A stretch of DNA of 64,000 nt, from the NCBI GenBank assembly GCA_019448385.1, contig JAGTXO010000008.1:806001-870000 (forward strand), read 5' to 3'. Positions 1-64,000 of this stretch are shown piece by piece. The stretch comes from Diacronema lutheri. Its lineage: Eukaryota > Haptophyta > Pavlovophyceae > Pavlovales > Pavlovaceae. Each line of letters begins with the position of its first letter. Positions within the stretch are counted from its first letter, which is position 1. The notes under the pieces are model-generated. The model was not told the DNA's origin. It saw only the letters and a program-made list of their open reading frames with translations, and searched no databases. Both the position numbers and the translations under genes were made by a program.

Positions 1-326
1 TGCAGATCGCGGCGCTTGCCGAGGGCATTGCGCTCTGCGAGGCGTCGGGCCTCAGCGGTGACGCCTTCGTCGAGGTGCTCAAACAGGGCGCGATGAGCAG
101 CCCGCTCATTGCGGGCAAGGGCGCGGCGATGGTCGGCCGGCAGTACGCGCCCCAGTTCCCGCTCGAGCACGCTCAAAAGGACCTGCGCTTTGCCGTTGCC
201 GCGGGCGACAAGCTTGGCCTCGCGCTGCCCGTCGCGGCCGCATCAAACGAGCTCTTCAAGCGCGCGCGCGCCGCGGGCAACGGCGGCGACGACTGCTGCG
301 CGGTCGTCGAGGCGGCGAGGAAGTAG
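1..326 (+). CDS. Glyoxylate / succinic semialdehyde reductase-like, C-terminal part
   Basis: Reading from base 3 gives an open frame that runs from the window edge to a TAG at 324-326, so only the last ~107 codons are present. The residues FPLEHAQKDLRFAVAAGDKL followed by PVAAASNELFKRA match the C-terminal helical domain (NAD-binding_11) of the beta-hydroxyacid dehydrogenase family, closest in feel to plant-type GLYR1 enzymes. Those enzymes use NADPH to reduce glyoxylate and succinic semialdehyde. The catalytic lysine of the family falls in helices of this kind, and the K of HAQKD is well placed, but the N-terminal Rossmann domain lies outside the window. 3-Hydroxyisobutyrate dehydrogenase is the main alternative. 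The first bases (tgcag) could be the end of an intron. Confidence 0.85.
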   Translation, partial: QIAALAEGIALCEASGLSGDAFVEVLKQGAMSSPLIAGKGAAMVGRQYAPQFPLEHAQKDLRFAVAAGDKLGLALPVAAASNELFKRARAAGNGGDDCCAVVEAARK

Positions 327-514
327 CCCGGCGCGCGCGCGCGGCGTTCGTACCACCGCGTGTGTGCACGCGGGTTGCTCCCGCTCGTCAGCAACGATTC
401 GAATTGGCCTCCAACCTCCAAGGCGGAGGCCACATCTGATTTCCACTCCGACGAGCGATTGTTCTTGAGCATGACTTGTCCGACAGTCATCACCATCGTG
501 CCGCTGTTACGGAA

Positions 515-1180
515 ATGGACAACGTCAGCTATGCATCGCGCCAGGGCGGCTTGGTGACAGACGGCGACGTTCTTGCGCGGCGCGGCGTGCCAGGTTTCAA
601 GTCGCGTTCGTTCGCGCACAACCTGCCGGGCGCGCAGATCAAGCCGTACACGCACGAGAACAAGCACTTTAGCACGTCGCACGGCGTGACCATGTCGACG
701 CAGCAGAACCTCTTCCTGCAGGACACGTACCGGCGAGAGTCGCTAAGCCGCGTGTTTTGGGACGACATCTACGGCAAGACGCACGGGCCAGGCTCGACCA
801 GCGAGTCGCGCGAGCGCGCGTTGCGGGCATCGACCGCGCCGCGCGGCGTGTCGGACGTGCGGCCGACGCGGAAGGCGGTCGAGTACGAGCCAACGCACCT
901 CGAGAAGCGGCGGCGGCTGCTCGATCTGTGCTACAATTCGAATCTCGTCCTCGGCACGTTGCCCGAGCGCGAGCGCTTTGCCACGACGTACGGGCAGCTG
1001 TGCGCTGAGGCAGGTAGCGTCGCTGAGCGGATGGCGGCGATGAAGCACGACGACGTGTTCACGCTCAAGCAGTCGGCCGACCCGTACTTCGGCAAGACGC
1101 GCTTCCCGATCACAAGCACGCCAGGCATCACTGAATCCAAGGGCCCGCGCGACAGCAATGCGATCCGAAAGTTCCCGTGA
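515..1180 (+). CDS. Unknown conserved-looking protein, 221 aa
   Basis: The frame is open from an upstream ATG at 476, but the ATG at 515 (MDNVSYASRQGG) begins the part with coding-like composition. The product is soluble, with no signal peptide or membrane segment, and is rich in aromatic and charged residues. Short proline/glycine turns (NLPGAQIKPYTHENKHF) and a C-terminal run PITSTPGITESKGPRDSN resemble small flagellar microtubule-associated proteins in style, but I do not recognise the family. It ends 35 bp before the mobile-element fragment on the other strand. No intron is needed. I am fairly sure it is a real gene; its function is unknown. Confidence 0.6.
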   Translation: MDNVSYASRQGGLVTDGDVLARRGVPGFKSRSFAHNLPGAQIKPYTHENKHFSTSHGVTMSTQQNLFLQDTYRRESLSRVFWDDIYGKTHGPGSTSESRERALRASTAPRGVSDVRPTRKAVEYEPTHLEKRRRLLDLCYNSNLVLGTLPERERFATTYGQLCAEAGSVAERMAAMKHDDVFTLKQSADPYFGKTRFPITSTPGITESKGPRDSNAIRKFP

Positions 1181-1214
1181 GCGAGGTGCCCGAGCGTTGT
1201 AGCTCGTAGCCTCG

Positions 1215-2930
1215 AAAAGGGGGGGCAATGCCGTCGATACGCCGAGCGCAGCTCCGCGACGAGCTCCTCCGCGAAGCCGCGTGCCTCGCGCTCCTCCTCG
1301 CCCGTAGAGGCGTAACACACAAAGCTGGTCGCCGTGCCGTGGCCGCGCCTCGGCTGGTCGGCGACGAGCAGCCCGGCGGGCGTGACGGCTCCCGCCCGCC
1401 GTCGCGCGGCGCGAGCGCCACGCGCAGCGTTCGGCGCTGCTGCGAGTGCCGCGTGAGTCAGGTGCAGGCCACCGCAAAGGCGTCGACGCCGACCGTCCCG
1501 TCCGGCGCTCATCGACGCGCGCAGCGCGTCGGCCGCGGCGGCCGCGGCGGCTGCGACGGACGCGGCAACGGCGACGGCGTCGGCGGCCACGTCGACGACG
1601 TCCTCGTCGCTGGTCTCGGCGCGCGCGCATCGTCGGCGCGACGCCGTCGACGGTCGCCCACTCAACCACGCGCGCGAGCTGCCGCCGTACCGCGTGCAAC
1701 GCGTCGTCGATGCCGCGCGCGGTGGCGAGCGCGGCGACGGTGGCGACGCCGCCGTCAGTGTCTGCGGCGGCCGCGACGCGCTCGAGGCAGAGCAGCGTGG
1801 CGACGCGCGAGTTGGACGCGCGCGTCGGCTGCGGCGCGCGCCGCACGCACACCGCCACGCTGGGCGCGAGCAGCGTCGCGGCACGCCGCAGCGCGCCGTG
1901 CGCGCGCGCGTGCGCCCGCCGCGGCTCGCCCGTCGTCAGGTGCGCCGCGCGCGTTGTGACGAAACCGTTCGCGCGCGCCAAGGCGCCGTCGGCGGTCACG
2001 TGCAGCACGAGCAGCGCCGCGCCCAACTGGCTCATGACGAGGGGCACGAGCGCGCGCGCCGGCGTGCCCGCCGCGTCCGCCGCGCCGAGCGCGCCCGCGA
2101 GCGCGTCGGTGCCCGCCGCGGGCGCCTCCGCGTCCGCCATCTCCATCGCACCTGCGGCCTCCGTCGCGCCGGCGGCCCCGAGCGCGAGCAGCTGTGCGGG
2201 CGTGAGCATGTGCAGCACGCGCGCGTCGCCGCCCGGCAGGGTGCGCACCTGCGCGATGTGCGCCGCCTCCGCGGCGAGGACGGCGAGCGGCAGCTCGGGC
2301 CCGCGCCGTCGAGCGATGGCGCGCCGCTCGTCCTCGGCCAGGCGCGCGCCGCAGTAGCGCGCCGCCACGCGCCCGTCGAGCGACGCCTCGTGCGCCGCTT
2401 CGAAGACCTCCTCGCTCGCGCGCCGGGCGTGCGGCCGCCCGTCGAGGTGCGCGCGCGGCTCGGGGCGCGGCGGCGCGAGCGCGGCGCGGTGGCGCTGCGC
2501 GTGCGCGGCGCCAACGGTCCGCTCGGCGAGCAGCCGCTCCGCGTACTCGACGGTCGGGCGGCTCGCCGCTCGACGCGCCGTAGCGTCGCGCGCGCCCTGC
2601 GAGCTCGGCCTGCTCACGTCCTTGAGCCAGTTTCGGTCGGTCGCAAACGGGTCGCGCGGCAAGTCCGCAATCAGCGCCGACTGGCGGGTGCTGATCGGCC
2701 GCTTGCCCGACGCTCCGCTTGTCGCGCCGTCGTCCTCGGCCCCTTCTCGCGCACCATCGTCGTTGCCGCCCGCGCCGCCGTTGCCCGCGCCGCTGCCGCC
2801 CGCGCCGCTGCCGCCCGCGCCGCTGTCGCCTGCGCCCGTGCCGCTGACGCTGCCGCCCGCCCCCGCGCCGCTGCCGCTGCCGCCCGCGCCCGCGCCGCCC
2901 GCACCTGGGCCTGCCCGCGCCGCCCGCGCC
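1215..2930 (-). pseudogene. Decayed fragment of the giant Fanzor-element gene
   Basis: On the minus strand two frames read in succession (about 2700-1700, then about 1700-1215) give a protein related to the giant gene at 17132-36013, in the part just upstream of its chromodomain (about 22000-20650). Shared landmarks are ALLVLHxxAxGAxARAxG, LLCLxxVA...ARGID..HAVRxQ, and the end AGLLVADQPRRGHG beside VGLLVADRPTDDSR. The switch of frame near 1700 and the lack of the chromodomain and nuclease show it is broken. A Gly/Ser/Ala linker (about 2750-2930, GAGGSGAGGSGAG) joins it to the terminal repeat at 2934-3212. Homology by eye is clear for the second half and weaker for the first. It is probably an internally deleted or truncated sister copy. 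Confidence 0.6.
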
Positions 2931-2933
2931 TGG

Positions 2934-3212
2934 GCTCTGCCCAGGTCGCGCGCGGCTGGCGACGGGTGCCGCGCGCGGCACGCCCGTGCACGCCGCCGCA
3001 CACGGCCGAGCGCGCCGCGCCAGCCGGCCCGATCCAACCGCCGTTCGGATCACGGGCGCCCACGACGGCTCGTCGGCGCACGTCATCTGCGCCGGCGGCT
3101 ATGGCGCCGTCTGCTCCGACGCCGTCGCAGCTTCGCTGCGCGTCGTGCTCCCGCGCTCGCCAATCGAGGAGCTCCCTTCCGAGGACCTCCCTCCGAATGG
3201 CCCGCGCCGCAC
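2934..3212 (+). repeat. Terminal block of the giant element (copy A)
   Basis: This block (starting GCTCTGCCCAGGTCGCGCG) aligns over its whole length with the reverse complement of 16783-17094. The match is roughly 85% by eye, and the other copy has an extra ~40 bp. In both places the conserved outer end reads ...GGCCCGCGC(C/T)GCAC. Relative to the coding strand the two copies face opposite ways, one upstream of a gene remnant and one downstream of the Fanzor stop codon, which is what terminal inverted repeats would do. No target-site duplication is visible. Confidence 0.6.
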
Positions 3213-3290
3213 CTGGGTCGCCCAGGTGCGGCGGCCATTCGGAGGCAAATCCTCGATTGGCGAGCGCGGGAGCGCGGCACGCCCTGGAGC
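3145..3290. repeat. Palindromic outer end of element copy A
   Basis: The outermost ~65 bp of the terminal block (GCTCCCGCGCTCGCCAATCG ... GCACCTGGG) recurs immediately as its reverse complement (CCCAGGTGCGGC ... CGATTGGCGAGCGCGGGAGC), with the centre near 3214 (CACCTGGGTCGCCCAGGTG). The arms differ by a few bases and a short gap. This is two element ends meeting tip to tip, a possible footprint of head-to-head insertion or of a hairpin-ended intermediate. Confidence 0.6.
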
Positions 3291-3453
3291 GCGCAAAGCG
3301 GCCTGTTGGCGCCACCGCGCAAGTGCATTTGGCCAGAGAACGGTCGCGACGGCATGCACGGCGATGCCGGTCGCCACGAATGATGTGCGGTTGGGCTCGG
3401 GCTCTCGGTGGGTAATGAGTGGGAAGTGGGGCAACATATGTGGCGTGTCCAGA

Positions 3454-4690
3454 TGTGGCGTGTCCAGATAGAATACCGGTTTCGTTGTCGCGGTGCAGTT
3501 GTGAGATAAACGGCAAAACGTGTTTTTTCGTTCTATCTGGGCAGGATCCCGCACAGCCGCGCGGGCGGGGCGCGATGTTGGCACCTGTCGGGGGCGCGTT
3601 GTCGCGGGCACTCGTCGAGCGTGGCGCGTTGTTTGCCCGAATGGTGCTCGACCCAACCGACCTCGTCCTGATGGCCGAATACGTCGCCGCCGATGACACG
3701 GTGAAGCGCCTCGAAGCAGCGGCGGCGGCCAACGCCGCCGCCGCCGACGAGATGACCGCCGCGGTCGCGTCGGGGGACACGATCCGCATCACGGCGCGCG
3801 CGACGCGACCGAGTCCTCGCTCGCGCCCGCGCCGCCGCCGTCTGTCGACTGCTGCTCAATGGTGTCGCCCTGCGCGCGAGCGCGGCGGCGCGTCAGGGGG
3901 GGGGGGGGGGGGGGGCGGGCTATGGAAGGGGCGGGCGCTCTATCCGGGCAACCTTTTTCTCAGCGACCGTTACACACCATATCTCGCCGAGTTCTTCGCA
4001 CCTGAAGACAAACTTGGTGCCAATCGACGCGGCTCGTCGAGGCGGACGCAGGGCCGCGCTCTCGGCCGTTTTTTCAATTCCGGGCCAAAGCCGGTTTTCT
4101 ATCTGTGGACGCGTCGATTGGCACCAAGTTTGTCTTCAGGTGCGAAGAACTCGGCGAGATATGGTGTGTAACGGTCGCTGAGAAAAAGGTTGCCCGGATA
4201 GAGCGCCCGCCCCTTCCATAGCGGGCCCCCCCCCCCCCCCCCCCCCCCTGACGCGCCGCCGCGCTCGCGCGCAGGGCGACACCATTGAGCAGCAGTCGAC
4301 AGACGGCGGCGGCGCGGGCGCGAGCGAGGACTCGGTCGCGTCGCGCGCGCCGTGATGCGGATCGTGTCCCCCGACGCGACCGCGGCGGTCATCTCGTCGG
4401 CGGCGGCGGCGTTGGCCGCCGCCGCTGCTTCGAGGCGCTTCACCGTGTCATCGGCGGCGACGTATTCGGCCATCAGGACGAGGTCGGTTGGGTCGAGCAC
4501 CATTCGGGCAAACAACGCGCCACGCTCGACGAGTGCCCGCGACAACGCGCCCCCGACAGGTGCCAACATCGCGCCCCGCCCGCGCGGCTGTGCGGGATCC
4601 TGCCCAGATAGAACGAAAAAACACGTTTTGCCGTTTATCTCAAAACTGCACCGCGACAACGAAACCGGTATTCTATCTGGACACGCCACA
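3454..4690. mobile_element. Foldback element with ~580-bp inverted arms
   Basis: Bases 3454-4031 recur as an almost perfect reverse complement at 4110-4690, separated by a 78-bp loop (4032-4109). The outer tips read TGTGGCGTGTCCAGATAGAA, and the left tip carries a 15-bp tandem duplication. Each arm contains a poly-G/C tract (about 22 bases at 3898 and 4227) and the same ~190-codon open frame (MLAPVGGALSRALVERGALF..., reading inward on each strand). That frame may be a captured coding fragment; I recognise no family. Inner arm ends lie at CAATCGACGCG. No clear target-site duplication is seen beyond CATATG at both tips. An inverted assembly artefact is less likely because the loop is unique and the arms differ in tract length. 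Confidence 0.8.
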
Positions 4691-4758
4691 TATGGGGCCC
4701 TTCCGCCATTTCAAATTTACCCAAGATCGCTGGAATCCTGGATTGTAGAAAAATAGAA

Positions 4759-6963
4759 ATGAAATTTCTCCTGGCTCGCATAACGACTGTTGAATACCAA
4801 TCGCATTCCCCCCTCGAGGCTAGCCCATGCGGTGCGCGCGTTTTCATGCCGCGCGCGTCGACGAGCTCGAGCGGATCGGCCGAGGCCGAGTTGATCAGAA
4901 ATCGGATCGCAGCTGTCCTCAGCATGCGCCGCCTCCGCCGGCAGCGCGTCCAGATCCCGCTGTTCGTCGCAAGTGCCGCGCTCTTTGTGCTCGGGGCGGT
5001 CCTCATCTTCGTGAGCACGCTGGCGCACGCGCCGTTCCAGCTCAGGTGCGCAGCACGTGCCCGCATGACGCACGGCCAGCAGCAGGCGTGAGGCAGATTT
5101 CAATCTACGTGCGCGCGCCTCGCCACCGCGCTGCGCACGCCGCAGGTGGGGCTACCCGCCCGTCTTTGCGGGACCAATGGTGATGGCCGTCGCCGCCATG
5201 CCGGGCGACGTCAGGCTGCTACGCGCCCTGCTAGTTGGCGTTGGAGCCGTGGTCGTCGCTGTCTGCGCCGTTCAGGCCGGCGGCGCCATCGTGCTCGCGC
5301 AGCGCGTCGCCGACGACGCGCAGAACGGCCGGACGATCGCCGTGCACTACACGGCCGCGATTGGTACGTGCGTTGCCGTGCTAGTCGTCGGGCCGTGGTT
5401 GGCGCTCACCTCGTTGTGGCTGCTTGCGGGCAGCTGCACGGGCGTCGTGAGCCCGCTCCGCCTGCCAACGCTCGTGCTCCGCCTCCTCTCGGTCACATAC
5501 GTGCTGCTCGGCAGCAGCTACGGGCTGATCCTCTCTTCCATCCCGCCATTTGACGCGACGGGCGACGTGAACCTGCCGGACGGCCGCGCGGCGCGCGTCG
5601 AGCTATTCGGCATCTACGTGTGGATCTGCATGCAGTGCTTGTCGATGGGGCTGGTCGGCCTGCTCAAGCGCGACCTGCGCGCGCGCGTGCACGGCTTCTT
5701 GGCCAATCGTGGCGTCGGCGTCGACGCGGCGGCGGGCATCGCCGAGCTGCTCAACGGCGTCAAGGCGGCCGACGTGCTGCGCCAGGCAAAGTTGTCGTTC
5801 CGCGCAATCTCGCTGGACGATTTGACTTACGAGCACTTGGCCGTGCAGCACGTGCCCAAGCAACGCGCGAAACGGCGCTCACTCATCGGGGCGGCTTTCA
5901 TCCGCGCCGCGCGCATCGCGCCCGACGTGGACGCACCCGACGAGCTCGTCTCAGCAAGCTCGTCTGACGGCGTCGAGCGCGCGTGCAGCTACAGCGCAGA
6001 CTCAAACGTGCGAGTCGCGCGCGCATCGCACGAGCACGCGCGCGCGTCGACTTTGCCGACGCAGCGCGCCGCCCCAGCGGTCGAGATCGCGGGCGCAGCC
6101 AGGCTCGGGCACGTCGATGCGTTCGTCTCGCACTCGTGGCACGACCCGCCGGCCGCCAAGTGGAGGGCGCTGCAGGTGTGGGGCGCCGAGTTCCGCGCGG
6201 CGCACGGCCGTGCTCCGCTGCTGTGGTTCGACCGCTGTTGCATCGACCAGGCGGACATCGACGCGCAGCTTCCGTCGCTTCCCGTCTACCTTGCAGGCTG
6301 CAACACGCTGCTCGTGCTGCACGGGCCCACGTACCTCTCGCGGCTGTGGTGGTGCGCGCCGCCGCGCGCCGCTGCTGCCGCACCCTCGTCTACGCCGGCG
6401 CTGACCCACCGCACACATCGCCCGCGCCGCGCTCGCGCCAATCGAGCGTGCGCAGCATCGTCGAGCTGTTCATCTTCTTCCAGGCGCACCTGCCCGCCCC
6501 GCCTTCCGAGCGGATCCGCTTCCTTACGATCGACGCACCGTGGCCAACAAACGCGGCAGCGTCTGCGGAAGCACGCCGCGAGACCAGAGCATCGTGGGGC
6601 CCTTCCGAACCGCCGCCGTCGGAGGGCGGCACGCGCGGCGACGCGACGGGCGAGTGGCGCGCGGAGGACGCCACGCGCGCGCAGCTCGCCGCGCTCGCCG
6701 AGGCGGAAGCGTTCGACGTGCGCAGGGCGAGGGCGACGGTCGTTTCGGACGAGGAGCGGCTGCTCGCGGTGATCGAGGGGAGCGGCGAGGCCGTCGAGCA
6801 TTTCTCGCGCTGGATCCGCGAGCTCGTCGTCGCCAAGCTGAGGGAGAAGCTCGCGAGGGACGGGCGAGAGGCGGCGCATGCGGGCAAGGGCGGGGGGTCG
6901 ACGTCGAGGGGCGACACGCTGCGGGCGGCGCGCATGTCTCGCGGTGCGTCGAGCTCGTCGTGA
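4759..6963 (+). CDS. Multi-pass membrane protein with TIR-like (SHSWHD) domain
   Basis: Three exons are inferred: 4759-5045, 5146-6351 and 6456-6963, giving about 666 aa. Both introns (100 and 104 bp) start GTGCGC and end GCAG, and the joins restore ...FQLR|WGYPPVF... and ...YLSRLWC|IVELFIFFQ.... Residues ~57-275 hold about five hydrophobic segments. The cytosolic C-terminal half contains HVDAFVSHSWHD, LLWFDRCCIDQ and LSRLWCIVELF, the pattern of TIR-like domains common in algal and protist proteins. TIR domains act in signalling or as NAD-consuming enzymes; the residue pattern here suggests a TIR-like fold but does not prove catalysis. The start codon is uncertain; ATGs at 4846 and 4924 are alternatives. 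The last ~100 residues are charged and helical. Confidence 0.75.
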
Positions 6964-6976
6964 GCACAATTTCTAG

Positions 6977-8032
6977 TCAGCCTGCTCCTTCTTCCCCAGT
7001 GCTCGCGTCCGACCCATCGTCACTCGAATCGTCGCCGCCACCGTCGCCCACGGGCTCGGGCGGCGGCAGTGGCGCGGCCACGTCGGCAACAAGGAGCGCC
7101 GCAAAGTACGCCGGGCCCCACCCGCCTGACGTATCCGGCAGCACGAGCCAGCCGCCGAGCGGCGTGGGTTCGCCAAAGGGCATCTGGCTTGCCGCGCGCA
7201 CGCGTACGCGCTCGGGGAAGCGCTGGAGCGCCGCGCGCACGACGCCATCGTTCTCGCGCGCGTCCAGCGCGCTCGTCGTGTACACGACGACTGCCGGGCT
7301 GCGCGCGGCCTGGAGCGCACGGCAGAGCAGGCTGAGCTGGCGCTCGGCGTGCTTGGCCGGGCTAAGCGTGGTCCAGCGCTGCAGCTCGAGCGTGTTCTGC
7401 AGCAGGTGCCGGTCCGTGGAGCACGGTGCGTCGACGAGCACGCGCGTGAAGAGGCGGCCGAACGCCGAGTGTGCGGCGCCATCGTGCTGCGTCACGCGGA
7501 CGGCGGCGCTCTGCTCGCGAGGCACGTACTGGCCAAGCACGCGGCGAAGGCGAGCGCAGCGCTCCGCCGACGCATCGTTGCACACGAGCTGCCCGCGCGA
7601 CAGGTCGAGATGCTGCAGGATGGCGACGGCCTTGCCACCCGGCGCCGAGCACACATCAAGGACTTGGTCGCCGGGCGAGATATCAAGCGCCTCGACGGCG
7701 AGGAGCGCGGCGGCGTCGATGAGGTAATAAGCGAGTAAGCCCGATGCGTCGGCTGGCGGCGGGGCGAACGTTTCGCCCCGCGCGCGCCGCCTGCAGCACG
7801 CGAGCGCGAGCGGCAGCGCCTCCGCGCCGCCGTCCGCGAGCTCGGCTGGCGCGCCGGCGCCGTAGCGCTTGTTGGCGAGCGCAGCGTGCACGCACGGGCT
7901 GAGCAGCGCCGTGCGGAGCGCGGGCCAGCGCGCGCCGAAGTGCGCGCGAAAATGGCGCTCGTACTCCTCCGCCACGACCTCGAGCGGTCTGGGCTTCTCG
8001 TGCGCCGGCGGCTTCTTGCCACGCGGCGGCAT
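6977..8032 (-). CDS. NSUN4-like RNA m5C methyltransferase
   Basis: 351 aa from ATG 8032-8030 (MPPRGKKPPAHEK); upstream in-frame sequence crosses a poly-C tract and looks non-coding. The S-adenosylmethionine site reads LDVCSAPGGKAVAIL, and the catalytic loop reads VLVDAPCSTDRHLLQNT, where the cysteine in PCSTDRH is the release/catalytic cysteine of the RsmB/NOP2/Sun family. The DRH variant is typical of NSUN4 and NSUN3, which methylate mitochondrial rRNA or tRNA. VVYTTSALDARENDGVV matches family motif V (normally YSTCS). TTSA replaces TCS, so the second cysteine is absent, as in NSUN4. The tail is acidic and disordered. It lies tail to tail with the TIR-like gene, 13 bp apart. Organelle targeting is not obvious at the chosen start. 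Confidence 0.85.
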   Translation of the reverse strand: MPPRGKKPPAHEKPRPLEVVAEEYERHFRAHFGARWPALRTALLSPCVHAALANKRYGAGAPAELADGGAEALPLALACCRRRARGETFAPPPADASGLLAYYLIDAAALLAVEALDISPGDQVLDVCSAPGGKAVAILQHLDLSRGQLVCNDASAERCARLRRVLGQYVPREQSAAVRVTQHDGAAHSAFGRLFTRVLVDAPCSTDRHLLQNTLELQRWTTLSPAKHAERQLSLLCRALQAARSPAVVVYTTSALDARENDGVVRAALQRFPERVRVRAASQMPFGEPTPLGGWLVLPDTSGGWGPAYFAALLVADVAAPLPPPEPVGDGGGDDSSDDGSDASTGEEGAG

Positions 8033-8064
8033 CGTGGATCTGAGCCCCAGATTTGATTTGACCC

Positions 8065-8081
8065 CCCCCCCCCCCCCCGGC
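8065..8081. repeat. Poly-C tract between divergent genes
   Basis: About 17 consecutive C residues lie in the 92-bp space between the start codons of the NSUN4-like gene (minus) and the sulfotransferase-like gene (plus). Confidence 0.9.
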
Positions 8082-8124
8082 CGCGAGCTGCGCGGCGGCT
8101 CGCGGCGGGCTCCAGAGACGGAGC

Positions 8125-9144
8125 ATGCGGGCGCTCGCGCTCGCGCTCGCGCTGCACTCCGTCGCACCCGACGCCGACGAGGTGCGCGAGCGCGGGCGAG
8201 ACATCGCTGCGCTCGCTGCGCTCGCGCAGCACGGCGAGCTCGGCACGCCGCTGCGCGCCTTCCGCGGCTGGGCGACGTGCGGCTTCGCCATCGCGCGGCG
8301 GGAGCGAGTCGCCTACCTGTACATGCCCAAAGCGGGCAGCACGACAATCCGACACGTGCTCGCGAGCTCGTACGGTCTGGCGCCACGCGGCAGCTTCCCG
8401 GGCGGGCTTCACCCGAACGACACCTTTTTCGCGCTGCCCGGCACCGCATACCCGCGCGAGTGGATGCTGAGCTTCTTCCAGGGAAGCTTCGTCGCCGGGC
8501 CGACCGAGCGCGGCGCCGTGCGCAGCGCGCAGAGCGTCGCGAGCCTGCGCGGCTACTACATCTTCACGTTTGTGACCGACCCGGTCGACCACCTCGTGCG
8601 CGGTGTCTGCGAAGTCCTTTCGTGGAGGCGCGGGCAGATGTGCATGCGTGCCGTGCGCGAGGGACGGATCAGCGCCGAGCTGCGCGCGCTCTTCGCTCGG
8701 ACCGTCGGCGCGATCCACGCCGCGCTCCGCGGCGACGGCGAGCCGCTCGACGTGCATTTTGCGCCGCAGCGCTGGCTCCTACGCGCGGCGGCATCGTGCG
8801 GCGTGCGACTTGATTTTGTCAGCCGGCTCAACGCGACGGCGTGGGGCTTCCTGCAGCGCGACATGGCCGCGCGCGGCTATGCGCCGCCCGGCGCGCTCGT
8901 CTCGGAGCGCGGGAACAGAAAGGCGTTTGCGAATTTGACGGCCATGCTCTTCTCGTCCGCGTCGCTCGCGACGGTGCGCGCGGCGTGCGCGACGGTCGCC
9001 GGCGAGTACGCGGCGCTGCGCATCGTGCCGCGCGTCGATGGGCTCTGCGCGGACGGCACGGTTTATTCCGCGCTGCCCACCAGACGGCCGACCGGCATCG
9101 ATGCATACGAGCGGCTCGTGGCAGCCGGTTGGTTGGGACAGTGA
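8125..9144 (+). CDS. Sulfotransferase-family protein, secretory
   Basis: 339 aa. A short hydrophobic leader (MRALALALALHSV) suggests a signal peptide or anchor. VAYLYMPKAGSTTIRHVL is the 5'-phosphosulfate-binding loop of the Sulfotransfer_2 class, where MPKAGST corresponds to the P-loop-like KxGxT segment. YIFTFVTDPVDHLVRG fits the 3'-phosphate-binding region (FxxVRDPxxR), although the usual RDP arginine is replaced by T (VTDP). Such enzymes transfer sulfate from PAPS to carbohydrates in the Golgi. Algae encode many divergent members, and the TDP change means activity should not be assumed. It shares a short divergent promoter with the NSUN4-like gene. Confidence 0.8.
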   Translation: MRALALALALHSVAPDADEVRERGRDIAALAALAQHGELGTPLRAFRGWATCGFAIARRERVAYLYMPKAGSTTIRHVLASSYGLAPRGSFPGGLHPNDTFFALPGTAYPREWMLSFFQGSFVAGPTERGAVRSAQSVASLRGYYIFTFVTDPVDHLVRGVCEVLSWRRGQMCMRAVREGRISAELRALFARTVGAIHAALRGDGEPLDVHFAPQRWLLRAAASCGVRLDFVSRLNATAWGFLQRDMAARGYAPPGALVSERGNRKAFANLTAMLFSSASLATVRAACATVAGEYAALRIVPRVDGLCADGTVYSALPTRRPTGIDAYERLVAAGWLGQ

Positions 9145-9169
9145 AGCCACCACGTTCAGACTTCAGTTC

Positions 9170-9928
9170 TCACGAGATTGGCCCGCTTTTGACCGTCGCA
9201 GCTGTGCACGGCCCCGCGGTCGTGCGCCACGCGTCGCCCTTGTACGTCGCGATGCCTGCCGCGTCGGTCGCCAGGTCGGGCGCAACCGACTCCCACGCCT
9301 TCTTCTTCTTGATCTTCGCCGGGTCGACGGGCTCGCCCGGAAAGGCTGCGAAGGATACGCGCTCGCCCACCTGTGCACCGCTCGGCGGCACGACGAACTC
9401 GGTCTGCAGCTTGTTGCCGGCAGAATCGACCGCCGACGCGCACAGAACCATGCCGTGAGACGGGATGCCCGCGAGAGGCCGAGGCGGCAAATTGCACACG
9501 ACGACAACGCGCGCGCCGCTCACCGCTTCGAGCGGCATGTAGTGCGCCAGCCCCGACAGGATTGTGCGCGGCTCGGGCTCGCCCACGTCGATCGTCTCGA
9601 TGTAAAGCTTTTCGCTCTCCGGATGCGCCTTGGCCTCGAGGATGTGGCCGACGCGGAGGTCAAGCCACGAGACGTCGATGGGCCGATCGGCCGCGGCAGC
9701 GGATGGCGCCGTGGGCGCCTTGGCCGCCTTGGGCTCCTTGGCCGCTTTCGGCTCCTTAGGCGCCTTTGGCGCGGGCGGCGCCTTGGCCCCCACTGCTGCG
9801 GGCGCGGGCTCGGCGCTTGGGGTGGACGGCGCGGCTAAGGACAGCGCCACCGCGCTCGCGCTGCCCGACGCGATGGCTGCGAGGAGGTCGTCTACAGCGC
9901 CAATCGATTTCCCGAACAATGCCGCCAT
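9170..9928 (-). CDS. AIMP1/EMAP-II-like tRNA-binding protein
   Basis: 252 aa from ATG 9928-9926 (MAALFGKSIGAVDDLL). After a short helical N-terminus comes an Ala/Lys/Pro linker with repeated KAPKEPKAAKEP units (residues ~55-90). The C-terminal ~160 residues form a tRNA-binding OB-fold plus EMAP-II-like extension: WLDLRVGHILEAKAHPESEK, LSGLAHYMPLE, VVVVCNLPPRPLAGIPSHGM, and the tail lysines PAKIKKKKAWESV. This layout matches Arc1p/AIMP1 (p43), which delivers tRNA to aminoacyl-tRNA synthetase complexes in the cytosol. It overlaps nothing and is head to head with the JmjC gene, with start codons only 34 bp apart. The methionyl-tRNA synthetase C-terminal domain is the related alternative, but no synthetase core is present. 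Confidence 0.9.
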   Translation of the reverse strand: MAALFGKSIGAVDDLLAAIASGSASAVALSLAAPSTPSAEPAPAAVGAKAPPAPKAPKEPKAAKEPKAAKAPTAPSAAAADRPIDVSWLDLRVGHILEAKAHPESEKLYIETIDVGEPEPRTILSGLAHYMPLEAVSGARVVVVCNLPPRPLAGIPSHGMVLCASAVDSAGNKLQTEFVVPPSGAQVGERVSFAAFPGEPVDPAKIKKKKAWESVAPDLATDAAGIATYKGDAWRTTAGPCTAATVKSGPIS

Positions 9929-9962
9929 CGCGCCACGTTCTCGGTCGTGGACGGGCAATATT
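9929..9962. promoter_or_regulatory. 34-bp bidirectional promoter space
   Basis: Only 34 bp (GTTCTCGGTCGTGGACGGGC...) separate the start codons of the AIMP1-like and RIOX-like genes, both linked to translation. Either the promoters and leaders overlap the opposite coding sequences or transcription starts at the ATGs. No TATA-like motif is visible. The role is inferred from layout only. Confidence 0.5.
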
Positions 9963-11564
9963 ATGAGTATGGCGGAAAAGTTCGAATGGCCGCGTTGGAC
10001 CGAGCCCCAGCGCGGGCGGCGGCTGCTGAGCGCTCTGCTCCGCACGCCGGCGGAGCGGTTTGAAGCGGACTATTGGCTGCGCAAGCCCTACTTGCAGCAG
10101 CTCTCCACCGACGAGCGCGCCGCGGTGCTCGCAGATCCAAGCCATTGGGTGCACGTTGTCTCGGTCGCAACCGTGCGTGCGCTCCTGCGACGCCGGCGGC
10201 CCCATCCCGCGCGCTGGCTCAAGGACGTGGACGGTGCGCGCTGCGCGTCGCGCGCACTTGCGCGGCTTCCGCGCGCCCCGCACCGCGCCCTGCGCCTGCC
10301 GACGAGGCGACGACCGGAGCGCGCTTGCGCAGCCACGAAGTACGACGCGCGTGGGGGGCGTCGGCAGGCACTTGCCGAAGGTGATGGCGAGGTGGACGCG
10401 GAGGGCGCGTGGTCGGCGTTTGAGTCGCGCGGCTTCAGCCTTCGGCTTGTCCACCCGCAGCAGTGGCACGGTGGCTGCTTCCGGCTGTGCGCGCTTTTGC
10501 AAGAGCACTTTGGATTTGCGACCGGCTGTGCCGCGTACCTCACGCCCGCCGGCGGCTCGCAGGGCTTCCCGCCGCACTTTGACGACGTGGAGGTGTTTGT
10601 GCTCCAGCTTGAGGGCGCCAAGCGCTGGCGCCTCTACACCCGACCCAACGATGCCGCCGCGCCCGGCGCGTGTGTTACGACCGAATTTGCGCCCGATGCC
10701 CTGGGCGAGCCGACCGCCGAGCTTGAGCTGAGGCCGGGCGACGTGCTGTACCTGCCGCGCGGCGTGGTGCACCAAGCGGTCTCGCTTGACGACAGTCACT
10801 CGCTCCACCTCACCGTCTCCACCTACCAGCGCCACCGCTGGCGCGACGTGCTCGCGCATGTGCTCTCGCCAGCAGCGCTGCGCGCGCTCGACGCGCTCGA
10901 CGGTGCGCGCGCTGGCGGGTGGGTGCACGCGGGCGTGCCGACGAGCTTGCTCGATGCGCAGGTGGCGGGCAGACCCCACCTCGCGCGCGCGCGCCTCGGG
11001 CCATTCTTGCGTGCGCAGCGCCTGCCCGCCGCCATCGCCGCCGAGCTCGCAGCGGACGGCGCCCTTGAGCGCGCGCTCGACGCAGCTGCGAGCGCGTTCC
11101 TTTTCGACAGCCTTCCGCCGCCTGGTCCACCGCCGCCGCCACCGCCGCGCGCGCTCCGGCGCTCGACGCTCGTTCGCCTCCGCGCGCCGCGCTGTGCGTG
11201 GCTGCTCGACGTGTCGGCGGCGGACGCCGCGGCGCGCGGCGCGCGCTATACGCGCGGCTCGCTCGAAGCGTGGGAGGGCGGGCGCGGCGCGGCGCCGAGG
11301 CTTGAACTGCGCACCAACGTGTGCAACGGGCGCAGCTTCGAGTCGCCCGCCTCGCCCGCGTTCGAGGTGCTGCCCACGCTTGCGCGCAGCGTCCTACAGC
11401 TGCTCGACGCGCCGTGGCCGCGCGCCATCGCCGTGGGGAGGCTCGCGGCCGCTGCGCCGGGTTGCTCGAAGCGCGCGCGCGCCGACTTGCGACGGCTGCT
11501 GGACGTGCTCCTGGAGCACGGCGTGCTCGTGATGAAAAGGCCGTTGGCGTTGCGAGGCGGCTAG
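9963..11564 (+). CDS. RIOX-type JmjC ribosomal oxygenase
   Basis: Two exons, 9963-10233 and 10333-11564, about 500 aa. The 99-bp intron (GTGCGC...GCGCAG) is a multiple of three, so the frame stays open without splicing; removing it restores WLKDVDATKYDARGG, the expected family line. The JmjC core shows GFPPHFDDVEVFVLQLEGAK (iron ligands H and D) and LYLPRGVVHQAV (third ligand H), with a lysine-rich 2-oxoglutarate-binding strand KRWRLYTRP. The C-terminal half fits the dimerisation and winged-helix domains of NO66/MINA53. These enzymes hydroxylate histidines of ribosomal proteins (RPL8, RPL27A) and bind in the nucleolus or nucleus. There is a proline-rich insert near residue 360. Confidence 0.9.
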   Translation: MSMAEKFEWPRWTEPQRGRRLLSALLRTPAERFEADYWLRKPYLQQLSTDERAAVLADPSHWVHVVSVATVRALLRRRRPHPARWLKDVDGARCASRALARLPRAPHRALRLPTRRRPERACAATKYDARGGRRQALAEGDGEVDAEGAWSAFESRGFSLRLVHPQQWHGGCFRLCALLQEHFGFATGCAAYLTPAGGSQGFPPHFDDVEVFVLQLEGAKRWRLYTRPNDAAAPGACVTTEFAPDALGEPTAELELRPGDVLYLPRGVVHQAVSLDDSHSLHLTVSTYQRHRWRDVLAHVLSPAALRALDALDGARAGGWVHAGVPTSLLDAQVAGRPHLARARLGPFLRAQRLPAAIAAELAADGALERALDAAASAFLFDSLPPPGPPPPPPPRALRRSTLVRLRAPRCAWLLDVSAADAAARGARYTRGSLEAWEGGRGAAPRLELRTNVCNGRSFESPASPAFEVLPTLARSVLQLLDAPWPRAIAVGRLAAAAPGCSKRARADLRRLLDVLLEHGVLVMKRPLALRGG

Positions 11565-11655
11565 CCGCCAAAGTGGTTGCCGCATCGCCGACGAACGCAG
11601 GCTGCAGGCGGATACAGTACCCATATGGGTATGAAGATTAAGATTTATTTGAAAG

Positions 11656-12918
11656 GTGGAAACTGGAGTCATGATGGCGTCAGTGTCGCTGCTGCTCGTC
11701 TCGTTCGGCGCGAGCAGCAGCGTCTCGATCGGCGCAAGCGGCGGTGTCGCGACGGAGCGCGCGGCTCGCGTCCTGCGTGACGCGCGCGATGCGCACGCGC
11801 GGCGTGGCGCGTTCAGCGTCGTCTCGCACAACATCCTCGCGCCCGTGTACGCGGTGCCGGGCGCGTTTGGCCTTCCGGGCGACGTACTCGCCTGGCCGAG
11901 GCGGCGCGAGCGCCTGTGCGAACAGCTCGCCGCGTGCGACGCGGACATTGTGATGCTGCAGGAGGTGCAGCTCTCCACGTTTATGCCCGACTTTGACGAG
12001 CTGTGCGCCGCGTGCGGGTACGAGGTGGCCCTGCAGGACGACGAGGCCAAACGGCCCTACGCCAACGCGATCCTGTACAGGGCGGCGCGATACGAGCTCG
12101 TCGTGCAGGAGTCCCGCTCGCGCGCGCTCATCGTGGTCCTGCGCGAGCGCGCGCGCGCAGAGCCTGTCGCGCCGGCCGGCGCGGCTGCGGCCGAGCGCAG
12201 GTTACTCTATCTAGCAAACGTGCACTTGACCAAGGGCTCATCCGAGCAGCTCACACGCCTGATGCAGCTGCGCTCGCTCTTCCGCCGGCTCGCGCTGCAC
12301 CGTGACGAGCAGCGCGCGTTGCACGCGCGCGCCGCGCGCGCCGCCGCCGCCGCCAATTGGTCGCGAACAAGCGCGCCGCGCGAAAAGACGGGCGATCCGC
12401 TCACAGCGCCGCTTTTCGAAAGCGGTGTCGTTGCCGGCGATTTCAACAGCGCGCGCAAATCGACCGTCTACGAGCTCATGCGCGACGCGGGCCTCACGCG
12501 CTTCCCCGCGACGACCCGCCGGCCGGGCGGCGCGCCGGCCGGCAGCGTGCGTGCATTCCGCACGGGCTTCTTTGCGATGCGTGACGTGTACCAGACGGTG
12601 CGCCCGCGCTGGGGGCCTTTTGAAATGTCGCACGCGACGCGCGCGCTGCTCGACTACATGTGGGCGTCGGCGGACCTCGACGTGCTCGAGACGATGCCGC
12701 GGTGCTACGAGCGCGCGCACGCCGCGCGCTTCGCCGAGCCTACGGCGCCCCGCGGGCGCGACGAGCGGCCACCGCAAACATCGGCATGCGCTGACGACGA
12801 GCGCGGAGAAGCCAACGCGCGTGCGGCCCAGCCGAGGCTCGTGCTGCCGAGCGCGGATGGCGCGTATGCGTCCGACCACTTGCCCACGGGCTGCACCCTC
12901 GCGCCTCGCGTGCGGTAG
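11656..12918 (+). CDS. CCR4-like endonuclease/exonuclease/phosphatase
   Basis: 420 aa, no intron needed. Family motifs in order: FSVVSHNILAPVY (N), DIVMLQEVQL (metal-binding E), YLANVHL (H), VVAGDFNS (D and N) and ASDHLP (D-H) at the end. These are the five active-site blocks of the EEP superfamily in the CCR4/nocturnin/angel branch, which removes poly(A) or hydrolyses phosphodiesters. Two low-complexity inserts (Ala-rich near 215-240 and charged near 355-395) lie between core blocks. The N-terminus (METGVMMASVSLLLVS) is mildly hydrophobic; whether it targets an organelle is unclear, and an ATG at 11671 is a possible start. It ends 39 bp before the convergent next gene. Confidence 0.85.
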   Translation: METGVMMASVSLLLVSFGASSSVSIGASGGVATERAARVLRDARDAHARRGAFSVVSHNILAPVYAVPGAFGLPGDVLAWPRRRERLCEQLAACDADIVMLQEVQLSTFMPDFDELCAACGYEVALQDDEAKRPYANAILYRAARYELVVQESRSRALIVVLRERARAEPVAPAGAAAAERRLLYLANVHLTKGSSEQLTRLMQLRSLFRRLALHRDEQRALHARAARAAAAANWSRTSAPREKTGDPLTAPLFESGVVAGDFNSARKSTVYELMRDAGLTRFPATTRRPGGAPAGSVRAFRTGFFAMRDVYQTVRPRWGPFEMSHATRALLDYMWASADLDVLETMPRCYERAHAARFAEPTAPRGRDERPPQTSACADDERGEANARAAQPRLVLPSADGAYASDHLPTGCTLAPRVR

Positions 12919-12957
12919 TCATGGGGTCGCGGAGGTTTTTTTTTTGCCGGCGTCACT

Positions 12958-14712
12958 TCATAGCAGCGGCAGAAAGGGCGCTATGCCGGCAGGCTCCGTC
13001 GTGCCGGCAAACGAGCGCCGGCCTTTCGGCTTGGCGAGCGCGCTCTTCGGCCTAGGCCACGTGGCGCGGGCCGGCGCCGGCCTTTCAAAAAGCGCCGCGC
13101 CGTCCGCCGCCGACGCGCGTTCCGCGACCCTCGAGTACATGCGCTCGACGCGCGCGGCAAGCTCGGAGCCCGGCTGCCCGACGCCGTGCGACAGGCTGAG
13201 GATGTCTTTGGATTCGGCGGTGATCGCCTCGTCCTGCGCGCTCGCCAAGTGGCCGTGGCGCTGCAGGCAGCGGCGCGCGTGCAGCCCGAGGAGCCACGCG
13301 AAGAGCGCGAGCAGGAGCACCCAGTACACCAGGTAGGCGCGCACGTCCCACGGGATCCCCTTGTGCATCACGACGTGCGCCTCGACGGAGCCGTCCGCGT
13401 GCGCGCGCGCAAAGATGAAGCACCTCGCATGGCTGCCCGGTCCGTACTTGTGACGCATCCACACCGCCTGAGTGTTCTGGCAGTGACGCAACGCCGTCGT
13501 TACATTGCTCCCCTTTGGCCCGTAACAAAAGTCGTCGTGGTCGAGCACGAGCCGGCGGTACGCGACGTGCACGCCGCGCAGCTGATCGAGCAGCGGGTCG
13601 TGGTCGGGCGAGCAGCGTGACGCGTCAACGGCCGCAGCCGCGGCCGCGCCGGCCGCACGCCGCTCAGCCGCGCCGCCGCCTTCCGCATCGTCCGGCTCGG
13701 CGTCGCCGCCAGCGCCAGCCGGCCGCTGCCAGTCGGTCGCTGCAGCGGGCGGTGAGTCGGGTGCGCCATCCTCAGTGAGCTTGTTCTCACTGAGCCCATC
13801 CTCAGCGAACCCATCCTCCGTAAGCCGCTCGCTGCCGCCCGCGCCGGCGTCCGTGCCGAGCTCGGCGAGCTCGGCGGTGGCGACCGCGGGCGCAAGCTCG
13901 AGGTCCAGGTCGAGGACGTCCGCCGGCGTCGCGTCCTGGTCGCTGATGTCGAAGCTCTCGAAGAAGGTGATCACGGGCGCGTCGGCAGCGCCGTCAGCCG
14001 GCGCGGCCAGCCGCCACGCGCCGTCGTCGCAGCCGTCCTCGAAACGGACATTCGCCTCGTAGGTGCCCGTTACCTTCCACAGCACGCCCTGGCTCACCGT
14101 GTGCGTCGCCTCCGCCTCAAAGTGCTGCCGCTCGATCACGCACGACGCGTCGTGCCACGTGCCGTTCTCGCGCGCGTAGACCTCGTTGAGCATGGAGCGC
14201 ACCATGCCGAGGCCGAAGCAGACGCACGCGAGGAAGAAGACGGCGAACTGGGTGGGCTGGCGGAAGAGCTGGCGGCACAGGTAGAGCAGCGTGCGCACCA
14301 CCGTCCTGCGCAACTCCTCCTCGTCCTGCGCGCGCGACGCCTCCCACTCGAGCATGGAGCGCGAGCCCGCGCTGCTGCTCCCGTCGTTCGAGTCGTCGTC
14401 CAGCCACCGATTGATTGCGGCGAGGAGCGCGGCGCACTGGTCGGCGGAGCTGGCCTCGATCAGCTTCACGCGCACGTGCTCGCCCGTCTGCAACTCAAGG
14501 TACAGCCTGCGCGCATCCTTGGCGCGCCGCACTCTCACCTGCGACTGGTCAAACGCGCGACTGCCGAGCACGAGGACACCGTCGCGGAAGTAGATCTGCG
14601 CGCGCTTGGCGACGAGCAGCGCGTGGCTTCTGATCAGTAGTACGTCAGTCGGCCTCTCAAACTCCCACGCGGGCGGCAGCATCTCCGCGCTGAGGCGCAT
14701 CCCAACATTCAC
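12958..14712 (-). CDS. Unknown two-pass membrane protein with cysteine-bearing lumenal domain
   Basis: 584 aa. Residues ~1-130 are soluble and PH-like in residue pattern (RAQIYFRDGVLVLGSRAFD, YLELQTGEHVRVKL). A first transmembrane segment lies near 157-175 (FAVFFLACVCFGLGMV) and a second near 470-490 (LVYWVLLLALFAWLLGL). Between them is a large loop with scattered cysteines (SCVIERQ, GCDDG, RCSPDHD, FCYGPKG, RHCQN, ARCFIFARA) that could form disulfides, interrupted by an acidic/Ala-rich spacer with a short DGxxE(D/N) repeat. The C-terminal tail is basic. I do not recognise the family. A channel accessory subunit or receptor-like role is possible but unsupported. It is divergent from the SDR gene, 83 bp between starts. 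Confidence 0.6.
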   Translation of the reverse strand: MNVGMRLSAEMLPPAWEFERPTDVLLIRSHALLVAKRAQIYFRDGVLVLGSRAFDQSQVRVRRAKDARRLYLELQTGEHVRVKLIEASSADQCAALLAAINRWLDDDSNDGSSSAGSRSMLEWEASRAQDEEELRRTVVRTLLYLCRQLFRQPTQFAVFFLACVCFGLGMVRSMLNEVYARENGTWHDASCVIERQHFEAEATHTVSQGVLWKVTGTYEANVRFEDGCDDGAWRLAAPADGAADAPVITFFESFDISDQDATPADVLDLDLELAPAVATAELAELGTDAGAGGSERLTEDGFAEDGLSENKLTEDGAPDSPPAAATDWQRPAGAGGDAEPDDAEGGGAAERRAAGAAAAAAVDASRCSPDHDPLLDQLRGVHVAYRRLVLDHDDFCYGPKGSNVTTALRHCQNTQAVWMRHKYGPGSHARCFIFARAHADGSVEAHVVMHKGIPWDVRAYLVYWVLLLALFAWLLGLHARRCLQRHGHLASAQDEAITAESKDILSLSHGVGQPGSELAARVERMYSRVAERASAADGAALFERPAPARATWPRPKSALAKPKGRRSFAGTTEPAGIAPFLPLL

Positions 14713-14795
14713 CGCGCCAGCCGCATCAACGCGCGGCTGATGCGTCGCATTCTTCTCGGTTTGGCCGGTGTGACGCCGAAACGCGGTGGAAAAGC
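14713..14795. promoter_or_regulatory. 83-bp bidirectional promoter space
   Basis: This is the gap between the start codons of the two-TM protein (minus) and the peroxisomal SDR (plus). It is less GC-rich than its surroundings, with CATTCTTCTCGGTTTGGC near the middle. No recognised element is seen. Confidence 0.4.
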
Positions 14796-15848
14796 ATGGC
14801 CAGCATGGCCGCGGGGAAATTGCTGCGCTTCGACGGGCGCGTCGCGATCGTCACCGGCGCGGGCGCGGGGCTTGGCCGGCTGTACGCACTTGACCTCGCG
14901 TCGCGCGGGGCGCGTGTTGTGGTGAACGACTTCTCGCGCGCCGCCGCCGACCGCACCGTCGCCGAGATTCGCGCCGTTGGCGGCGCGGCCGCGCCAGATT
15001 ATGCGGACGTCGCGAATGGCGAGGCCGTCGTGCGGAGCGCGCTGGACGCGTTCGGCGGCGTGCATATCGTCGTGAACAACGCGGGCGTGCTTCGCGACGT
15101 ATCCTTTGCACGCATGACGCCCGCGCAGTGGGACGCCGTGCTCGACACACATCTGCGCGGTGCGTTCGCCGTGTGCAAGGCGGCTTGGGGCCCGATGCGT
15201 GAGCAGGGCTACGGCCGGATCGTCAACGTCACGAGCGTCAATGGGCTCTACGGGCAGGTGGGCCAGGCCAACTATAGCGCGGCCAAGAGCGCCATCGTCG
15301 GCTTCACAAAGACTCTCGCGCAGGAGGGCCGCTCGCGCGGCATCGTCGTCAACGCAGTTGCGCCCGGCGCCGGCACCGCTATGACTGCGACGATCATGCC
15401 GCCCGACCTGGTGGAGGCGTGGAAGCCGGACTACGTCGCCCCGTTCGTCACGTGCCTCTGCCACCAGGTGCGGCGCGCGCGCGCCGGGCCGACGCGCTCC
15501 GTCCGCCGCGCCAAGTGCGCGCGCGCGTCTACTGACGCACGCGCGCACAAGCGGCGCGCTCGCGCGCCGCTTGTGCGCGCCGCGCGGCAGGATGTGCCAT
15601 GCTCAGGCTGCACTTTTGAGTGCGGTGGCGGCTGGGCGGGCGAGGTCAAGTACACGCGCTCGCGCGGCCTCTCGCTCGACATCGGCGACCCGCGCGCGCC
15701 CGGCTGCCCGTTTGGCGCGGAGGACTTCATGGCGCGATTCGGTGAAGTGCGAGATTTCGCGGAGGGGGCGGTCTTCCCGGACGAGGTGAAGGCACGGAAC
15801 GTGCTTGCGGAGAATCCGCAGCTCAGGCAGGTGGTCAGCAAGCTCTGA
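14796..15848 (+). CDS. Peroxisomal SDR, MFE-2/HSD17B4-type hydroxyacyl-CoA dehydrogenase
   Basis: Exons 14796-15467 and 15591-15848, about 309 aa. Removing the 123-bp intron joins LCHQ|DVPCSGCTFECGGGWAG, the expected family sequence. The Rossmann core has VTGAGAGLGRLYA (cofactor loop), VVNDFS (acidic residue after beta-2, NAD preference), IVVNNAGVLRD, catalytic Ser in VNVTSVNG, and Tyr/Lys in ANYSAAKSA. The protein ends in SKL, a perfect PTS1 peroxisome signal. This is the (3R)-hydroxyacyl-CoA dehydrogenase unit of peroxisomal beta-oxidation; in animals and fungi it is fused to hydratase and SCP2 units, but here it stands alone. The intron is in frame and contains a perfect hairpin. Confidence 0.9.
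   Translation: MASMAAGKLLRFDGRVAIVTGAGAGLGRLYALDLASRGARVVVNDFSRAAADRTVAEIRAVGGAAAPDYADVANGEAVVRSALDAFGGVHIVVNNAGVLRDVSFARMTPAQWDAVLDTHLRGAFAVCKAAWGPMREQGYGRIVNVTSVNGLYGQVGQANYSAAKSAIVGFTKTLAQEGRSRGIVVNAVAPGAGTAMTATIMPPDLVEAWKPDYVAPFVTCLCHQVRRARAGPTRSVRRAKCARASTDARAHKRRARAPLVRAARQDVPCSGCTFECGGGWAGEVKYTRSRGLSLDIGDPRAPGCPFGAEDFMARFGEVRDFAEGAVFPDEVKARNVLAENPQLRQVVSKL
15541..15580. repeat. Perfect 18-bp hairpin inside the SDR intron
   Basis: GCGCGCACAAGCGGCGCG (15541-15558) and its exact reverse complement (15563-15580) flank a 4-base loop, CTCG. It ends 10 bp before the 3' splice site at 15590. In RNA it would bring the branch region close to the acceptor. Alternatively it marks the terminal repeat of an inserted intron. 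Confidence 0.85.
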
Positions 15849-16009
15849 GTCTCGCTCTCACGGTCGCACGGTCTCGCTCTCACGGTCGCGCCCTGACGGC
15901 GGTCCATGCGACTGTGCAATCTGTGACCAGGACTGTGCATGTGTGACTGGGTGCGCAGCGATATTCTTCCTGTCGTAGATCGAGACCGGCGGACGGGACG
16001 CGAAGGTCG

Positions 16010-16659
16010 ATGCGAGCGAAACGGACGCCGCTGCTTTTGCGGGCCGCGCTGTGCGCGCTGCCGCTTGTCGCCACGGCCGCTGAGGGCGAGACGTGCGCCG
16101 AGGCGCCGCGCGAGTGCGCCGAAGCCGCGTGCAAGACGAGCCTCACGTCGGCTTACTTCGCCGCGATGCTCCAGCGCGACGCCGCGTCCAAGCCGCCGCC
16201 CGTCTGCCCACCCGACCGCTACCGCCTCGGCCGGTACAGCTGGACGCTGGTGCGCACGCGCACACCGAAGCTCGCGCAGCCTTGTCCAGTGCGCGCGCTG
16301 AGCGCTCAACCCGCCCCCCGTCCGCCGCGCAGCTCCACTCGATCGCGGCATACTATCCGGATTCGCCGACGGATGAGCAACAGCAGGCGGCCGCGCAGTT
16401 CCTGCGCGCGTTCCCGCTCCTATACCCGTGCAAGGACTGCGCGCACGATCTGCAGATCGCGATGGCAAGCACGCCCCCGCGGCTCGGTTCGCGCGCCGAG
16501 TTCAGCCTGTGGATGTGCGAGCTGCACAACCACGTCAACGAGCAGGTGGGCAAGGCGCCCGTGCCGTGCGACCTGCGCGCGCTCGACGAGGCCTGGCGGA
16601 CGCCCAGCAAGGAGTGCGAGCGGGCGCAAGCCGAGCTCGCGATCAGCGCAGCGCAGTGA
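16010..16659 (+). CDS. Erv/ALR FAD-linked sulfhydryl oxidase, signal-peptide form
   Basis: Exons 16010-16249 and 16333-16659, about 188 aa; the 83-bp intron (GTGCGC...GCGCAG) joins RYSWTL|LHSIAAYYP. Landmarks of the ALR domain: RYSWTLLHSIAAYYP (FAD-binding), FLRAFPLLYPCKDCAHDL with the active-site CxxC (CKDC), SRAEFSLWMCELHNHVN (FAD contacts H and N), and a final VPCD...EC pair. The enzyme makes disulfides and passes electrons to oxygen or cytochrome c. The N-terminus (LLLRAALCALPLVATAAEG) looks like a secretory signal and carries three extra cysteines, so an ER-lumenal Erv2-like role is more likely than the mitochondrial Erv1 role. That location is inference. Confidence 0.88.
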
Positions 16660-16782
16660 CGGTCGACGGCCTCTCGTGTCGGGTGAGGCCCCGTCTCTTT
16701 TTCTTTCTCTTTTTTTTCAACATACAGTATAGATGGTCAAGCCAAATCCGATCAGGGGCACGATCGCGCCCCGAGTGCAGCG
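16660..16782. other. Spacer between host gene and element end
   Basis: It holds a pyrimidine-rich stretch (CTCTTTTTCTTTCTCTTTTT) and the relatively AT-rich ACATACAGTATAGATGGTC just before the element's terminal block. The element boundary probably lies near 16770-16783. No coding sign is seen. Confidence 0.5.
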
Positions 16783-17094
16783 CGGGCCGTTCGGAAGGAC
16801 GTCCTTGTGAGGGAGCTCTTCGCGTTTGGCGAGCGGGGGAGCACGACGCGCAGCGTTGCTGCGGCGGCGTGCGGGCGGCGAGCAGCGGTCGGGCTGCTCG
16901 CGACGAGGCCGGAGCAGACGGCGCCGTGGCCGCCGGCGCAGGTGACGCGCGCCGACGAGCCGTAGCGAGCGTCCGTGATCCGCACGGCGGTTGGAGCGGG
17001 CCGGCTGGTGCGGCGCGCTCGGCCACGGGTGGCGGCGTGCACGGTCGTGCCGCGCGCGGCACGCGTCGCCAGCCGCGCGCGACCTGGGCAGAGC
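16783..17094 (-). repeat. Terminal block of the giant element (copy B), downstream of the Fanzor gene
   Basis: Read on the minus strand, this block starts GCTCTGCCCAGGTCGCGCGC 38 bp after the Fanzor stop codon and runs to the outer tip GCGCTGCACTCGGGG. It matches 2934-3212 along its length, with an extra ~40 bp near 16860-16900. It is the 3' terminal repeat of the element. In Fanzor and TnpB systems the guide RNA is usually transcribed from the 3' end of the gene through the element's end, so this is the place to look for it. The RNA itself is not demonstrated by sequence alone. Confidence 0.6.
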
Positions 17095-17131
17095 CCGCAA
17101 AGCGTCGACCGCTGCGCGGCTCGGCCGTGCG

Positions 17132-19860
17132 TCAACGCCGGCCGCGCTTCGGCCCGCGCGCGCTGCCGCCGCCGGCACTGGCGCTGGCAGCTCCGCGGGC
17201 GGGGGTGCGGGCGCGAGAGCCGCCGCCGCCACCGCCGCCGCGCCCGCCGCCGTCGTCGCCACCGCCGTCGCCGCCGCCGCCTCCCCCGCCGTCATCGTCG
17301 TCGTCGCCGCCGCCGCCTCCGTCGCCGTCGCCGTCGCCGTCGCCCTCGCCGCCGCCGCCGTCGCCGCTGCCATCGTCGTCGTCGTCGTCGTCGCCCTCGT
17401 CGTCGCCCTCGTCGTCGCCGTCGCACTCGTCGTCGCAGTCGTCGCCCTCGCCGTGCACCATGCGCTCCTCACGCTCCCACACCTCGCCGCGCGCCCACCA
17501 GGCGAGCACGAGGGCAAAGCGCTCAGGCGTCGACGTGGTGTCGCGCCCGGCCGCGTGCGCCGCCATGTCGTGCACGTCGTAGAAGATGTTGCGCGCGGCG
17601 TTGTAGTCGCGGTGCACGGGCTTCTTGCCGCCGTTGCACGCCGGGCAGATGACGAGCGCGTGCACCGTGCGCGTGCCGCCCTTTGCCACGGGCAGGCGCG
17701 GGTTCTGCGCGAGCTCCGCGCCGCAGCGCTGCAGCCTGCCGCCCTTGGCGAGCCGCGGCATCGAGCAGTGCATCGACGTGTACGGCTCGGGCACGAAGAC
17801 GGCCGCGACGCCGCGCCGCCGCAGCTCGCGCAGCAGCCCCACCTGGAAGGCGGGCGGCGCGCCCTTGGGCTGCGCGCCCTTGTGGTCGCGCAGCCACTTG
17901 CCCACGCACACGAGCAGCCGGTCGCGCGTCACGCCGTCGACACAGTGCGCCGCGATGAGCGCCTCGGCGACGCGCGCCGCGTTGGACCGCCCGCCGCTGT
18001 CGCGCCGCCAGCGCTCCTTCCGGCGCGCCGGCGCGTCGTACACGTGCTCGGCGGCGCGCTCGCGCACCCGCGCGCTCTCGCGGTGGAAGGCGATGTATTT
18101 GCCCGCGTCGAGCACCTTGGCGCTGTGCGCCTCGCCAAGCCGCGCCTCGTCCGCCTCCACGCTGAACTCCTCGCCGCGCCCGTCGGTGCGCACGCGCCGC
18201 CGCGCCGCGTTGGTCTTGGCCGTCTCGCGCGCAAAGCCCGCGGCGCGCGCGCGCGCGCGCTGCGTGAACTGCCGCCAGACGGCCGCCCGCCCGACGTGCG
18301 CAGAGTAGGTGGTGATGTTGCCCATGTTCGGGTCGGCCGCGACGACGACCGCCGCCTCGACGTCGATCGCCCGCCGCAGCTCGGAGCCGAGCGCGACGGC
18401 GATGCGCCCGTCCGGCCGGCGCCAGCGGTGCAGGACGCCCGAGCCGCCGGCCGGCGCCTGCGCCTTCGGCACGAGGACGGTCCCGACGGCGTGCACGGCG
18501 ACGCCATCTGTCACCACCGACTTGACGGGCTGCCGGCCCGGGAGCGGCACGCGCGGCAGCGGCGCGAGGCCAACCCACGAGCGCCGCGCGTGCCACGGCA
18601 GATCGGCCGGCGGCCGCTCGCGCCCGGCGTAGTCGAAGACGCGGTTGGAGATGTCGAAGCGCGTCGCAAAGACCGCGTACCTGACGCGCACGTCCGACAT
18701 CGGCGGGGTGTTGCCGTTTGTGCCTGTCCACTTGATCGGCTCGCCATCGTGGTCGCGCAGGTCCAGCGCCTTGAGCCGCGCGCGCAGCTCCTTGCGCTCG
18801 TCATCCGAAAGCGTCACCCAGATGGCGCTCGCGGCGAGGCGCACGTTGCGCGGCACCTGCGCGCAGCGCGCGGCGCGCGAGCGCGCGGGCGCGTGACCAA
18901 CCTGGCCGCGGGGCGGCGCGCACGGCGGCGGCGCGCGCGCTTGGGCGCTCGGCGGCGGCAGCGGCAGCCACGCCTCGCGCGCACATTGTGCGTGCGCAGC
19001 GGCGCCACATTGTACCGCGGCGGCCGTCCGGTCAGCTGCGTGTGGATGTGCGCGAGCCGGCAGAGCAGCGCCTGCCCCTCGGCCACGTGCTGCAGGGTGC
19101 GGATCTGCACGAGGAAGTAGCGCGTCGTGTGCCGGTCGTAGTTCCACCTTTTCGTGGGCGTGCACTTGTAGTCGATCTTGTGGAGGACCATGTCGGGCAG
19201 GTGGCGGTCGAGCGCGGCGGGGCAGCCGACGCGCGCGCCCTCCACGTCGCCGCGCAGCAGCCGCTCGCACAGCTCGCGCACGCGCGCGTTTCGCTGCATC
19301 TCGGGCAGCGCGACGAGCGCCTCGTCGCGCTCGACTGCCGCGCGGACGACGTCGCGGAGCAGCCCGTTCACGACGCGCGATGGATGCATCAGGCACGCGG
19401 TGGACACCTGCGTCGCCTCCGCCTCGAGGATCTCCGTGAGGCCCACCGCGCAGACGGGCTGGACGCCCTCGGCCATCTCGCCGACGGCGCGCGCCGTCGC
19501 CGCCTTGGTCTGCGCGGCGGCTTGCTCGGCGGGCTTGCCTCGGGGCGCTGCACCGTACGTGCTCTCGTCCTTGTGCCAGCCGATGGCCGAGAAGATCGCA
19601 CGGACGGTTCCCTTGTCCATCGTGGTCGACGTGTGCACGCTGGTCGACGGGCCACCCGACGCCGCGCCGACGGCCTGCGCGCTCGCCACCGCAGCCTCGT
19701 CGCGCACCACCTTGTTGATGACGCGGTACGCCTGTGTCGTGAGCCTGTGCACGGCCGCCGCGATGCGCCGCAGCTCCTTCCGCGCACCGGGCTGCGCCGT
19801 CACCGCCTGCGGCCCCGCGTTGAGCGTCGAGCGCTTGACCACGAAGCCCGGGAGCACGCT
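17132..19860 (-). other. Fanzor (eukaryotic TnpB-like RuvC nuclease) module
   Basis: About 865 residues spanning the 128-bp intron. The N-terminal helical part reads RKELRRIAAAVHRLTTQAYR in exon 2. Across the splice, TGRPPRYNVAPLRTHN|VPRNVRLAASAIW is continuous. RuvC-I: VVVAADPNMGNITTYS (catalytic D near 18333). RuvC-II: VAAVFVPEPYTSMHCS (E near 17790), with YTS matching the family TS signature. A zinc-knuckle-like region has MHC, QRCG and VICPACNGG, spaced more widely than usual. RuvC-III: VHRDYNAARNIFYDV (D near 17607), the hallmark D-x-NAARNI. All three acidic residues are intact. After the nuclease come an Asp/Gly tail of ~100 residues and a basic end, GPKRGRR, a possible nuclear signal. 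Fanzors are RNA-guided DNA endonucleases; activity here is inferred. Confidence 0.85.
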
Positions 19861-22800
19861 GACGCGCGTGCGCGCCGTCGCGCCGCCGGCGGCGCGCGCG
19901 CTCGGCGCAGCGGGCTCGTCCACGCGCGCGCGCTCGACGCCGCGCGCGCGGGGAACGCTCGGCGCGCGCGCGCCCGCGGCGTCGCGCGCGCTCGCGGCGG
20001 CACCCGCCGCGGCGCGCTTGCCCGCGGCGCCCGACTCGCCGTGCGCGCGAAGCGGCGCCGACGCCAATGCCGACGCCGCGCCCGCGCCGCCGCTGCCGCT
20101 GCCCGATACGCCCGCGCGCCGCTTCTGCTCGTCGCGCGTCTTGCGGAACTGGGCGACGAGGTCGCTGCTCACGTTGGCCTCAGGCTCCCACGTGTCGGCG
20201 CTCTCGTCGTAGCCCCGCCACCTGATCCGGAACTGGAACGTCACCTTCTTGCCCGCCTTGCGGCGCTCGTCGACGACCGCCTCGACCTCGTACGTGCGCG
20301 CCTCCTCGTCGACGCTCGCGCCCGCCGCGCTCGCGCCCGTGTCCGGCCACCCAGCGACCGTGCCGCCCAGCCTCTCGGCGGCCGCGCGCAGCTGCCGCTC
20401 GCGCTGGGCGGCCGCGGCGCCTCGCGCGACCAGCGCGGGCAGCATGCCCGCGCCGCCCGCGAGGCCGTGCGCGCCGACGCTGGCGGTCATCAGCGCGTCG
20501 AGGCACGCGAACGTTGCGAGCGCACGCGCGCCATCGTCGCCGCCGCGCGGCTGCGAGCGCACGACGGGCGATGGCCGCGGCTCCCCCTCGGCCGCGAGCA
20601 GCGGCCAGATCGCACTGGCCAGCGCGACGGCATGCGCGCCGACCGCGACGGCCACGTCCGCGTCGAGCGGCGCAAAGTCGTAGCGCACGAGCGCGGCCGG
20701 GCGCGAGTCGTCCGTCGGCCGGTCGGCGACGAGCAGCCCGACCGGGCGCGGCGGCTCGCCGGACGGCGCGGCGACGGGCACGCAGAGGAGCACGACGAGC
20801 AGGCGCGGCGTGCCGCCGAGCAGCGCGCGCGCGGCATCCGCCCCGTCGGCTCCGCCGCGCGCGGCCGCGGCGAGCAGCTCGGCCGCGCGCGTCGGGCCCA
20901 GCGCCGTGCGCGCGTCCTTGCGCGCGCGTGCGCGGGCCGTGTACGCGGCGCAGGCGTCGTCGAGCACCGCCGCGCTGGGCGCGGTGCCAGTCGTCGCCCA
21001 CGCGCGCAGCGCGTCGCGCACCCGCGTGACGATCGCCTGGTCGACCGCCGCCTCGCCGGCAGCGTGCGCCGGCGCGCACGCCGGCGGTGCGGCGGCAGGC
21101 GCGAGCGCGGGCGCGCCGTCGGCGCCGTCAACGCCGACGGCGCCGTCGGCGCGCCGCCACGCGAGCTTCGCCTCGATCTGCTGCCGGACGGCGTGGCAGT
21201 GCCGGTCGATGCCGCGCGCGTCGTCGAGCGCGGCCAGCGCGTCCTCAGCGGCGGGACGGCCGCTCGCGTCCGCGACGGCCTGCAGGCAGAGCAGCGCGGC
21301 CGCACGCGCGTTGCACGCGCTCTGCGGCTCGGGCGCGAGCGCGAGCTCGAGCTCGAGCGGCGACGCGCCTCGCGCCGCGGCGATCGCGTCCATCAGCACG
21401 TCCAACCGCTGCACCAGCGCCCTGTGCGCGTCGCGCGGCGCGCCCGTCGACGGCGCGCGCGAGCGCGTCGCCAGGAGCCCGAGCGCGCGCGCCGGCGCGC
21501 CCGCCGGCGTGTGCAGCACGAGCAGCGCCGCGCCCGCCAAGCTCGCGTTGCGCGTGACGAGCGCGAAGATGCGCGTCGCCTCGTGCGCGCCCACCGACGC
21601 CCAGATCGCAGCGCGATCGGCGTCCGTCTGCGCGTCGCACAGGTCGCGCACGTCGTCCGGCGCGAGCAGCGCGCCGCCGCCGGCGGAGCGCGCGACGATC
21701 GCCCGCGCCTCCGCCACGAAGACGGCCTGCGGCAGGTCGGCGTGGCGCGCGTCGACGATGGCGCGCGTCGCGTGCACGCCGAGCTCCACGCCGCGGTAGA
21801 AGGCGCGCGCGTTGGCCGCGCGCGCGTGCGCCGGCCGTCCGTCCGCGTTGCGCCTCGCGCGCGCCTGCTTGCTCGTGCGCGCGAGGCCGTCGCGTGGCGG
21901 TGGCGGCAGCGTGGCGAGGAAGCGCGCGGCGGGCGGCGGCGCGCGCACGCCGCGCTGCCGCCGTGCGATGGCCGCGAGCCGCCGGCCCGCCGCGCTGCCG
22001 CCCGCGCCGACGTGCTGCCGGCGGCCGAGCGCCGCCGGTGGCGGCGGCGGCGGCGGCGCGGCGGCGGGCGGCGGCGCGACGGCGGGCGGCGGCGCGGCGG
22101 CGGGCGGCGGCGCGGCGGTGGGCGGCGGCGCGGCGGCGGGCGGCAGCGGCGGCGGCGCGGCGGCGACGGCAGCACCAGTCGGCTTGTCCGCCCACGCACC
22201 CGAGACGCTGTCCCAGGCCTTGCCCGGTGGCGCGCGCCCACGCGGCCGCGGGTGGCGGGCTCGAGCGGCGGGGGGCGGGCGGCCGGCGCGCCAGTCGAAG
22301 ACAGGTGCAACCGTGGCGGCAGGCGCCGAGTGCAGCGCGTCGGTCACAGAGCGCGTGGTGCGCGCGGCGACCGTGGCGCGCATGGCGGGCGGGCGGTGAG
22401 CAGCGCCCGCCGGCGCGCCGGCGGGCGCGGCAGCCGGCGCGCCGGCGGGCGCGGCCGCCTCGAGCCCGGCGGAGGCGCCGCGCTTGCGCTTGCGCGTGCC
22501 GCCGCGCGTGCGCCTGCGCGCGCGCCCGCCGCGCGCCCGTGCGGCCTGCGCGTCGCCAGCCGCGTCGCCGGCCGCGTCGCCGCGCCGCACGTAGACGATC
22601 GCGAACGCCTCCTCGCCGGTCCCGTCGACGCCGCCGCGCGCGCGGCGTAGGACCGACCGCCACTGCAGCCGCCGCGCGCGGCCGGGCTCGCACGCAAACC
22701 AGCGCCCACCGCGCCTGACGACGGCCACAAAGTCGTCGTCGCGCCGCCCGCGCCGGCGCGTGCGCAGCAGCACGCACTGCACGTCGAGCCAGCCCTCGTG

Positions 22801-25800
22801 CCAGTCGGCCGTGCTGGGGGCGACGCGAATCGACTGCGGGAGCTCGACGCCAAAGCCGGCGAGGCGCACGATGTGCGCGACGATGACGCTCGAAATGGCG
22901 GGGGCGCTCGACGGGTCGTCCGCTGCAGCGAGCACCGCCTCGCCCCAGTGCTCACGCGTGACGCAATCCGCGTCCTCGACGTGCACGTGCGCCACGCTCG
23001 CGCCGAGCTGGTGCAGCAACGCGCAGATGTCGGCGTCGACCGTCCTCTCCTCCTCGGCCGCCTCGGCCGTGCCGCGGGCGGCGGCGTCGCCCGCCGGCTG
23101 CCCGAGGTACGCGATCGCCCGCTCGACGGCCGCGCCCTCCGCACGCGCTACGCTGTCGATCGCCGCATTGCCGACGGGCGCGCGCAGCGCCGCGATCGCG
23201 TCTTGCAACGCCGTCGCGTCGCCCGTCGCCGCCGCCGCCGTCACCGCCGCCGCGCTCGCGGTGCCGTGCGCGACGGCGTGCAGCGCGGCGGCGCGCGCGG
23301 CGGGGATGCGCCCGTCCAGCGCGAGCACGAGCGGCGGCCCGGCCGGCGTCTGCTGCCGCCGGTGCCGCCGGCTCGCAGCCGGGTGGTCGGCGCGCGCGCG
23401 CTCGAGCCGCGCGCGCCGCTCGACGACGCGCGCCCAGAAGGCCTGCACCCTCGGCTGCGCGAATGCAAGCCAGCCGGCGCCGCGCGTCACGACGTGCACG
23501 ACGATCCGGTCCTCGTGCCTGAGGTACTGCACGTAGAGCGCTTTGCTCACGCCGAGGACGTGCATGCCGAGCTGCAGCTGATCGCGGTGCGGCTGCGGCG
23601 GCCCGTCCTCGTGCGCCGTGGCGCCCGCCTTGGTGAGCGTCTTCACCTCGACGAGGACCTGCTCGTTGTTTTCGGGGAGGATGGCGAGCCCGTCCGGCGA
23701 GAAGGCGAACGGCGCGCTCTTGTCGTGCGGGTCCGCACGCACCATCGGCAGGTTGCACACGACGGTGATGCCGTACGCGGCCGCCAGCTTGCGCAGCGCG
23801 ACGGCCTCGCCGAGGATGCCCGCGGTCGTCGCCTTGGTCCGCACCTCGCGCCGCCGCCGGTGCACGTACTCGTCGGTGAGCGTCTCGTGCGCGACGCCGG
23901 CGTTGTCGTTCACGACGTCGCCAACCTTGCTGCCCGTGACCTCCTCCCATCGCTCGTCGTGCCAGCGCGGGCTGCGCTGCGCGGGCGCGCCCGCGCCGAC
24001 GGCGTCGAGCACGCGGCGCAGCGCTGTGCCGTCGGGCGCAGCAGGCACGCGCGCGCGGTCCTGGGCCTCGCGAGCGTCGAGGACGCAGCCCGTAGTGGAA
24101 TGTTGGGGTAGGTCGAGCTTGCTCGCCTCGCCGTAGCGGCTCTCCAGCTGGCGCGGTGCGTCGGCAGGGCCGCCGTCCGTGCGCGCACCCGACGCGCCCG
24201 CCAGTGCACGGGGCGCAGCGTCCGAGGCGCCCGCCGCGCCCGCGCCGCCGCCAATCGCGCCAGCGCACGCGCGCGCCGCGACCTGCGGACGGCCAGCCGC
24301 AGGGACCTCGTCCGCTCGGCCGGCCGCTGCGTCGGCCGTCCGCTTGGCCACCTCGCGCACGTCTCCGAGCGCGAGCGTGGCTGGCGCCGTCCAGCTCCCG
24401 TTGCGTTTGTCCCAAAATTTGAGCAGCCCGCCAAGGAAGGGCGTGCCCGTCGGGCGGTCCTCGGGCACCTCCGCCAGGATCGCGTCGACGCGCAGCGCGG
24501 CCGCCACATCGCAGAACGCGCGCGCGGCGCGCGCCATCCGCTCGGCGCGCGCGCCGCCGTCGTCCGCCGCGCGGCGGATGGCGTGGCTCACGTGCGCGAC
24601 GCGGAGCGAGACGACGGCGTGCGCCGGCGCGTCGGCGCCCGTGCCGAGCGTGTGCCGCCGGATGGCCAGCTGCCCATCGCCCATGCGCGGCGGCAGCGAC
24701 GCGCACGCCGCGACGGTCGTCGTGCCGGCCGCGCTGTCGCACAGCCAGCTCGCCTCGCCGCCGCCCGCAAACTCAAAGGTCGCGAAGCCCTCGCGGCCGA
24801 AAAGCGCGACGAAGTGGTCGAGCACCGCCTTGTTGATCGCGCGCGCCGCCGGCCGCGTCGATGCGCCGCGGGCAGCGCCACCCGCCGCGCCGCGCGCATC
24901 GCTGCACGTCGCAGGGCAGGTGCAGCCGGACGCGCGCACGCCGTCCGACCGCGTCCGCGGCAGCTCGAGCTCGCGCACCTTGGGGCAGAACCAGAGCGGG
25001 TTGGACGCCTCGAGGCACAGCACGACGAGCCGCCCGTCCGTGCCGGCCAGCGCGCGCGCGTCGCGCAGCAGCTCGACGGCGAGCTCGGACGTCGCCGCGT
25101 GCACCGCCGGCTCGCCCGTCGCGCGGTCGGGCGGGAAGAGGCCGCCGCCGACGAGCGGGCTGGGGCAGCGGCCGAGCATTACGAGCAGCGGCGGCGGCGG
25201 CGTCTGCGGCGCCTGCTGCCCGACCGCAGCCGCCGTCAGCCCGGCCAGGTCGGAGCTCGTGCGGAGGGCCTTGAGCGCGACGCGCGAGCCGGTGCCCGCC
25301 TGCTCGGAAAACGTGGCGAGCATGGCGCACGTGCTCGCCCTCGCGCCGCACTGCCAGCTGACGCGCGCGAGGAGGCCTTCCAGCGTGTCGTTTTCGCGCG
25401 GCCGCGTGACCGCGTCGAGCGCCGCCGGGCCGAGCTGGAGGCTGCCGGGCGTGACGCACAGCACCGCCTCGTGGTAGGCGCGCAGCAGCTCCCTCGGCAG
25501 CTGCTCGGCGGGCGTCGCCGCCTGCTCGCCCACCCACCGTACACCGTGGCCGCCGTCGCCCGCGCCCGCGAGCCGGACCGCCGGCCCGCCCGTGATCGCC
25601 GAGGTCGGTGGCGTGCCGAGCGCGTCGACGAGCGCGCGCACGGGCGCGACACGCCTGCGCGCAGCGTCCGCGCCGACGGCGAGCGCGGCGATCTGAGCGC
25701 CCTCCCATGCGCGCTCCCTCGCGTCGTCCCGCGCGGCCGCCGGCGCGGCGCCCGGCCGCGCGCCGGGCGGCACCGCGCACGCCGCCGCGACGACCTCCGC

Positions 25801-27673
25801 GCGCGCGCCGGCGGCGTCGGGCGCGTGCAGCTGCGCGAGCGCGCCAAAGAGCGCGGCGGCCGAGCGGTAGCGGCCGTGCGCCGCGACGAGCGCGTAGAGC
25901 ACGCGCAGCGCGGCCACGCCCGCCTGGTCGGGCGCGTCGCCAGCGATGCGCCCGACCTCCCACGTGCGCGTGGGCGGCGGGCTGCCGTCGGCCGGGTCCG
26001 GACGCAGCGCCCACGCGCGCTCGACGATCGCGTTGAACACGTCGCGCGCGGCGCCCTCGTCAAACTCGGCGGCGCCCGCCGCGTGCGCGCACCACCCGTG
26101 CACGCGCGACGTGGGCGCATCCACGGCGCGCTGCACGACGAGCACCGCCGGCCGGTCGACGCAGCCGAGGCTCACCGCCGCGTGCTTGCCCTCGAGCAGC
26201 GCCGCCGCCGCAGCCTCGACCAAGGCGTCACCAGGCGCGTCGCCGACGACGACGGCACAGCCGTCGCCGTACTCGGCCTGCATCGCGGCGACGCACGACG
26301 CGACAAAGTCGCCGCCCGCGGCCGCCGCGTGTCGCGCCGCCAGCATCCGGCGCGCGATGGCAAGCCAGACGTACTCGGCCGGCGCGCGCGCGGCGCGCGC
26401 GCGAGGCGCGCCGGCCGCGCCGCGTGCGCCAGCGCGTGCGCCTCCAGCGGCCGCAACGGCCGAGGCGGCTGGAGCGGCGGTGAGCGTGCGCCGCGCGCGC
26501 TTCGCCGGCCGCGCGATGGGCGATGCACCCGCCGTCGCACCGCCCGCAGCAGCCGGTGCGGCCGCCACAGCGCCCGCCGCGACGCCACTCGTCACGACGC
26601 CCGTGGCGGGCGGCGCGGCGTCGGACGCGGCCGCCTCGACGGGCGTCGCGCAACTACCGCCAGCGGTCGCGGACGCGCCCGGCGACGCGTCGGCGAGGAG
26701 GTGGCGCAGCACGCCGCGCGCGAGCGCGACTCGCACGGCGAGCGTCAGCGCGCGCAGGCGGTCGGAAGGCGAGGCGTCGCGCTCGGCGTCGGCGGACGTG
26801 GCGGCAGCAGGCGGGGCGGCGGGCGGCGCGGCGGCGGACTGGGCGGCCGCCGGCGCAACCTCGTCGGCCTTGGCCAGCCAGACGAGCCCGGCGACTGCGA
26901 GCACGACGCTGTACGCGCCGACATCGTCACCCGCAACGCGCGCCAGCCGGGCGTGGGCGTCGGCCTCGGACACGGCGACGCGGAAGAGCACGTCGTCGCG
27001 GGCAGCTTGCTCGGCAAACTGACGCAGCTGCTTGGCCATCGTCACGCCGGCGACGCACGCCTCGCCCGCCTCTGCCTCGACCTGCTCGTCCTGGCCGATG
27101 GCGGACGCGCCGGCCTCGGCGCCAGCGTCGAGTGTCCGGCGGCGCTCGAGGGCGAAGCCACGCACACAGACGCTCTGGAGGCCGCCGAGCGCGCCCGCCT
27201 TCTCGTGCAGCGCGCACGACAGCTCGACCACCGAGTCCACGCGCGTCGCGGCGGCGCCCCCCCGCTCGCCGCGCGTGGGCGCGCGCACGACGAACACCGT
27301 GAATTGCGCGCGCTTCGCCGCGCGCGCCGACGCGCACGCGTGCTTCAGGAGCCGGCAAAGCGCGGGCCTTTGCGCCGCTGCGCCCCGCGTGCACAGCAGC
27401 AGTTGGCCGCGCTCGTCGCCCAGCTCCTGCTCGATGGCGGCCTCGAGCGCGTCGTCCGTCAAATCGCCGTGCTCCGTCGAGGCGAGCGCGCGCGCAGCCG
27501 CGAGCGCCAGCTCGCCTGCGCCCGCGCGCCGCCGGCGGCGCGCACCGGCGGGCGCGTGCGGCGCCGACGCGTGTGACGACGCCGCCGCGTCCGCGCGCGC
27601 ACACGCGGCGCGCAACGCCTCACGCGCCGAGGCGGCCGCGCGCGCCCTGGGCGCGAGCCTCAAGAACGTGCGC

Positions 27674-27757
<84 letters not shown>

Positions 27758-30700
27758 TCGCCCGCGTCGCCGGCCGGCGGCGGCGGTGGCGGCGGTGACG
27801 GCGCGGCCACGGCGGCGGCAGCAGCGGCGGCGGCGGCGGTGGCGGCGGCGGCGGCGCCCAGCGCGGGCGGCGGCGGCGTGGCGGCGGCGGTGGCGGCGGC
27901 GGTGACGCCAGCGGCGGCCTTGGCGACGCGCGTCTGCGGCGGCGCTTCGGCGCGATCGGGGCTGCCCCCGCCACGCACCGCGCTCGTGCCCGCGCAGACG
28001 CCGCCCGGCGCACGATCGCTGGCCGCGCCGGTCAGCGCGACGCGGAGGCGCTCGCCGACAGCGTACATGTCCGCCACGCTGAACGTGCGCGGCGCGGACG
28101 AGCAGCCCGCCGCGGCGAGCGCGTCGTTGAGCGCGCCCACTATCGCGAGGCCGCACGTCGCGCCACGCTGCGCCGCCTCGTCGAGCAGCCGCGCGCGGCG
28201 CACGCGCGAAATGTCGAGACCCGCCGCGTGCAGCGTGGCAGTTATCGCCGTGGCGAGCACGAGCGCCCGCCTGCAGGGCGACGCGAGCGTGTCGACGAGC
28301 ACCGCGTCGTAGCGACGCTCGCCCGCGCGCGCGACGCGCACAAGGCGCAACGCGGTGAAATGGCCGGAGGCGAGCTGCGCGCCGTCGTCACCGCCCGCGC
28401 CGCCGCGCTCGTCCGACGGGCTCCACACGCCGATGACAGCCTGCGTCGTCGCCTCGCTGCGCAGGCGGTGCAGCAGCGCGGCGCGCTCGGCGCCGTCCTG
28501 GAACACCGCGGGTTGCGCGGCGAGCGGCACGTGGCAGACATGCCCGCCGCCGGCCTGCCCGTGCACGCGTAGCACGACCTCGCAGCACGCGTCGACGGTT
28601 GAGGCGAGCATGTCGCCGCTGGCGATGCGCTCCACCTCTGCCTGCGGGAGGCCGGCGCTCGCGGCGGCGGAGGCCAGCCGGCGCGCAGCCGCGTCGCCCG
28701 CCCACGCAAGCAGCGCCGAGTTGGCGGGTTGGAGGGGAAGCTCAAGGGCGGCTGGTTCGGTGGCGGTAGCCTCGTTGGCAACGGGCACGTTGGCGGTGCG
28801 CACGTTGGCGGCGGGCGCGGCGGCGATGGCTGGTGGGGCGGAGGACACGCCCGCGGCGGCAGGCGCGGACGCGACAGCGGCAGCGGCTAGCGGGGCGGGG
28901 AAAACGCCGTCGGTGGCTGGCGCGGAGGCGAGTGCAGGAGCAACTAGTGGGGCGGGAAAATCGGCGGCAGGCGCGAAGGCGGATGCAGCAGCGGCTAGTG
29001 CGGCGGGGAAAACACCGTCGGCGGCAGGCGCGAAGGCGGATGCAGGAGCGCCCAGCGGGGCGCAGAAAACACCGTCGGCGGCAGGCGCGAAGGCGACAGC
29101 AGCAGTGGCCAGTGGAGCGGAGGCGCAGGGCCACGCGCGCGCCAGCCGTGCAAGCCCAAGCCGCGCGCGAGCGACGCACGCGCCGATGGCCGAGGCGGCG
29201 GCGCAGGCCACGACGTGGCCTGGCACCGGTGTGGCCAGCCGCTCGCGGGTGTGCACGTCGAGCCGCGCCCCACGCCAAGAGCGGCGGCGCGCTGAACGGA
29301 GGCGCGCGACCCCGATCGATCCGCCCGCGCACGCGCGCGCCGGCTCAGTGTGGCCAACGCGCGCCGCTATGCAAGGCGCGCGCGCGATAACGGCGGCTGT
29401 CGGCCGTGGCGTGCGCGTGGCGGCGCCGCGGCGACGGGCGCGGCACACGAGCCGCTCGGGCGCGCCGCCGCCGCGCGGCACGATGTCGAGCAGCACGGTC
29501 ACGCCGCGCGCGCGCGCGACCGCCGTGCACGCGAGCCGCACGGGCAGCGGCGGCCCGTCCGGGCGCGCGAGCGCCGCCACCTCGGCGTCGGTGAGGCTGT
29601 GCAGCTCGCGGCGCGCGCGCGCGAACGCGGCGATGTCCGCGCGCAGATCCGCGTCCGTGCCGAGCGCGGCACGCGCGTGCACGGGGAGCGACGCGCGCAG
29701 CGCGTGGAGCACGCCGCCGCGCGCGCCGCGCGGCGCCGGCGCGCGCTCGCGCTCAGCGCGCGCGGCGCGCGTGAGCTCGCGCACCGCGCGCGCGAGATTG
29801 CGCCGCGCGGCCGCGACGGGAGGGCTAGGTGCGCGCGCGCGCCGGTTGTAGCGCGGCCGCGCCGAGTCGAGGGGCGGCGGACGCGGTGCGTACGCCGCGG
29901 CGCGGCCCGCGCGCCAAAAGGCCGGCGGCGGGCGCAGCTCCGTCGCGTCGACCGCGGCCGCGAGCGCGCCGAGCGCGGCGTCGCTGTCGCCCGCCGCGTC
30001 GGCCGCGTCGACGAGCACGAAGAGCGCGCCGAGCGCGCGCGACGCGGCCGCCTGCGCGGCGGTGGGGCGGGCGCAGGCAGCGACGCATGCGGCCGCCATG
30101 CCGCGCGCCGCGGCGAACGCCGGTGACGTGACGGCCGCGCCGATGGCAACGGCGGCGGCGGCGACGGTCGAGGCGGCAGCGCCGGCGATGGAGGTGGCAG
30201 CGGCGGCGGCGCTTGCCATCGCGCGGCGCGCGAGACGCGAGGCGCCACCGACCGCCGCCGCCGCAGCGCGCGCTGCGCGCGCGCCGGTGGCGCGCATCGT
30301 CGCCGCGCCAGGCGCCGCCGCGCCGACGCCGCCGGCGCCCGCGCCGTCGCCGCTCTCGGCCGTGCAGGGCTCCGATGGCGAACCCGGCGTGCGCTGGCGC
30401 GTGATGCGCGCGCCGAGGCGCGCGCTCCGCGCCGCGCGGCCGGCGACGTCGAGGAAGCGCCGTGCGCGCGCCGCGCGCAGGCCACGCGCGCGCGGCGGCG
30501 CACCGACAGGCGCCGAGCGCCGCGGCGCGCACGCCGGCGCGTCGCTGTCGGGTTGCGCAGCGCGCGCGCGGGAACTCGGCGCGGCGTGTGCGGGCGGCGG
30601 GCGCGCGCCCGCGCGGCGCAGAGGCGCGAGGCGCCGGCCGCAGACGAGGCGTGTGCGCAACCAGGACGGCGAGGGCCGCAGGGCGCCGTCGACGTCGCGC

Positions 30701-33700
30701 ATCGGCGGGCCGCGAGCCCGCCGCGCAGCCGTGCGGCGCGCGCGAGGCGCTCGGCGGCGCGCGCGCCGCACGGCGCGCGCGGCGGCGCGCACGCCAGCGA
30801 CGGCTGCGGCCACGCCGCGCGCCAACACGGCCGCGGCGTGCGCCATCGCACCGAGCACGGCGCGTGGCGCGCCGAGCAAGCGCAGCAAGCGCGACGCCGT
30901 CGCGCGCGCCGGCGCACCGTGTGCAGGGGCCTCGCCAGCGCCAGCACCGACGCCGCCATCGCCGCAGCCGCAGGTGGCGTCGCCGCCGCCGCAGGCGTCG
31001 CGACGGACGCCGCCGCCGCCGAAACAATCGCCGCACACGTCGCCGCCGACGTTGCCACCCCAGCCGCCGTTGCGTGCGCAGGTGGCTGCGGCGCGTGCGT
31101 GCGGGAGGCGTGCCGTGCGGCGCGCATCACACGGGCTGCGCGACGCGAGCGACGCCGCCGGGGTCCCCGCTGCGCCAGGCGCGCCGTGCGCGCCAGCCTC
31201 GCCGGCCTCGCCGGCGCGCGGTCGCGCGCTCGCCTCGACGTGGCCGCCTCCGCCGCCATCGCCGCCGTCGAACCGGGCGGCGGAGGGCTGCCGCTCGAAC
31301 CGCTCGTCGGCGTCGGCCGCCACCGCCGCCTCGCGCTCCGCCGCCGCGGCGGCCGCACGGCGCGCGTGGCGGAGCGCGCGGCCGCCGTCCGCTGCGCGGC
31401 GTGGCGGCGCGGGCGCCGCCTTCGGCGCGCGCGGCCCCTCGGCGCGCTCGCGGAGCACGGCGAGCGGCGTGCCCGTGGCGACGCTCGTGCAGACGCGCCG
31501 CAAGGCGGCGCTTACGCACGCGTGGACGACGCGCGCCGTCCGCTTGTCGGCGGCGCGCGCGGCGCGGCGCGCGGCCTTGGCGGCGGCCTTTTTGGCGCGC
31601 CTCCGCTCCGCCTGCTCCGACAGCGCGCGCGCCTGGCGCTCGGCTGCGAGCGCGTCCTCGGGCGAAACGGTCGGCCTCGGCGGCCGCGCGCGCGCGCTGC
31701 GACGCTGCGCGCTGCGGCGGTCGGACGGCGGCTGCCGCGGCGGCGAGGACGGCGGGCGCGAGCTCGGCGTGGGCGACCAATCGCCGCTGACGGTTGCGAG
31801 CGGCGCAAACGGGTTGTCGTCCCCGCGCCCCGCGGCGTGCGACAGTGCACGCGGCGTCGGGCGCCGGCCGACCGCTGGCGGGCCCCACTCGGACGGCGGC
31901 TCCGAGGGCGAGCGCGCCGTCGGCGCCGCGCGTTGCGCGGCCGGCGGCGCCTCCCGGTCCAGCGCCGCCTGCTCTCTCGCCGCGGCCTGCTCGTCACCCT
32001 CCGGCACGCCACGCGGCGCGAGCACCGCGGTGGCGCAGCGCGTCGCGTTGAGCAACGCCGCCTCCATCTGCCGCACGCTGGCCTTGGCGCACGCCACACC
32101 CTGTCTCGCCCGGCGCAGCGCCTCGTGCGCGCGGCGCACTTCCGCGTCGGCATCTTCGCGCATGCCAAAGTGCGCCTGTTGCAGCCGCAGGTCCGCAGGG
32201 CGCCCCTGCGCGCGAGGGGCACGGGCGCGGCGGCGCGCAGGTGACGGAGCTGGCGCGCCGTTCTGCGCTGCGCGCACGCCAATCGACGGGCGCGCGCGCG
32301 GCGGGGCGCGCGCGCGCGCGCGCGCGCGCGCTGCCTACCCAGCCGCCGGCCGGCTCGCGCGAGCGCGCCAGCTGCTCCGCCGCCTCGGCGTCGAGCACGC
32401 GCTGCTGCGCCTCCTCCTCGCCCAGTGCAGCGAGGTGCAGCCGGCGGGCTGCCTTGCGGCAGTTGCCCTCCGCCTTGCCCACGGCCTTGCGCGCCGCGTC
32501 GACGGGGTCGTCGTTGGCTCTGGCGCGCCTGCGCTTGCCCTTGTCGGCGGGCGGCGGCTCGGCGCGCTGCAGCGTGCCGAGCGCGTCGTCGGCTCCGCGC
32601 GCGGCCGCCCGCGGGCGGCGGGCCCCAAAAAGCGCACCGGTCGCCGTGCGCGCCGCGCAAGCAACGACCAGCGCTGACATGCCGGCGAAGACCGCACCGC
32701 CCAGCGCCACGGTTGCCACGATGCGCAGCGTCCCGTGCGCAAGCTGCGCTGCCTCCGCCGCTTTGGCGGCCTCGCGCGCGCGCGCATCGGCGGCTCTCAT
32801 CTCGTGCAGCAGCCCGGCCGCGCCGCTCGCGCCGTCGCGGCCGCGCGCGAGCTCGCACAGCACCGCCGCCGCGCGCCGCGTGGGCTCGCGCGCGAGCAGC
32901 TGCGCGCCGCCGTCGGGGCGCAGCTTCTCAACGAACTCGACAAACGTCGCGTCGCGCCAGAGGGACATGCGGAAGGCCCTGTGCACCGCCCCCTCCTGCT
33001 CGCGCATCCGCCGTGCCGCCCGCCTGCCGTCGCGCGCGTGCGCGTGCGCGGCCGCGTCGACTCCCGCGACGCCGCGCTGCGCGTCGCGCGCGGCCGACGA
33101 CGGCGCCGCCGCGCTGCCCGCCAAGGGCGCCGCAGCGGCGACGCGCGCGTGCGGAGCGACGGGATCGCCGGCGGCCGGCGGCTCGGCGCGCTGCGGCGTG
33201 CCGTTTGCTCCGCGCGCGGCCGTCCCGGGGGAGGTGGCCGCGATGGCGCCGCCAGCCGCGCCGCGCGCCAGCCACGCGCATAGGCTGCCGACGAGCTCGC
33301 CGAGACCCCCGACGGTCGCCGCGGCGGCGAGTGCGCCGGGCTTGCCGGCCGACAGCGGCTCGCGAGCGTCGTCGTCGCAGCCGCCGGCACCCGTCTTGGC
33401 GAGTGCGTCGCGCTCGCCCTCGACGCCCGCCACGACCGCCGCCCCTCCGTCGTCCGCCGCGCCGGCCGCGCGCGCGGCCGGGCGCAGAGGAGGCGTGCCG
33501 GTGCAGCCGTCGCCGCTCGTCTTCGCCGTTTCCTCCACTTTGGTCACTTCGTCGCCACCTGCGCCATCTCCGACGCCGGGGCCCTTGGTCACGCTTGCCG
33601 CCATGCGCGCCGTGCCCGCCGGCCAGCCCGCCGACTGCTCGAGCGCGGCGGCGAGCGGCGCGACGCGCGTCGACTCGGGCGCGCTCTCGTCATCGGGCTC

Positions 33701-36013
33701 GAGCGCGTTGTGCAGGCGCGCGAGCGCGCGCTCGACGGCCGCGGCGCCACTGCCGGGGGCGCGGCTCGCCGCGCGCACCGCGCGCCGCCAGGCCGGCGCG
33801 AACATGAGCGCCGGCTCGAGCGCCGCGAGCGCGCGCGCCTCGCGCGCGTCGCTCGCGCCGAGGCGCGGCGGCACGCGCGCGGCTCCGCGCGGCGCGGTGC
33901 CTCGGAAGCGTGGGCTCAGCGTGTAGGCGAGGTGCTGCGGCACGCCGCGCGCCTCCGCGCGCGCGCGTCCGTCCTCGACCTCGCGCCGCGCCTTCGCGAT
34001 CGCCGGCGTGGCGCGCGCGAGCCAGTCGGGGTCGGCGGGCAGGTGGATCACGACGAGAATCGGCGCCCAGTCCAGCCGCGGGTTCTTGTGACGGTCGGGC
34101 ACGACCCACACGAGCAGCACCGTGCCCTCCGCGCCGCACGCCGCCTCGTAGATCCTGGGCTGCGAGCGCCAATCGGGCCTGACGCGCAGCGCCCGCGCGT
34201 GGTCGATGGCGGCGGCGCGGTCGCCATTGAAGTGAACCGTCGTCACCTCGCCGATGACGGACCGGCCGGACCGCCAGCAGAACACCGCGTCCGCCGACCC
34301 GCCGGCGATGGCCGCGAGCGATTCGGGCGCGGCGAGCCGCGGCAAGCCCTCGAAGGCGGCAAAGTCCTCGTGCGCATTGTACACGCCGCCCCAGCCGTCG
34401 TGCGCGTACGCGCGCGCGGCCGCTCGTACCGCGCGCGGCTGGTTCTCCACGCCCGACGTCATGTGCCATGTCGTCCCCGCGAAGCCGGGCTCGCCCAGCT
34501 CGGCCCGCACGACGGTACCGTACCCCGCGCCCTGCGTCGGGGCGGCGAGGTGGTGCATGCCCGCGCCGGTCACGCCCTCCGTGCGCTGCCGCGTGACGAT
34601 CGTGCCCGTCGCGTGCGCGAAAAGCGTGTCGACCACGGCGGGCGCGCGCCCGCTGTTCGCCCGTGGCCGCGCCCTGCCCGCTTTTAGCTGCTCGGGGTCC
34701 TTGGCGTCGTACACGCGCGCGTCCGCGTCGCCCTCATCAGGCGCAGTGTAGACGCAGCGGCGTTCGAGCGGCGCCGAGCCACCGCCGTCCGCCGCCGCCG
34801 GCGAGGTTGGCGCCGCGCCCGCCGCCACCGCGCTCGTCGCCGCCGTGCCCGTCGCCACCGCCGCAGCCGCCGCGCCCGCGGGGTCGTCGTCCCCGTCCTC
34901 CGCGCCCTCCCCGTCGTCAGCGGTGGTGGCGTCGCCATCGTCCCCGTCGCCCTCGCCCCCGCCGAGGCTGCTGAATGGTCGGGGCCCCCACGCCGAGGCG
35001 GCGCGCCGCTGCGGCGCACGCGGCGGTGGCGCTCGCGACGGCGGCCTTGGCGCCGCCGCGCCGCGCGGCCTGGCCGCCGTCGACAGCGCGCGGCCTGCAG
35101 CGCCCGTGAGCGCGTCGAGCGCGGCCGTGCGTGCGATGCGGTCGTCGGGCGCGCGCAGCGCCGCCTCGACGGCCTGCAGCAGCCCGTCGGGCGCGGATCC
35201 GCCGACACTGGCATCGCACGCCTCGGCGAGCCGCGCGGCCTCGGCGAGCCGCGCGGCCTCGCGGGTGAACGGGCCGAAGCGCCTGGCGCGGTCGCCGAGC
35301 AGAGCGCCGATGGCGGCGCGGAGCGTGCGCGCGCGGGTCTCCTCGTACGCGGCCGTCGTGAGGCGCGCGAGGCGCGCGTCCAAAGCCTTCTTGATGTCGA
35401 CAAGGACACTCGCGCGGCGGCCGTAGAGCGTCGATGCGCTCGCCACGACCTCGGCCGCGACTGTTGCCGCGGCGAAGCAACACGCGGCCCCACTCTGCGG
35501 GGGCGTCTTGAAGGCATCGATGGGCGGCGCTGTTCTGCCGATGCGCTGCGCAAGCTTCTTGATGAGCACGCCGGCCGCCGTGGCGTACGCCGATTCGCCG
35601 TTGCCCAAGGTGCGCGAATCGGCGAGCAGGGCGAGCGCGGCGCCGGGCGGCGCGCCGCGCTGCGCGGGCGGCGCGAGGAGCAGGTACGCCGCCGTCCAGT
35701 GCACGAGGCCGCTGGACGCGCGGAGGCAGAGCGGTAGCACGACCACGAGCACCTGCCCAAACCGGTCCGCATCCGCGCATGCTTTGCGCAGGTTGCGCAG
35801 CGCCACCTTGAGCGCATGCTGCGAGCACCCCGTGTCGCCCACCCTAACCCTGCTCGTGCCGAAATCCGCGTAACGCAGCAGGGCGATGAGGCAAGTGGAT
35901 GGGACCACGTGGGGGTGGGTATCTCCCGGCGACAGAATGGTGCTGAGGGCCAGCGAGAAACTGTCCGAGCCGCCCCGCCCGCCGGGCAAAGCGTCCTTCA
36001 CGGAGTCCTCCAT
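17132..36013 (-). CDS. Giant mobile-element polyprotein: 2x Ulp1-like, YqaJ, chromodomain, Fanzor
   Basis: Three exons on the minus strand: 36013-32339, 32205-18985 and 18856-17132, 6,207 codons including the stop. The introns (133 bp GTAGGC...GCGCAG; 128 bp GTGCGC...GCGCAG) are both phase 0 and match the host intron style. Domains by residue: Ulp1/C48-like ~100-180; predicted membrane helix ~1095-1120 (RIVATVALGGAVFAGMSALV); second Ulp1-like ~2505-2575; YqaJ nuclease ~3970-4140; chromodomain ~5190-5260; Fanzor ~5340-6206. Linkers are Ala/Arg-rich with poly-Ala and tandem repeats. The ATG at 36013 follows CTGCAG and an upstream in-frame TGA, so an earlier exon is possible. A polyprotein cut by its own peptidases is an attractive reading; several separate transcripts are the alternative. 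Open-frame length alone proves nothing at this GC; the ordered motifs do. Confidence 0.65.
18857..18984 (-). other. Intron joining the chromodomain-side exon to the Fanzor exon
   Basis: Minus-strand GTGCGCGCGAGGCG ... GCGCTGCGCGCAG, 128 bp. Without it the Fanzor protein would lack its N-terminus, because the two frames differ. Both flanking codons are complete (phase 0). Its donor hexamer is identical to most host introns in this window. Confidence 0.75.
20105..20320 (-). other. Chromodomain just upstream of the Fanzor module
   Basis: The frame reads TYEVEAVVDERRKAGKKV, then FQFRIRWRGYDESADTWEPE, then SSDLVAQFRK. This is the chromodomain fold with its aromatic cage residues: Y in TYEVE, W in RWRGY, and W in TWEPE. 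Chromodomains bind methylated histone H3 lysines; in chromoviral retrotransposons they guide insertion to heterochromatin. Here one sits about 80 residues before the Fanzor module in the same frame and exon. Confidence 0.85.
21890..22350 (-). other. Pro/Ala linker with tandem repeats
   Basis: The giant protein here has repeated APPPAAAPP units (plus-strand GGCGGGCGGCGGCGCG repeats at 22060-22150) followed by RRQHVGAGGSAAGRRLA. It separates the YqaJ part from the segment shared with the decayed copy at 1215-2930. No domain was recognised. Confidence 0.5.
23465..23970 (-). other. YqaJ-type PD-(D/E)XK nuclease domain
   Basis: The segment opens with QRSPRWHDERWEEVTGSKVG. It continues TKATTAGILGEAVALRKLA (conserved E), APFAFSPDGLAILPENN (catalytic D), VLVEVKTLTKAG (catalytic E-x-K), and HRDQLQLGMHVLGVSKALY, where the Gln helix contacts DNA. 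This is the order and spacing of the YqaJ/lambda-exonuclease-like recombinase family, found in phages, large DNA viruses and some eukaryotic transposons. All catalytic residues are present. It could prepare DNA ends for insertion or recombination of the element (inference). Confidence 0.8.
27665..27760. repeat. (GCG)n tract encoding about 29 alanines
   Basis: About 29 consecutive GCG/CGG triplets (27675-27757) are read as alanine on the minus strand in the giant gene. More broken GCG runs continue to ~27,900 and encode Pro/Gly/Ala linkers. It is a likely hotspot for length change. Confidence 0.9.
28140..28370 (-). other. Second Ulp1-like cysteine peptidase domain
   Basis: The residues GHFTALRLVRV (H), then RRYDAVLVDTLASP (D), then LLDEAAQRGATCGLAIVGAL follow the H...D...Q-x-G-x-x-C order of C48 (Ulp1/SENP) peptidases. 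The spacing of QRGATCG is exactly that signature. The domain is short and divergent, and the remaining fold cannot be judged by eye. C48-like peptidases recur in large eukaryotic DNA transposons. Confidence 0.6.
28830..29110. repeat. Five ~57-bp tandem repeats in the giant gene
   Basis: Units such as GTCGGCGGCAGGCGCGAAGG repeat with small changes, encoding variants of FAPAADGVFPAPLxAAA on the minus strand. The copies differ by in-frame indels, so the reading frame is kept, which argues for translation through this region. Confidence 0.8.
32206..32338 (-). other. First intron of the giant gene
   Basis: Minus-strand GTAGGCAGCGCGCGCG ... CTCGCGCGCAG, 133 bp, rich in a (GC)n run at 32291-32330. 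It joins REPAGGW to GRPADLRLQQAHFGM, moving from the first to the second long frame (phase 0). The evidence is the frame change and splice dinucleotides only. Confidence 0.6.
35470..35710 (-). other. N-terminal Ulp1/C48-like peptidase domain
   Basis: Residues ~104-176 of the giant protein: LVHWTAAYLLLAPP (H), ALALLADSRTLGN (D), PPQSGAACCFAAA (Q-x-G-x-x-C). This is the catalytic order and exact end-signature spacing of the Ulp1 family. It begins only ~100 residues from the predicted start, typical for a separate protease module. Activity and substrate are unknown. Confidence 0.6.
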
Positions 36014-37279
36014 CTGCAGACTGTGGGCACGTCAGTGTCCGGATGGCGGCCCGGATGATACTTGGGAGAATTTACATGATGCCCTGGAGAATGCCCCGCT
36101 CTCCCACAACCAGGACCCGCCAGCGCGCCGAGCCTACTCGTTTGCCCGCGCCGCCTCTCTTTGCGCGCCCGAGCGCGGCCTCCGAGCGCGGCCAACGTCC
36201 TCCGGGGGCGTGCATCGTGGCTGCTCGCATGGGCTGCGACGCGGCGAAAGCTCGCTGCGCGGCCGCAACGTGAGCGCGCGCGCGCGGCCGCGCGCCGGCC
36301 TGCGCTGCTCTGCACGGCCGCGCGCCGGCCTGCGCAGCCTCGTCGCGCAGCGTGAGCGCGAGCGCGCGCGAGGTGAGCTCGGCGGATGGGTGCGCGGCGG
36401 CGTTGGCGGCGGGTGCGGCGGCAGGCTGGGCGGCGGGTTTGGACGGAGAGTGTCGGGGAAGAACGGGGCGCATCCTGGCTGGGAGTTGGACGGCGCCCAC
36501 CACGCGCTGGCGGATCCTGGTTGCCACCACCCCCCCCCCCCCCCCCCCCCGGAGACGAGGACCAGGGGCATGGCCGACTCGCTGCGCCGCACAGCGCGCG
36601 GCGCGCGGCATGCTGCGCGACCTCAAGCACATCCAGCCGCGCTCCGCCCACGCAACGCGCGCAATGCCGCGTTGCACTGCAGGTGTGCACGTGCGGCTCT
36701 CACGCGCACTGTGTTGCACGAACGGCATCACGCCACCGAGCTGCGTCCGGACCACGCGCCGCGCGCAGGCGACCACACAGGGGCGCGCCGCGCCGCGCGT
36801 GCGCGCCCTCGCAACCGTTGCAGCACGCTCTGCCTTGCACTGCGCCGAGCCGCCGCGCGCTGTGCGCGTGCATGCAGGGCGCACGCGTGCGACGAAGCGC
36901 GCGCGCGGCGAGGCGCGCGGGCGGCTCGCTGCGCGGGCGGCAACGCGCCCAGCTGCGCCCAGGCCAGGCGCGCGCCCGCGAGTGCCACCGGGACGCACTG
37001 CCCCCGCCGGGGTCGCCGCGCGCTCTGTGTGTGCGCTCGCGCGCTGCGAGCGCGGCGGAACGTTCGTGCATGGCGCGAAGAGCGCGGCACCCGAAGACGG
37101 CTGCCCCGAGCCCGCGCCGGGTGGCAGCGAGCGGCGGCACCTCCTCGGCGAGCCCGCCCCGCGCCTTCCCCTCCACGTGGCGTTTTGAGGCAGACGGACA
37201 CGCGCCCACACTGCGACTGGGCACGCTGCTCGAGGCAGACACGCACCCAACGCGCGCGCACCACGCGCCCGCGTCGGCG
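36014..37279. other. Upstream region of the giant gene; no gene seen
   Basis: GC-rich sequence with a 21-base poly-C tract at 36530-36550 and a tandem duplication of GCACGGCCGCGCGCCGGCCT near 36280-36345. Both strands are open over long stretches, but the predicted products are Arg/Ala/Pro-rich without motifs. The 5' end of the element should lie here or further right; no copy of the terminal block was found. Confidence 0.5.
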
Positions 37280-37918
37280 GGCCGGTGTGAACGAGCGAGA
37301 GCTCGGTGTCGCCAACGGGGGCACGGGCGCGACTTCGGTCCGCCTCTCGACGGACGCAGGCGACGCTGCCGGGAACTTCCCCGACGCCTGCACATCCAGG
37401 GCTTCGAGGTACAGAGCTGGGCAACAGTGCCGCTCGTCACCGATGAGGCGGCCAAGCTCGCTATCCTTGCTGCCCTCGGCTCCACCAAACAGCCGGGCGA
37501 CCCAACGGTTCGTGATCGCCTGGCCGCCAGGTGCGAACCGCGCCCGTGCAAGCGCTTCACCCGCATTCTCCGCCCCGCTGCGGACGTCCGCCTGCCGGCC
37601 GCGAACACGGCCGGTGCGCGTTGCCGCCTGGCCCAACACGAAAACCCGCCCGCCCCCGAGGCCGCAGGTCCTACCTGCCCAAGCGCAGCCCAACGGCACG
37701 CAGACAGCCCGCCTTGGCAACCGACTCGTGCGCGAGCGCTCCGCCCTCCACAAGAGCCTGCCCCACGCCACCGCCGACGCGGAGCCAGCGCAGCCGACGC
37801 CCCTCCGCGACGCTCGCGCCGCAAGGCGCAAGGGCCCCGGCGAGACGGCGTCAACCAAGCCCGCCGCTGGCACAGCGCCGGCACCCGGAGCCCACCCCAA
37901 GCCCCCGCGCACGCCTCG

Positions 37919-37949
<31 letters not shown>

Positions 37950-38766
37950 ATCGGCGGACCGATTGCGTTTTGGTGCGCCAGGCTCAATGCGCCATCGCAG
38001 TGGCGGGCCCGCAGACGCAGACGCTGACATGCCCAACGCTGGGCACTGAGGCCGCAGGCCGGCCCTCCTGGACCTGGCGGGCGAGCTGCCCGCGCAGCGG
38101 CCACGCGAGCCTCGCACTGACCGTGGCGGTCGCTGCCACCGTGATAGCTGCGGGTGCGGCGGCCTTGGCCCCAACCCCATCATCCGTCTTCATCCCCGCC
38201 CTGCTCGCGCTCGCGGCCTACGTCGGCAATCCCTGCACCGGGATCCGCCCCGCGAAGTCCACACAAGACTTATCCGTGCTGCACGCCAGCCGCGCGCGCC
38301 GACGCGCGCCGCTCCCACACGCTCACCTCCGTTTCCGCGGGCGGCCCAACGCCCCCCCCCCCCCCCCCCTCCCCCCCCCCCCCCCCCCCGGCAGGCGGCC
38401 ATCGAGCCGCATTAGCACACCCGCCCGGGGCCTCCCGCCGCACCCGCAGCGGCTCGGCGCCTTGAATCCTCCCGTCCCCCGGGGTGAGGCCTTCAACCCG
38501 GGCCCAGCGCGCTCCGACTGCCTCACGCGCGCCAGCGCCAACCTCGGCGGCATGGTAGACCCCGAGCGAAAAGCCGCACTTCTCGCCGTCCTCGTCAGGC
38601 GCAAGTACGTTATCCTGCTCCTACTGCCGACGCGGCTCCCGCGCGCGCGGACTACTACGCCGGGCAGATCGCCGCAGACGCACGTGAGTGCACACGTGCG
38701 GACAAGGCGCACACGCTCGACGTCCAGTTAGCGCACGTGCACGTGCGCGCCACTGGTCACATTTGA
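37280..38766 (+). pseudogene. LINE-like retroelement fragment
   Basis: Coding-like stretches in alternating frames: GFEVQSWATVPLVTDEAAKL (about 37400), then FVIAWPPGANRARASASPAF (about 37515), and around 38480-38600 PRGEAFNPGPARSD followed by ANLGGMVDPERKAALLAVLV. The NPGP line just before an AN(L/V)xG...K..LL..L helix is typical of the junction into the AP-endonuclease domain of many non-LTR elements. A +1 change then gives ADYYAGQIAADARECT ending in TGA at 38766. No reverse transcriptase follows. Poly-C tracts (37919-37948, and 38351-38390 with one T) interrupt it. The assignment is tentative, resting on one motif and composition. Confidence 0.35.
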
Positions 38767-40394
38767 GCGTCCGTGCTCGCCCACAGCGTCGCCATCCACA
38801 AGATGCGCGCTGGAGCCATCCAAGCAGGGCTCTGCCTGCTCGGCTTCCGCAAGGCAATTTGGGCCGCGGACAGCGGACAGCGGACGGCGTGCGCGTGCGA
38901 GGTGCGAAAGGAGGAAGAAGGTAGGGAGAGTTGTGTGTGTGTGGGGGGGGGGGGGGGGGGGGGGGCACAGTGGCCGCCGGAGACGAGGACGCACTCACCG
39001 CTGTTGGCAATGCGCGCGTCACGGAGACAACTTGGCGGGCCTCGCACGCAGCTGGGCCGATCGCCGCCGTAGAGATGTCTGCAGCCGTCTCCGCGATGCC
39101 GATCGTCGCATCTGTTGGCACCGCTGCCATCTGCCGCACCCGCGGCCAGGCTGCCGGCAAGGTCGGCGCGTCGGGCTCCGAGCTCGGCCACGCAGGCGAT
39201 GCGGCCGACGGCGGTGACGCTGAGCCCAGCGCCGGGTCCAACGGCTCCACGTCGAGCCGGCTGTGAACGAGCATGCTCGCACCACTTGCCCACGCCAGCG
39301 CGTCGGACTCAGGCACGTTGTAGATCTGCGCGGGCAACGCGCGTGCGTGCGGCAGGCGCGCGCGCGAGCTTTCAGGCCACGCGCGCGTGCCGCGCGGGAG
39401 GACGGGGCGGTCGCGGCTGCGCTCGACCGCCGGTCGCGGCACCGAGCGACCGTGCGCGCCGCCGCACGTTGTAGTCGTCGCACGGAAACCAAGCCTCGTT
39501 GCGGAGCACGATGGCGACAAGGTGCCCGCTCATCGGCCCCTCGCCCACGTGCACCACGCCGGCGACGGGGAGGTGGTCGCGCCCGCCGAGCAGCAGCCGC
39601 GGCGCGCACACGAGCGCGCGGTTGTTCTTGCACTGCGAGCCATTGCCGCGCGTCGTGCGCGGCGCCTCGACAGCAATGCTGGCTGGCGTGAGCACGCCCG
39701 AGTGGCCCGCGTTCGTGTGGCGATCCCGCGGCGGCCCAGCGGCGCCCCCCAGAGCGTGTGCAAGCGCGCGCGCCGCATCGCCGCCGACGCTGACGAGTAC
39801 GGCGATGCCCTCGCCGGCCTCTGAAGGCACGGCGATCTGCTCGAGCACTGGCCCGACGCGTGTGTCGGCTTCAAAGGCCGCAGCGAGCCCGGGCACTCGG
39901 CCGAGCAGCAACCGGAAGAACTCAGCGGCATCCTGCGGCGTCCTTCGCGCGCCACGGCCCGAGATGACGTCGATGACGGACACAAGACACAGCCGTGTCG
40001 GCGCCCTGGTGTCCTCGATCAGCGTGCCAAAGTCCCGAAAACGCGCCCTCTCGACGCTGTTGGCACGGCGCGAAGCGGAGCGAAGCATCGCACGGAGCAT
40101 GTTCAGGGCGAAGAGCGATTGCATAAGGACGGTCGTGTAGCACGCGCTGCCCTCGTTTTTCGCGCCTGCGCCGCGCCGCGCAGCGCCGGGTGTGCGGGGT
40201 GCGCACGCACGGTTTGCGGCGGGATGGAGAGAGGCTGGCTGGGCGCGCGCCGAGCCCGGCAAGCCGTGCAGGCGCTCACCACGCGGCACGCCGGGCACTC
40301 TCACCGGCCACATCGGGCCGTCAAACGCGTCTTCCACAGGCTGCCGACCGACGACGTAAAACTTGCTCAAGGCGCCGCGCCGTGCACGCGCCAT
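38621..40394 (-). CDS. USP (C19)-like ubiquitin hydrolase, possibly element-borne
   Basis: Exons 40394-39468 and 39325 down to about 38621; the 142-bp intron (GTGCGG...GCGCAG) joins FPCDDYN|IYNVPESD. The Cys box is KNEGSACYTTVLMQSLFALN (catalytic C), corresponding to GxxNxGNTCYxNxxLQxLF. A middle segment RTPQDAAEFFRLLLGRVPGL matches QQDAxEFLxxLL. The His box is GPMSGHLVAIVLRNEAWFPC (catalytic H), followed by DDYN (D). The Cys-His-Asp triad is complete, although the first box is unusual (EGSAC rather than GNTC). USPs remove ubiquitin from proteins. The far C-terminus beyond ~38960 runs through a poly-G/C tract and may not be coding. It lies between element remnants, so a captured gene is plausible. 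Confidence 0.65.
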
Positions 40395-41929
40395 GCGCGC
40401 GCTGTTGCGGGCTGCGCAGCAGGGACGACGGGGGAATTGGCGAGCGAGGGTTGGGCGCAGATCAGCGTGGTGGCGCGGCAAGACGAGCGCGCGCCGGGCG
40501 CCTGGCGCGGAGGCGCCCCGCGCGAGGACGCGAGCCGCTTCTCGCACCGGACGGGCGCCCACGCGCAAGCCGGCTTTCGAGGGCTGGTGGATGGTGGCAG
40601 ATGCCGAAACGGACACATGGAATGATGCGTCGGCGGCGCGAGCGCGGGACGATCTTGCCCGGGCAATTTTGCGCACGCTGCCAGCGCGCGTATGCGTGCG
40701 CATGCAGCGGGCGGCGCGCACGTTGCGCGTGACGGGGCGCCGAGCGGCACACCGGCGGGGACGCGCTCGCCGCTGCCGTGGCATCGTACGCTGCCTGCGT
40801 GCTGGCCCGCACGCACGTTGCCGGCGCGAGGGGACGGCGAGTGCGCCTCGGCCGAACAGGCGCGAACGTTACGCCCGAGCGCGTGGCCGGGCCCCGCCGA
40901 CTGCACGCAGCGCCGGCCCAGGCGCGCATCCGCCCGACGCGGATTTGGACGACGCATCGACCGGCACGCCGAGCGTCTGCGCCCGCCTCGCGGCCGGTCG
41001 CGCCGGCCCCTCTTCGGCCCGAGGCCGCACGTCCGCCGCGCGCCGCTTTGGCGCGCGGCGCGGCGCTCCCGGAACGCGCATGGCACACGCGCGGTGCGCG
41101 GGCACGCCCGCAACGCGCCATTCCAGCGCGAGCAGTTCGGCAAGCTTGCAGCGCGCGAGCAGCCGGGCATGTGCCGCGGAAACACAGTTCGCTGTGTGCG
41201 CCGGCCGCGACGACACGGCGTAGCGGCGCGAGGCTGGCCGCCGGGGCCACGGGCGTACTGCCGTGGCGCGACGCCATGGTATGAGCAATAATTTCATCGG
41301 GGGGTGGGGTGGGGGGGGGGGGGGCGCGTTGTGCGCACTTGGCGCGCGAGTAGTGCGAGTGGCGGGCGAGCCTCGTCGCCCACGGAGCCCGCCCCCGGCT
41401 CGGCGGCGCGCCGCCTGCTCGCCGGGTCGCGCACCGCCGTCGCCGCCGCTGCGCACTTGCCCAGCTTGCCGGCAGGCGGCAGGCGGCGGCGACGGCGGCG
41501 GCGGCGGCTGCGGCTGCGGCGCGAGCGCGACGCCGGGCGGCGGCAGCGCCGACGGCACGCGCGCAGCGGCGACCCACGCGGCGGCGGGCAGCGCGCCAGC
41601 GTGAGGCCCCTGCGCGCCGGCCGCATTGGCGCCGCCCTGCGCGCCCTAGAAGGGCGCGCAGGTACGCGGGCCGGTCGCGCGGCGCGCGGTGCTGGCGAGC
41701 ACCCGACGGCTGCGCGTCGGCGCGAGCGGCGCGGCGGGCGTCGCGCCGGCGGGTGCTGGCCAGCACCGCGCGCCGGCGGCGCGCCCGCCGCCAGCGCGCC
41801 GCCCGCCGCCGGCGCCGCGCGCGCCGTCCGCGCCCGCCGCCACCGCGCGCCGCCGCCGCGCATTCGCGCGCGGCGGCGACGGCGGCCGCGGCGAGCGCCG
41901 CCGCCGCCGCCTCGCCACCGCTGACCGCG
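40395..41929. other. GC-rich spacer; no supported gene
   Basis: Open frames exist on both strands but their products are Arg/Ala/Gly-rich with no motif. Features seen: a poly-G tract with one T (41301-41325), and inverted copies of GGTGCTGGCGAGCACC/GGTGCTGGCCAGCACC near 41689 and 41752. The region separates the USP-like gene from the helicase remnant. Confidence 0.5.
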
Positions 41930-44293
41930 CGGAGCACCTCTTTGAAGACGACGCTGCGCGTCACGAGGTCCGCGCCGAGCGCAAAGCGGACGCGCGACGT
42001 GTGCCCGACGCGCGAAGCGGCCACGTGGAGCTGGCCGTGCGTGAAGCACGGCTCGGCGAGCCACACGCCCGCGCACCCGAGCGCTTGCCCCTGCGCCTCG
42101 TTACGCCGGCCGCACCGGGGAACTGGCGGCGCATCCGCACAAGCGCGAACGTGCCGTCGTCGGGCGAGTGGTGGTCGACACGCGCGACGAGCACGGTGCT
42201 GTCGCGCCCGGCGGCCGCGCCGGGGCGTGCGCACTCGAGCAGCCGGCCGCCGGCGCGCACGCCGCGCACGATCAGCCGCGTGCCGCCGCACAGCCCCTCG
42301 CCGGGCGAGAGGTTGCGCGGCAGCATCACCACCATCCCGGGCTTCAGGTCGAGGACGCGGTGCGGCATCTGCGCGTGCTCGAGCGAGTCGAGGAATTCGA
42401 CCGACGCCCGCGCAATCTGCTTGCCCGCCCCGTCGTCGCGCCAGCTCGTCCGCCGACGCGCACCTCGCCGCCGCGCCCGGGAAGCGGCCGATCGCCAGCC
42501 AGTTGATCCGCGCCACGTCCGTCTGCTTGGCGCAGAGCACCGCGCGGTCGCACAGCGAGCCGTCGTCGGTCCAACACGTCGCGCCGTGGACAAAGTCGTC
42601 ACGAGCTCCGTCGGGTAGGCCGAGCCCACGCGGATGGGGACGCCGCCGACGGCCTCGGGCAGCTGCACGGGATCGAGCGGGAATGCGCCGGGCATGGCCC
42701 CGGCCGCCGGCACCGCCGCGGGAACGGCGCCGTCGCCGGGGCTGCGCAGCAGCTCCGCCCACTCGCCCGCGCCGAGCGCGTCGCCCGTGTCGCGCGCCGC
42801 GCTCGAGGCGCGAACGTTCTCGACCAAGGCGTGCTGCCGATCGTGCTGCCACGGCGCCGAGTACTTGAGGCAGGAGCGCACGATCTGCGCGCGCGAGCCG
42901 CGCCGCACCACCGGCAAGCACTGGCGAAAGTCGCCGGCGAGCAGCAGCGTCTCGCCGCCGAAGCGCTCGTCGACGCCCGTCACGTCGCGCAAACACCGAT
43001 CAGGCGAGTCGAGGTGGCACCGCGTCTGCATCGGCGCCTCGTCCCACACGACCAGCCGCCGCGGCGGCCAGGGAGCGCCCGCGCTCGGAGCGCGGCACGC
43101 CATTGAACGGCTTGCCCGTCGGAGTCGGCACCGCCGGGCACCTTGAAGGTCGAGTGGAAGGTGCGGCCGTCGGGCAGCAGCGTGGCGGCGACGCCCGAGG
43201 ACGCGCCCACGACGACCGCGTGCCCATCCGCGCGCACGGCGGCGATAATGGCGCGCTCGACGAACGTCTTGCCCGTTCCGCCCGGCGCGTCGCAAAGATG
43301 CAGCCGGTTGCCCACGCCGCGCAGCGCCGATTTGACGACCGCGCCGTGGAGCGCGCACTGCTGGCCGCCCTCGGCCATCGCCGCGCGCGCCGCCGCCGCG
43401 CTCGCAGCCCGCTCGGCGCGATGGTAGCCCTGCGCGCGCGCGAGCTCGCGCCCGCCCGGCCCGGCCGGCGCGCGCGCCGTGCGCAGACCGGCCACCGCCG
43501 CGAGCGCCGCCGCGCGCTCGCGCTCGTCGGGCACGTACAGCCCCGTGGAGTCGAACGTGTCGGCCCAGGCGGGCACGCCGTACGAGGCGAAGGCGTCCGA
43601 GCCGGGCTGCGGCCGCTGCTCGGCGCGCTTCAGGAGCATGACCCCGCACACGTTCCACTTGGTGCCAAACATCGAGCCCGTGAGCCCCGTGTAGACGCGG
43701 TCGAGCTGCGTGGCGATGGCGCAGACGTCCTCGTGCCGGATCTCGTCGACCGGTTCGCGCCGCGCGTCGACGAGCGGCACGACGCGCTCGGAGCCCGCCC
43801 ACGTGAACGTGCGCGTCGACATGTTCAGCCGCGTGTGCGCGAGCGTGTCGTCCTCGTACTTGGGCTTGACGGCGGGCGAGAGCTTGCCGCGCACCTCCTC
43901 CTTCGAGAGGCCGCGCGTGTTGAGCAGCTCCTTCTGGCGCGCGTGCACCGTCTCGACGCGCTGATCGTCGATGGCGCGCAGGGCGCCAAAGTAGGCGTCC
44001 ATCTGCGCGAGCGGCGCGCCTTCAATCGGCAGCTCCTTGTCGGTCACGCCGGCCGTGTACGCCGCCTTGTCGACGTCCGTCGGCCCGTACATGGTGCCAA
44101 AGTTGCCGTCGCCCGTGAGCTCGGGCCAGTCGACGACGCAGGGCGGCGAGACGAAGGCGAGCGCGCGGCGCGACGGCCCGTAGCTCAGCTTGTCGACCGT
44201 GCGCGCCTGCTCGCTCGGCTTGACCGGCCGCGTGCTCACGATCTCGCAGTTGACGAGCGCCGCGTCGAAGGCGCGCAGGTCGATGGCGGCCAT
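41930..44293 (-). pseudogene. Pif1-family helicase with frameshifts, unusual N-terminal domain
   Basis: Starts at ATG 44293 (MAAIDLRAFDAALVNCEIVS). The first ~270 residues (LAFVSPPCVVDWPEL, MDAYFGALRAIDD, YTGLTGSMFGTKWNVCGVML) are a separate domain that resembles DNA-binding-type proteins of large algal viruses; the family is not certain. The helicase follows: CDAPGGTGKTFVERAI (Walker A), FHSTFKVPGG, VVWDEAPMQTRC (Walker B), LLAGDFRQCLPVV, DRAVLCAKQTDVARIN, MVVMLPRNLSPGEGLCGGTR, MRRQFP, EAQGQAL, FTHGQLHVAASRVG. These lie in three different frames, with breaks near 43110, 42600, 42440 and 42110. All Pif1 motifs survive, so the decay is recent, or the indels are sequencing errors in GC runs. 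Confidence 0.75.
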
Positions 44294-44298
44294 GGTCG

Positions 44299-44769
44299 TT
44301 GTGCGCGGGAGATCACGCTGCAGGCGGGCTCCACAGTAGGTTCGAGAAAAAAAAAAGCTGGGCCAACGGTCAGTCGAGCGCCACAAGCAATCCTCGGGAG
44401 CCGGTGGCCCAACCCAACCCAACGATCTTCGTCGCCACCCTTCGCGCGTTTTCCGTTCGCGCCCAAGCAGACAATGAGACCACAATCTCGGTGCTGCTCG
44501 GCGCGATGATGGGCCTCAGCGGCTCGGTGGCGATCGTGCTCTACGTGCGCGCGCGACGTCGCGAGGTGCAGCACGGGCGCGTGGCGACGCCGCGCATCAT
44601 CCAGCGCCAGCTCGAGCTGCAGCTGCCGTGGGGCCGGCCGGACGAGGCATCCGTCGCCTCGCGTGCCGAAACGCCGGGCGTCGAGGCCGCGTCGCGCTCG
44701 GTGCGCGACGCGGCGCCCGAGCCGGACCCGGACGAGGGCTACGTGCGCGTGGCGAGCGCGGCGTTCTGA
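44299..44769 (+). CDS. Small single-pass membrane protein, start uncertain
   Basis: An open frame ends at TGA 44767-44769. The convincing part starts near 44470 (NETTISVLLGAMMGLSGSVA) with one transmembrane helix, then a basic stop-transfer RARRREVQH and an acidic tail PEPDPDEGYVRVASAAF. The preceding sequence CGCCCAAGCAG|ACAATGAG could be a 3' splice site, making this the last exon of a gene whose earlier exon is not located. The family is not recognised. It is divergent from the helicase remnant. Confidence 0.35.
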   Translation: MCAGDHAAGGLHSRFEKKKSWANGQSSATSNPREPVAQPNPTIFVATLRAFSVRAQADNETTISVLLGAMMGLSGSVAIVLYVRARRREVQHGRVATPRIIQRQLELQLPWGRPDEASVASRAETPGVEAASRSVRDAAPEPDPDEGYVRVASAAF

Positions 44770-44880
44770 GGCGCGCACGACGTCGCCCAGCCAGAGCAGC
44801 CCGGGGCGGGGCGAGTCCGGCTGCGCGGAGGTCCGGCTCGAGCGGGCGGGCGCCATGCTCTGAGGCGCCGCCGCTTTCTA

Positions 44881-45171
44881 AAAGGGTGTAGGGTGTAGGG
44901 TGTAGGATGCAAAACAAGCCCTCCCCACATTTGGGCCCGACGTCATTCCTTCTTCGAAGCCGTGACGTTACTCACATACGAGTACTTTTACTTAGTGTAG
45001 GATGTATCTATTCTCTAAGTATTTGCATAGTGTAGGGTGTAGGATACGTACGGTTACGAAAGTCCTACAGGGAGTGAAGGAATGACGCTGTGACGAAAGA
45101 AGGAATGACGTCGGGCCCAGATGTGGGGAGGGCTTGTTTTGCATCCTACACCCTACACCCTACACCCTTTT
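44881..45171 (+). mobile_element. MITE copy 1 (GTGTAGG-tipped)
   Basis: About 291 bp with ~75-bp terminal inverted repeats beginning AAAGGGTGTAGGGTGTAGGG and continuing TGCAAAACAAGCCCTCCCCA and GGGCCCGACGTCATTCCTTC. The interior is AT-rich for this genome (TACTTTTACTTAGTGTAGGA) and repeats GTGTAGG several more times. It encodes no protein. Confidence 0.85.
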
Positions 45172-45431
45172 GAAAAGCGGCGGCGCCTCAGAGCATGGCG
45201 GCTCGACAGCATGGCGCCTATACAGCATGGCGTCGTCCAGCGTCACGCCGCGTCGTGGTCCTGCCGCTCCTCCGTGGCGCACGGATGGCGCTCCTCCGTG
45301 ACGCAGCCGAACGACGTCGCGGCGTCACGGCCCGGGCGCAGTCGCCATCCTGGACGCCACGCTGGACGACGCCATGCTGTCGAGGCGCCATGCTGTCGAG
45401 CCGCCATGCTCCGAGGCGCCGCCGCTTTCTA

Positions 45432-45723
45432 AAAGGGTGTAGGGTGTAGGGTGTAGGATGCAAAACAAGCCCTCCCCACATTTGGGCCCGACGTCATTCC
45501 TTCTTTCGTCACAGCGTCATTCCTTCTCCCCCCTATGGGACTTTCATAACCGTACGTATCCTACACCCTACACTATGCAAATACCTAGAGAATAGATACA
45601 TCCTACACTAAGTAAAGGTACTCGTATGTGAGTAACGTCACGGCTTCGAAGAAGGAATGACGTCGGGCCCAAATGTGGGGAGGGCTTGTTTTGCATCCTA
45701 CACCCTACACCCTACACCCTTTT
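45432..45723 (-). mobile_element. MITE copy 2, inverted
   Basis: The reverse complement of copy 1 along its full length, roughly 95% identical by eye (for example GTACTTTTACTTAG against GTACCTTTACTTAG). It differs mainly in a short CCCCCCTATGGGA stretch near 45530. No target-site duplication can be assigned because the flanks are themselves inverted repeats. Confidence 0.85.
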
Positions 45724-46151
45724 AGAAAGCGGCGCCGAAGGTGGGAGGATGCCACCCGTATGCGCGCGTTTGAACGTGCGCGGACGGCCGTTGGCTTCGC
45801 GCCCTTTCGCCCACGGTTTGCGCGCCAACGGACCAGTCCTCCGCGGGCGCCGCGCATCGTCTCAGGGGCGGTCGGTGTGGTACGCCGCGCGCATCGTCAG
45901 CGCCGCGGCGTCGAGCTCGGCGAGCGAGGGCGCGTACGTGACGCCGCTCAGCACCTCGTCCGCGCCCGCCCTCGTCGCGCTCGCCGCCTCCGCAGTGCGC
46001 GCAGGCGGCTTCGTGACGGCACGCGAGGCCACGCCGCGCGCCGCAGGTGCCTTCGCGCGCTGCATCGTCTGTCTGCCGGTCCGACGCGCTCTGCTCTGAA
46101 CGAACGGACGGCACGCCCGACGAGATCTCGTCGCGTGCACGCTCGCACAGC

Positions 46152-46984
46152 ATGTACCCCCAGAACGTCTCCGAGCTGCTGCCCGACGAGATCTTCGGCG
46201 ACGAGCTGCTCGTCGACCGGCACTACCGCGTGCGCATCCTTCAGCGCGTCGCCCGCCGCCGCGATGCGGCCGAGGCCAACTTTTGGCTCGACGGCGGGCC
46301 CGCCGACTCGGTCGTCGGCGCGTGCATGTGCGGCCGAATCTACGCGCTCAAGTGCATGGGCCGGCTCGTCCGCGGCGCCCGGATCCTCGCGCTGCTGCGC
46401 AAAAATGTGGCGCTCGCCACGTGCCGCGCACACCTCATGGGCCACATGCTCCAGCGCATCGTCGGCGACAGCGGCGTCGCGCGGCTGCTGCAGCTGGTTG
46501 CAGCTCGTTCGCGAGGATCACGACACGCTCAACGCCGAGCACCAGGCCTTGGAAGCACAGCATGACACCGGCCAAGTCATGCGACGGCATGTGCGCGCGC
46601 GCCGACGCGCTCTCCAAGGACCTCGCACGGGCGCACGAGCACGCTCACAAGCTCGATGGCTATCTGGTGTGGTGCAGCGAGCGCCTCGGTGAGAGTGACT
46701 CTTTCAACGGAGCGCTCGAGAACCTGAACACGCGGTGCAGCATGAGATGTGCTGGCTCCACGCCGAGATGTCGTCGCTCGTTGCGAGTTCGCCCGAGGCT
46801 TACGCGAACGACAGCGAGGCCACCGACTTCAAGGACCACGGCGTGTGCGTCGAGTTCGATGTCTTCAACCGCGACGGGGTCGAGGGCGCGCCCGTGCCCG
46901 CGACCGCGCCCACGAAGGCAGAGCCGGGCATCGAGTCCGAGTGCATCGCGCCCGCACAGGCAGAGCCGGGCAGCGAGTCCGAAG

Positions 46985-47017
<33 letters not shown>

Positions 47018-47045
47018 GGCAGAGCCGCGCACCGAGCCCAAGTGA
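46152..47045 (+). pseudogene. Frameshifted unknown coding remnant
   Basis: From ATG 46152 (MYPQNVSELLPDEIFGDELL) ~115 codons look coding (ANFWLDGGPADSVV, GRIYALKCMGRLVRGARIL). Near 46495 a short duplication (GCAGCTGGTT/GCAGCTCGTT) breaks the frame. Continuations in the other frames are REDHDTLNAEHQALEAQHD, SKDLARAHEHAHKLDGYLVW, then MCWLHAEMSSLVASSPEA with FKDHGVCVEFDVFN. A Pro/Arg/Ser-rich tail with a short repeat (AEPGSESE) follows. The middle is coiled-coil-like. No family recognised. Three frame changes argue for a pseudogene, although small introns cannot be excluded. Confidence 0.45.
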
Positions 47046-48048
47046 GCCAACGTGCCGCCGAACTCGCCCAAGCTCTCGTCGGTCGACAGTCAGGCCACCG
47101 AGTACAAGACCTCCTACGCGAACTCACGTGCTCGCCACCTGCAACGCCTCGAGTTTACGCACGCGTTCGAGTCTGTGCAGGCCGAGGTCGCTTAGCCAAA
47201 GCGCGCCAAGGTTCCGGCCACCGGCGCATCCAGCCGCTGGCTGCGCAACACGGCGGTGCGCAACACCCGCAGCTCGGCCAACGGCAAGTAGCGCGCCGGC
47301 GCAGCGCACGGTATGCCGCGGCGAGCTCAGTCGCGAAGAGTGTCCGACTGGCCGCGCCCTCCACGGGGTGCACGCGCACTCGGCGCGGTCCGGTCAGTCA
47401 GGGGGCCTCAGCTTGCGCGATGCCAGTTGCGAGCCCCCCCGGAATCCGCCATTCTATTCTACTAGGCGTAAATCACCCAAGCCCTTCCGGTCGCCCGCAT
47501 TCCGGGGTCGGACCCTCCGTCGGCCCGGCTCGGGCCCTCCGTCCGCCGCGCCCGCTCGACCCCGAATTCTACTCCAAATCGGCCGGTCAGGAGGGTGTCT
47601 CGGTCCTAGGCTCGTCATAAGCCTCGCCCCGACCCCTCGAGCGCTCATTGGCTGGCTTTTAACCATTGATTGTACGACCCGGGTCGTACTCTCAGCCTTA
47701 CACTGGCCGGACCAGCCCGGACCGCGCCGTATATAGGGTATGGGGCGAACTCAGGCGCCGAGGATGCTGGCCACCAAGACCGGCTGTGTGAATTGCCGAG
47801 AGGCGGCGCCACCGGGCGGCGAGGCCGGCGCGGCGAAAACGCGTCGCGACAAGCCGCCATCGGCCATGTTAAAGCGTTGGCCTGCGGCGTGTCGCGCGCC
47901 CTCGCCACCGACTTGGCTCCGGTGCAGGCCAATTGGTCGCCGGCGCGCGCGCGCGCGCGCGCGCGCCGCGTGCACGGATGTGGGGCCAGCTCACGCGCCC
48001 CGTGCACGCGCGCGCAATTTTTTGGTCCTTGCGGCGAGCTGCAGCCGC
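47046..48048. other. Intergenic region with palindrome and AT-richer core
   Basis: 47400-47740 is noticeably AT-richer (ATTCTATTCTACTAGGCGTA, GGCTTTTAACCATTGATTG) and has no coding signature. It contains a perfect 18-bp palindrome at 47672-47689 and a TATATAGGG motif near 47731. A (GC)n run lies at 47941-47965. It may hold regulatory sequence or relic transposon ends; no gene is seen. Confidence 0.5.
47672..47689. repeat. Perfect 18-bp palindrome
   Basis: GTACGACCCGGGTCGTAC is its own reverse complement. It lies about 45 bp upstream of a TATATAGG motif in an otherwise gene-free stretch. It could be a dimeric factor site. Confidence 0.8.
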
Positions 48049-51000
48049 TCAGAGCTTGTCCGCGACCGCGTCGGCCAACGGCACCGCCGCGGGCAGCCCC
48101 TTGAGCGTACGCTGCGTGCGCACCGCCATTTCCGCGTTCGCGTCAGGGACCGGTGCCCAACTGCCAAACGCGATCCGCAGGCCGCGCGCCGCGCCGTGCA
48201 GCTTGCCGCGCAGCGCGTCGCCGAGCCCGCCCAGCTCGGCCGTGGGCACGTCGGCGCGCACGTCGCACTGCGCATCGGCCGCCTCGCCCGCGAGCAGACC
48301 CGCGCCGCCCCTGGGCGCGTGCTCGATGTGCAGCGCGCGTCGGCGTGCGCCCAGTTCATCGTGAACGTCACCGACGAAACGGAGCGGGGCGTGGAGCGTC
48401 ACGGCCGAGACGGGCTCGATGAGCACGGGCGCGGCGCACAGCACGGCCGCGGCGATCGCGCGGCACGCGGCAGGCACCACCTGCGCCGCGCGCCGGCTGC
48501 TGCCGACCGGGTGCACGAGCGCGTCGACGAGGTCGAGGCGGACGCCACGCAGCCGCTGGCCGGCGAGCGGGCCGGCAGTGCACGCGTGCTCGAACGCGTC
48601 GACGAGCAGATCGCGCACGAGGTCGACGCCCTGCACGCCGACAGTGCAGTCGACGAGCGCGTTCGCCGCGTCGCCCTCCGGCCCGAGCGCGAAAAGGCGC
48701 GTCGCGTCCTTGCGCGCCCAGCCGAAGCGTTCGACGAGGAGGCGCGCGCGCGACGCGGCGTCGGCGCGCGCGAGCGGCACCTCGCCCGCGTCGAGGGCGC
48801 GCAAGAGCTCTGGCGAGAGCGGCGACGCGACGAACCAGAACCGGTTGAGCTTGTTTGCACTCTTGCCGAGGCGCGGCTTGTCCGAAGACGCCAAGACGCC
48901 CTCGCGGTGGGCGACGGTAGGCGGCGCGACGAGCAGCTGCGCGCCGAGCGCCGAGCCGAGCATCTCGCGCAGCCGGTGCACGGCGACCTCGACGTGCAGC
49001 GCGCCCGCGCCGCCGACGACGTACTCGCCCGTCTCCGCGTCGTACGCGCAGCGCACGAGTGGGTCCGAGCGCTGCAGCGCCGGCAAAACCTCGGCGAGCC
49101 GGCGCGTGCCAACGCCGCCGTCGGGCACGCGCACCGCGACGCGCTCGACGATGGACACGTCGAAGGCGAGCGGCGCGAGCGCCGGCATCTCCGCGCGCGT
49201 GCACACCGTGCCCGCGCGCAGCAGCGCGCCATCGAGGCCAACGAGGCCGACGACGTCGCCCGCACGCGCTGCGCTCACCGCGCGCGCGCCGGCCACGCCA
49301 AAGACCACGACGCGCGACACGCGCGCGCGGCGCGCGGGCGCGCCTCCTGCGCCGTTGCCGTCGCCGGCGTCAGCGGGCTCTTCGCGGCACCACACCTCCT
49401 GTCCGGCTGTCACGACGCCGGACAGGATGCGCGCGATCGCGGCGTGCGCACTCCCGCCCGGACCGCCCGGACCGCCGAGCGACGCCATCTTCGCCACGTA
49501 CGCGACGAGCTCGCCGCGCGCGTCGCACCGCTGCACGACGGCGGCGAGCGCGCCGAGCGCCGCCGCGCGCGCGGCGCCATCGCCGTCGGCGCGTGCGTGC
49601 GCTCCGAGCTTGAGCGCGGGCGGCTCGTCGGCGGGCAGCTCGTCGGCGGGCGGCTCAGGCAGCGGCGGCGGCGGCGGCGGCGCGCGGCACAGCTGCGCAA
49701 CGCGCGCGCGCTGCGCGGCGGCCGGTGCGGGCAGCTGCAGCACGATGGCGTCGAGCAGCGCGCGCGCGCCGGGCAGCAGCAGCCGGCCGAGCGCCGCGCG
49801 CCGGAGCGTCTTGGGGTCGAGCGGCTCATGCGCGCCGCTCGCGAGGAGCTGCGCGGGCAGCCCGCGGCCAAGGACGGCGGCGAGGCGCGCGTCGACCGCC
49901 GCGCCGTCCGCCTTGCCGGCGAGCGCGTGCAGCTCGGCGATCGGCCGCAGCGCCATCTGCACGAACGCGAGCGCGCGGCGCTCGTCATCGTCGTTGCCCG
50001 CGAGGCGACGAAGCGCGCGCGCGCGTACGCGCTGCCGCTCGGCGGCGGCGGCGGCCGCGTCGCGCAACAGCGCGCGCGCGGCGCGGTCGGCGTACAGCTC
50101 GGCCACGTCGTGCAGCGAGGCGAACCAGCCGTCGTAGCCCGAGCCGAAGAGGACCGACCCGTCGTAGAGCGAGACGGGGCGTGCGCGTCCGCCGCCGCAC
50201 GCCCGCACGATGTCGTTCACGTGCGCGATCACGGCGCACATGCGCGCGTGGAGGGTGAGAAGCGCGCAATCGGCGGTGGCGGGCGCGTCGCTCGGCCACA
50301 CGGCGGGCAGCGCGCGGTCGAGCTTGTTGAGCACGAGCACGATCGGCACGCCCTGCTCGAGCGCCTGCCGAAGCATCTCCTCCGCGCTCGCGCGCAAGCC
50401 GTCGGACACGTCGACGAGCAGGAGCGCGCCGTCGCACAGCCGGAGCGCGGCGGTGACCTCCGAGGAGAATTCAGCATGGCCGGGGCAGTCGACGAGCGTG
50501 AGGCGTAACGGCTCCGCACGCCGGCCGGACGGCGCGAAGCCGAGAGAGACGGCGGACGCGTGGATTGTAATGCCGCGCTCCGCCTCGAGGCCGACGTCGA
50601 GCGCGCACGCCTTGCCCGCGCGCTCGGCACTGAGCTGCCCGGCGGCGGCGAGCAGGCAGTCAGCCAGCGTCGTCTTGCCGTGGTCCACGTGCGCGATCAC
50701 GCACACGTTGCGCACGTCCTCGCACGGCGGGTGCGCGGGCGGCTCCACCTCGCGCGCGCGCGCGTGCGCGCCGTGCTCGTCGCGGTCGCCGCCGTCGATG
50801 GCGTCCGGTGAGTGCACGGGCGGCGGCGGCGATGGTCGCAGTGGCGGCGGTGGCACGAGCTTAGCGATGGCGGCCGCAGGCGTGTCGGCGACCGCCGGTG
50901 CGGCGGCGAGCGCGCGGGCGGTTGACGGCTTAAAAATGGCGGGCGCCGAGCTTAGCGTCGCAGGGGCGCGCTCGCCACGCGTGCTGGCGCGCATGCCCGC

Positions 51001-51816
51001 CGACGCGCCCGCCGGCGCGTCCGCCGGCGCGGCGATGGCGGGAGCGCCGGGAGATGTGCTGCTGAAGGCGAGAAAGCGTAGGCTCTCCGCCGCGAGCGCG
51101 GCCTTGGTCCGCTTCTTTGCGAGCGAGGCGCCGGGCTCGGCGGCGGGCGCCGCGACGAGGCCGCCGCCGAGCGCGCTGGGCAGGGTCCAAAAGGCGCGCG
51201 CGCCGGCGTACTGCACGCGCGGCACCTTCTCACCGCAAGGTAGCAGCTGCCGGCGCAGCACGTGCACGAACGACCCGCCACGCGGCTCGATCGTGAGCTC
51301 GCGGCCGCGGACCGACCAGCGCTTGGACTTGGCGTCGTCGACGGCGAGCGCCGCCACGTCGGCCGACGCAAACTCGACGAACGCATGGCCGCGCATGCTG
51401 ACGCTGCAACTGGTGATCGGCCCGCATTCGGCCACGAGCAGCGCGCAGAGCTCACTCGCAAGGTCCGCGTCGCTCACGCCGATCTCGGCGGGGCGCGGCA
51501 GGTTGCCGACGTAGAGGCACGATAAGTGCACGGCCCGGCCGCGAGGGCCGGGCAATGGGCTTTCGAGTGCTTGGCGGCCGAGCGCGAGGGCCTCGGCACG
51601 TCGACGGGCGGGTCGTGCAGCGTGTGCGCGTGCATGGCAAGCAAGCTGTCGGCGAGGGAGAGCGGCTCGAGGGGCAAGACGCGCCGCAGGATTTGGTACG
51701 GTCGTCGACCGAGGTAGGCCCGGACCCGGCCGAGGACTCGCCCGGACCCAAAACGAAATTGCACTGAACCATCGCTGCCGCCCCAAGGATGGCACGTCTT
51801 GTCGGCAGCGCGCCAA
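48049..51816 (-). CDS. RRM fused to EF-2/EFL1-like GTPase
   Basis: The frame is open from 51816 to TAG/TGA at 48049, about 1,255 codons. Order: RRM (SCLYVGNLPRPAEIG as RNP2, GHAFVEFASADVAAL as RNP1), a ~180-residue Ala/Pro linker, then the GTPase: VCVIAHVDHGKTTLADCLL (G1), EAERGITIHA (G2), VDCPGHAEFSSEV (G3), VLNKLD (G4). Later EF-2 lines are KSANKLNRFWFV and FALGPEGDAANALVDCTVGV. The diphthamide loop of EF-2 (AIHRGGGQ) is replaced by GSSRRAAQ, so it is a non-canonical paralogue, perhaps EFL1/Ria1-like (60S maturation). The start is unresolved: the first ~90 codons look spliced or shifted, since another frame (RPYQILRRVLPLEPLSLADS) is more coding-like at 51600-51720, and 51816 overlaps the neighbour. 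Confidence 0.8.
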   Translation of the reverse strand: MARCRQDVPSLGRQRWFSAISFWVRASPRPGPGLPRSTTVPNPAARLAPRAALPRRQLACHARAHAARPARRRAEALALGRQALESPLPGPRGRAVHLSCLYVGNLPRPAEIGVSDADLASELCALLVAECGPITSCSVSMRGHAFVEFASADVAALAVDDAKSKRWSVRGRELTIEPRGGSFVHVLRRQLLPCGEKVPRVQYAGARAFWTLPSALGGGLVAAPAAEPGASLAKKRTKAALAAESLRFLAFSSTSPGAPAIAAPADAPAGASAGMRASTRGERAPATLSSAPAIFKPSTARALAAAPAVADTPAAAIAKLVPPPPLRPSPPPPVHSPDAIDGGDRDEHGAHARAREVEPPAHPPCEDVRNVCVIAHVDHGKTTLADCLLAAAGQLSAERAGKACALDVGLEAERGITIHASAVSLGFAPSGRRAEPLRLTLVDCPGHAEFSSEVTAALRLCDGALLLVDVSDGLRASAEEMLRQALEQGVPIVLVLNKLDRALPAVWPSDAPATADCALLTLHARMCAVIAHVNDIVRACGGGRARPVSLYDGSVLFGSGYDGWFASLHDVAELYADRAARALLRDAAAAAAERQRVRARALRRLAGNDDDERRALAFVQMALRPIAELHALAGKADGAAVDARLAAVLGRGLPAQLLASGAHEPLDPKTLRRAALGRLLLPGARALLDAIVLQLPAPAAAQRARVAQLCRAPPPPPPLPEPPADELPADEPPALKLGAHARADGDGAARAAALGALAAVVQRCDARGELVAYVAKMASLGGPGGPGGSAHAAIARILSGVVTAGQEVWCREEPADAGDGNGAGGAPARRARVSRVVVFGVAGARAVSAARAGDVVGLVGLDGALLRAGTVCTRAEMPALAPLAFDVSIVERVAVRVPDGGVGTRRLAEVLPALQRSDPLVRCAYDAETGEYVVGGAGALHVEVAVHRLREMLGSALGAQLLVAPPTVAHREGVLASSDKPRLGKSANKLNRFWFVASPLSPELLRALDAGEVPLARADAASRARLLVERFGWARKDATRLFALGPEGDAANALVDCTVGVQGVDLVRDLLVDAFEHACTAGPLAGQRLRGVRLDLVDALVHPVGSSRRAAQVVPAACRAIAAAVLCAAPVLIEPVSAVTLHAPLRFVGDVHDELGARRRALHIEHAPRGGAGLLAGEAADAQCDVRADVPTAELGGLGDALRGKLHGAARGLRIAFGSWAPVPDANAEMAVRTQRTLKGLPAAVPLADAVADKL

Positions 51817-52411
51817 TGGCCCCGTCGCGCGGCTACGTCAGCTGCGCGACGGCAAAGGCCAAATGCGCGTGGCTCGGCGTGGTCATCGGATTCGTTGGAT
51901 GCGCCGCCATCTTTTCGGTGGTGTCGGTCGGCGCCATCTCGATCGCCGCACAGGTGGACGCGTGCGAAGGTGGGTGCGACGCGGAGCTCCTCGCGTGCGC
52001 CGACTCGCTGCCGTGCGAATGCCACTGCGGCGCGCTGGCCGAGGAAGGCTCAGCAAGTCAAACGCTCGGCGCCGACCAATGCGCCGACCTGAAGGCCGTC
52101 ATGTTTGATCGCGCGATTGCGCCCGATCGCGCTGCAAGTGCTCGGCGGCTCGGCGAGGACGGCGGCGACGACGGCGACGAAGACGACGAGGACGAGGACA
52201 ACGACGGCGGCGGCGACGACGACGATGACGACGACGACGACGATGACGAAGACGAAGACGACGAAGACGAAGAAGACGATGGCGACAACCACGACAACGA
52301 TCACGGCGTCAATGGCGACGACAACGAGGAAGCCGTCGCCGACAACGACAGCAACAATGTCGTCAGTGGCGACGACGACGACGATGACGATGACGACGAC
52401 GGCGACGGCGA

Positions 52412-52481
<70 letters not shown>

Positions 52482-53192
52482 CAGCAAGACGATGACGAGG
52501 ACGACCACCACCGGCGGCATGACGAACAGCACCAGCGCTTGGGCGGCGGCAACAGCAGTGATGATCGCAACGTGCAGCTCAAAGCCGCGTTTGGTGTTGC
52601 GCGCAGCGAGTGCGCGAAGCTCCTTACGAAGCGCAACACGTGCGGCCAGGACGTTGGTGAGCCGAGCGGCGCATACTCGACGATCGCCAAGATTGGTGCA
52701 GACGACGTTGCAGTGCGTGTACCTGGCAACGAGTCGTGCCACGCCAAGCACACAGCATGCCTCAGCGCGCTCGACTCGTGCGTCGAACGCCCGGTAGCCG
52801 TGCTCGTCGTGGCGCTCAGCTCGTTTGGCGTGCTGTTCCTCTTCGTTGGCATTGGCTCGCTCATCAGCCTGTGCTGCTGCATGCAGCGCCCTACATCATC
52901 GTCGCCGCAGCTCACGATCCGCGAGCATCCCGTCCATGCCGCACCCGCGACGGGCGTGCCCGAGAAGCAAGCCACCGCGCCAATCGCAAACGCCAAGAAC
53001 ACAGCCGACGACGACGCACGTTCTGCGCCGCCGCCGCAATATTGGGCGATTGCCGTCCCGCCCGTCGGCGCGCCGGTGGTCGCGCGCCCGCCCGAGTCTG
53101 GCGGCGAGCCAGCATCGGCATTACCCATCGCATCGGCAATCCCCGTCGGCGTCGTCCATGCCGTGCCCGCGCGCGTCATCGCAACGCTCTGA
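51789..53192 (+). CDS. Two-pass membrane protein with poly-Asp loop
   Basis: 467 aa. TM1 at residues ~27-55 (WLGVVIGFVGCAAIFSVVSV) and TM2 at ~335-360 (VLVVALSSFGVLFLFVGIGS). The loop between them starts with paired cysteines (CEGGCDAELLACADSLPCEC), passes through ~120 residues dominated by Asp (several pure D runs), then a His-rich DDHHRRHDEQHQR and a second cysteine set (SECAKLL, NTCGQD, ESCHAKHTACLS, SCVE). The C-terminal cytosolic tail is Pro/Ala-rich. Poly-Asp lumenal loops bind calcium with high capacity and low affinity; a calcium-store or mineral-related role is inference. The family is unrecognised. The GAC microsatellite at 52150-52500 encodes the loop. Confidence 0.7.
52150..52500. 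repeat. GAC trinucleotide microsatellite in coding sequence
   Basis: Interrupted (GAC)n and (GAT/GAA) triplets; the longest pure block is about 22 triplets at 52416-52481. It is kept in frame and read as Asp. Confidence 0.9.
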
Positions 53193-54261
53193 GCGAGTAC
53201 GCCTTTGCAGATCCCCTTCACGAACCCGATCAGTCCAAACCTCTCCCCCCCCCCCCCCCCCCCCCCCCCTCCTCTTCCCTTCTTTCTCCCCCGAGTCCCG
53301 ATGGAGGGCGTTTTCTCTTCCCCAGAGTCCCGAAGGAGCTTGTGCTGTATGAGTACTGCTGTTGCAGCAATGTCGCGTGAAAAGGTGAGATGTTGAATCG
53401 AGACAATGCGATGGCTCAGTGGGACCCTCACTGAGATGCGCCTCTGCGCCCGTCGCCGTCAAAAAGAGGCCGCGTCGAGGTCGGCCGTTAGCGGCTCAGC
53501 GGTGCACTGATCCACAACGACGACAAGGGCCGCACAGCCTCTTATCTTGCGCACAATTCCGACGTGAGAGGTCCGTCGATGCGGCCGATTGCGACGACAG
53601 CAACGCCGTGGCGACTTAGCCTGCGAAGCGGACAAATGTCAGCCGCGGCCCGCGGGCGCGCGACGTGGGCGCGCAGCACGGGGACGCATCACGGTGACGG
53701 TGACGGTCACGCAGCGCTGCGCGTCCGCTGCAACCCCACCCCATCCCATCTCGTCCCACCAATGTGCTTCCCCCCCCCCCCCCCCCCCCCCCCGCGAGGT
53801 GCTTCAGTCGAAAGATGGTGATGATTGTTTCACTTCACCGGGCTTGCGACCCTCGAGGTGAACTATGCTTTTTGGTACATCACAAGCACGGTGGGAGGAA
53901 AGGCAAGCGGCGCGCACAGGTCCGCGTGCAGTGGGCAGGGGCGGTGGGTGGCCACAGGCAGCATGCGCGCGCTGTGCAGTGCCATGCGGCGTGTGCGTTC
54001 CCCCGTGCGCGCCTCGCCACGCGCCGTGCCGCGCACTCCGCGTGCTGTTGATGCTGCCCCCCCCCCCCCTCCCCCCTCCCCATCCTACCCCCTTCCGACC
54101 CACCTCGCCCACAATGCTTGTCAGCCAAATGCCTCGGATGTCGTTCATGAAAGCGCAACCGCCTTTTGGAAAGCGCGGAGAGAACCTCCACGCAGCCCGC
54201 CAGGCGGTCGCAATCAGACTCGTCATCTAAAAGTGTGGTTGTCATCACCCAAGCAGCGGGG

Positions 54262-54343
54262 GAGGAGATGGGGCGGGCAGGGCGGGCTGGCAGGGCAGGC
54301 GGGCGGGCAAAGCGGGCGGGGCGGGCGGGCAGGGCGGGCAGGG

Positions 54344-54390
<47 letters not shown>

Positions 54391-54438
54391 GGGGCAGGGG
54401 GCAGGGGGCAGGGCGGGCAGGGCGGACGGGCAGGGGCA
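54262..54438. repeat. GGGCAGGGC minisatellite with 43-base poly-G
   Basis: Short units of GGGC(A/G)GGGC repeat on both sides of an uninterrupted run of about 43 G (54345-54387). The run is the longest homopolymer in the window and a strong candidate for G-quadruplex structure. Confidence 0.9.
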
Positions 54439-54492
54439 GGGGCTGCGCGGCGCGCACCCATGCCGCCGAAAAGTCAAAATAGACGCGAAGCG

Positions 54493-54634
54493 AAGGAGGC
54501 GAGCCGGAGAGGGTCTTCCGCCTCTGCGCACAGTAGAACCGCGCGCTGTGCGGGCAGGCGAAGGAGGCGAGCCAGGAAAAGGTCTCCAAGGCCTCCGCCT
54601 CTGCGCACAGTAGAACCGCGCGCTGTGCGGGGCT
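54493..54634. repeat. Two direct ~70-bp repeats
   Basis: Each unit starts GAAGGAGGCGAGCC and ends GCGCACAGTAGAACCGCGCG followed by CTGTGCGG. The first part of a third copy (GAAGCGAAGG) precedes them. The 3' halves are identical; the middles differ by a short insertion. Confidence 0.8.
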
Positions 54635-55664
54635 GCGGGCGCGGGAGGGCAAAGGCGAAGAGCGCTCGGAGCTGGAGCAGGTGCACAAGGCAGCGCGCGG
54701 CGCAAAAGCTGAGCGCCGTGAAGGGTTCCACCGATTGAGAGCCCAACCTGCGCACGCAGCGAGCCGGGGGTGAACGGTTGGAGAGAGGGAGGGGGGGGGG
54801 GGGGGGGGGCAGGGGGGGGGGGGGGATAAATGGGGGGGAAACGAGAGCGCGCGCGCATCCGCGTGTGAGGTACAAGTGTCTCTGTTCGCATGTCGCCCCG
54901 AGAATGGCCAGTGCGCGCATGCGTGCGCGCAGCGGTGAGTAACAGGGCGTCACCCAAGAGTGACGCTGTGGCCCCCAAGGCACCCCACCCCCCATCCCCC
55001 CGCCACCAAAATGGAAGGGGGGGGGGGGGTGGGGCGCAGAGGCCGGGAGCACCCGAAGTGGCGGTGCAACCGGGTGACACGGGGGCGGAGTGCGTGCCGC
55101 CGCGGCTCGCCGCCGCGCGCGCCCTGTCCTGCCCCCGCCATCCCCCCGCCGCGCGGCGCCGCGCGCATCCCAAGAACTGCCGCCATCGTTTTGCCTCTGC
55201 CACGAGACAGGTCAACCTCCAGTTCCAAACACGTCTGGGGTTGGTTTGAGCGTGACGTGCGCGTGCGCCCTTTCCGCTGCGCGTGACAGCCAGGACGCCG
55301 GAGTGCCGAGGCGCTGGCTAACGCCTACGTAGCAGAGCCCACCGCTCCCCCTACCCCCCCCCCCCCCTCTCCCCCTGCATCCCCTCCACCCCCCACTTGC
55401 ACGGCAAACCACACGCCGCTGCCGGGGCTGCGCTGTCGCTTGCACGGCCACCGCGGCACGTGTCGCTCGCGGCGCCGCGAGCGCGGGCGCCGCGGGCAGG
55501 GCGCCGCAGGGCAAAGCATGGCGGGCAGCGCAGGGCAGGGCAGAGCAGAGCAGGGCACGCGCGCGCAGCGGGGCGAGCAGCGGCGCGGCTGTGTCTCAGC
55601 GCCTTGTATCCGCAAGGTGTGAACTCGGTCAGGGATAACTAGTACTGCTACTACGCATCCTCGA

Positions 55665-55745
55665 CACAGCAGCAGCGGCAGCAGCGGCAGCAGCGGCAGC
55701 GGCAGCAGCGGCAGCACCGCAGCAGCGACCGCACGCAACAGCAGC
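55665..55745. repeat. CAGCAGCGG tract
   Basis: A mixed (CAGCAGCGG)n tandem array of about 75 bp, non-coding by context. Confidence 0.85.
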
Positions 55746-55784
55746 GCAGAACCGGGCAGCACAATCGAAATAAATGGGGGCGGC

Positions 55785-55890
55785 CGGGACGGGGAGAAGG
55801 CGGACGGGGACGGGGGGAAGGCGGACGGGGACGGGGGGATGCGGACGGGGACGGGGGGAGGCGGACGGGGACGGGGGAAGACGGACAGGG
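55785..55890. repeat. Minisatellite, ~20-bp GGCGGACGGGGACGGGGG units
   Basis: Five near-identical units of 20-22 bp in a row, differing by one or two bases at the end. They are purine-rich and G-quadruplex-prone. Confidence 0.9.
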
Positions 55891-56173
55891 CCGTCCAAGG
55901 GGAAGCAAGCGTGCAGCGCGGACCCATCCCGCATGCCCGTCGTGCGCCCGAAGCGATCCCATGCCCTCGCGCTCCGCGCCCAGCCAGCCAACCCCCGCGC
56001 CACGCCTCGTGCCACGAGAGCAAAACGTGGATCCGGCGTCACACGCGCGAGCGCGCGCGCGCTTTGCGCCGGATGCGCACCGGGGCACGCACCCACGCGC
56101 GCGAGGCTGAGCGCCACGAAGACCGTGCGCGCCGCCGACATTGGACACTTGATCAAGCGATTGGTGCCTGCGC

Positions 56174-57109
56174 TCATCTGAGGCTGACCGTAACGACATA
56201 CTGGTTGCCGCCGTGCATAAACGACGAGCGGTGCACCGGCTCGCCCACGCCGCCGAGCGCGTGCGAGCGCGCCGCCGCGAGCTGCAGTCGCGTGGCGAGC
56301 GAGAAGGGCGAGCGGGCAAGCCCGCGCGCGTACGTGCTGCTGAACGGCGCGTGGAGCGCGCGCGCGCCGGCCGGACCGCCACCGTGCGCGAGCGCCGCGG
56401 CGAGCCCGCCGGTCGTTGGGCCCACGCCGCCGTCTGCGCGTGCGTACGCGCGCGCGTGTGCGTAGTCGGGCGCGGCGGCCGCGGCGGCCGCCTCGTGCGC
56501 AAAGACGACGCGCAGCTCGCGCGCGAGCGCGTGCAGCGAGTCGAGCACCGGCGCGAGCGCGTGTGCGTCGTCGGCGTCGGCGGCGTCGTCGGGGCGCCTG
56601 CCGTGGTCGCGGTCTCGCCGTCGACGGCGGTGGCTTGACGCGGCGCGCGGCGCGCTGCGCGGCTGGCGCGCGGCGTCATCCGAGCTGCGCGGCTCGCCCG
56701 CGCGCGCCGCCTCGTCGTCCGCGCGCGGCGTGCCGGGCGCGCGCGGAGGCGTGCGCGAAGCGCTGGCGGGGCCCTCCCCCGCGTCCGCGTCCGAGCCGTC
56801 GGAACCGCCGGTACGCGAGAGGCGGGGCGCGCTCGCGAATGCGGCCAGGCTGCTGCTCGGCGCCGACCGCGCTGCTCGCTCGTGCGCTGGCGTCGCCAAG
56901 AAGAGGCCGCCCGCGTATGGGTTGATCGGCGTCGGCAGGTCGCCCGCCGGCCTTGACACGCCGCCCGGCCGCGGGTGCAGCGGCGTGTGCGGGTTGTGGC
57001 GCGGCCGAGGCTTGTGCCGCGGCAGGGACACGTCCGAGTCCGACGTGTACAGCCCACCGTCCAGCTTGCCGTGGATTGGCGTGAGCTGCAAGATCTCCTC
57101 GTCGATCAT
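56174..57109 (-). CDS. Unknown disordered protein, 311 aa
   Basis: ATG 57109-57107 ([20 protein letters not shown]) is chosen because the frame upstream is Arg-rich and overlaps the leader of the divergent Der gene. Features: a possible short conserved N-terminal block ([20 protein letters not shown]), a basic Pro/His stretch ([16 protein letters not shown]), long disordered Ser/Ala/Asp-rich middle with an [13 protein letters not shown] patch, a helix [20 protein letters not shown], and an ordered-looking C-terminus ([19 protein letters not shown]). No signal peptide or membrane segment. The family is not recognised; a scaffold or regulatory role is a guess. Confidence 0.55.
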
Positions 57110-57223
57110 CGCGCGGTGCCCCTCCCCTCCCCTCCCTCCCCCGGCGCAGGAGAAGGAGGGCACGTCGGCTGGCCGCTCCTTTTCAAAGAGGGGACGGCGT
57201 TGCTTCTCAACAGGACGGGCACG
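57110..57223. promoter_or_regulatory. 114-bp divergent promoter region
   Basis: The gap between the start codons of the unknown protein (minus) and Der (plus). It contains a pyrimidine-rich stretch (CCCTCCCCTCCCCTCCCTCC) and TCCTTTTCAAAGAG. Inferred from layout. Confidence 0.45.
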
Positions 57224-59081
57224 ATGCTGCCAACGAGGTTGCGTGGCCTCGTGCTGCTCTGCCTGGCGGCCCTCTCGGCTGGGTACGCCGCGAGGAGAGC
57301 ACACGCGCCGCGCGGCGCGGTCGCGAGATTGTGCGCGCCCGCGCGCGCGGCATTCGTCGGCAGCGCGCTCGACGACGCGCCGGGCGTGAGCGCCGAGCGC
57401 GCCGACAGCTTTGACCTCGCGCTCGCCGAGCGCATCGCGTCGGGCGAGCAGAGCGACGACGACTTTGACGCGGACGGGTGGGGCGAGTACGTGGTCGAGC
57501 CGCTCGATGATGGTGCCGAGCCGGCTGACCCGAACGCGTACACGCCGAGCGAGCGCGGCGCCTCCCGCCACGAGGAGTGGGACACGAGCCGGCTACCGCT
57601 CGTCGCGGTCGTCGGCCGGCCCAACGTCGGCAAGTCGATGATCGTCAACCGGCTGTCGCGCCAGTTCCAGGGCGGCTCGATTACGTACGATGCGCCCGGC
57701 ATCACGCGCGACAGGTCGTACCGCACTGCCTACTGGAACGACAAGGAATTTCGCGTGCGCGCCGCACTGCACCGCGCTCGCGCGCGCGCTTGCTCGCGGC
57801 CGCGCGCTCTCGCGGCACGCGCCCGCTCACGGCGCGCGCGCGCGCGCCGGCTGAACGCGGGCTGTGACGGCGCAGGTGGTCGACACTGGCGGGATTGTCT
57901 TCCATGAGGACACGGACGATGTCTTTCTCCCGCAGATCCGCGCACAGGCGATGGTCGCGATCGGCGAGGCGAAGGCAGCCATCCTTGTCGTCGACGGCCA
58001 GGCCGGCCCGACGGCGCTCGACCACGAGCTGGCCACCTTCTTGCGCAAGCAGAAGCACATCGAGGTACTGCTCGCCGTGAACAAGTGCGAGTCGCACGTG
58101 CAAGGCGAACTCCTCGCCGCCGCCTTTTGGGAGCTTGGCCTCGGCACGCCGCACCCCGTCTCGGGCATCCACGGCGCCGGGCTCGCCGAACTCCTCGAGG
58201 CGCTCATGCCGCACCTCGAGATGGAGGAGGAGGAGCTCGTGCGCGTGCACGCGCGCGTCGCGATCATCGGCCGGCCCAACGTGGGCAAGTCGTCGCTGCT
58301 GAATCGCCTCTGCGGCCAGGAGCGCGCCATCGTGAGCGACGTCGCGGGCACGACTCGCGATTCGATCGATTCGACCGTCGAGTGGGAGGGTAAGCGGTAC
58401 GCGCTCGTCGACACGGCGGGCGTGCGGCGCAAGTCGCGCGTGGCGCAGAACGAGGAGAAGCTGATGGTCAACCGCGCGATCAAGGCCATTCGACGCGCGC
58501 AGGTCGTCCTTCTGCTCGTCGACGCGCTCGAGGGCGTGACCGACCAAGACATGCAGCTTGGCGAGCTCGTGCGAGACGCAGGTGCCGCGTGCGTCGTCGT
58601 CGTGAACAAGTGGGATCTCGTGGACGACGAGCGGTCGGACAAGCTGTACCGACAGAGCCGCGAGTACCTCGCTGCCAACCTGCCCACCGTCGCGTGGGCG
58701 AGCACGCTCTTCATCTCGGCGAAGACGGGCTTCAACGCCAATCGCGTGTACGGCGCGATCGATGGCGTGCTGCAGGAGCACGAACGGCGCGTGCCGACCG
58801 CGCTGCTCAACGAGGTGCTGCAGGAGGCGGTGCAGTGGCAGAAGCCGCCGTCCGACCGGACGGGCAAGCAGGGCAAGATCTTCTACTGCACGCAGGTCGG
58901 CCGGCGGCCACCCGCAATCGCAATCTTTGTCAACGACCCGACGCTCTTCGCGCAGGCGTACAAGCGCTACCTCGAGGGCCGCTTCCGCGACGCGCTCGGC
59001 TTTAAGGGCACGCCGCTCCGCCTGATCTTCCGCGGCAAGGCCGTGCGCACCAAGGGCTCGGGCGTGCCCTGGGCAGACTGA
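57224..59081 (+). CDS. der: Der/EngA double-GTPase, plastid-targeted
   Basis: Exons 57224-57754 and 57876-59081, about 578 aa. The 121-bp intron (GTGCGC...GCGCAG) joins [14 protein letters not shown]. Two Era-like GTPase domains: [20 protein letters not shown] with VVDTGG and NKCE; and [20 protein letters not shown] with LVDTAG and VVNKWDL. A KH-like C-terminal domain follows ([34 protein letters not shown]). Bacterial Der assembles the 50S ribosomal subunit; plant homologues work in chloroplasts. The leader has a signal peptide ([20 protein letters not shown]) followed by a basic, hydroxyl-poor transit-like segment, as in complex plastids. The first domain's G4 is NKCE rather than NKxD, an unusual change. 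It is a host gene. Confidence 0.93.
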
Positions 59082-59288
59082 GCTAGAGACTGAGCTCATT
59101 CTGACTGTTCCACCGCGTGCGCGCTGCCACCCGGGATGATTGACGTCTCGTGCGGCATCTTGGGGCCTGGGCGTGCGGCGTGCGGGTGCAGCGTGCCGTC
59201 AATGCCCGTCGTAACTCGCGAGTCGGAAATGGCACGGACGCGTAACGGTCTTGTTGGCGCTTTGTCGCGCGTGCCGCGCGCGTAGGCC
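59082..59288. other. Short intergenic spacer
   Basis: 207 bp with no coding signature, between Der and the membrane protein gene; it should contain the former's terminator and the latter's promoter. No motif recognised. Confidence 0.5.
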
Positions 59289-62200
59289 ATGCGCGTTCAG
59301 CCGACGGGCGCGGCGCGACCGCCCCCCAACGTGTCGCTGCAGCGCCCGCCGACGGCGTTGGCCAACCTGCCACTCGCGCGCCCGCCCACGGCAGGCGCAT
59401 CAGACGGCGGCGCGCAGCCGCCGCGCTCGGAGCGCGGCTCGGATCGCTCGACGTCCGCCGCGGGCGACGCGTGGCGAGCGAGCGGCGACGGCGGGCCGGC
59501 GCGCTCGCAGCGCGCATCGTCGCTCTCGACGGCGCGCACCGAGCCCAAGTCGCAGTGCACCGCCTCGCCTGGCTTCCCGCCCGCGCGCTCGCCACCCGTC
59601 GTGCCGCTCGGTCCGACGCCGCTCGTGGCGGCGCGCGGCCCCGCGTCCGCCTCGTCGGCCGGCGCGCCGAACAAGCTGGGCGAGCGCGCTCGCGCGCCGA
59701 CCACCACGCCCGCGCTCGCGCGGCCGGGCGCGCGGCGCGGTGCGCCGGACGAGGGCGAGGGCGGCGCGCAGCCGCGGTACGCACCGGGGGGTTGGGACGC
59801 GGAGCGGCGGCGCGGCGTGCTGCGCGCCGAGCTGCGTGACGCGCCGCCCGAGCCCGAGGTGCGCAACGCGGCCGATTTGACCGCCTGGCAGGCGTGGGCG
59901 ATGGAGATGGTGTCGCGAGTGCAGGCGCGCACGCACCCGCGCCGGCGGCTGCCGGACGGACGGTCCGGGCGCCTGCCGGTGTGGCGCACAACGCCGCAGG
60001 AGATGGGGCGCGTGTTCGGCCCGGGGCTTCGGCTCTACTTTGATTTGCTCCGCTTCCTCTGCGGTTTCTTCCTTATCGGCGCCATCTGCGCCTTCCCGTC
60101 GCTCGAGCTCAACGTGAGCGGCGGGCCGGACGAGCCGCGCTCGCTCAACCAGCGCGTGCTCGACATGACGGCCGAGCTGGGCATCTTCCTGTTCCCGCAG
60201 GGGTACTTGTACGCGACGTCGATCGGGCCGCGCATCGGCTGCACCACGCCCACCTGCCAGCGCGTCTCGTTGCTCACCATCGTACTCGACTGCACCTTCG
60301 TCGTCTGCGTGCTCGTCGGCGTGCGCGCGTTCTCCAAGCGAATCCGGCGCGTCGACCGCGAGATCGACATCGAGGTCACATCCGTGAGCGATTTCTCGGT
60401 GCAGCTGCGCGGCTTCCCGCACGACGTGACGCCCGCGCAGGTCCAGCAGCACGTCGAGCGCGTCATCGAGGCGCGCGCGCGCTCGCAACTCGCGTCGATC
60501 GGCCCTGCCGCGCTCGGTACCGCGCAGGGCCGCTTCGCGCGCGACTTTTACGCCGACCTGCTCGACGGCAGGAAGGCGGCGGTGTTCGAGGTGGTGCCGC
60601 TGCTCGACAACTACGCGCTCCTCGCCGCCGCGCTCGACAAGGCGCCGCTCGAGGCCGAGGCGGAGTACCTGGCGCGCCGCCTCGACAGACTGCGCGTGCT
60701 TGAGGGCACGGCCGCGCCGACCGGCGCGCGCGCTGCGTTGCTCGCGCGCGCGATCCGGTCGACGTCGGCGCGGCTGGCCGCGACGGACCCGAAGCTGCGC
60801 GACGTGCGCGCGCGCATCGCCGAGCAGATCACCGGCCGCACGCACCGCGTCGTCTCGGTGATCGTCTCGTTCCACCACGAGGCCGGACGCATCGAGGCGC
60901 TCACGGCGTTCTCGGCCGACCCGCTCCGGCGCGCGGCGGCCGCGCTCGGCGGCGTTGGACGGATCGATGAGCGGTACACGCCGCCACCGCAGTACGATGC
61001 GGTTGGGCGCATCCACACGGCGCGCCCGCGCGTCGTTGTGGCGCGCGAGCTCCCGGAGCCCGCCGACCTGATCCTCGAGAACTTTGCCTTCGAGGGGAAT
61101 CATGCTGCCAATTTCTTCCGCCGACGGCTGTCCGACCTTGCGGTGTTCGTGCTCCTCTTTGGCGGCTTTCTCATCTTCTTCTGGGCGGAGGTTGAGTCGA
61201 ACCGCGCCGAGTCGAAGGGCGCGATCCGCGAGGTCGGCTCGACGGCGTCGATCATCGCCGGCTGGGCGTCGCTCGTCGCGGTCGTCGCGAACGCGCTGCT
61301 GCGCGAGCTCGTCTCGCGCGCGGTCGCGTACGAGCGCCGCACGCTGCGCTCGCAGGTGCAGCTGGCGATCTCGCTCAAGGTGACGATCGCGCAGGTGGCC
61401 AACGTGGCGCTGATCGCGCCGCTCGTCTCGAGCGCCGCGCCCGCATGGCTGCCGATGCGCCTGTGCACGTCGCCCGAGGCGTCGTGCGGCGAGGACGGCG
61501 TCTGCTGCATCCTCGGCCCGCGCGGCCTCCTCTTCCGCGGCTCAGAGGCGGACGTGTCCGCGTCGTGGTTTGCAAATATTGGCGCGAAAATCCTGCTCAC
61601 GATGAGCGTCCAGCTCATCTTCTCGATCGGCGGCCCCATCGTCGGCGCGCTGCTCGCGCGCGCGCGCCGACGCCTCGCGCTCCCGACCGTCGTCACGCTC
61701 GAGGGCATGGTTCGGCTGCACCACGGCGCGCAGTTCGAGATCGCCGACCGTTACGGCGAGCTGCTCGCGTATGCAGCGGTCGTGCTCATCTACGCGCCCG
61801 GCCTGCCGCTCCTCTACCTGCTCGGCGCCGCGTATACAGGCGGGATTTTCTGGATCGACAAGTGGCTTCTCCTGACGAGCCACCCGCACCCGCCGCCCTA
61901 CGACACCAAGCTCGCCGAGCTCGCGGTGCGGCTGCTCCCGTCCTTCGTGCTCGCACACTGCCTCTTCGCCCTGCGCGTGTATGCGCTCACGCCCGGCGCC
62001 GGCCTTTCGCTCGGCAGCACCTTCCGCGTCGGCATCGTGCGCGTCGAGACGCGCGCCGAGGCGACACTCGCGCTCGACGACGGCACGCGCGCGCAGACGG
62101 AGGCGGGCTTCCTCGGGGCGTCGGTTGCTCTCGTCTTCTGCGCGCTCGCCTTTGGCCAACTGCCCGCGTACCTCACGCGCACCGCGCGCGAGCTCGTCCT

Positions 62201-62869
62201 CGACCTCGTCCGTCCGTACCGCGTCGGCGCGCCGCTCGAGGGCAACCCTCGGCTTGTCGACGCGATCGCTGGCTGCGAGCACCCGGTGCTCCGCCGCTCG
62301 CGCGACGGCGTGCTCTACACGCCCGCCGACGTGCGCGAGGTGAGCGGCCTCGAACGCTGCGCCGAGTGGCTCAGCCCGACGACGTGGTTCTTCAAGCTCA
62401 TCGGCATCCACCTCGAGCGGCGCAACGTGCCCCCCGACGTGTACCTCGCCGCCGCGCCCGTGCGCGTGCATCTTGACGAATCGCACGGGCACCAGTCGAG
62501 CTACTCGCCCGAGAATAACCCGTTCTGTGCGCGCGCACCTGTGTGGCGCAGCGTGCTGGCGCAGCGTGCTGGACGCGGCGGTGCGTGCTCACGCGCGCGC
62601 CCGCGGACCGACGCAACGCTCGCGCAGACAAAGCCGCGTTCATGTACGATGCGGGCGTCTCGGACGCCGAGGCCGGTGCCCCGCTCCTCCGGCCGGCACA
62701 CCTGCCGGCCGGCCAAGCCAAGTCGCCGTCGACCGCGTCGTACCGGTCGGCACCGACCGCGGGCGCCGCAACGCACGGCTCGCGCACTGCCTCCGCCGTC
62801 GGCACGCCACGCGAGGGCGAGGCCGCTTGGCGGCGCGAGCGCGTGTGCGCCGATGAGCTTGTCGGCTAG
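59289..62869 (+). CDS. Large multi-pass membrane protein, anoctamin/OSCA-like
   Basis: Exons 59289-62526 and 62628-62869, about 1,159 aa. The 101-bp intron (GTGCGC...GCGCAG) is placed because the frame changes and joins ENNPFY|KAAFMYDAGV. The first ~210 residues are disordered. TM1 near 255-275 (FDLLRFLCGFFLIGAICAF), TM2 near 325-345 (LLTIVLDCTFVVCVLVGVRA). A cytosolic block then has VTSVSDFSVQLRGFP and coiled-coil-like helices. It resumes membrane segments from LAVFVLLFGGFLIFFWAEVE onward (about 610-990, six or more). SDxSVxxRGxP before a long loop is seen in protist TMC/anoctamin/OSCA-like channels, so a lipid scramblase or mechanosensitive channel is likely. The family call is by pattern only. 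The C-terminal tail is Ser/Ala/Thr-rich. Confidence 0.65.
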
Positions 62870-63053
62870 TGACTCGTATATGCTAACGACGAGCGTTACG
62901 TCGAACAGCGGGGTCAGCACCAGCTGCGGGGGGACCGAGTGGCCAGGGTCGATTTCCGTGCGACTCGTATATTGGGGCGGCGTCGCGCAGCAGTGCGGCG
63001 TCGTCAAAAAGGAGACAAGGCGAGAGGCAATGGGCGATGGCACGCTACGCGCG
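62870..63053. other. Intergenic spacer
   Basis: 184 bp between convergent genes. It repeats the phrase GACTCGTATAT at 62871 and 62971 (a ~100-bp direct spacing). No coding sign. Confidence 0.5.
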
Positions 63054-63503
63054 TCATTGAAACAGCACAGCCCAAGCCGGGTAGCGTGCTCGGAGCTCCG
63101 CGCGCAGGTCGTCGATCCGGCGCGTGAGCACGGCGGCTTTCATCGCCGAAGGCGTCCGATCCGTCGCCGTCTGCTGCACGAGCGCGTCGCGCTGGGCGCA
63201 GTACTCGCCCCAGATCGCACGCTGCTGGCGTTCGCCGCCGATGGCCCTGCGCAGCCAGTGCTCCGTCGGCGTGTAGGCCGCCCAGACGGCCTGCAGCCAG
63301 CCGAGGACGACCGCGGCGCGCAGCGACTCGCGCGCGCGGGTGCGCTTGCTCGGCGCAAGCGCGCCGTCCGTGTCGTGCCGCGGCAAGGAAGCCGGAGCCG
63401 CGTTGGGGGCCACACGCGCCGTCTCAATGCCGCCCGCCGGCGCCCACCTCGATGCGCACGTGGGCACCACGAGAAACACGACCCATGTGAGCTCCGTCCG
63501 CAT
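63054..63503 (-). CDS. Small unknown secreted or anchored protein
   Basis: 149 aa. The N-terminus MRTELTWVVFLVVPTCASRW looks like a signal peptide (cleavage after CAS possible). The mature part is well composed: ESLRAAVVLGWLQAVWAAYT, EHWLRRAIGGERQQRAIWGE, and ending ELRARYPAWAVLFQ, mostly helical with several Trp and Tyr. No family recognised. It is convergent with the channel-like gene and divergent from NAC alpha (about 300 bp). Confidence 0.55.
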   Translation of the reverse strand: MRTELTWVVFLVVPTCASRWAPAGGIETARVAPNAAPASLPRHDTDGALAPSKRTRARESLRAAVVLGWLQAVWAAYTPTEHWLRRAIGGERQQRAIWGEYCAQRDALVQQTATDRTPSAMKAAVLTRRIDDLRAELRARYPAWAVLFQ

Positions 63504-63800
63504 CGTGCGAGTCCGGACGGCCGAACACGGTTCCGGGTCGCCACGCTCCGCTCTGACGCGCTGCTGAGAGGTGGGGCCCGTTGAGCGCGCGAGCGCGCGC
63601 GGTCACGCGGCGCCTGCAAGCGCGCGGGCGATCGCGCGGCGGTTCGGGCGCTCGCCGCGGCGCAACGTTTGGTTTTGAGCGGCGCTCTGACGGCAGGCCC
63701 GCGGGTTGCGCGCTCGCCTTCGCGCTCCGCGCGCGCGCGCGCGCGATCGCGCGCGCGCGCGTTTGGCCGCACGTGCCAGGCGCGGCACTCGAGGGCCAGC
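63504..63800. promoter_or_regulatory. Divergent region before NAC alpha
   Basis: 297 bp with (GC)n-rich runs (CGCGCGCGCGCGCGATCGCG near 63730) and no coding signature. It should hold the promoters of both flanking genes. No specific element recognised. Confidence 0.4.
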
Positions 63801-64000
63801 ATGTCCAAAAAGGAGGAGGAGCGCATCGAGGACGAGGAGGAGGACGACGACGACGACGACGACGATGACGACGTGCCTGACCTGGATGACGTGGAGGGCG
63901 AGGGCGGCGGTGAGGGGGATGACGCGCGGGGGAAGCAGAGCCGCAGCGAAAAGAAGAGCCGGAAGGCCATGCAAAAGCTCGGCATGAAGCCGGTGCCGGG
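63801..64000 (+). CDS. NACA: Nascent polypeptide-associated complex subunit alpha, N-terminal part
   Basis: Starts at ATG 63801 (MSKKEEERIEDEEEDDDD) and continues past the window edge after 66 codons. An acidic, Asp-rich N-terminus precedes QSRSEKKSRKAMQKLGMKPV, which is the near-invariant start of the NAC domain (RSEKKARKAMxKLGxKxVxG) that contacts ribosomal RNA and the beta subunit. NAC binds nascent chains at the ribosome exit and prevents mistargeting to the ER. The D-run here is longer than in most homologues. The UBA domain lies outside the window. Confidence 0.95.
   Translation, partial: MSKKEEERIEDEEEDDDDDDDDDDVPDLDDVEGEGGGEGDDARGKQSRSEKKSRKAMQKLGMKPVP

Follow-up and report, generated by a model that had tools for sequence, protein, structure and literature searches.

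The window analysed here is a 64,000-nucleotide stretch of the Diacronema lutheri genome (C71:806001-870000). Its minus strand contained three overlapping open frames, at 31994-36031, 18814-32334 and 17132-20179, which splicing at two phase-0 GT-AG introns would join into 6,196 residues (1,225 + 4,397 + 574). Upstream of these lay a frame for a ubiquitin peptidase, a gene related to PIF1 helicases and a large palindrome (Table 1).

The genome examined comprised 43,492,796 bases in 103 contigs. The published assembly of strain NIVA-4/92 is given as 43,502,671 bp in 103 contigs, with 73.25% GC and 22.9% repeats, among which LTR and LINE are the classes named; in the main text of that paper no word begins with "transpos" (PMC8379373).

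Table 1. Features of the locus, in window coordinates
Feature	Position	Strand	Remarks
Whole element	16727..47736	-	31.0 kb; identity between copies drops sharply at both ends
Nested palindrome, ~870 bp, with CCCTACA repeats	44851..45737	.	Near the 5' end; inverted arms of 207, 174 and 104 nt, 95-97% complementary
Gene with N-terminal domain fused to PIF1-like helicase	41964..44293	-	PF05970 1.8e-24; PF21530 6.2e-13
USP/UCH-type ubiquitin peptidase frame	39375..40868	-	PF00443 4.3e-8, above cut-off
Exon 1 of polyprotein	32339..36013	-	1,225 aa; candidate Ulp1-like domain in first 200 residues, by motif only
Intron 1 (predicted)	32176..32338	-	GT-AG, phase 0; from frame and GC3 switch only
Exon 2	18985..32175	-	4,397 aa, one open frame: candidate Ulp1-like domain 2, YqaJ, chromodomain, first half of Fanzor
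Candidate Ulp1-like domain 2	28024..28713	-	His, Asp, Gln, Cys in order, by eye
YqaJ / RecE-like exonuclease domain	23451..23979	-	phrog_434 4.1e-12
Chromodomain	20107..20310	-	Pfam Chromo 6.7e-12; PDB 3.2e-10
Fanzor	17132..19869	-	End of exon 2, intron 2 and exon 3; then acidic Asp/Gly-rich tail; Cas12f1-like_TNB 4e-6
Intron 2	18856..18984	-	GT-AG, phase 0, within Fanzor; junction matches annotated protein KFE25_006464
Exon 3	17132..18856 as listed (intron 2 listed as 18856..18984)	-	574 aa, end of Fanzor
3' non-coding region	16727..17131	-	~405 bp; position expected for a Fanzor guide RNA, on position only

The giant reading frame and its neighbours

The middle frame had 4,506 codons from stop to stop, far more than chance would give (log10 P about -18 for a single frame of its base composition). 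GC content by codon position agreed with the frame in nearly all 600-base blocks, with the block at 26300 tied and that at 28700 in disagreement, and the signal changed frame near both proposed introns. The two introns had been proposed in a sequence-only reading of this DNA. The second was corroborated by the annotated D. lutheri protein KFE25_006464, which is 94% identical over 14% of Fanzor and reads ...APLRTHN|VPRNV..., exactly as predicted at the junction; the annotation pipeline included RNA-seq (PMC8379373). Intron 1 is predicted from the frame and the codon signal. The locus would hold one large intact gene for a predicted multidomain protein of about 6,200 residues, the end part of which comprises a YqaJ exonuclease, a chromodomain and Fanzor.

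Alternatively, separate genes with independent starts could produce the YqaJ, the chromodomain-Fanzor and the N-terminal parts. The single transcript is a prediction from the DNA sequence, internal Met codons are present, and subfamily B (below) has an unrelated N-terminal part. On the other hand, a single unbroken exon of 13.2 kb holds YqaJ, the chromodomain and the N-terminal half of Fanzor, and the codon signal along it is nearly continuous. Moreover, the spliced frame lacks Met between residues 5136 and 5411, which leaves no ATG start just ahead of Fanzor. We consider separate genes a possible but unlikely arrangement.

The three end domains proposed in the sequence-only reading were all recovered in profile searches. 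The YqaJ segment of the window matched the PHROG RecE-like exonuclease profile. In Pfam it stayed under the cut-off in the window copy (0.032) and exceeded it in a sister copy (5.9e-5), and a PDB sequence search with the segment returned only chains at chance level. The chromodomain scored 45.6 bits against a Pfam cut-off of 25.1, and its nearest solved chains were those of CDYL, CDY and HP1. The Fanzor match to Cas12f1-like_TNB (27.3 bits) was just above the cut-off of 26.3.

The published Fanzor/TnpB motif is D-X(125,275)-[TS][TS]XX-C4 zinc finger-X(5,50)-RD (PMC3627910). The polyprotein had D5797, TS5982 (a gap of 184), Cys 5986/6000/6026/6029 and, after 8 aa, RD6038, all within the published spacing. 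The first Cys pair of the zinc finger is widely spaced.

The fourth proposal, that the protein contains Ulp1-like (C48) peptidases, fared less well. Ulp1-like peptidases have the catalytic order His-Asp-Gln-Cys. By eye this order appeared twice, at residues ~100-180 and ~2495-2567, and the second motif was kept in a diverged copy. Pfam C48 gave no match, whether whole frames (E<=5) or ten shorter pieces (E<=10) were searched, and PDB sequence searches with the candidates returned either nothing or weak hits to three unrelated chains. For the first of the two candidates, an AlphaFold2 model built from a single sequence had low confidence (mean pLDDT 56.6), and the structure comparison was run on this weak model. 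The claim is left as motif-based; a real Ulp1-like fold in the two regions is possible, and the self-processing suggested in the sequence-only reading is hypothetical.

In the USP frame, segments at 40113-40157 and 39486-39530, which we take to be the Cys box and the His box, shared one frame. The PIF1 helicase motifs were spread over three different frames in the frame map. The helicase gene was free of indels relative to the two other copies covering it, and frame switching in the region was similar in subfamily B. This suggested a helicase that is broken in every copy compared and has probably been dead for some time.

Searches with the helicase-gene protein gave, beyond near-identical proteins and relatives of its N-terminal domain, a single match, a Quercus lobata protein with a Pfam PIF1 domain (59% over 14% of the query). 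Four free-standing proteins of 246-252 aa are related to the N-terminal domain (53-73% identity). Of the five members, one had a weak match in Pfam; the PDB gave two chance-level matches, and the AlphaFold2 pLDDT was 44. An early guess that the domain is a single-stranded-DNA-binding protein was dropped.

Proteins near-identical to Fanzor and to the helicase-gene product were found on two public contigs, P0004 (2,435 bp) and P0009 (3,697 bp). Two close matches emerged from the protein search with Fanzor, in which 8,000 candidates were scored. Residues 2250-4500 of the protein P0002 had no relatives at E<=0.001 among 1,350 candidates scored.

The predicted folding of the 3' non-coding region (16729-17131) was no better than that of shuffled sequences (z -0.7), which gave no sign of unusual RNA structure at the place where a guide RNA would be expected.

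Copies, termini and insertion sites

Thirty Fanzor loci were fetched with their flanks, the best-scoring 30 of 93, one of which (L020) was the window itself. At the 3' end, 28 of the other 29 copies were near-identical to the window up to one point past Fanzor; 27 of these then diverged, and the remaining one (L011) reached its contig end. Another copy, L008, differed internally yet terminated in the same sequence. At the 5' end, L035 and L037 matched the window through ~47736, and L033 matched until its contig stopped. The shorter copy L032 had an identical 5' end. The stretch fetched for L036 matched nothing in the window; this copy has its 5' end ahead of that stretch, which makes it a copy of ~21.6 kb.

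Because the copy comparisons lost identity at both points, the element was delimited as 16727-47736. Its 5' end at 47736 reads CTATATAC GGCGCGG..., and its 3' end at 16727 reads ...GACCATCTATAC. The extent given in the sequence-only reading, 17132-36013, was too narrow. It covers a single gene; the element, at 31.0 kb, also includes a USP-type peptidase, a broken PIF1 helicase and defined termini. On this analysis the predicted 6,196-residue frame is the principal gene of a sharply bounded mobile element. The core of the sequence-only reading, namely that one huge frame gives a mobile element its own Fanzor, recombination nuclease and chromodomain, is supported, and the search it proposed for other copies in the genome returned about 200, in several size classes.

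Exact 3' ends numbered 219 with a 24-base pattern and 193 with the pattern plus CTATAC; exact 5' ends numbered 190 with a 28-base pattern. Reversed-pattern controls gave 0 in each case. Fanzor was present at 93 places or more, all 99-100% identical (93 of 423 candidates scored), and L068 added another copy.

Complete copies were paired as same-orientation neighbors from the first ~100 places listed for each end. This gave at least 64: 29 of 30.5-31.6 kb (~31.0), 14 of 21.4-22.2 kb (~21.6), 8 of 26.0-26.9 kb (~26.3), 8 of 29.1-29.4 kb (~29.2) and 5 others. Together the 64 occupy 1.78 Mb, or 4.1% of the genome, with a mean of 27.7 kb. By extrapolation, a family of 190 copies would amount to 5.3 Mb, about 12% of the genome.

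Exon 3 of Fanzor showed one synonymous variant among the 30 best-scoring copies, that of the window included. Such near-identity would reflect recent spread or strong homogenization.

A 21.6-kb copy on C5 represented a second subfamily, B. Its first 2.3 kb were 99-100% identical to the window and its middle 74-97%. Identity rose to 99% again at ~27.7 kb and stayed there until the fetched stretch ended at 26.7 kb, and the Fanzor stretch searched was 100% identical. The first part of the polyprotein was replaced by unrelated sequence with the frame kept; the indels totaled multiples of three, and the polyprotein frame was kept over the stretch fetched. The divergent middle between identical ends suggested exchange between copies.

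In the diverged part of subfamily B, changes were found at ~46 of 334 synonymous and 62 of 821 non-synonymous sites (P = 0.002). The dN/dS was 0.47 and 0.59 in two 200-codon blocks from candidate Ulp1-like domain 2 onward, and 0.54 over 654 codons. The synonymous excess supports a coding frame that would be under selection. Against this, the sister copy L001 showed no departure from neutrality over 1,126 codons (dN/dS 0.89, P 0.87).

Among the distinct sites fetched, CTATATA[C/G] was found at 22 of 25 5' ends and CTATAC at 27 of 29 3' ends. By exact pattern, 143 5' ends had CTATATA[C/G] in front (with a slightly shorter tail), versus 190 in total. The CTATA at either end may belong to the element or to the target sequence, both readings being possible, and it may also be a target duplication.

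No terminal inverted repeats beyond chance were found between the first 100 and the last 130 bases. For asymmetric terminal inverted repeats, the best 10-nt match (9 of 10) was equaled or beaten in 453 of 500 controls. Six paired flanks showed no clear further target duplication. In one pair (C39) a similar stretch of ~24 bases stood on both sides at unequal distances, and was taken as a local repeat. A search with the six flank pairs joined, in which 40 of 624 candidates were scored, turned up no empty site.

Palindromic stretches were seen by eye near both ends of the element, and a repeated unit of ~90 bp adjoins some insertion flanks. A tRNA or snRNA target was rejected after ARAGORN on 55 loci and Rfam at gathering cut-offs on 18 loci found none. 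A telomere-like placement was also rejected, contigs that start at the 3' end of the element being more likely assembly breaks at a long repeat.

Possible modes of movement

We consider it reasonably probable that D. lutheri harbors here a giant DNA transposon that is young and very successful, measures 31.0 kb at full length, has ~190-220 copies in several size classes and moves by a mechanism that we infer. Directly supported are the sharp common termini, the many full-length copies, the copy number, the reading frame, the YqaJ, chromodomain and Fanzor domains and the USP frame.

Pfam and motif screens recognized no transposase, recombinase, Rep or DDE enzyme in the frames scanned, and the motif screens for tyrosine recombinase and HUH enzymes gave no credible match. 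CTATA ends without terminal inverted repeats fit site-specific recombination at a short core, or insertion of the single-stranded-DNA type beside a target motif. The element would move as DNA into CTATA-like sites, by a recombinase or a single-stranded-DNA-type enzyme that went unrecognized here or is provided in trans.

Fanzor, with a guide RNA from the 3' end running into the flank, would then cut the re-formed empty site (emptied or unoccupied). The RecE-like nuclease would resect the break, and gap repair would restore or spread the element. The chromodomain may tether the complex to methylated histone tails.

In SpuFz1 a guide RNA located downstream of Fanzor reaches into variable sequence by 14-15 nt; CATA serves as the target-adjacent motif, with CA directly outside the left end (PMC10432273). 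From this the SpuFz1 motif may derive from the left junction. By the same logic, the motif here is predicted to be CTATA, and the 3' flank of each copy to be its guide.

A tyrosine recombinase acting on a circular form, as in Cryptons, could recombine a CTATA core with CTATA-like targets. This would accord with CTATA being common to both ends, with no inverted repeat and no clear further duplication in the six paired flanks; short direct repeats at the termini characterize Cryptons (PMC3627910). We regard this route as doubtful: neither Pfam nor motif searches found a tyrosine recombinase, although a divergent enzyme or one acting in trans is conceivable, and about a quarter of the 5' ends depart from CTATATA[C/G] (143 vs 190).

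Rolling-circle movement is another tentative option, which we would not expect to prove right. A giant element related to Helitrons would use a Rep/helicase in trans, and the broken PIF1 gene would be the relic of its own helicase. The PIF1 gene with its Quercus lobata match and the palindromic stretches seen by eye near both ends are in line with this, and Fanzor1 is known in Helitrons, which are counted among elements without inverted repeats (PMC3627910). However, Pfam scans of 20 frames gave no Rep/HUH match and no credible HUH motif was found (a Rep split by introns or acting in trans is conceivable), the flanks are not of the A/T or T/T type, and Helitron2 termini were rejected by the chance-level asymmetric repeats.

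An endogenized virus-like element appears very improbable. The 31-kb size, the recombination nuclease, the peptidases and Fanzor would suit it, and Fanzor has been found in large DNA viruses (PMC3627910). Against it, Pfam matched no capsid, polymerase or packaging protein in the 23 frames scanned, and no relatives were found in phages or, by three pattern-based scans, in viral contigs.

Returning to the DNA transposon, the polyprotein may itself be the mobility machine. With no conventional transposase, Fanzor would cut under RNA guidance, RecE-type resection and strand annealing would follow, and the chromodomain would aim the process, which would spread the element. This would explain the open frame beside a dead helicase and the copies so alike at their ends; we give it a small chance.

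Relation to known elements

The transposons that carry Fanzor1 share with this element the Fanzor core motif and a Fanzor placed close to the 3' end, its stop separated from the element end by a short non-coding stretch, and Fanzor was captured by different transposon types, as here (PMC3627910, PMC10432273). Those with a stated size are ~2 to 9 kb (PMC3627910, PMC10432273), versus 31 kb. In contrast to them, Fanzor here is the C-terminal part of a predicted frame of ~6,200 aa with YqaJ and a chromodomain, and no transposase was recognized.

The Helitron2 elements CRe-1,2,3 of Chlamydomonas likewise combine an algal host, Fanzor, ends capable of hairpins and a lack of DDE-kind inverted repeats (PMC3627910). 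The present element differs in that no Rep was found, asymmetric terminal repeats are absent and the helicase is broken; CRe copies are often 5'-truncated (PMC3627910), versus many full-length copies here. DDE cut-and-paste transposons have terminal inverted repeats, which are absent here (first 100 vs last 130 bases).

The RecE/YqaJ exonucleases of phages and large viruses have the same domain signature, but the one described here would sit within the polyprotein of a eukaryotic transposon. A chromodomain in a transposon polyprotein is likewise known from LTR retroelements (PMC6338049), whereas neither reverse transcriptase nor integrase had a Pfam match in the frames scanned here.

Fanzors in transposons (PMC3627910) and chromodomains in retroelement polyproteins (PMC6338049) are thus already known. 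In the literature searched, with subscription papers mostly outside its scope, no element joining Fanzor, YqaJ and a chromodomain, or of such size, was found. A 31-kb DNA transposon at such copy number with no recognized transposase is itself unusual.

The element bears on why eukaryotic transposons keep Fanzor. It links Fanzor with a recombination nuclease and a reader of histone marks, in a young family of ~200 copies that makes up an estimated 12% of a compact genome. Each 3' flank would be a natural guide/target pair, many in all, and CTATA is the predicted target-adjacent motif, in a cultured alga. If the polyprotein is indeed the mobility machine, this would be a new kind of eukaryotic mobile element, propagated by RNA-guided recombination.

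Contig starts at the ends of the element

Eight contigs of the D. lutheri genome were chosen for having an end pattern, the exact sequence marking a terminus of the element, close to the contig start. In seven of them (C1, C5, C6, C10, C12, C26 and C29; stretches L076 and L078–L083), the 3' terminus lay no more than about 12 bases from the start, and C2 was the only one that lacked it there. Among the matches listed, the 5' end pattern was found at such a position, 8 bases after the contig start, in one contig (C32). The contig starts were biased to the 3' ends of the element rather than the 5' ends. We interpreted these starts as probable assembly breaks at a long repeat.

Host genes and repeats beside the insertions

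Three ordinary host genes lie on the element's 3' side (table). Other repeats lay within tens of bases of several insertions (flanks of L012, L019, L044, L057, L063, L067 and L073; also L070–L075). One of them was a high-copy unit of about 90 bp with the terminal sequence GCGCCGTTAGTAT. Searches of the loci gave no match to a tRNA (ARAGORN, 55 loci) or to an RNA family (Rfam gathering cut-offs, 18 loci).

An annotated host protein, P0005 (KFE25_006464), starts with a Fanzor fragment followed by SAM domains. This may be a host gene fusion, or else a gene-model artefact.

The 5' region of the element

The PPCVVDW-signature protein family, fused to the PIF1 helicase in the element, also has free-standing members of 246–252 aa in public contigs (P0010–P0013). 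Toward the 5' end, short open frames with protein-like stretches had no Pfam match. The nested inverted repeats, which include (CCCTACA)n-like stretches, are possibly an origin or promoter.

Features in and beside the element
Feature	Window position	Remark
RsmB/F-type methyltransferase	6977–8449	host gene, 3' side
JmjC protein	9630–11564	host gene, 3' side
Short-chain dehydrogenase	14796–15848	host gene, 3' side
PPCVVDW-signature region	43518–44293	fused to PIF1 helicase
Nested inverted repeats	44851–45737	arms of 207, 174 and 104 nt; near 5' end
Short open frames	45.7–47.7 kb	+ strand, opposite to the element's other genes
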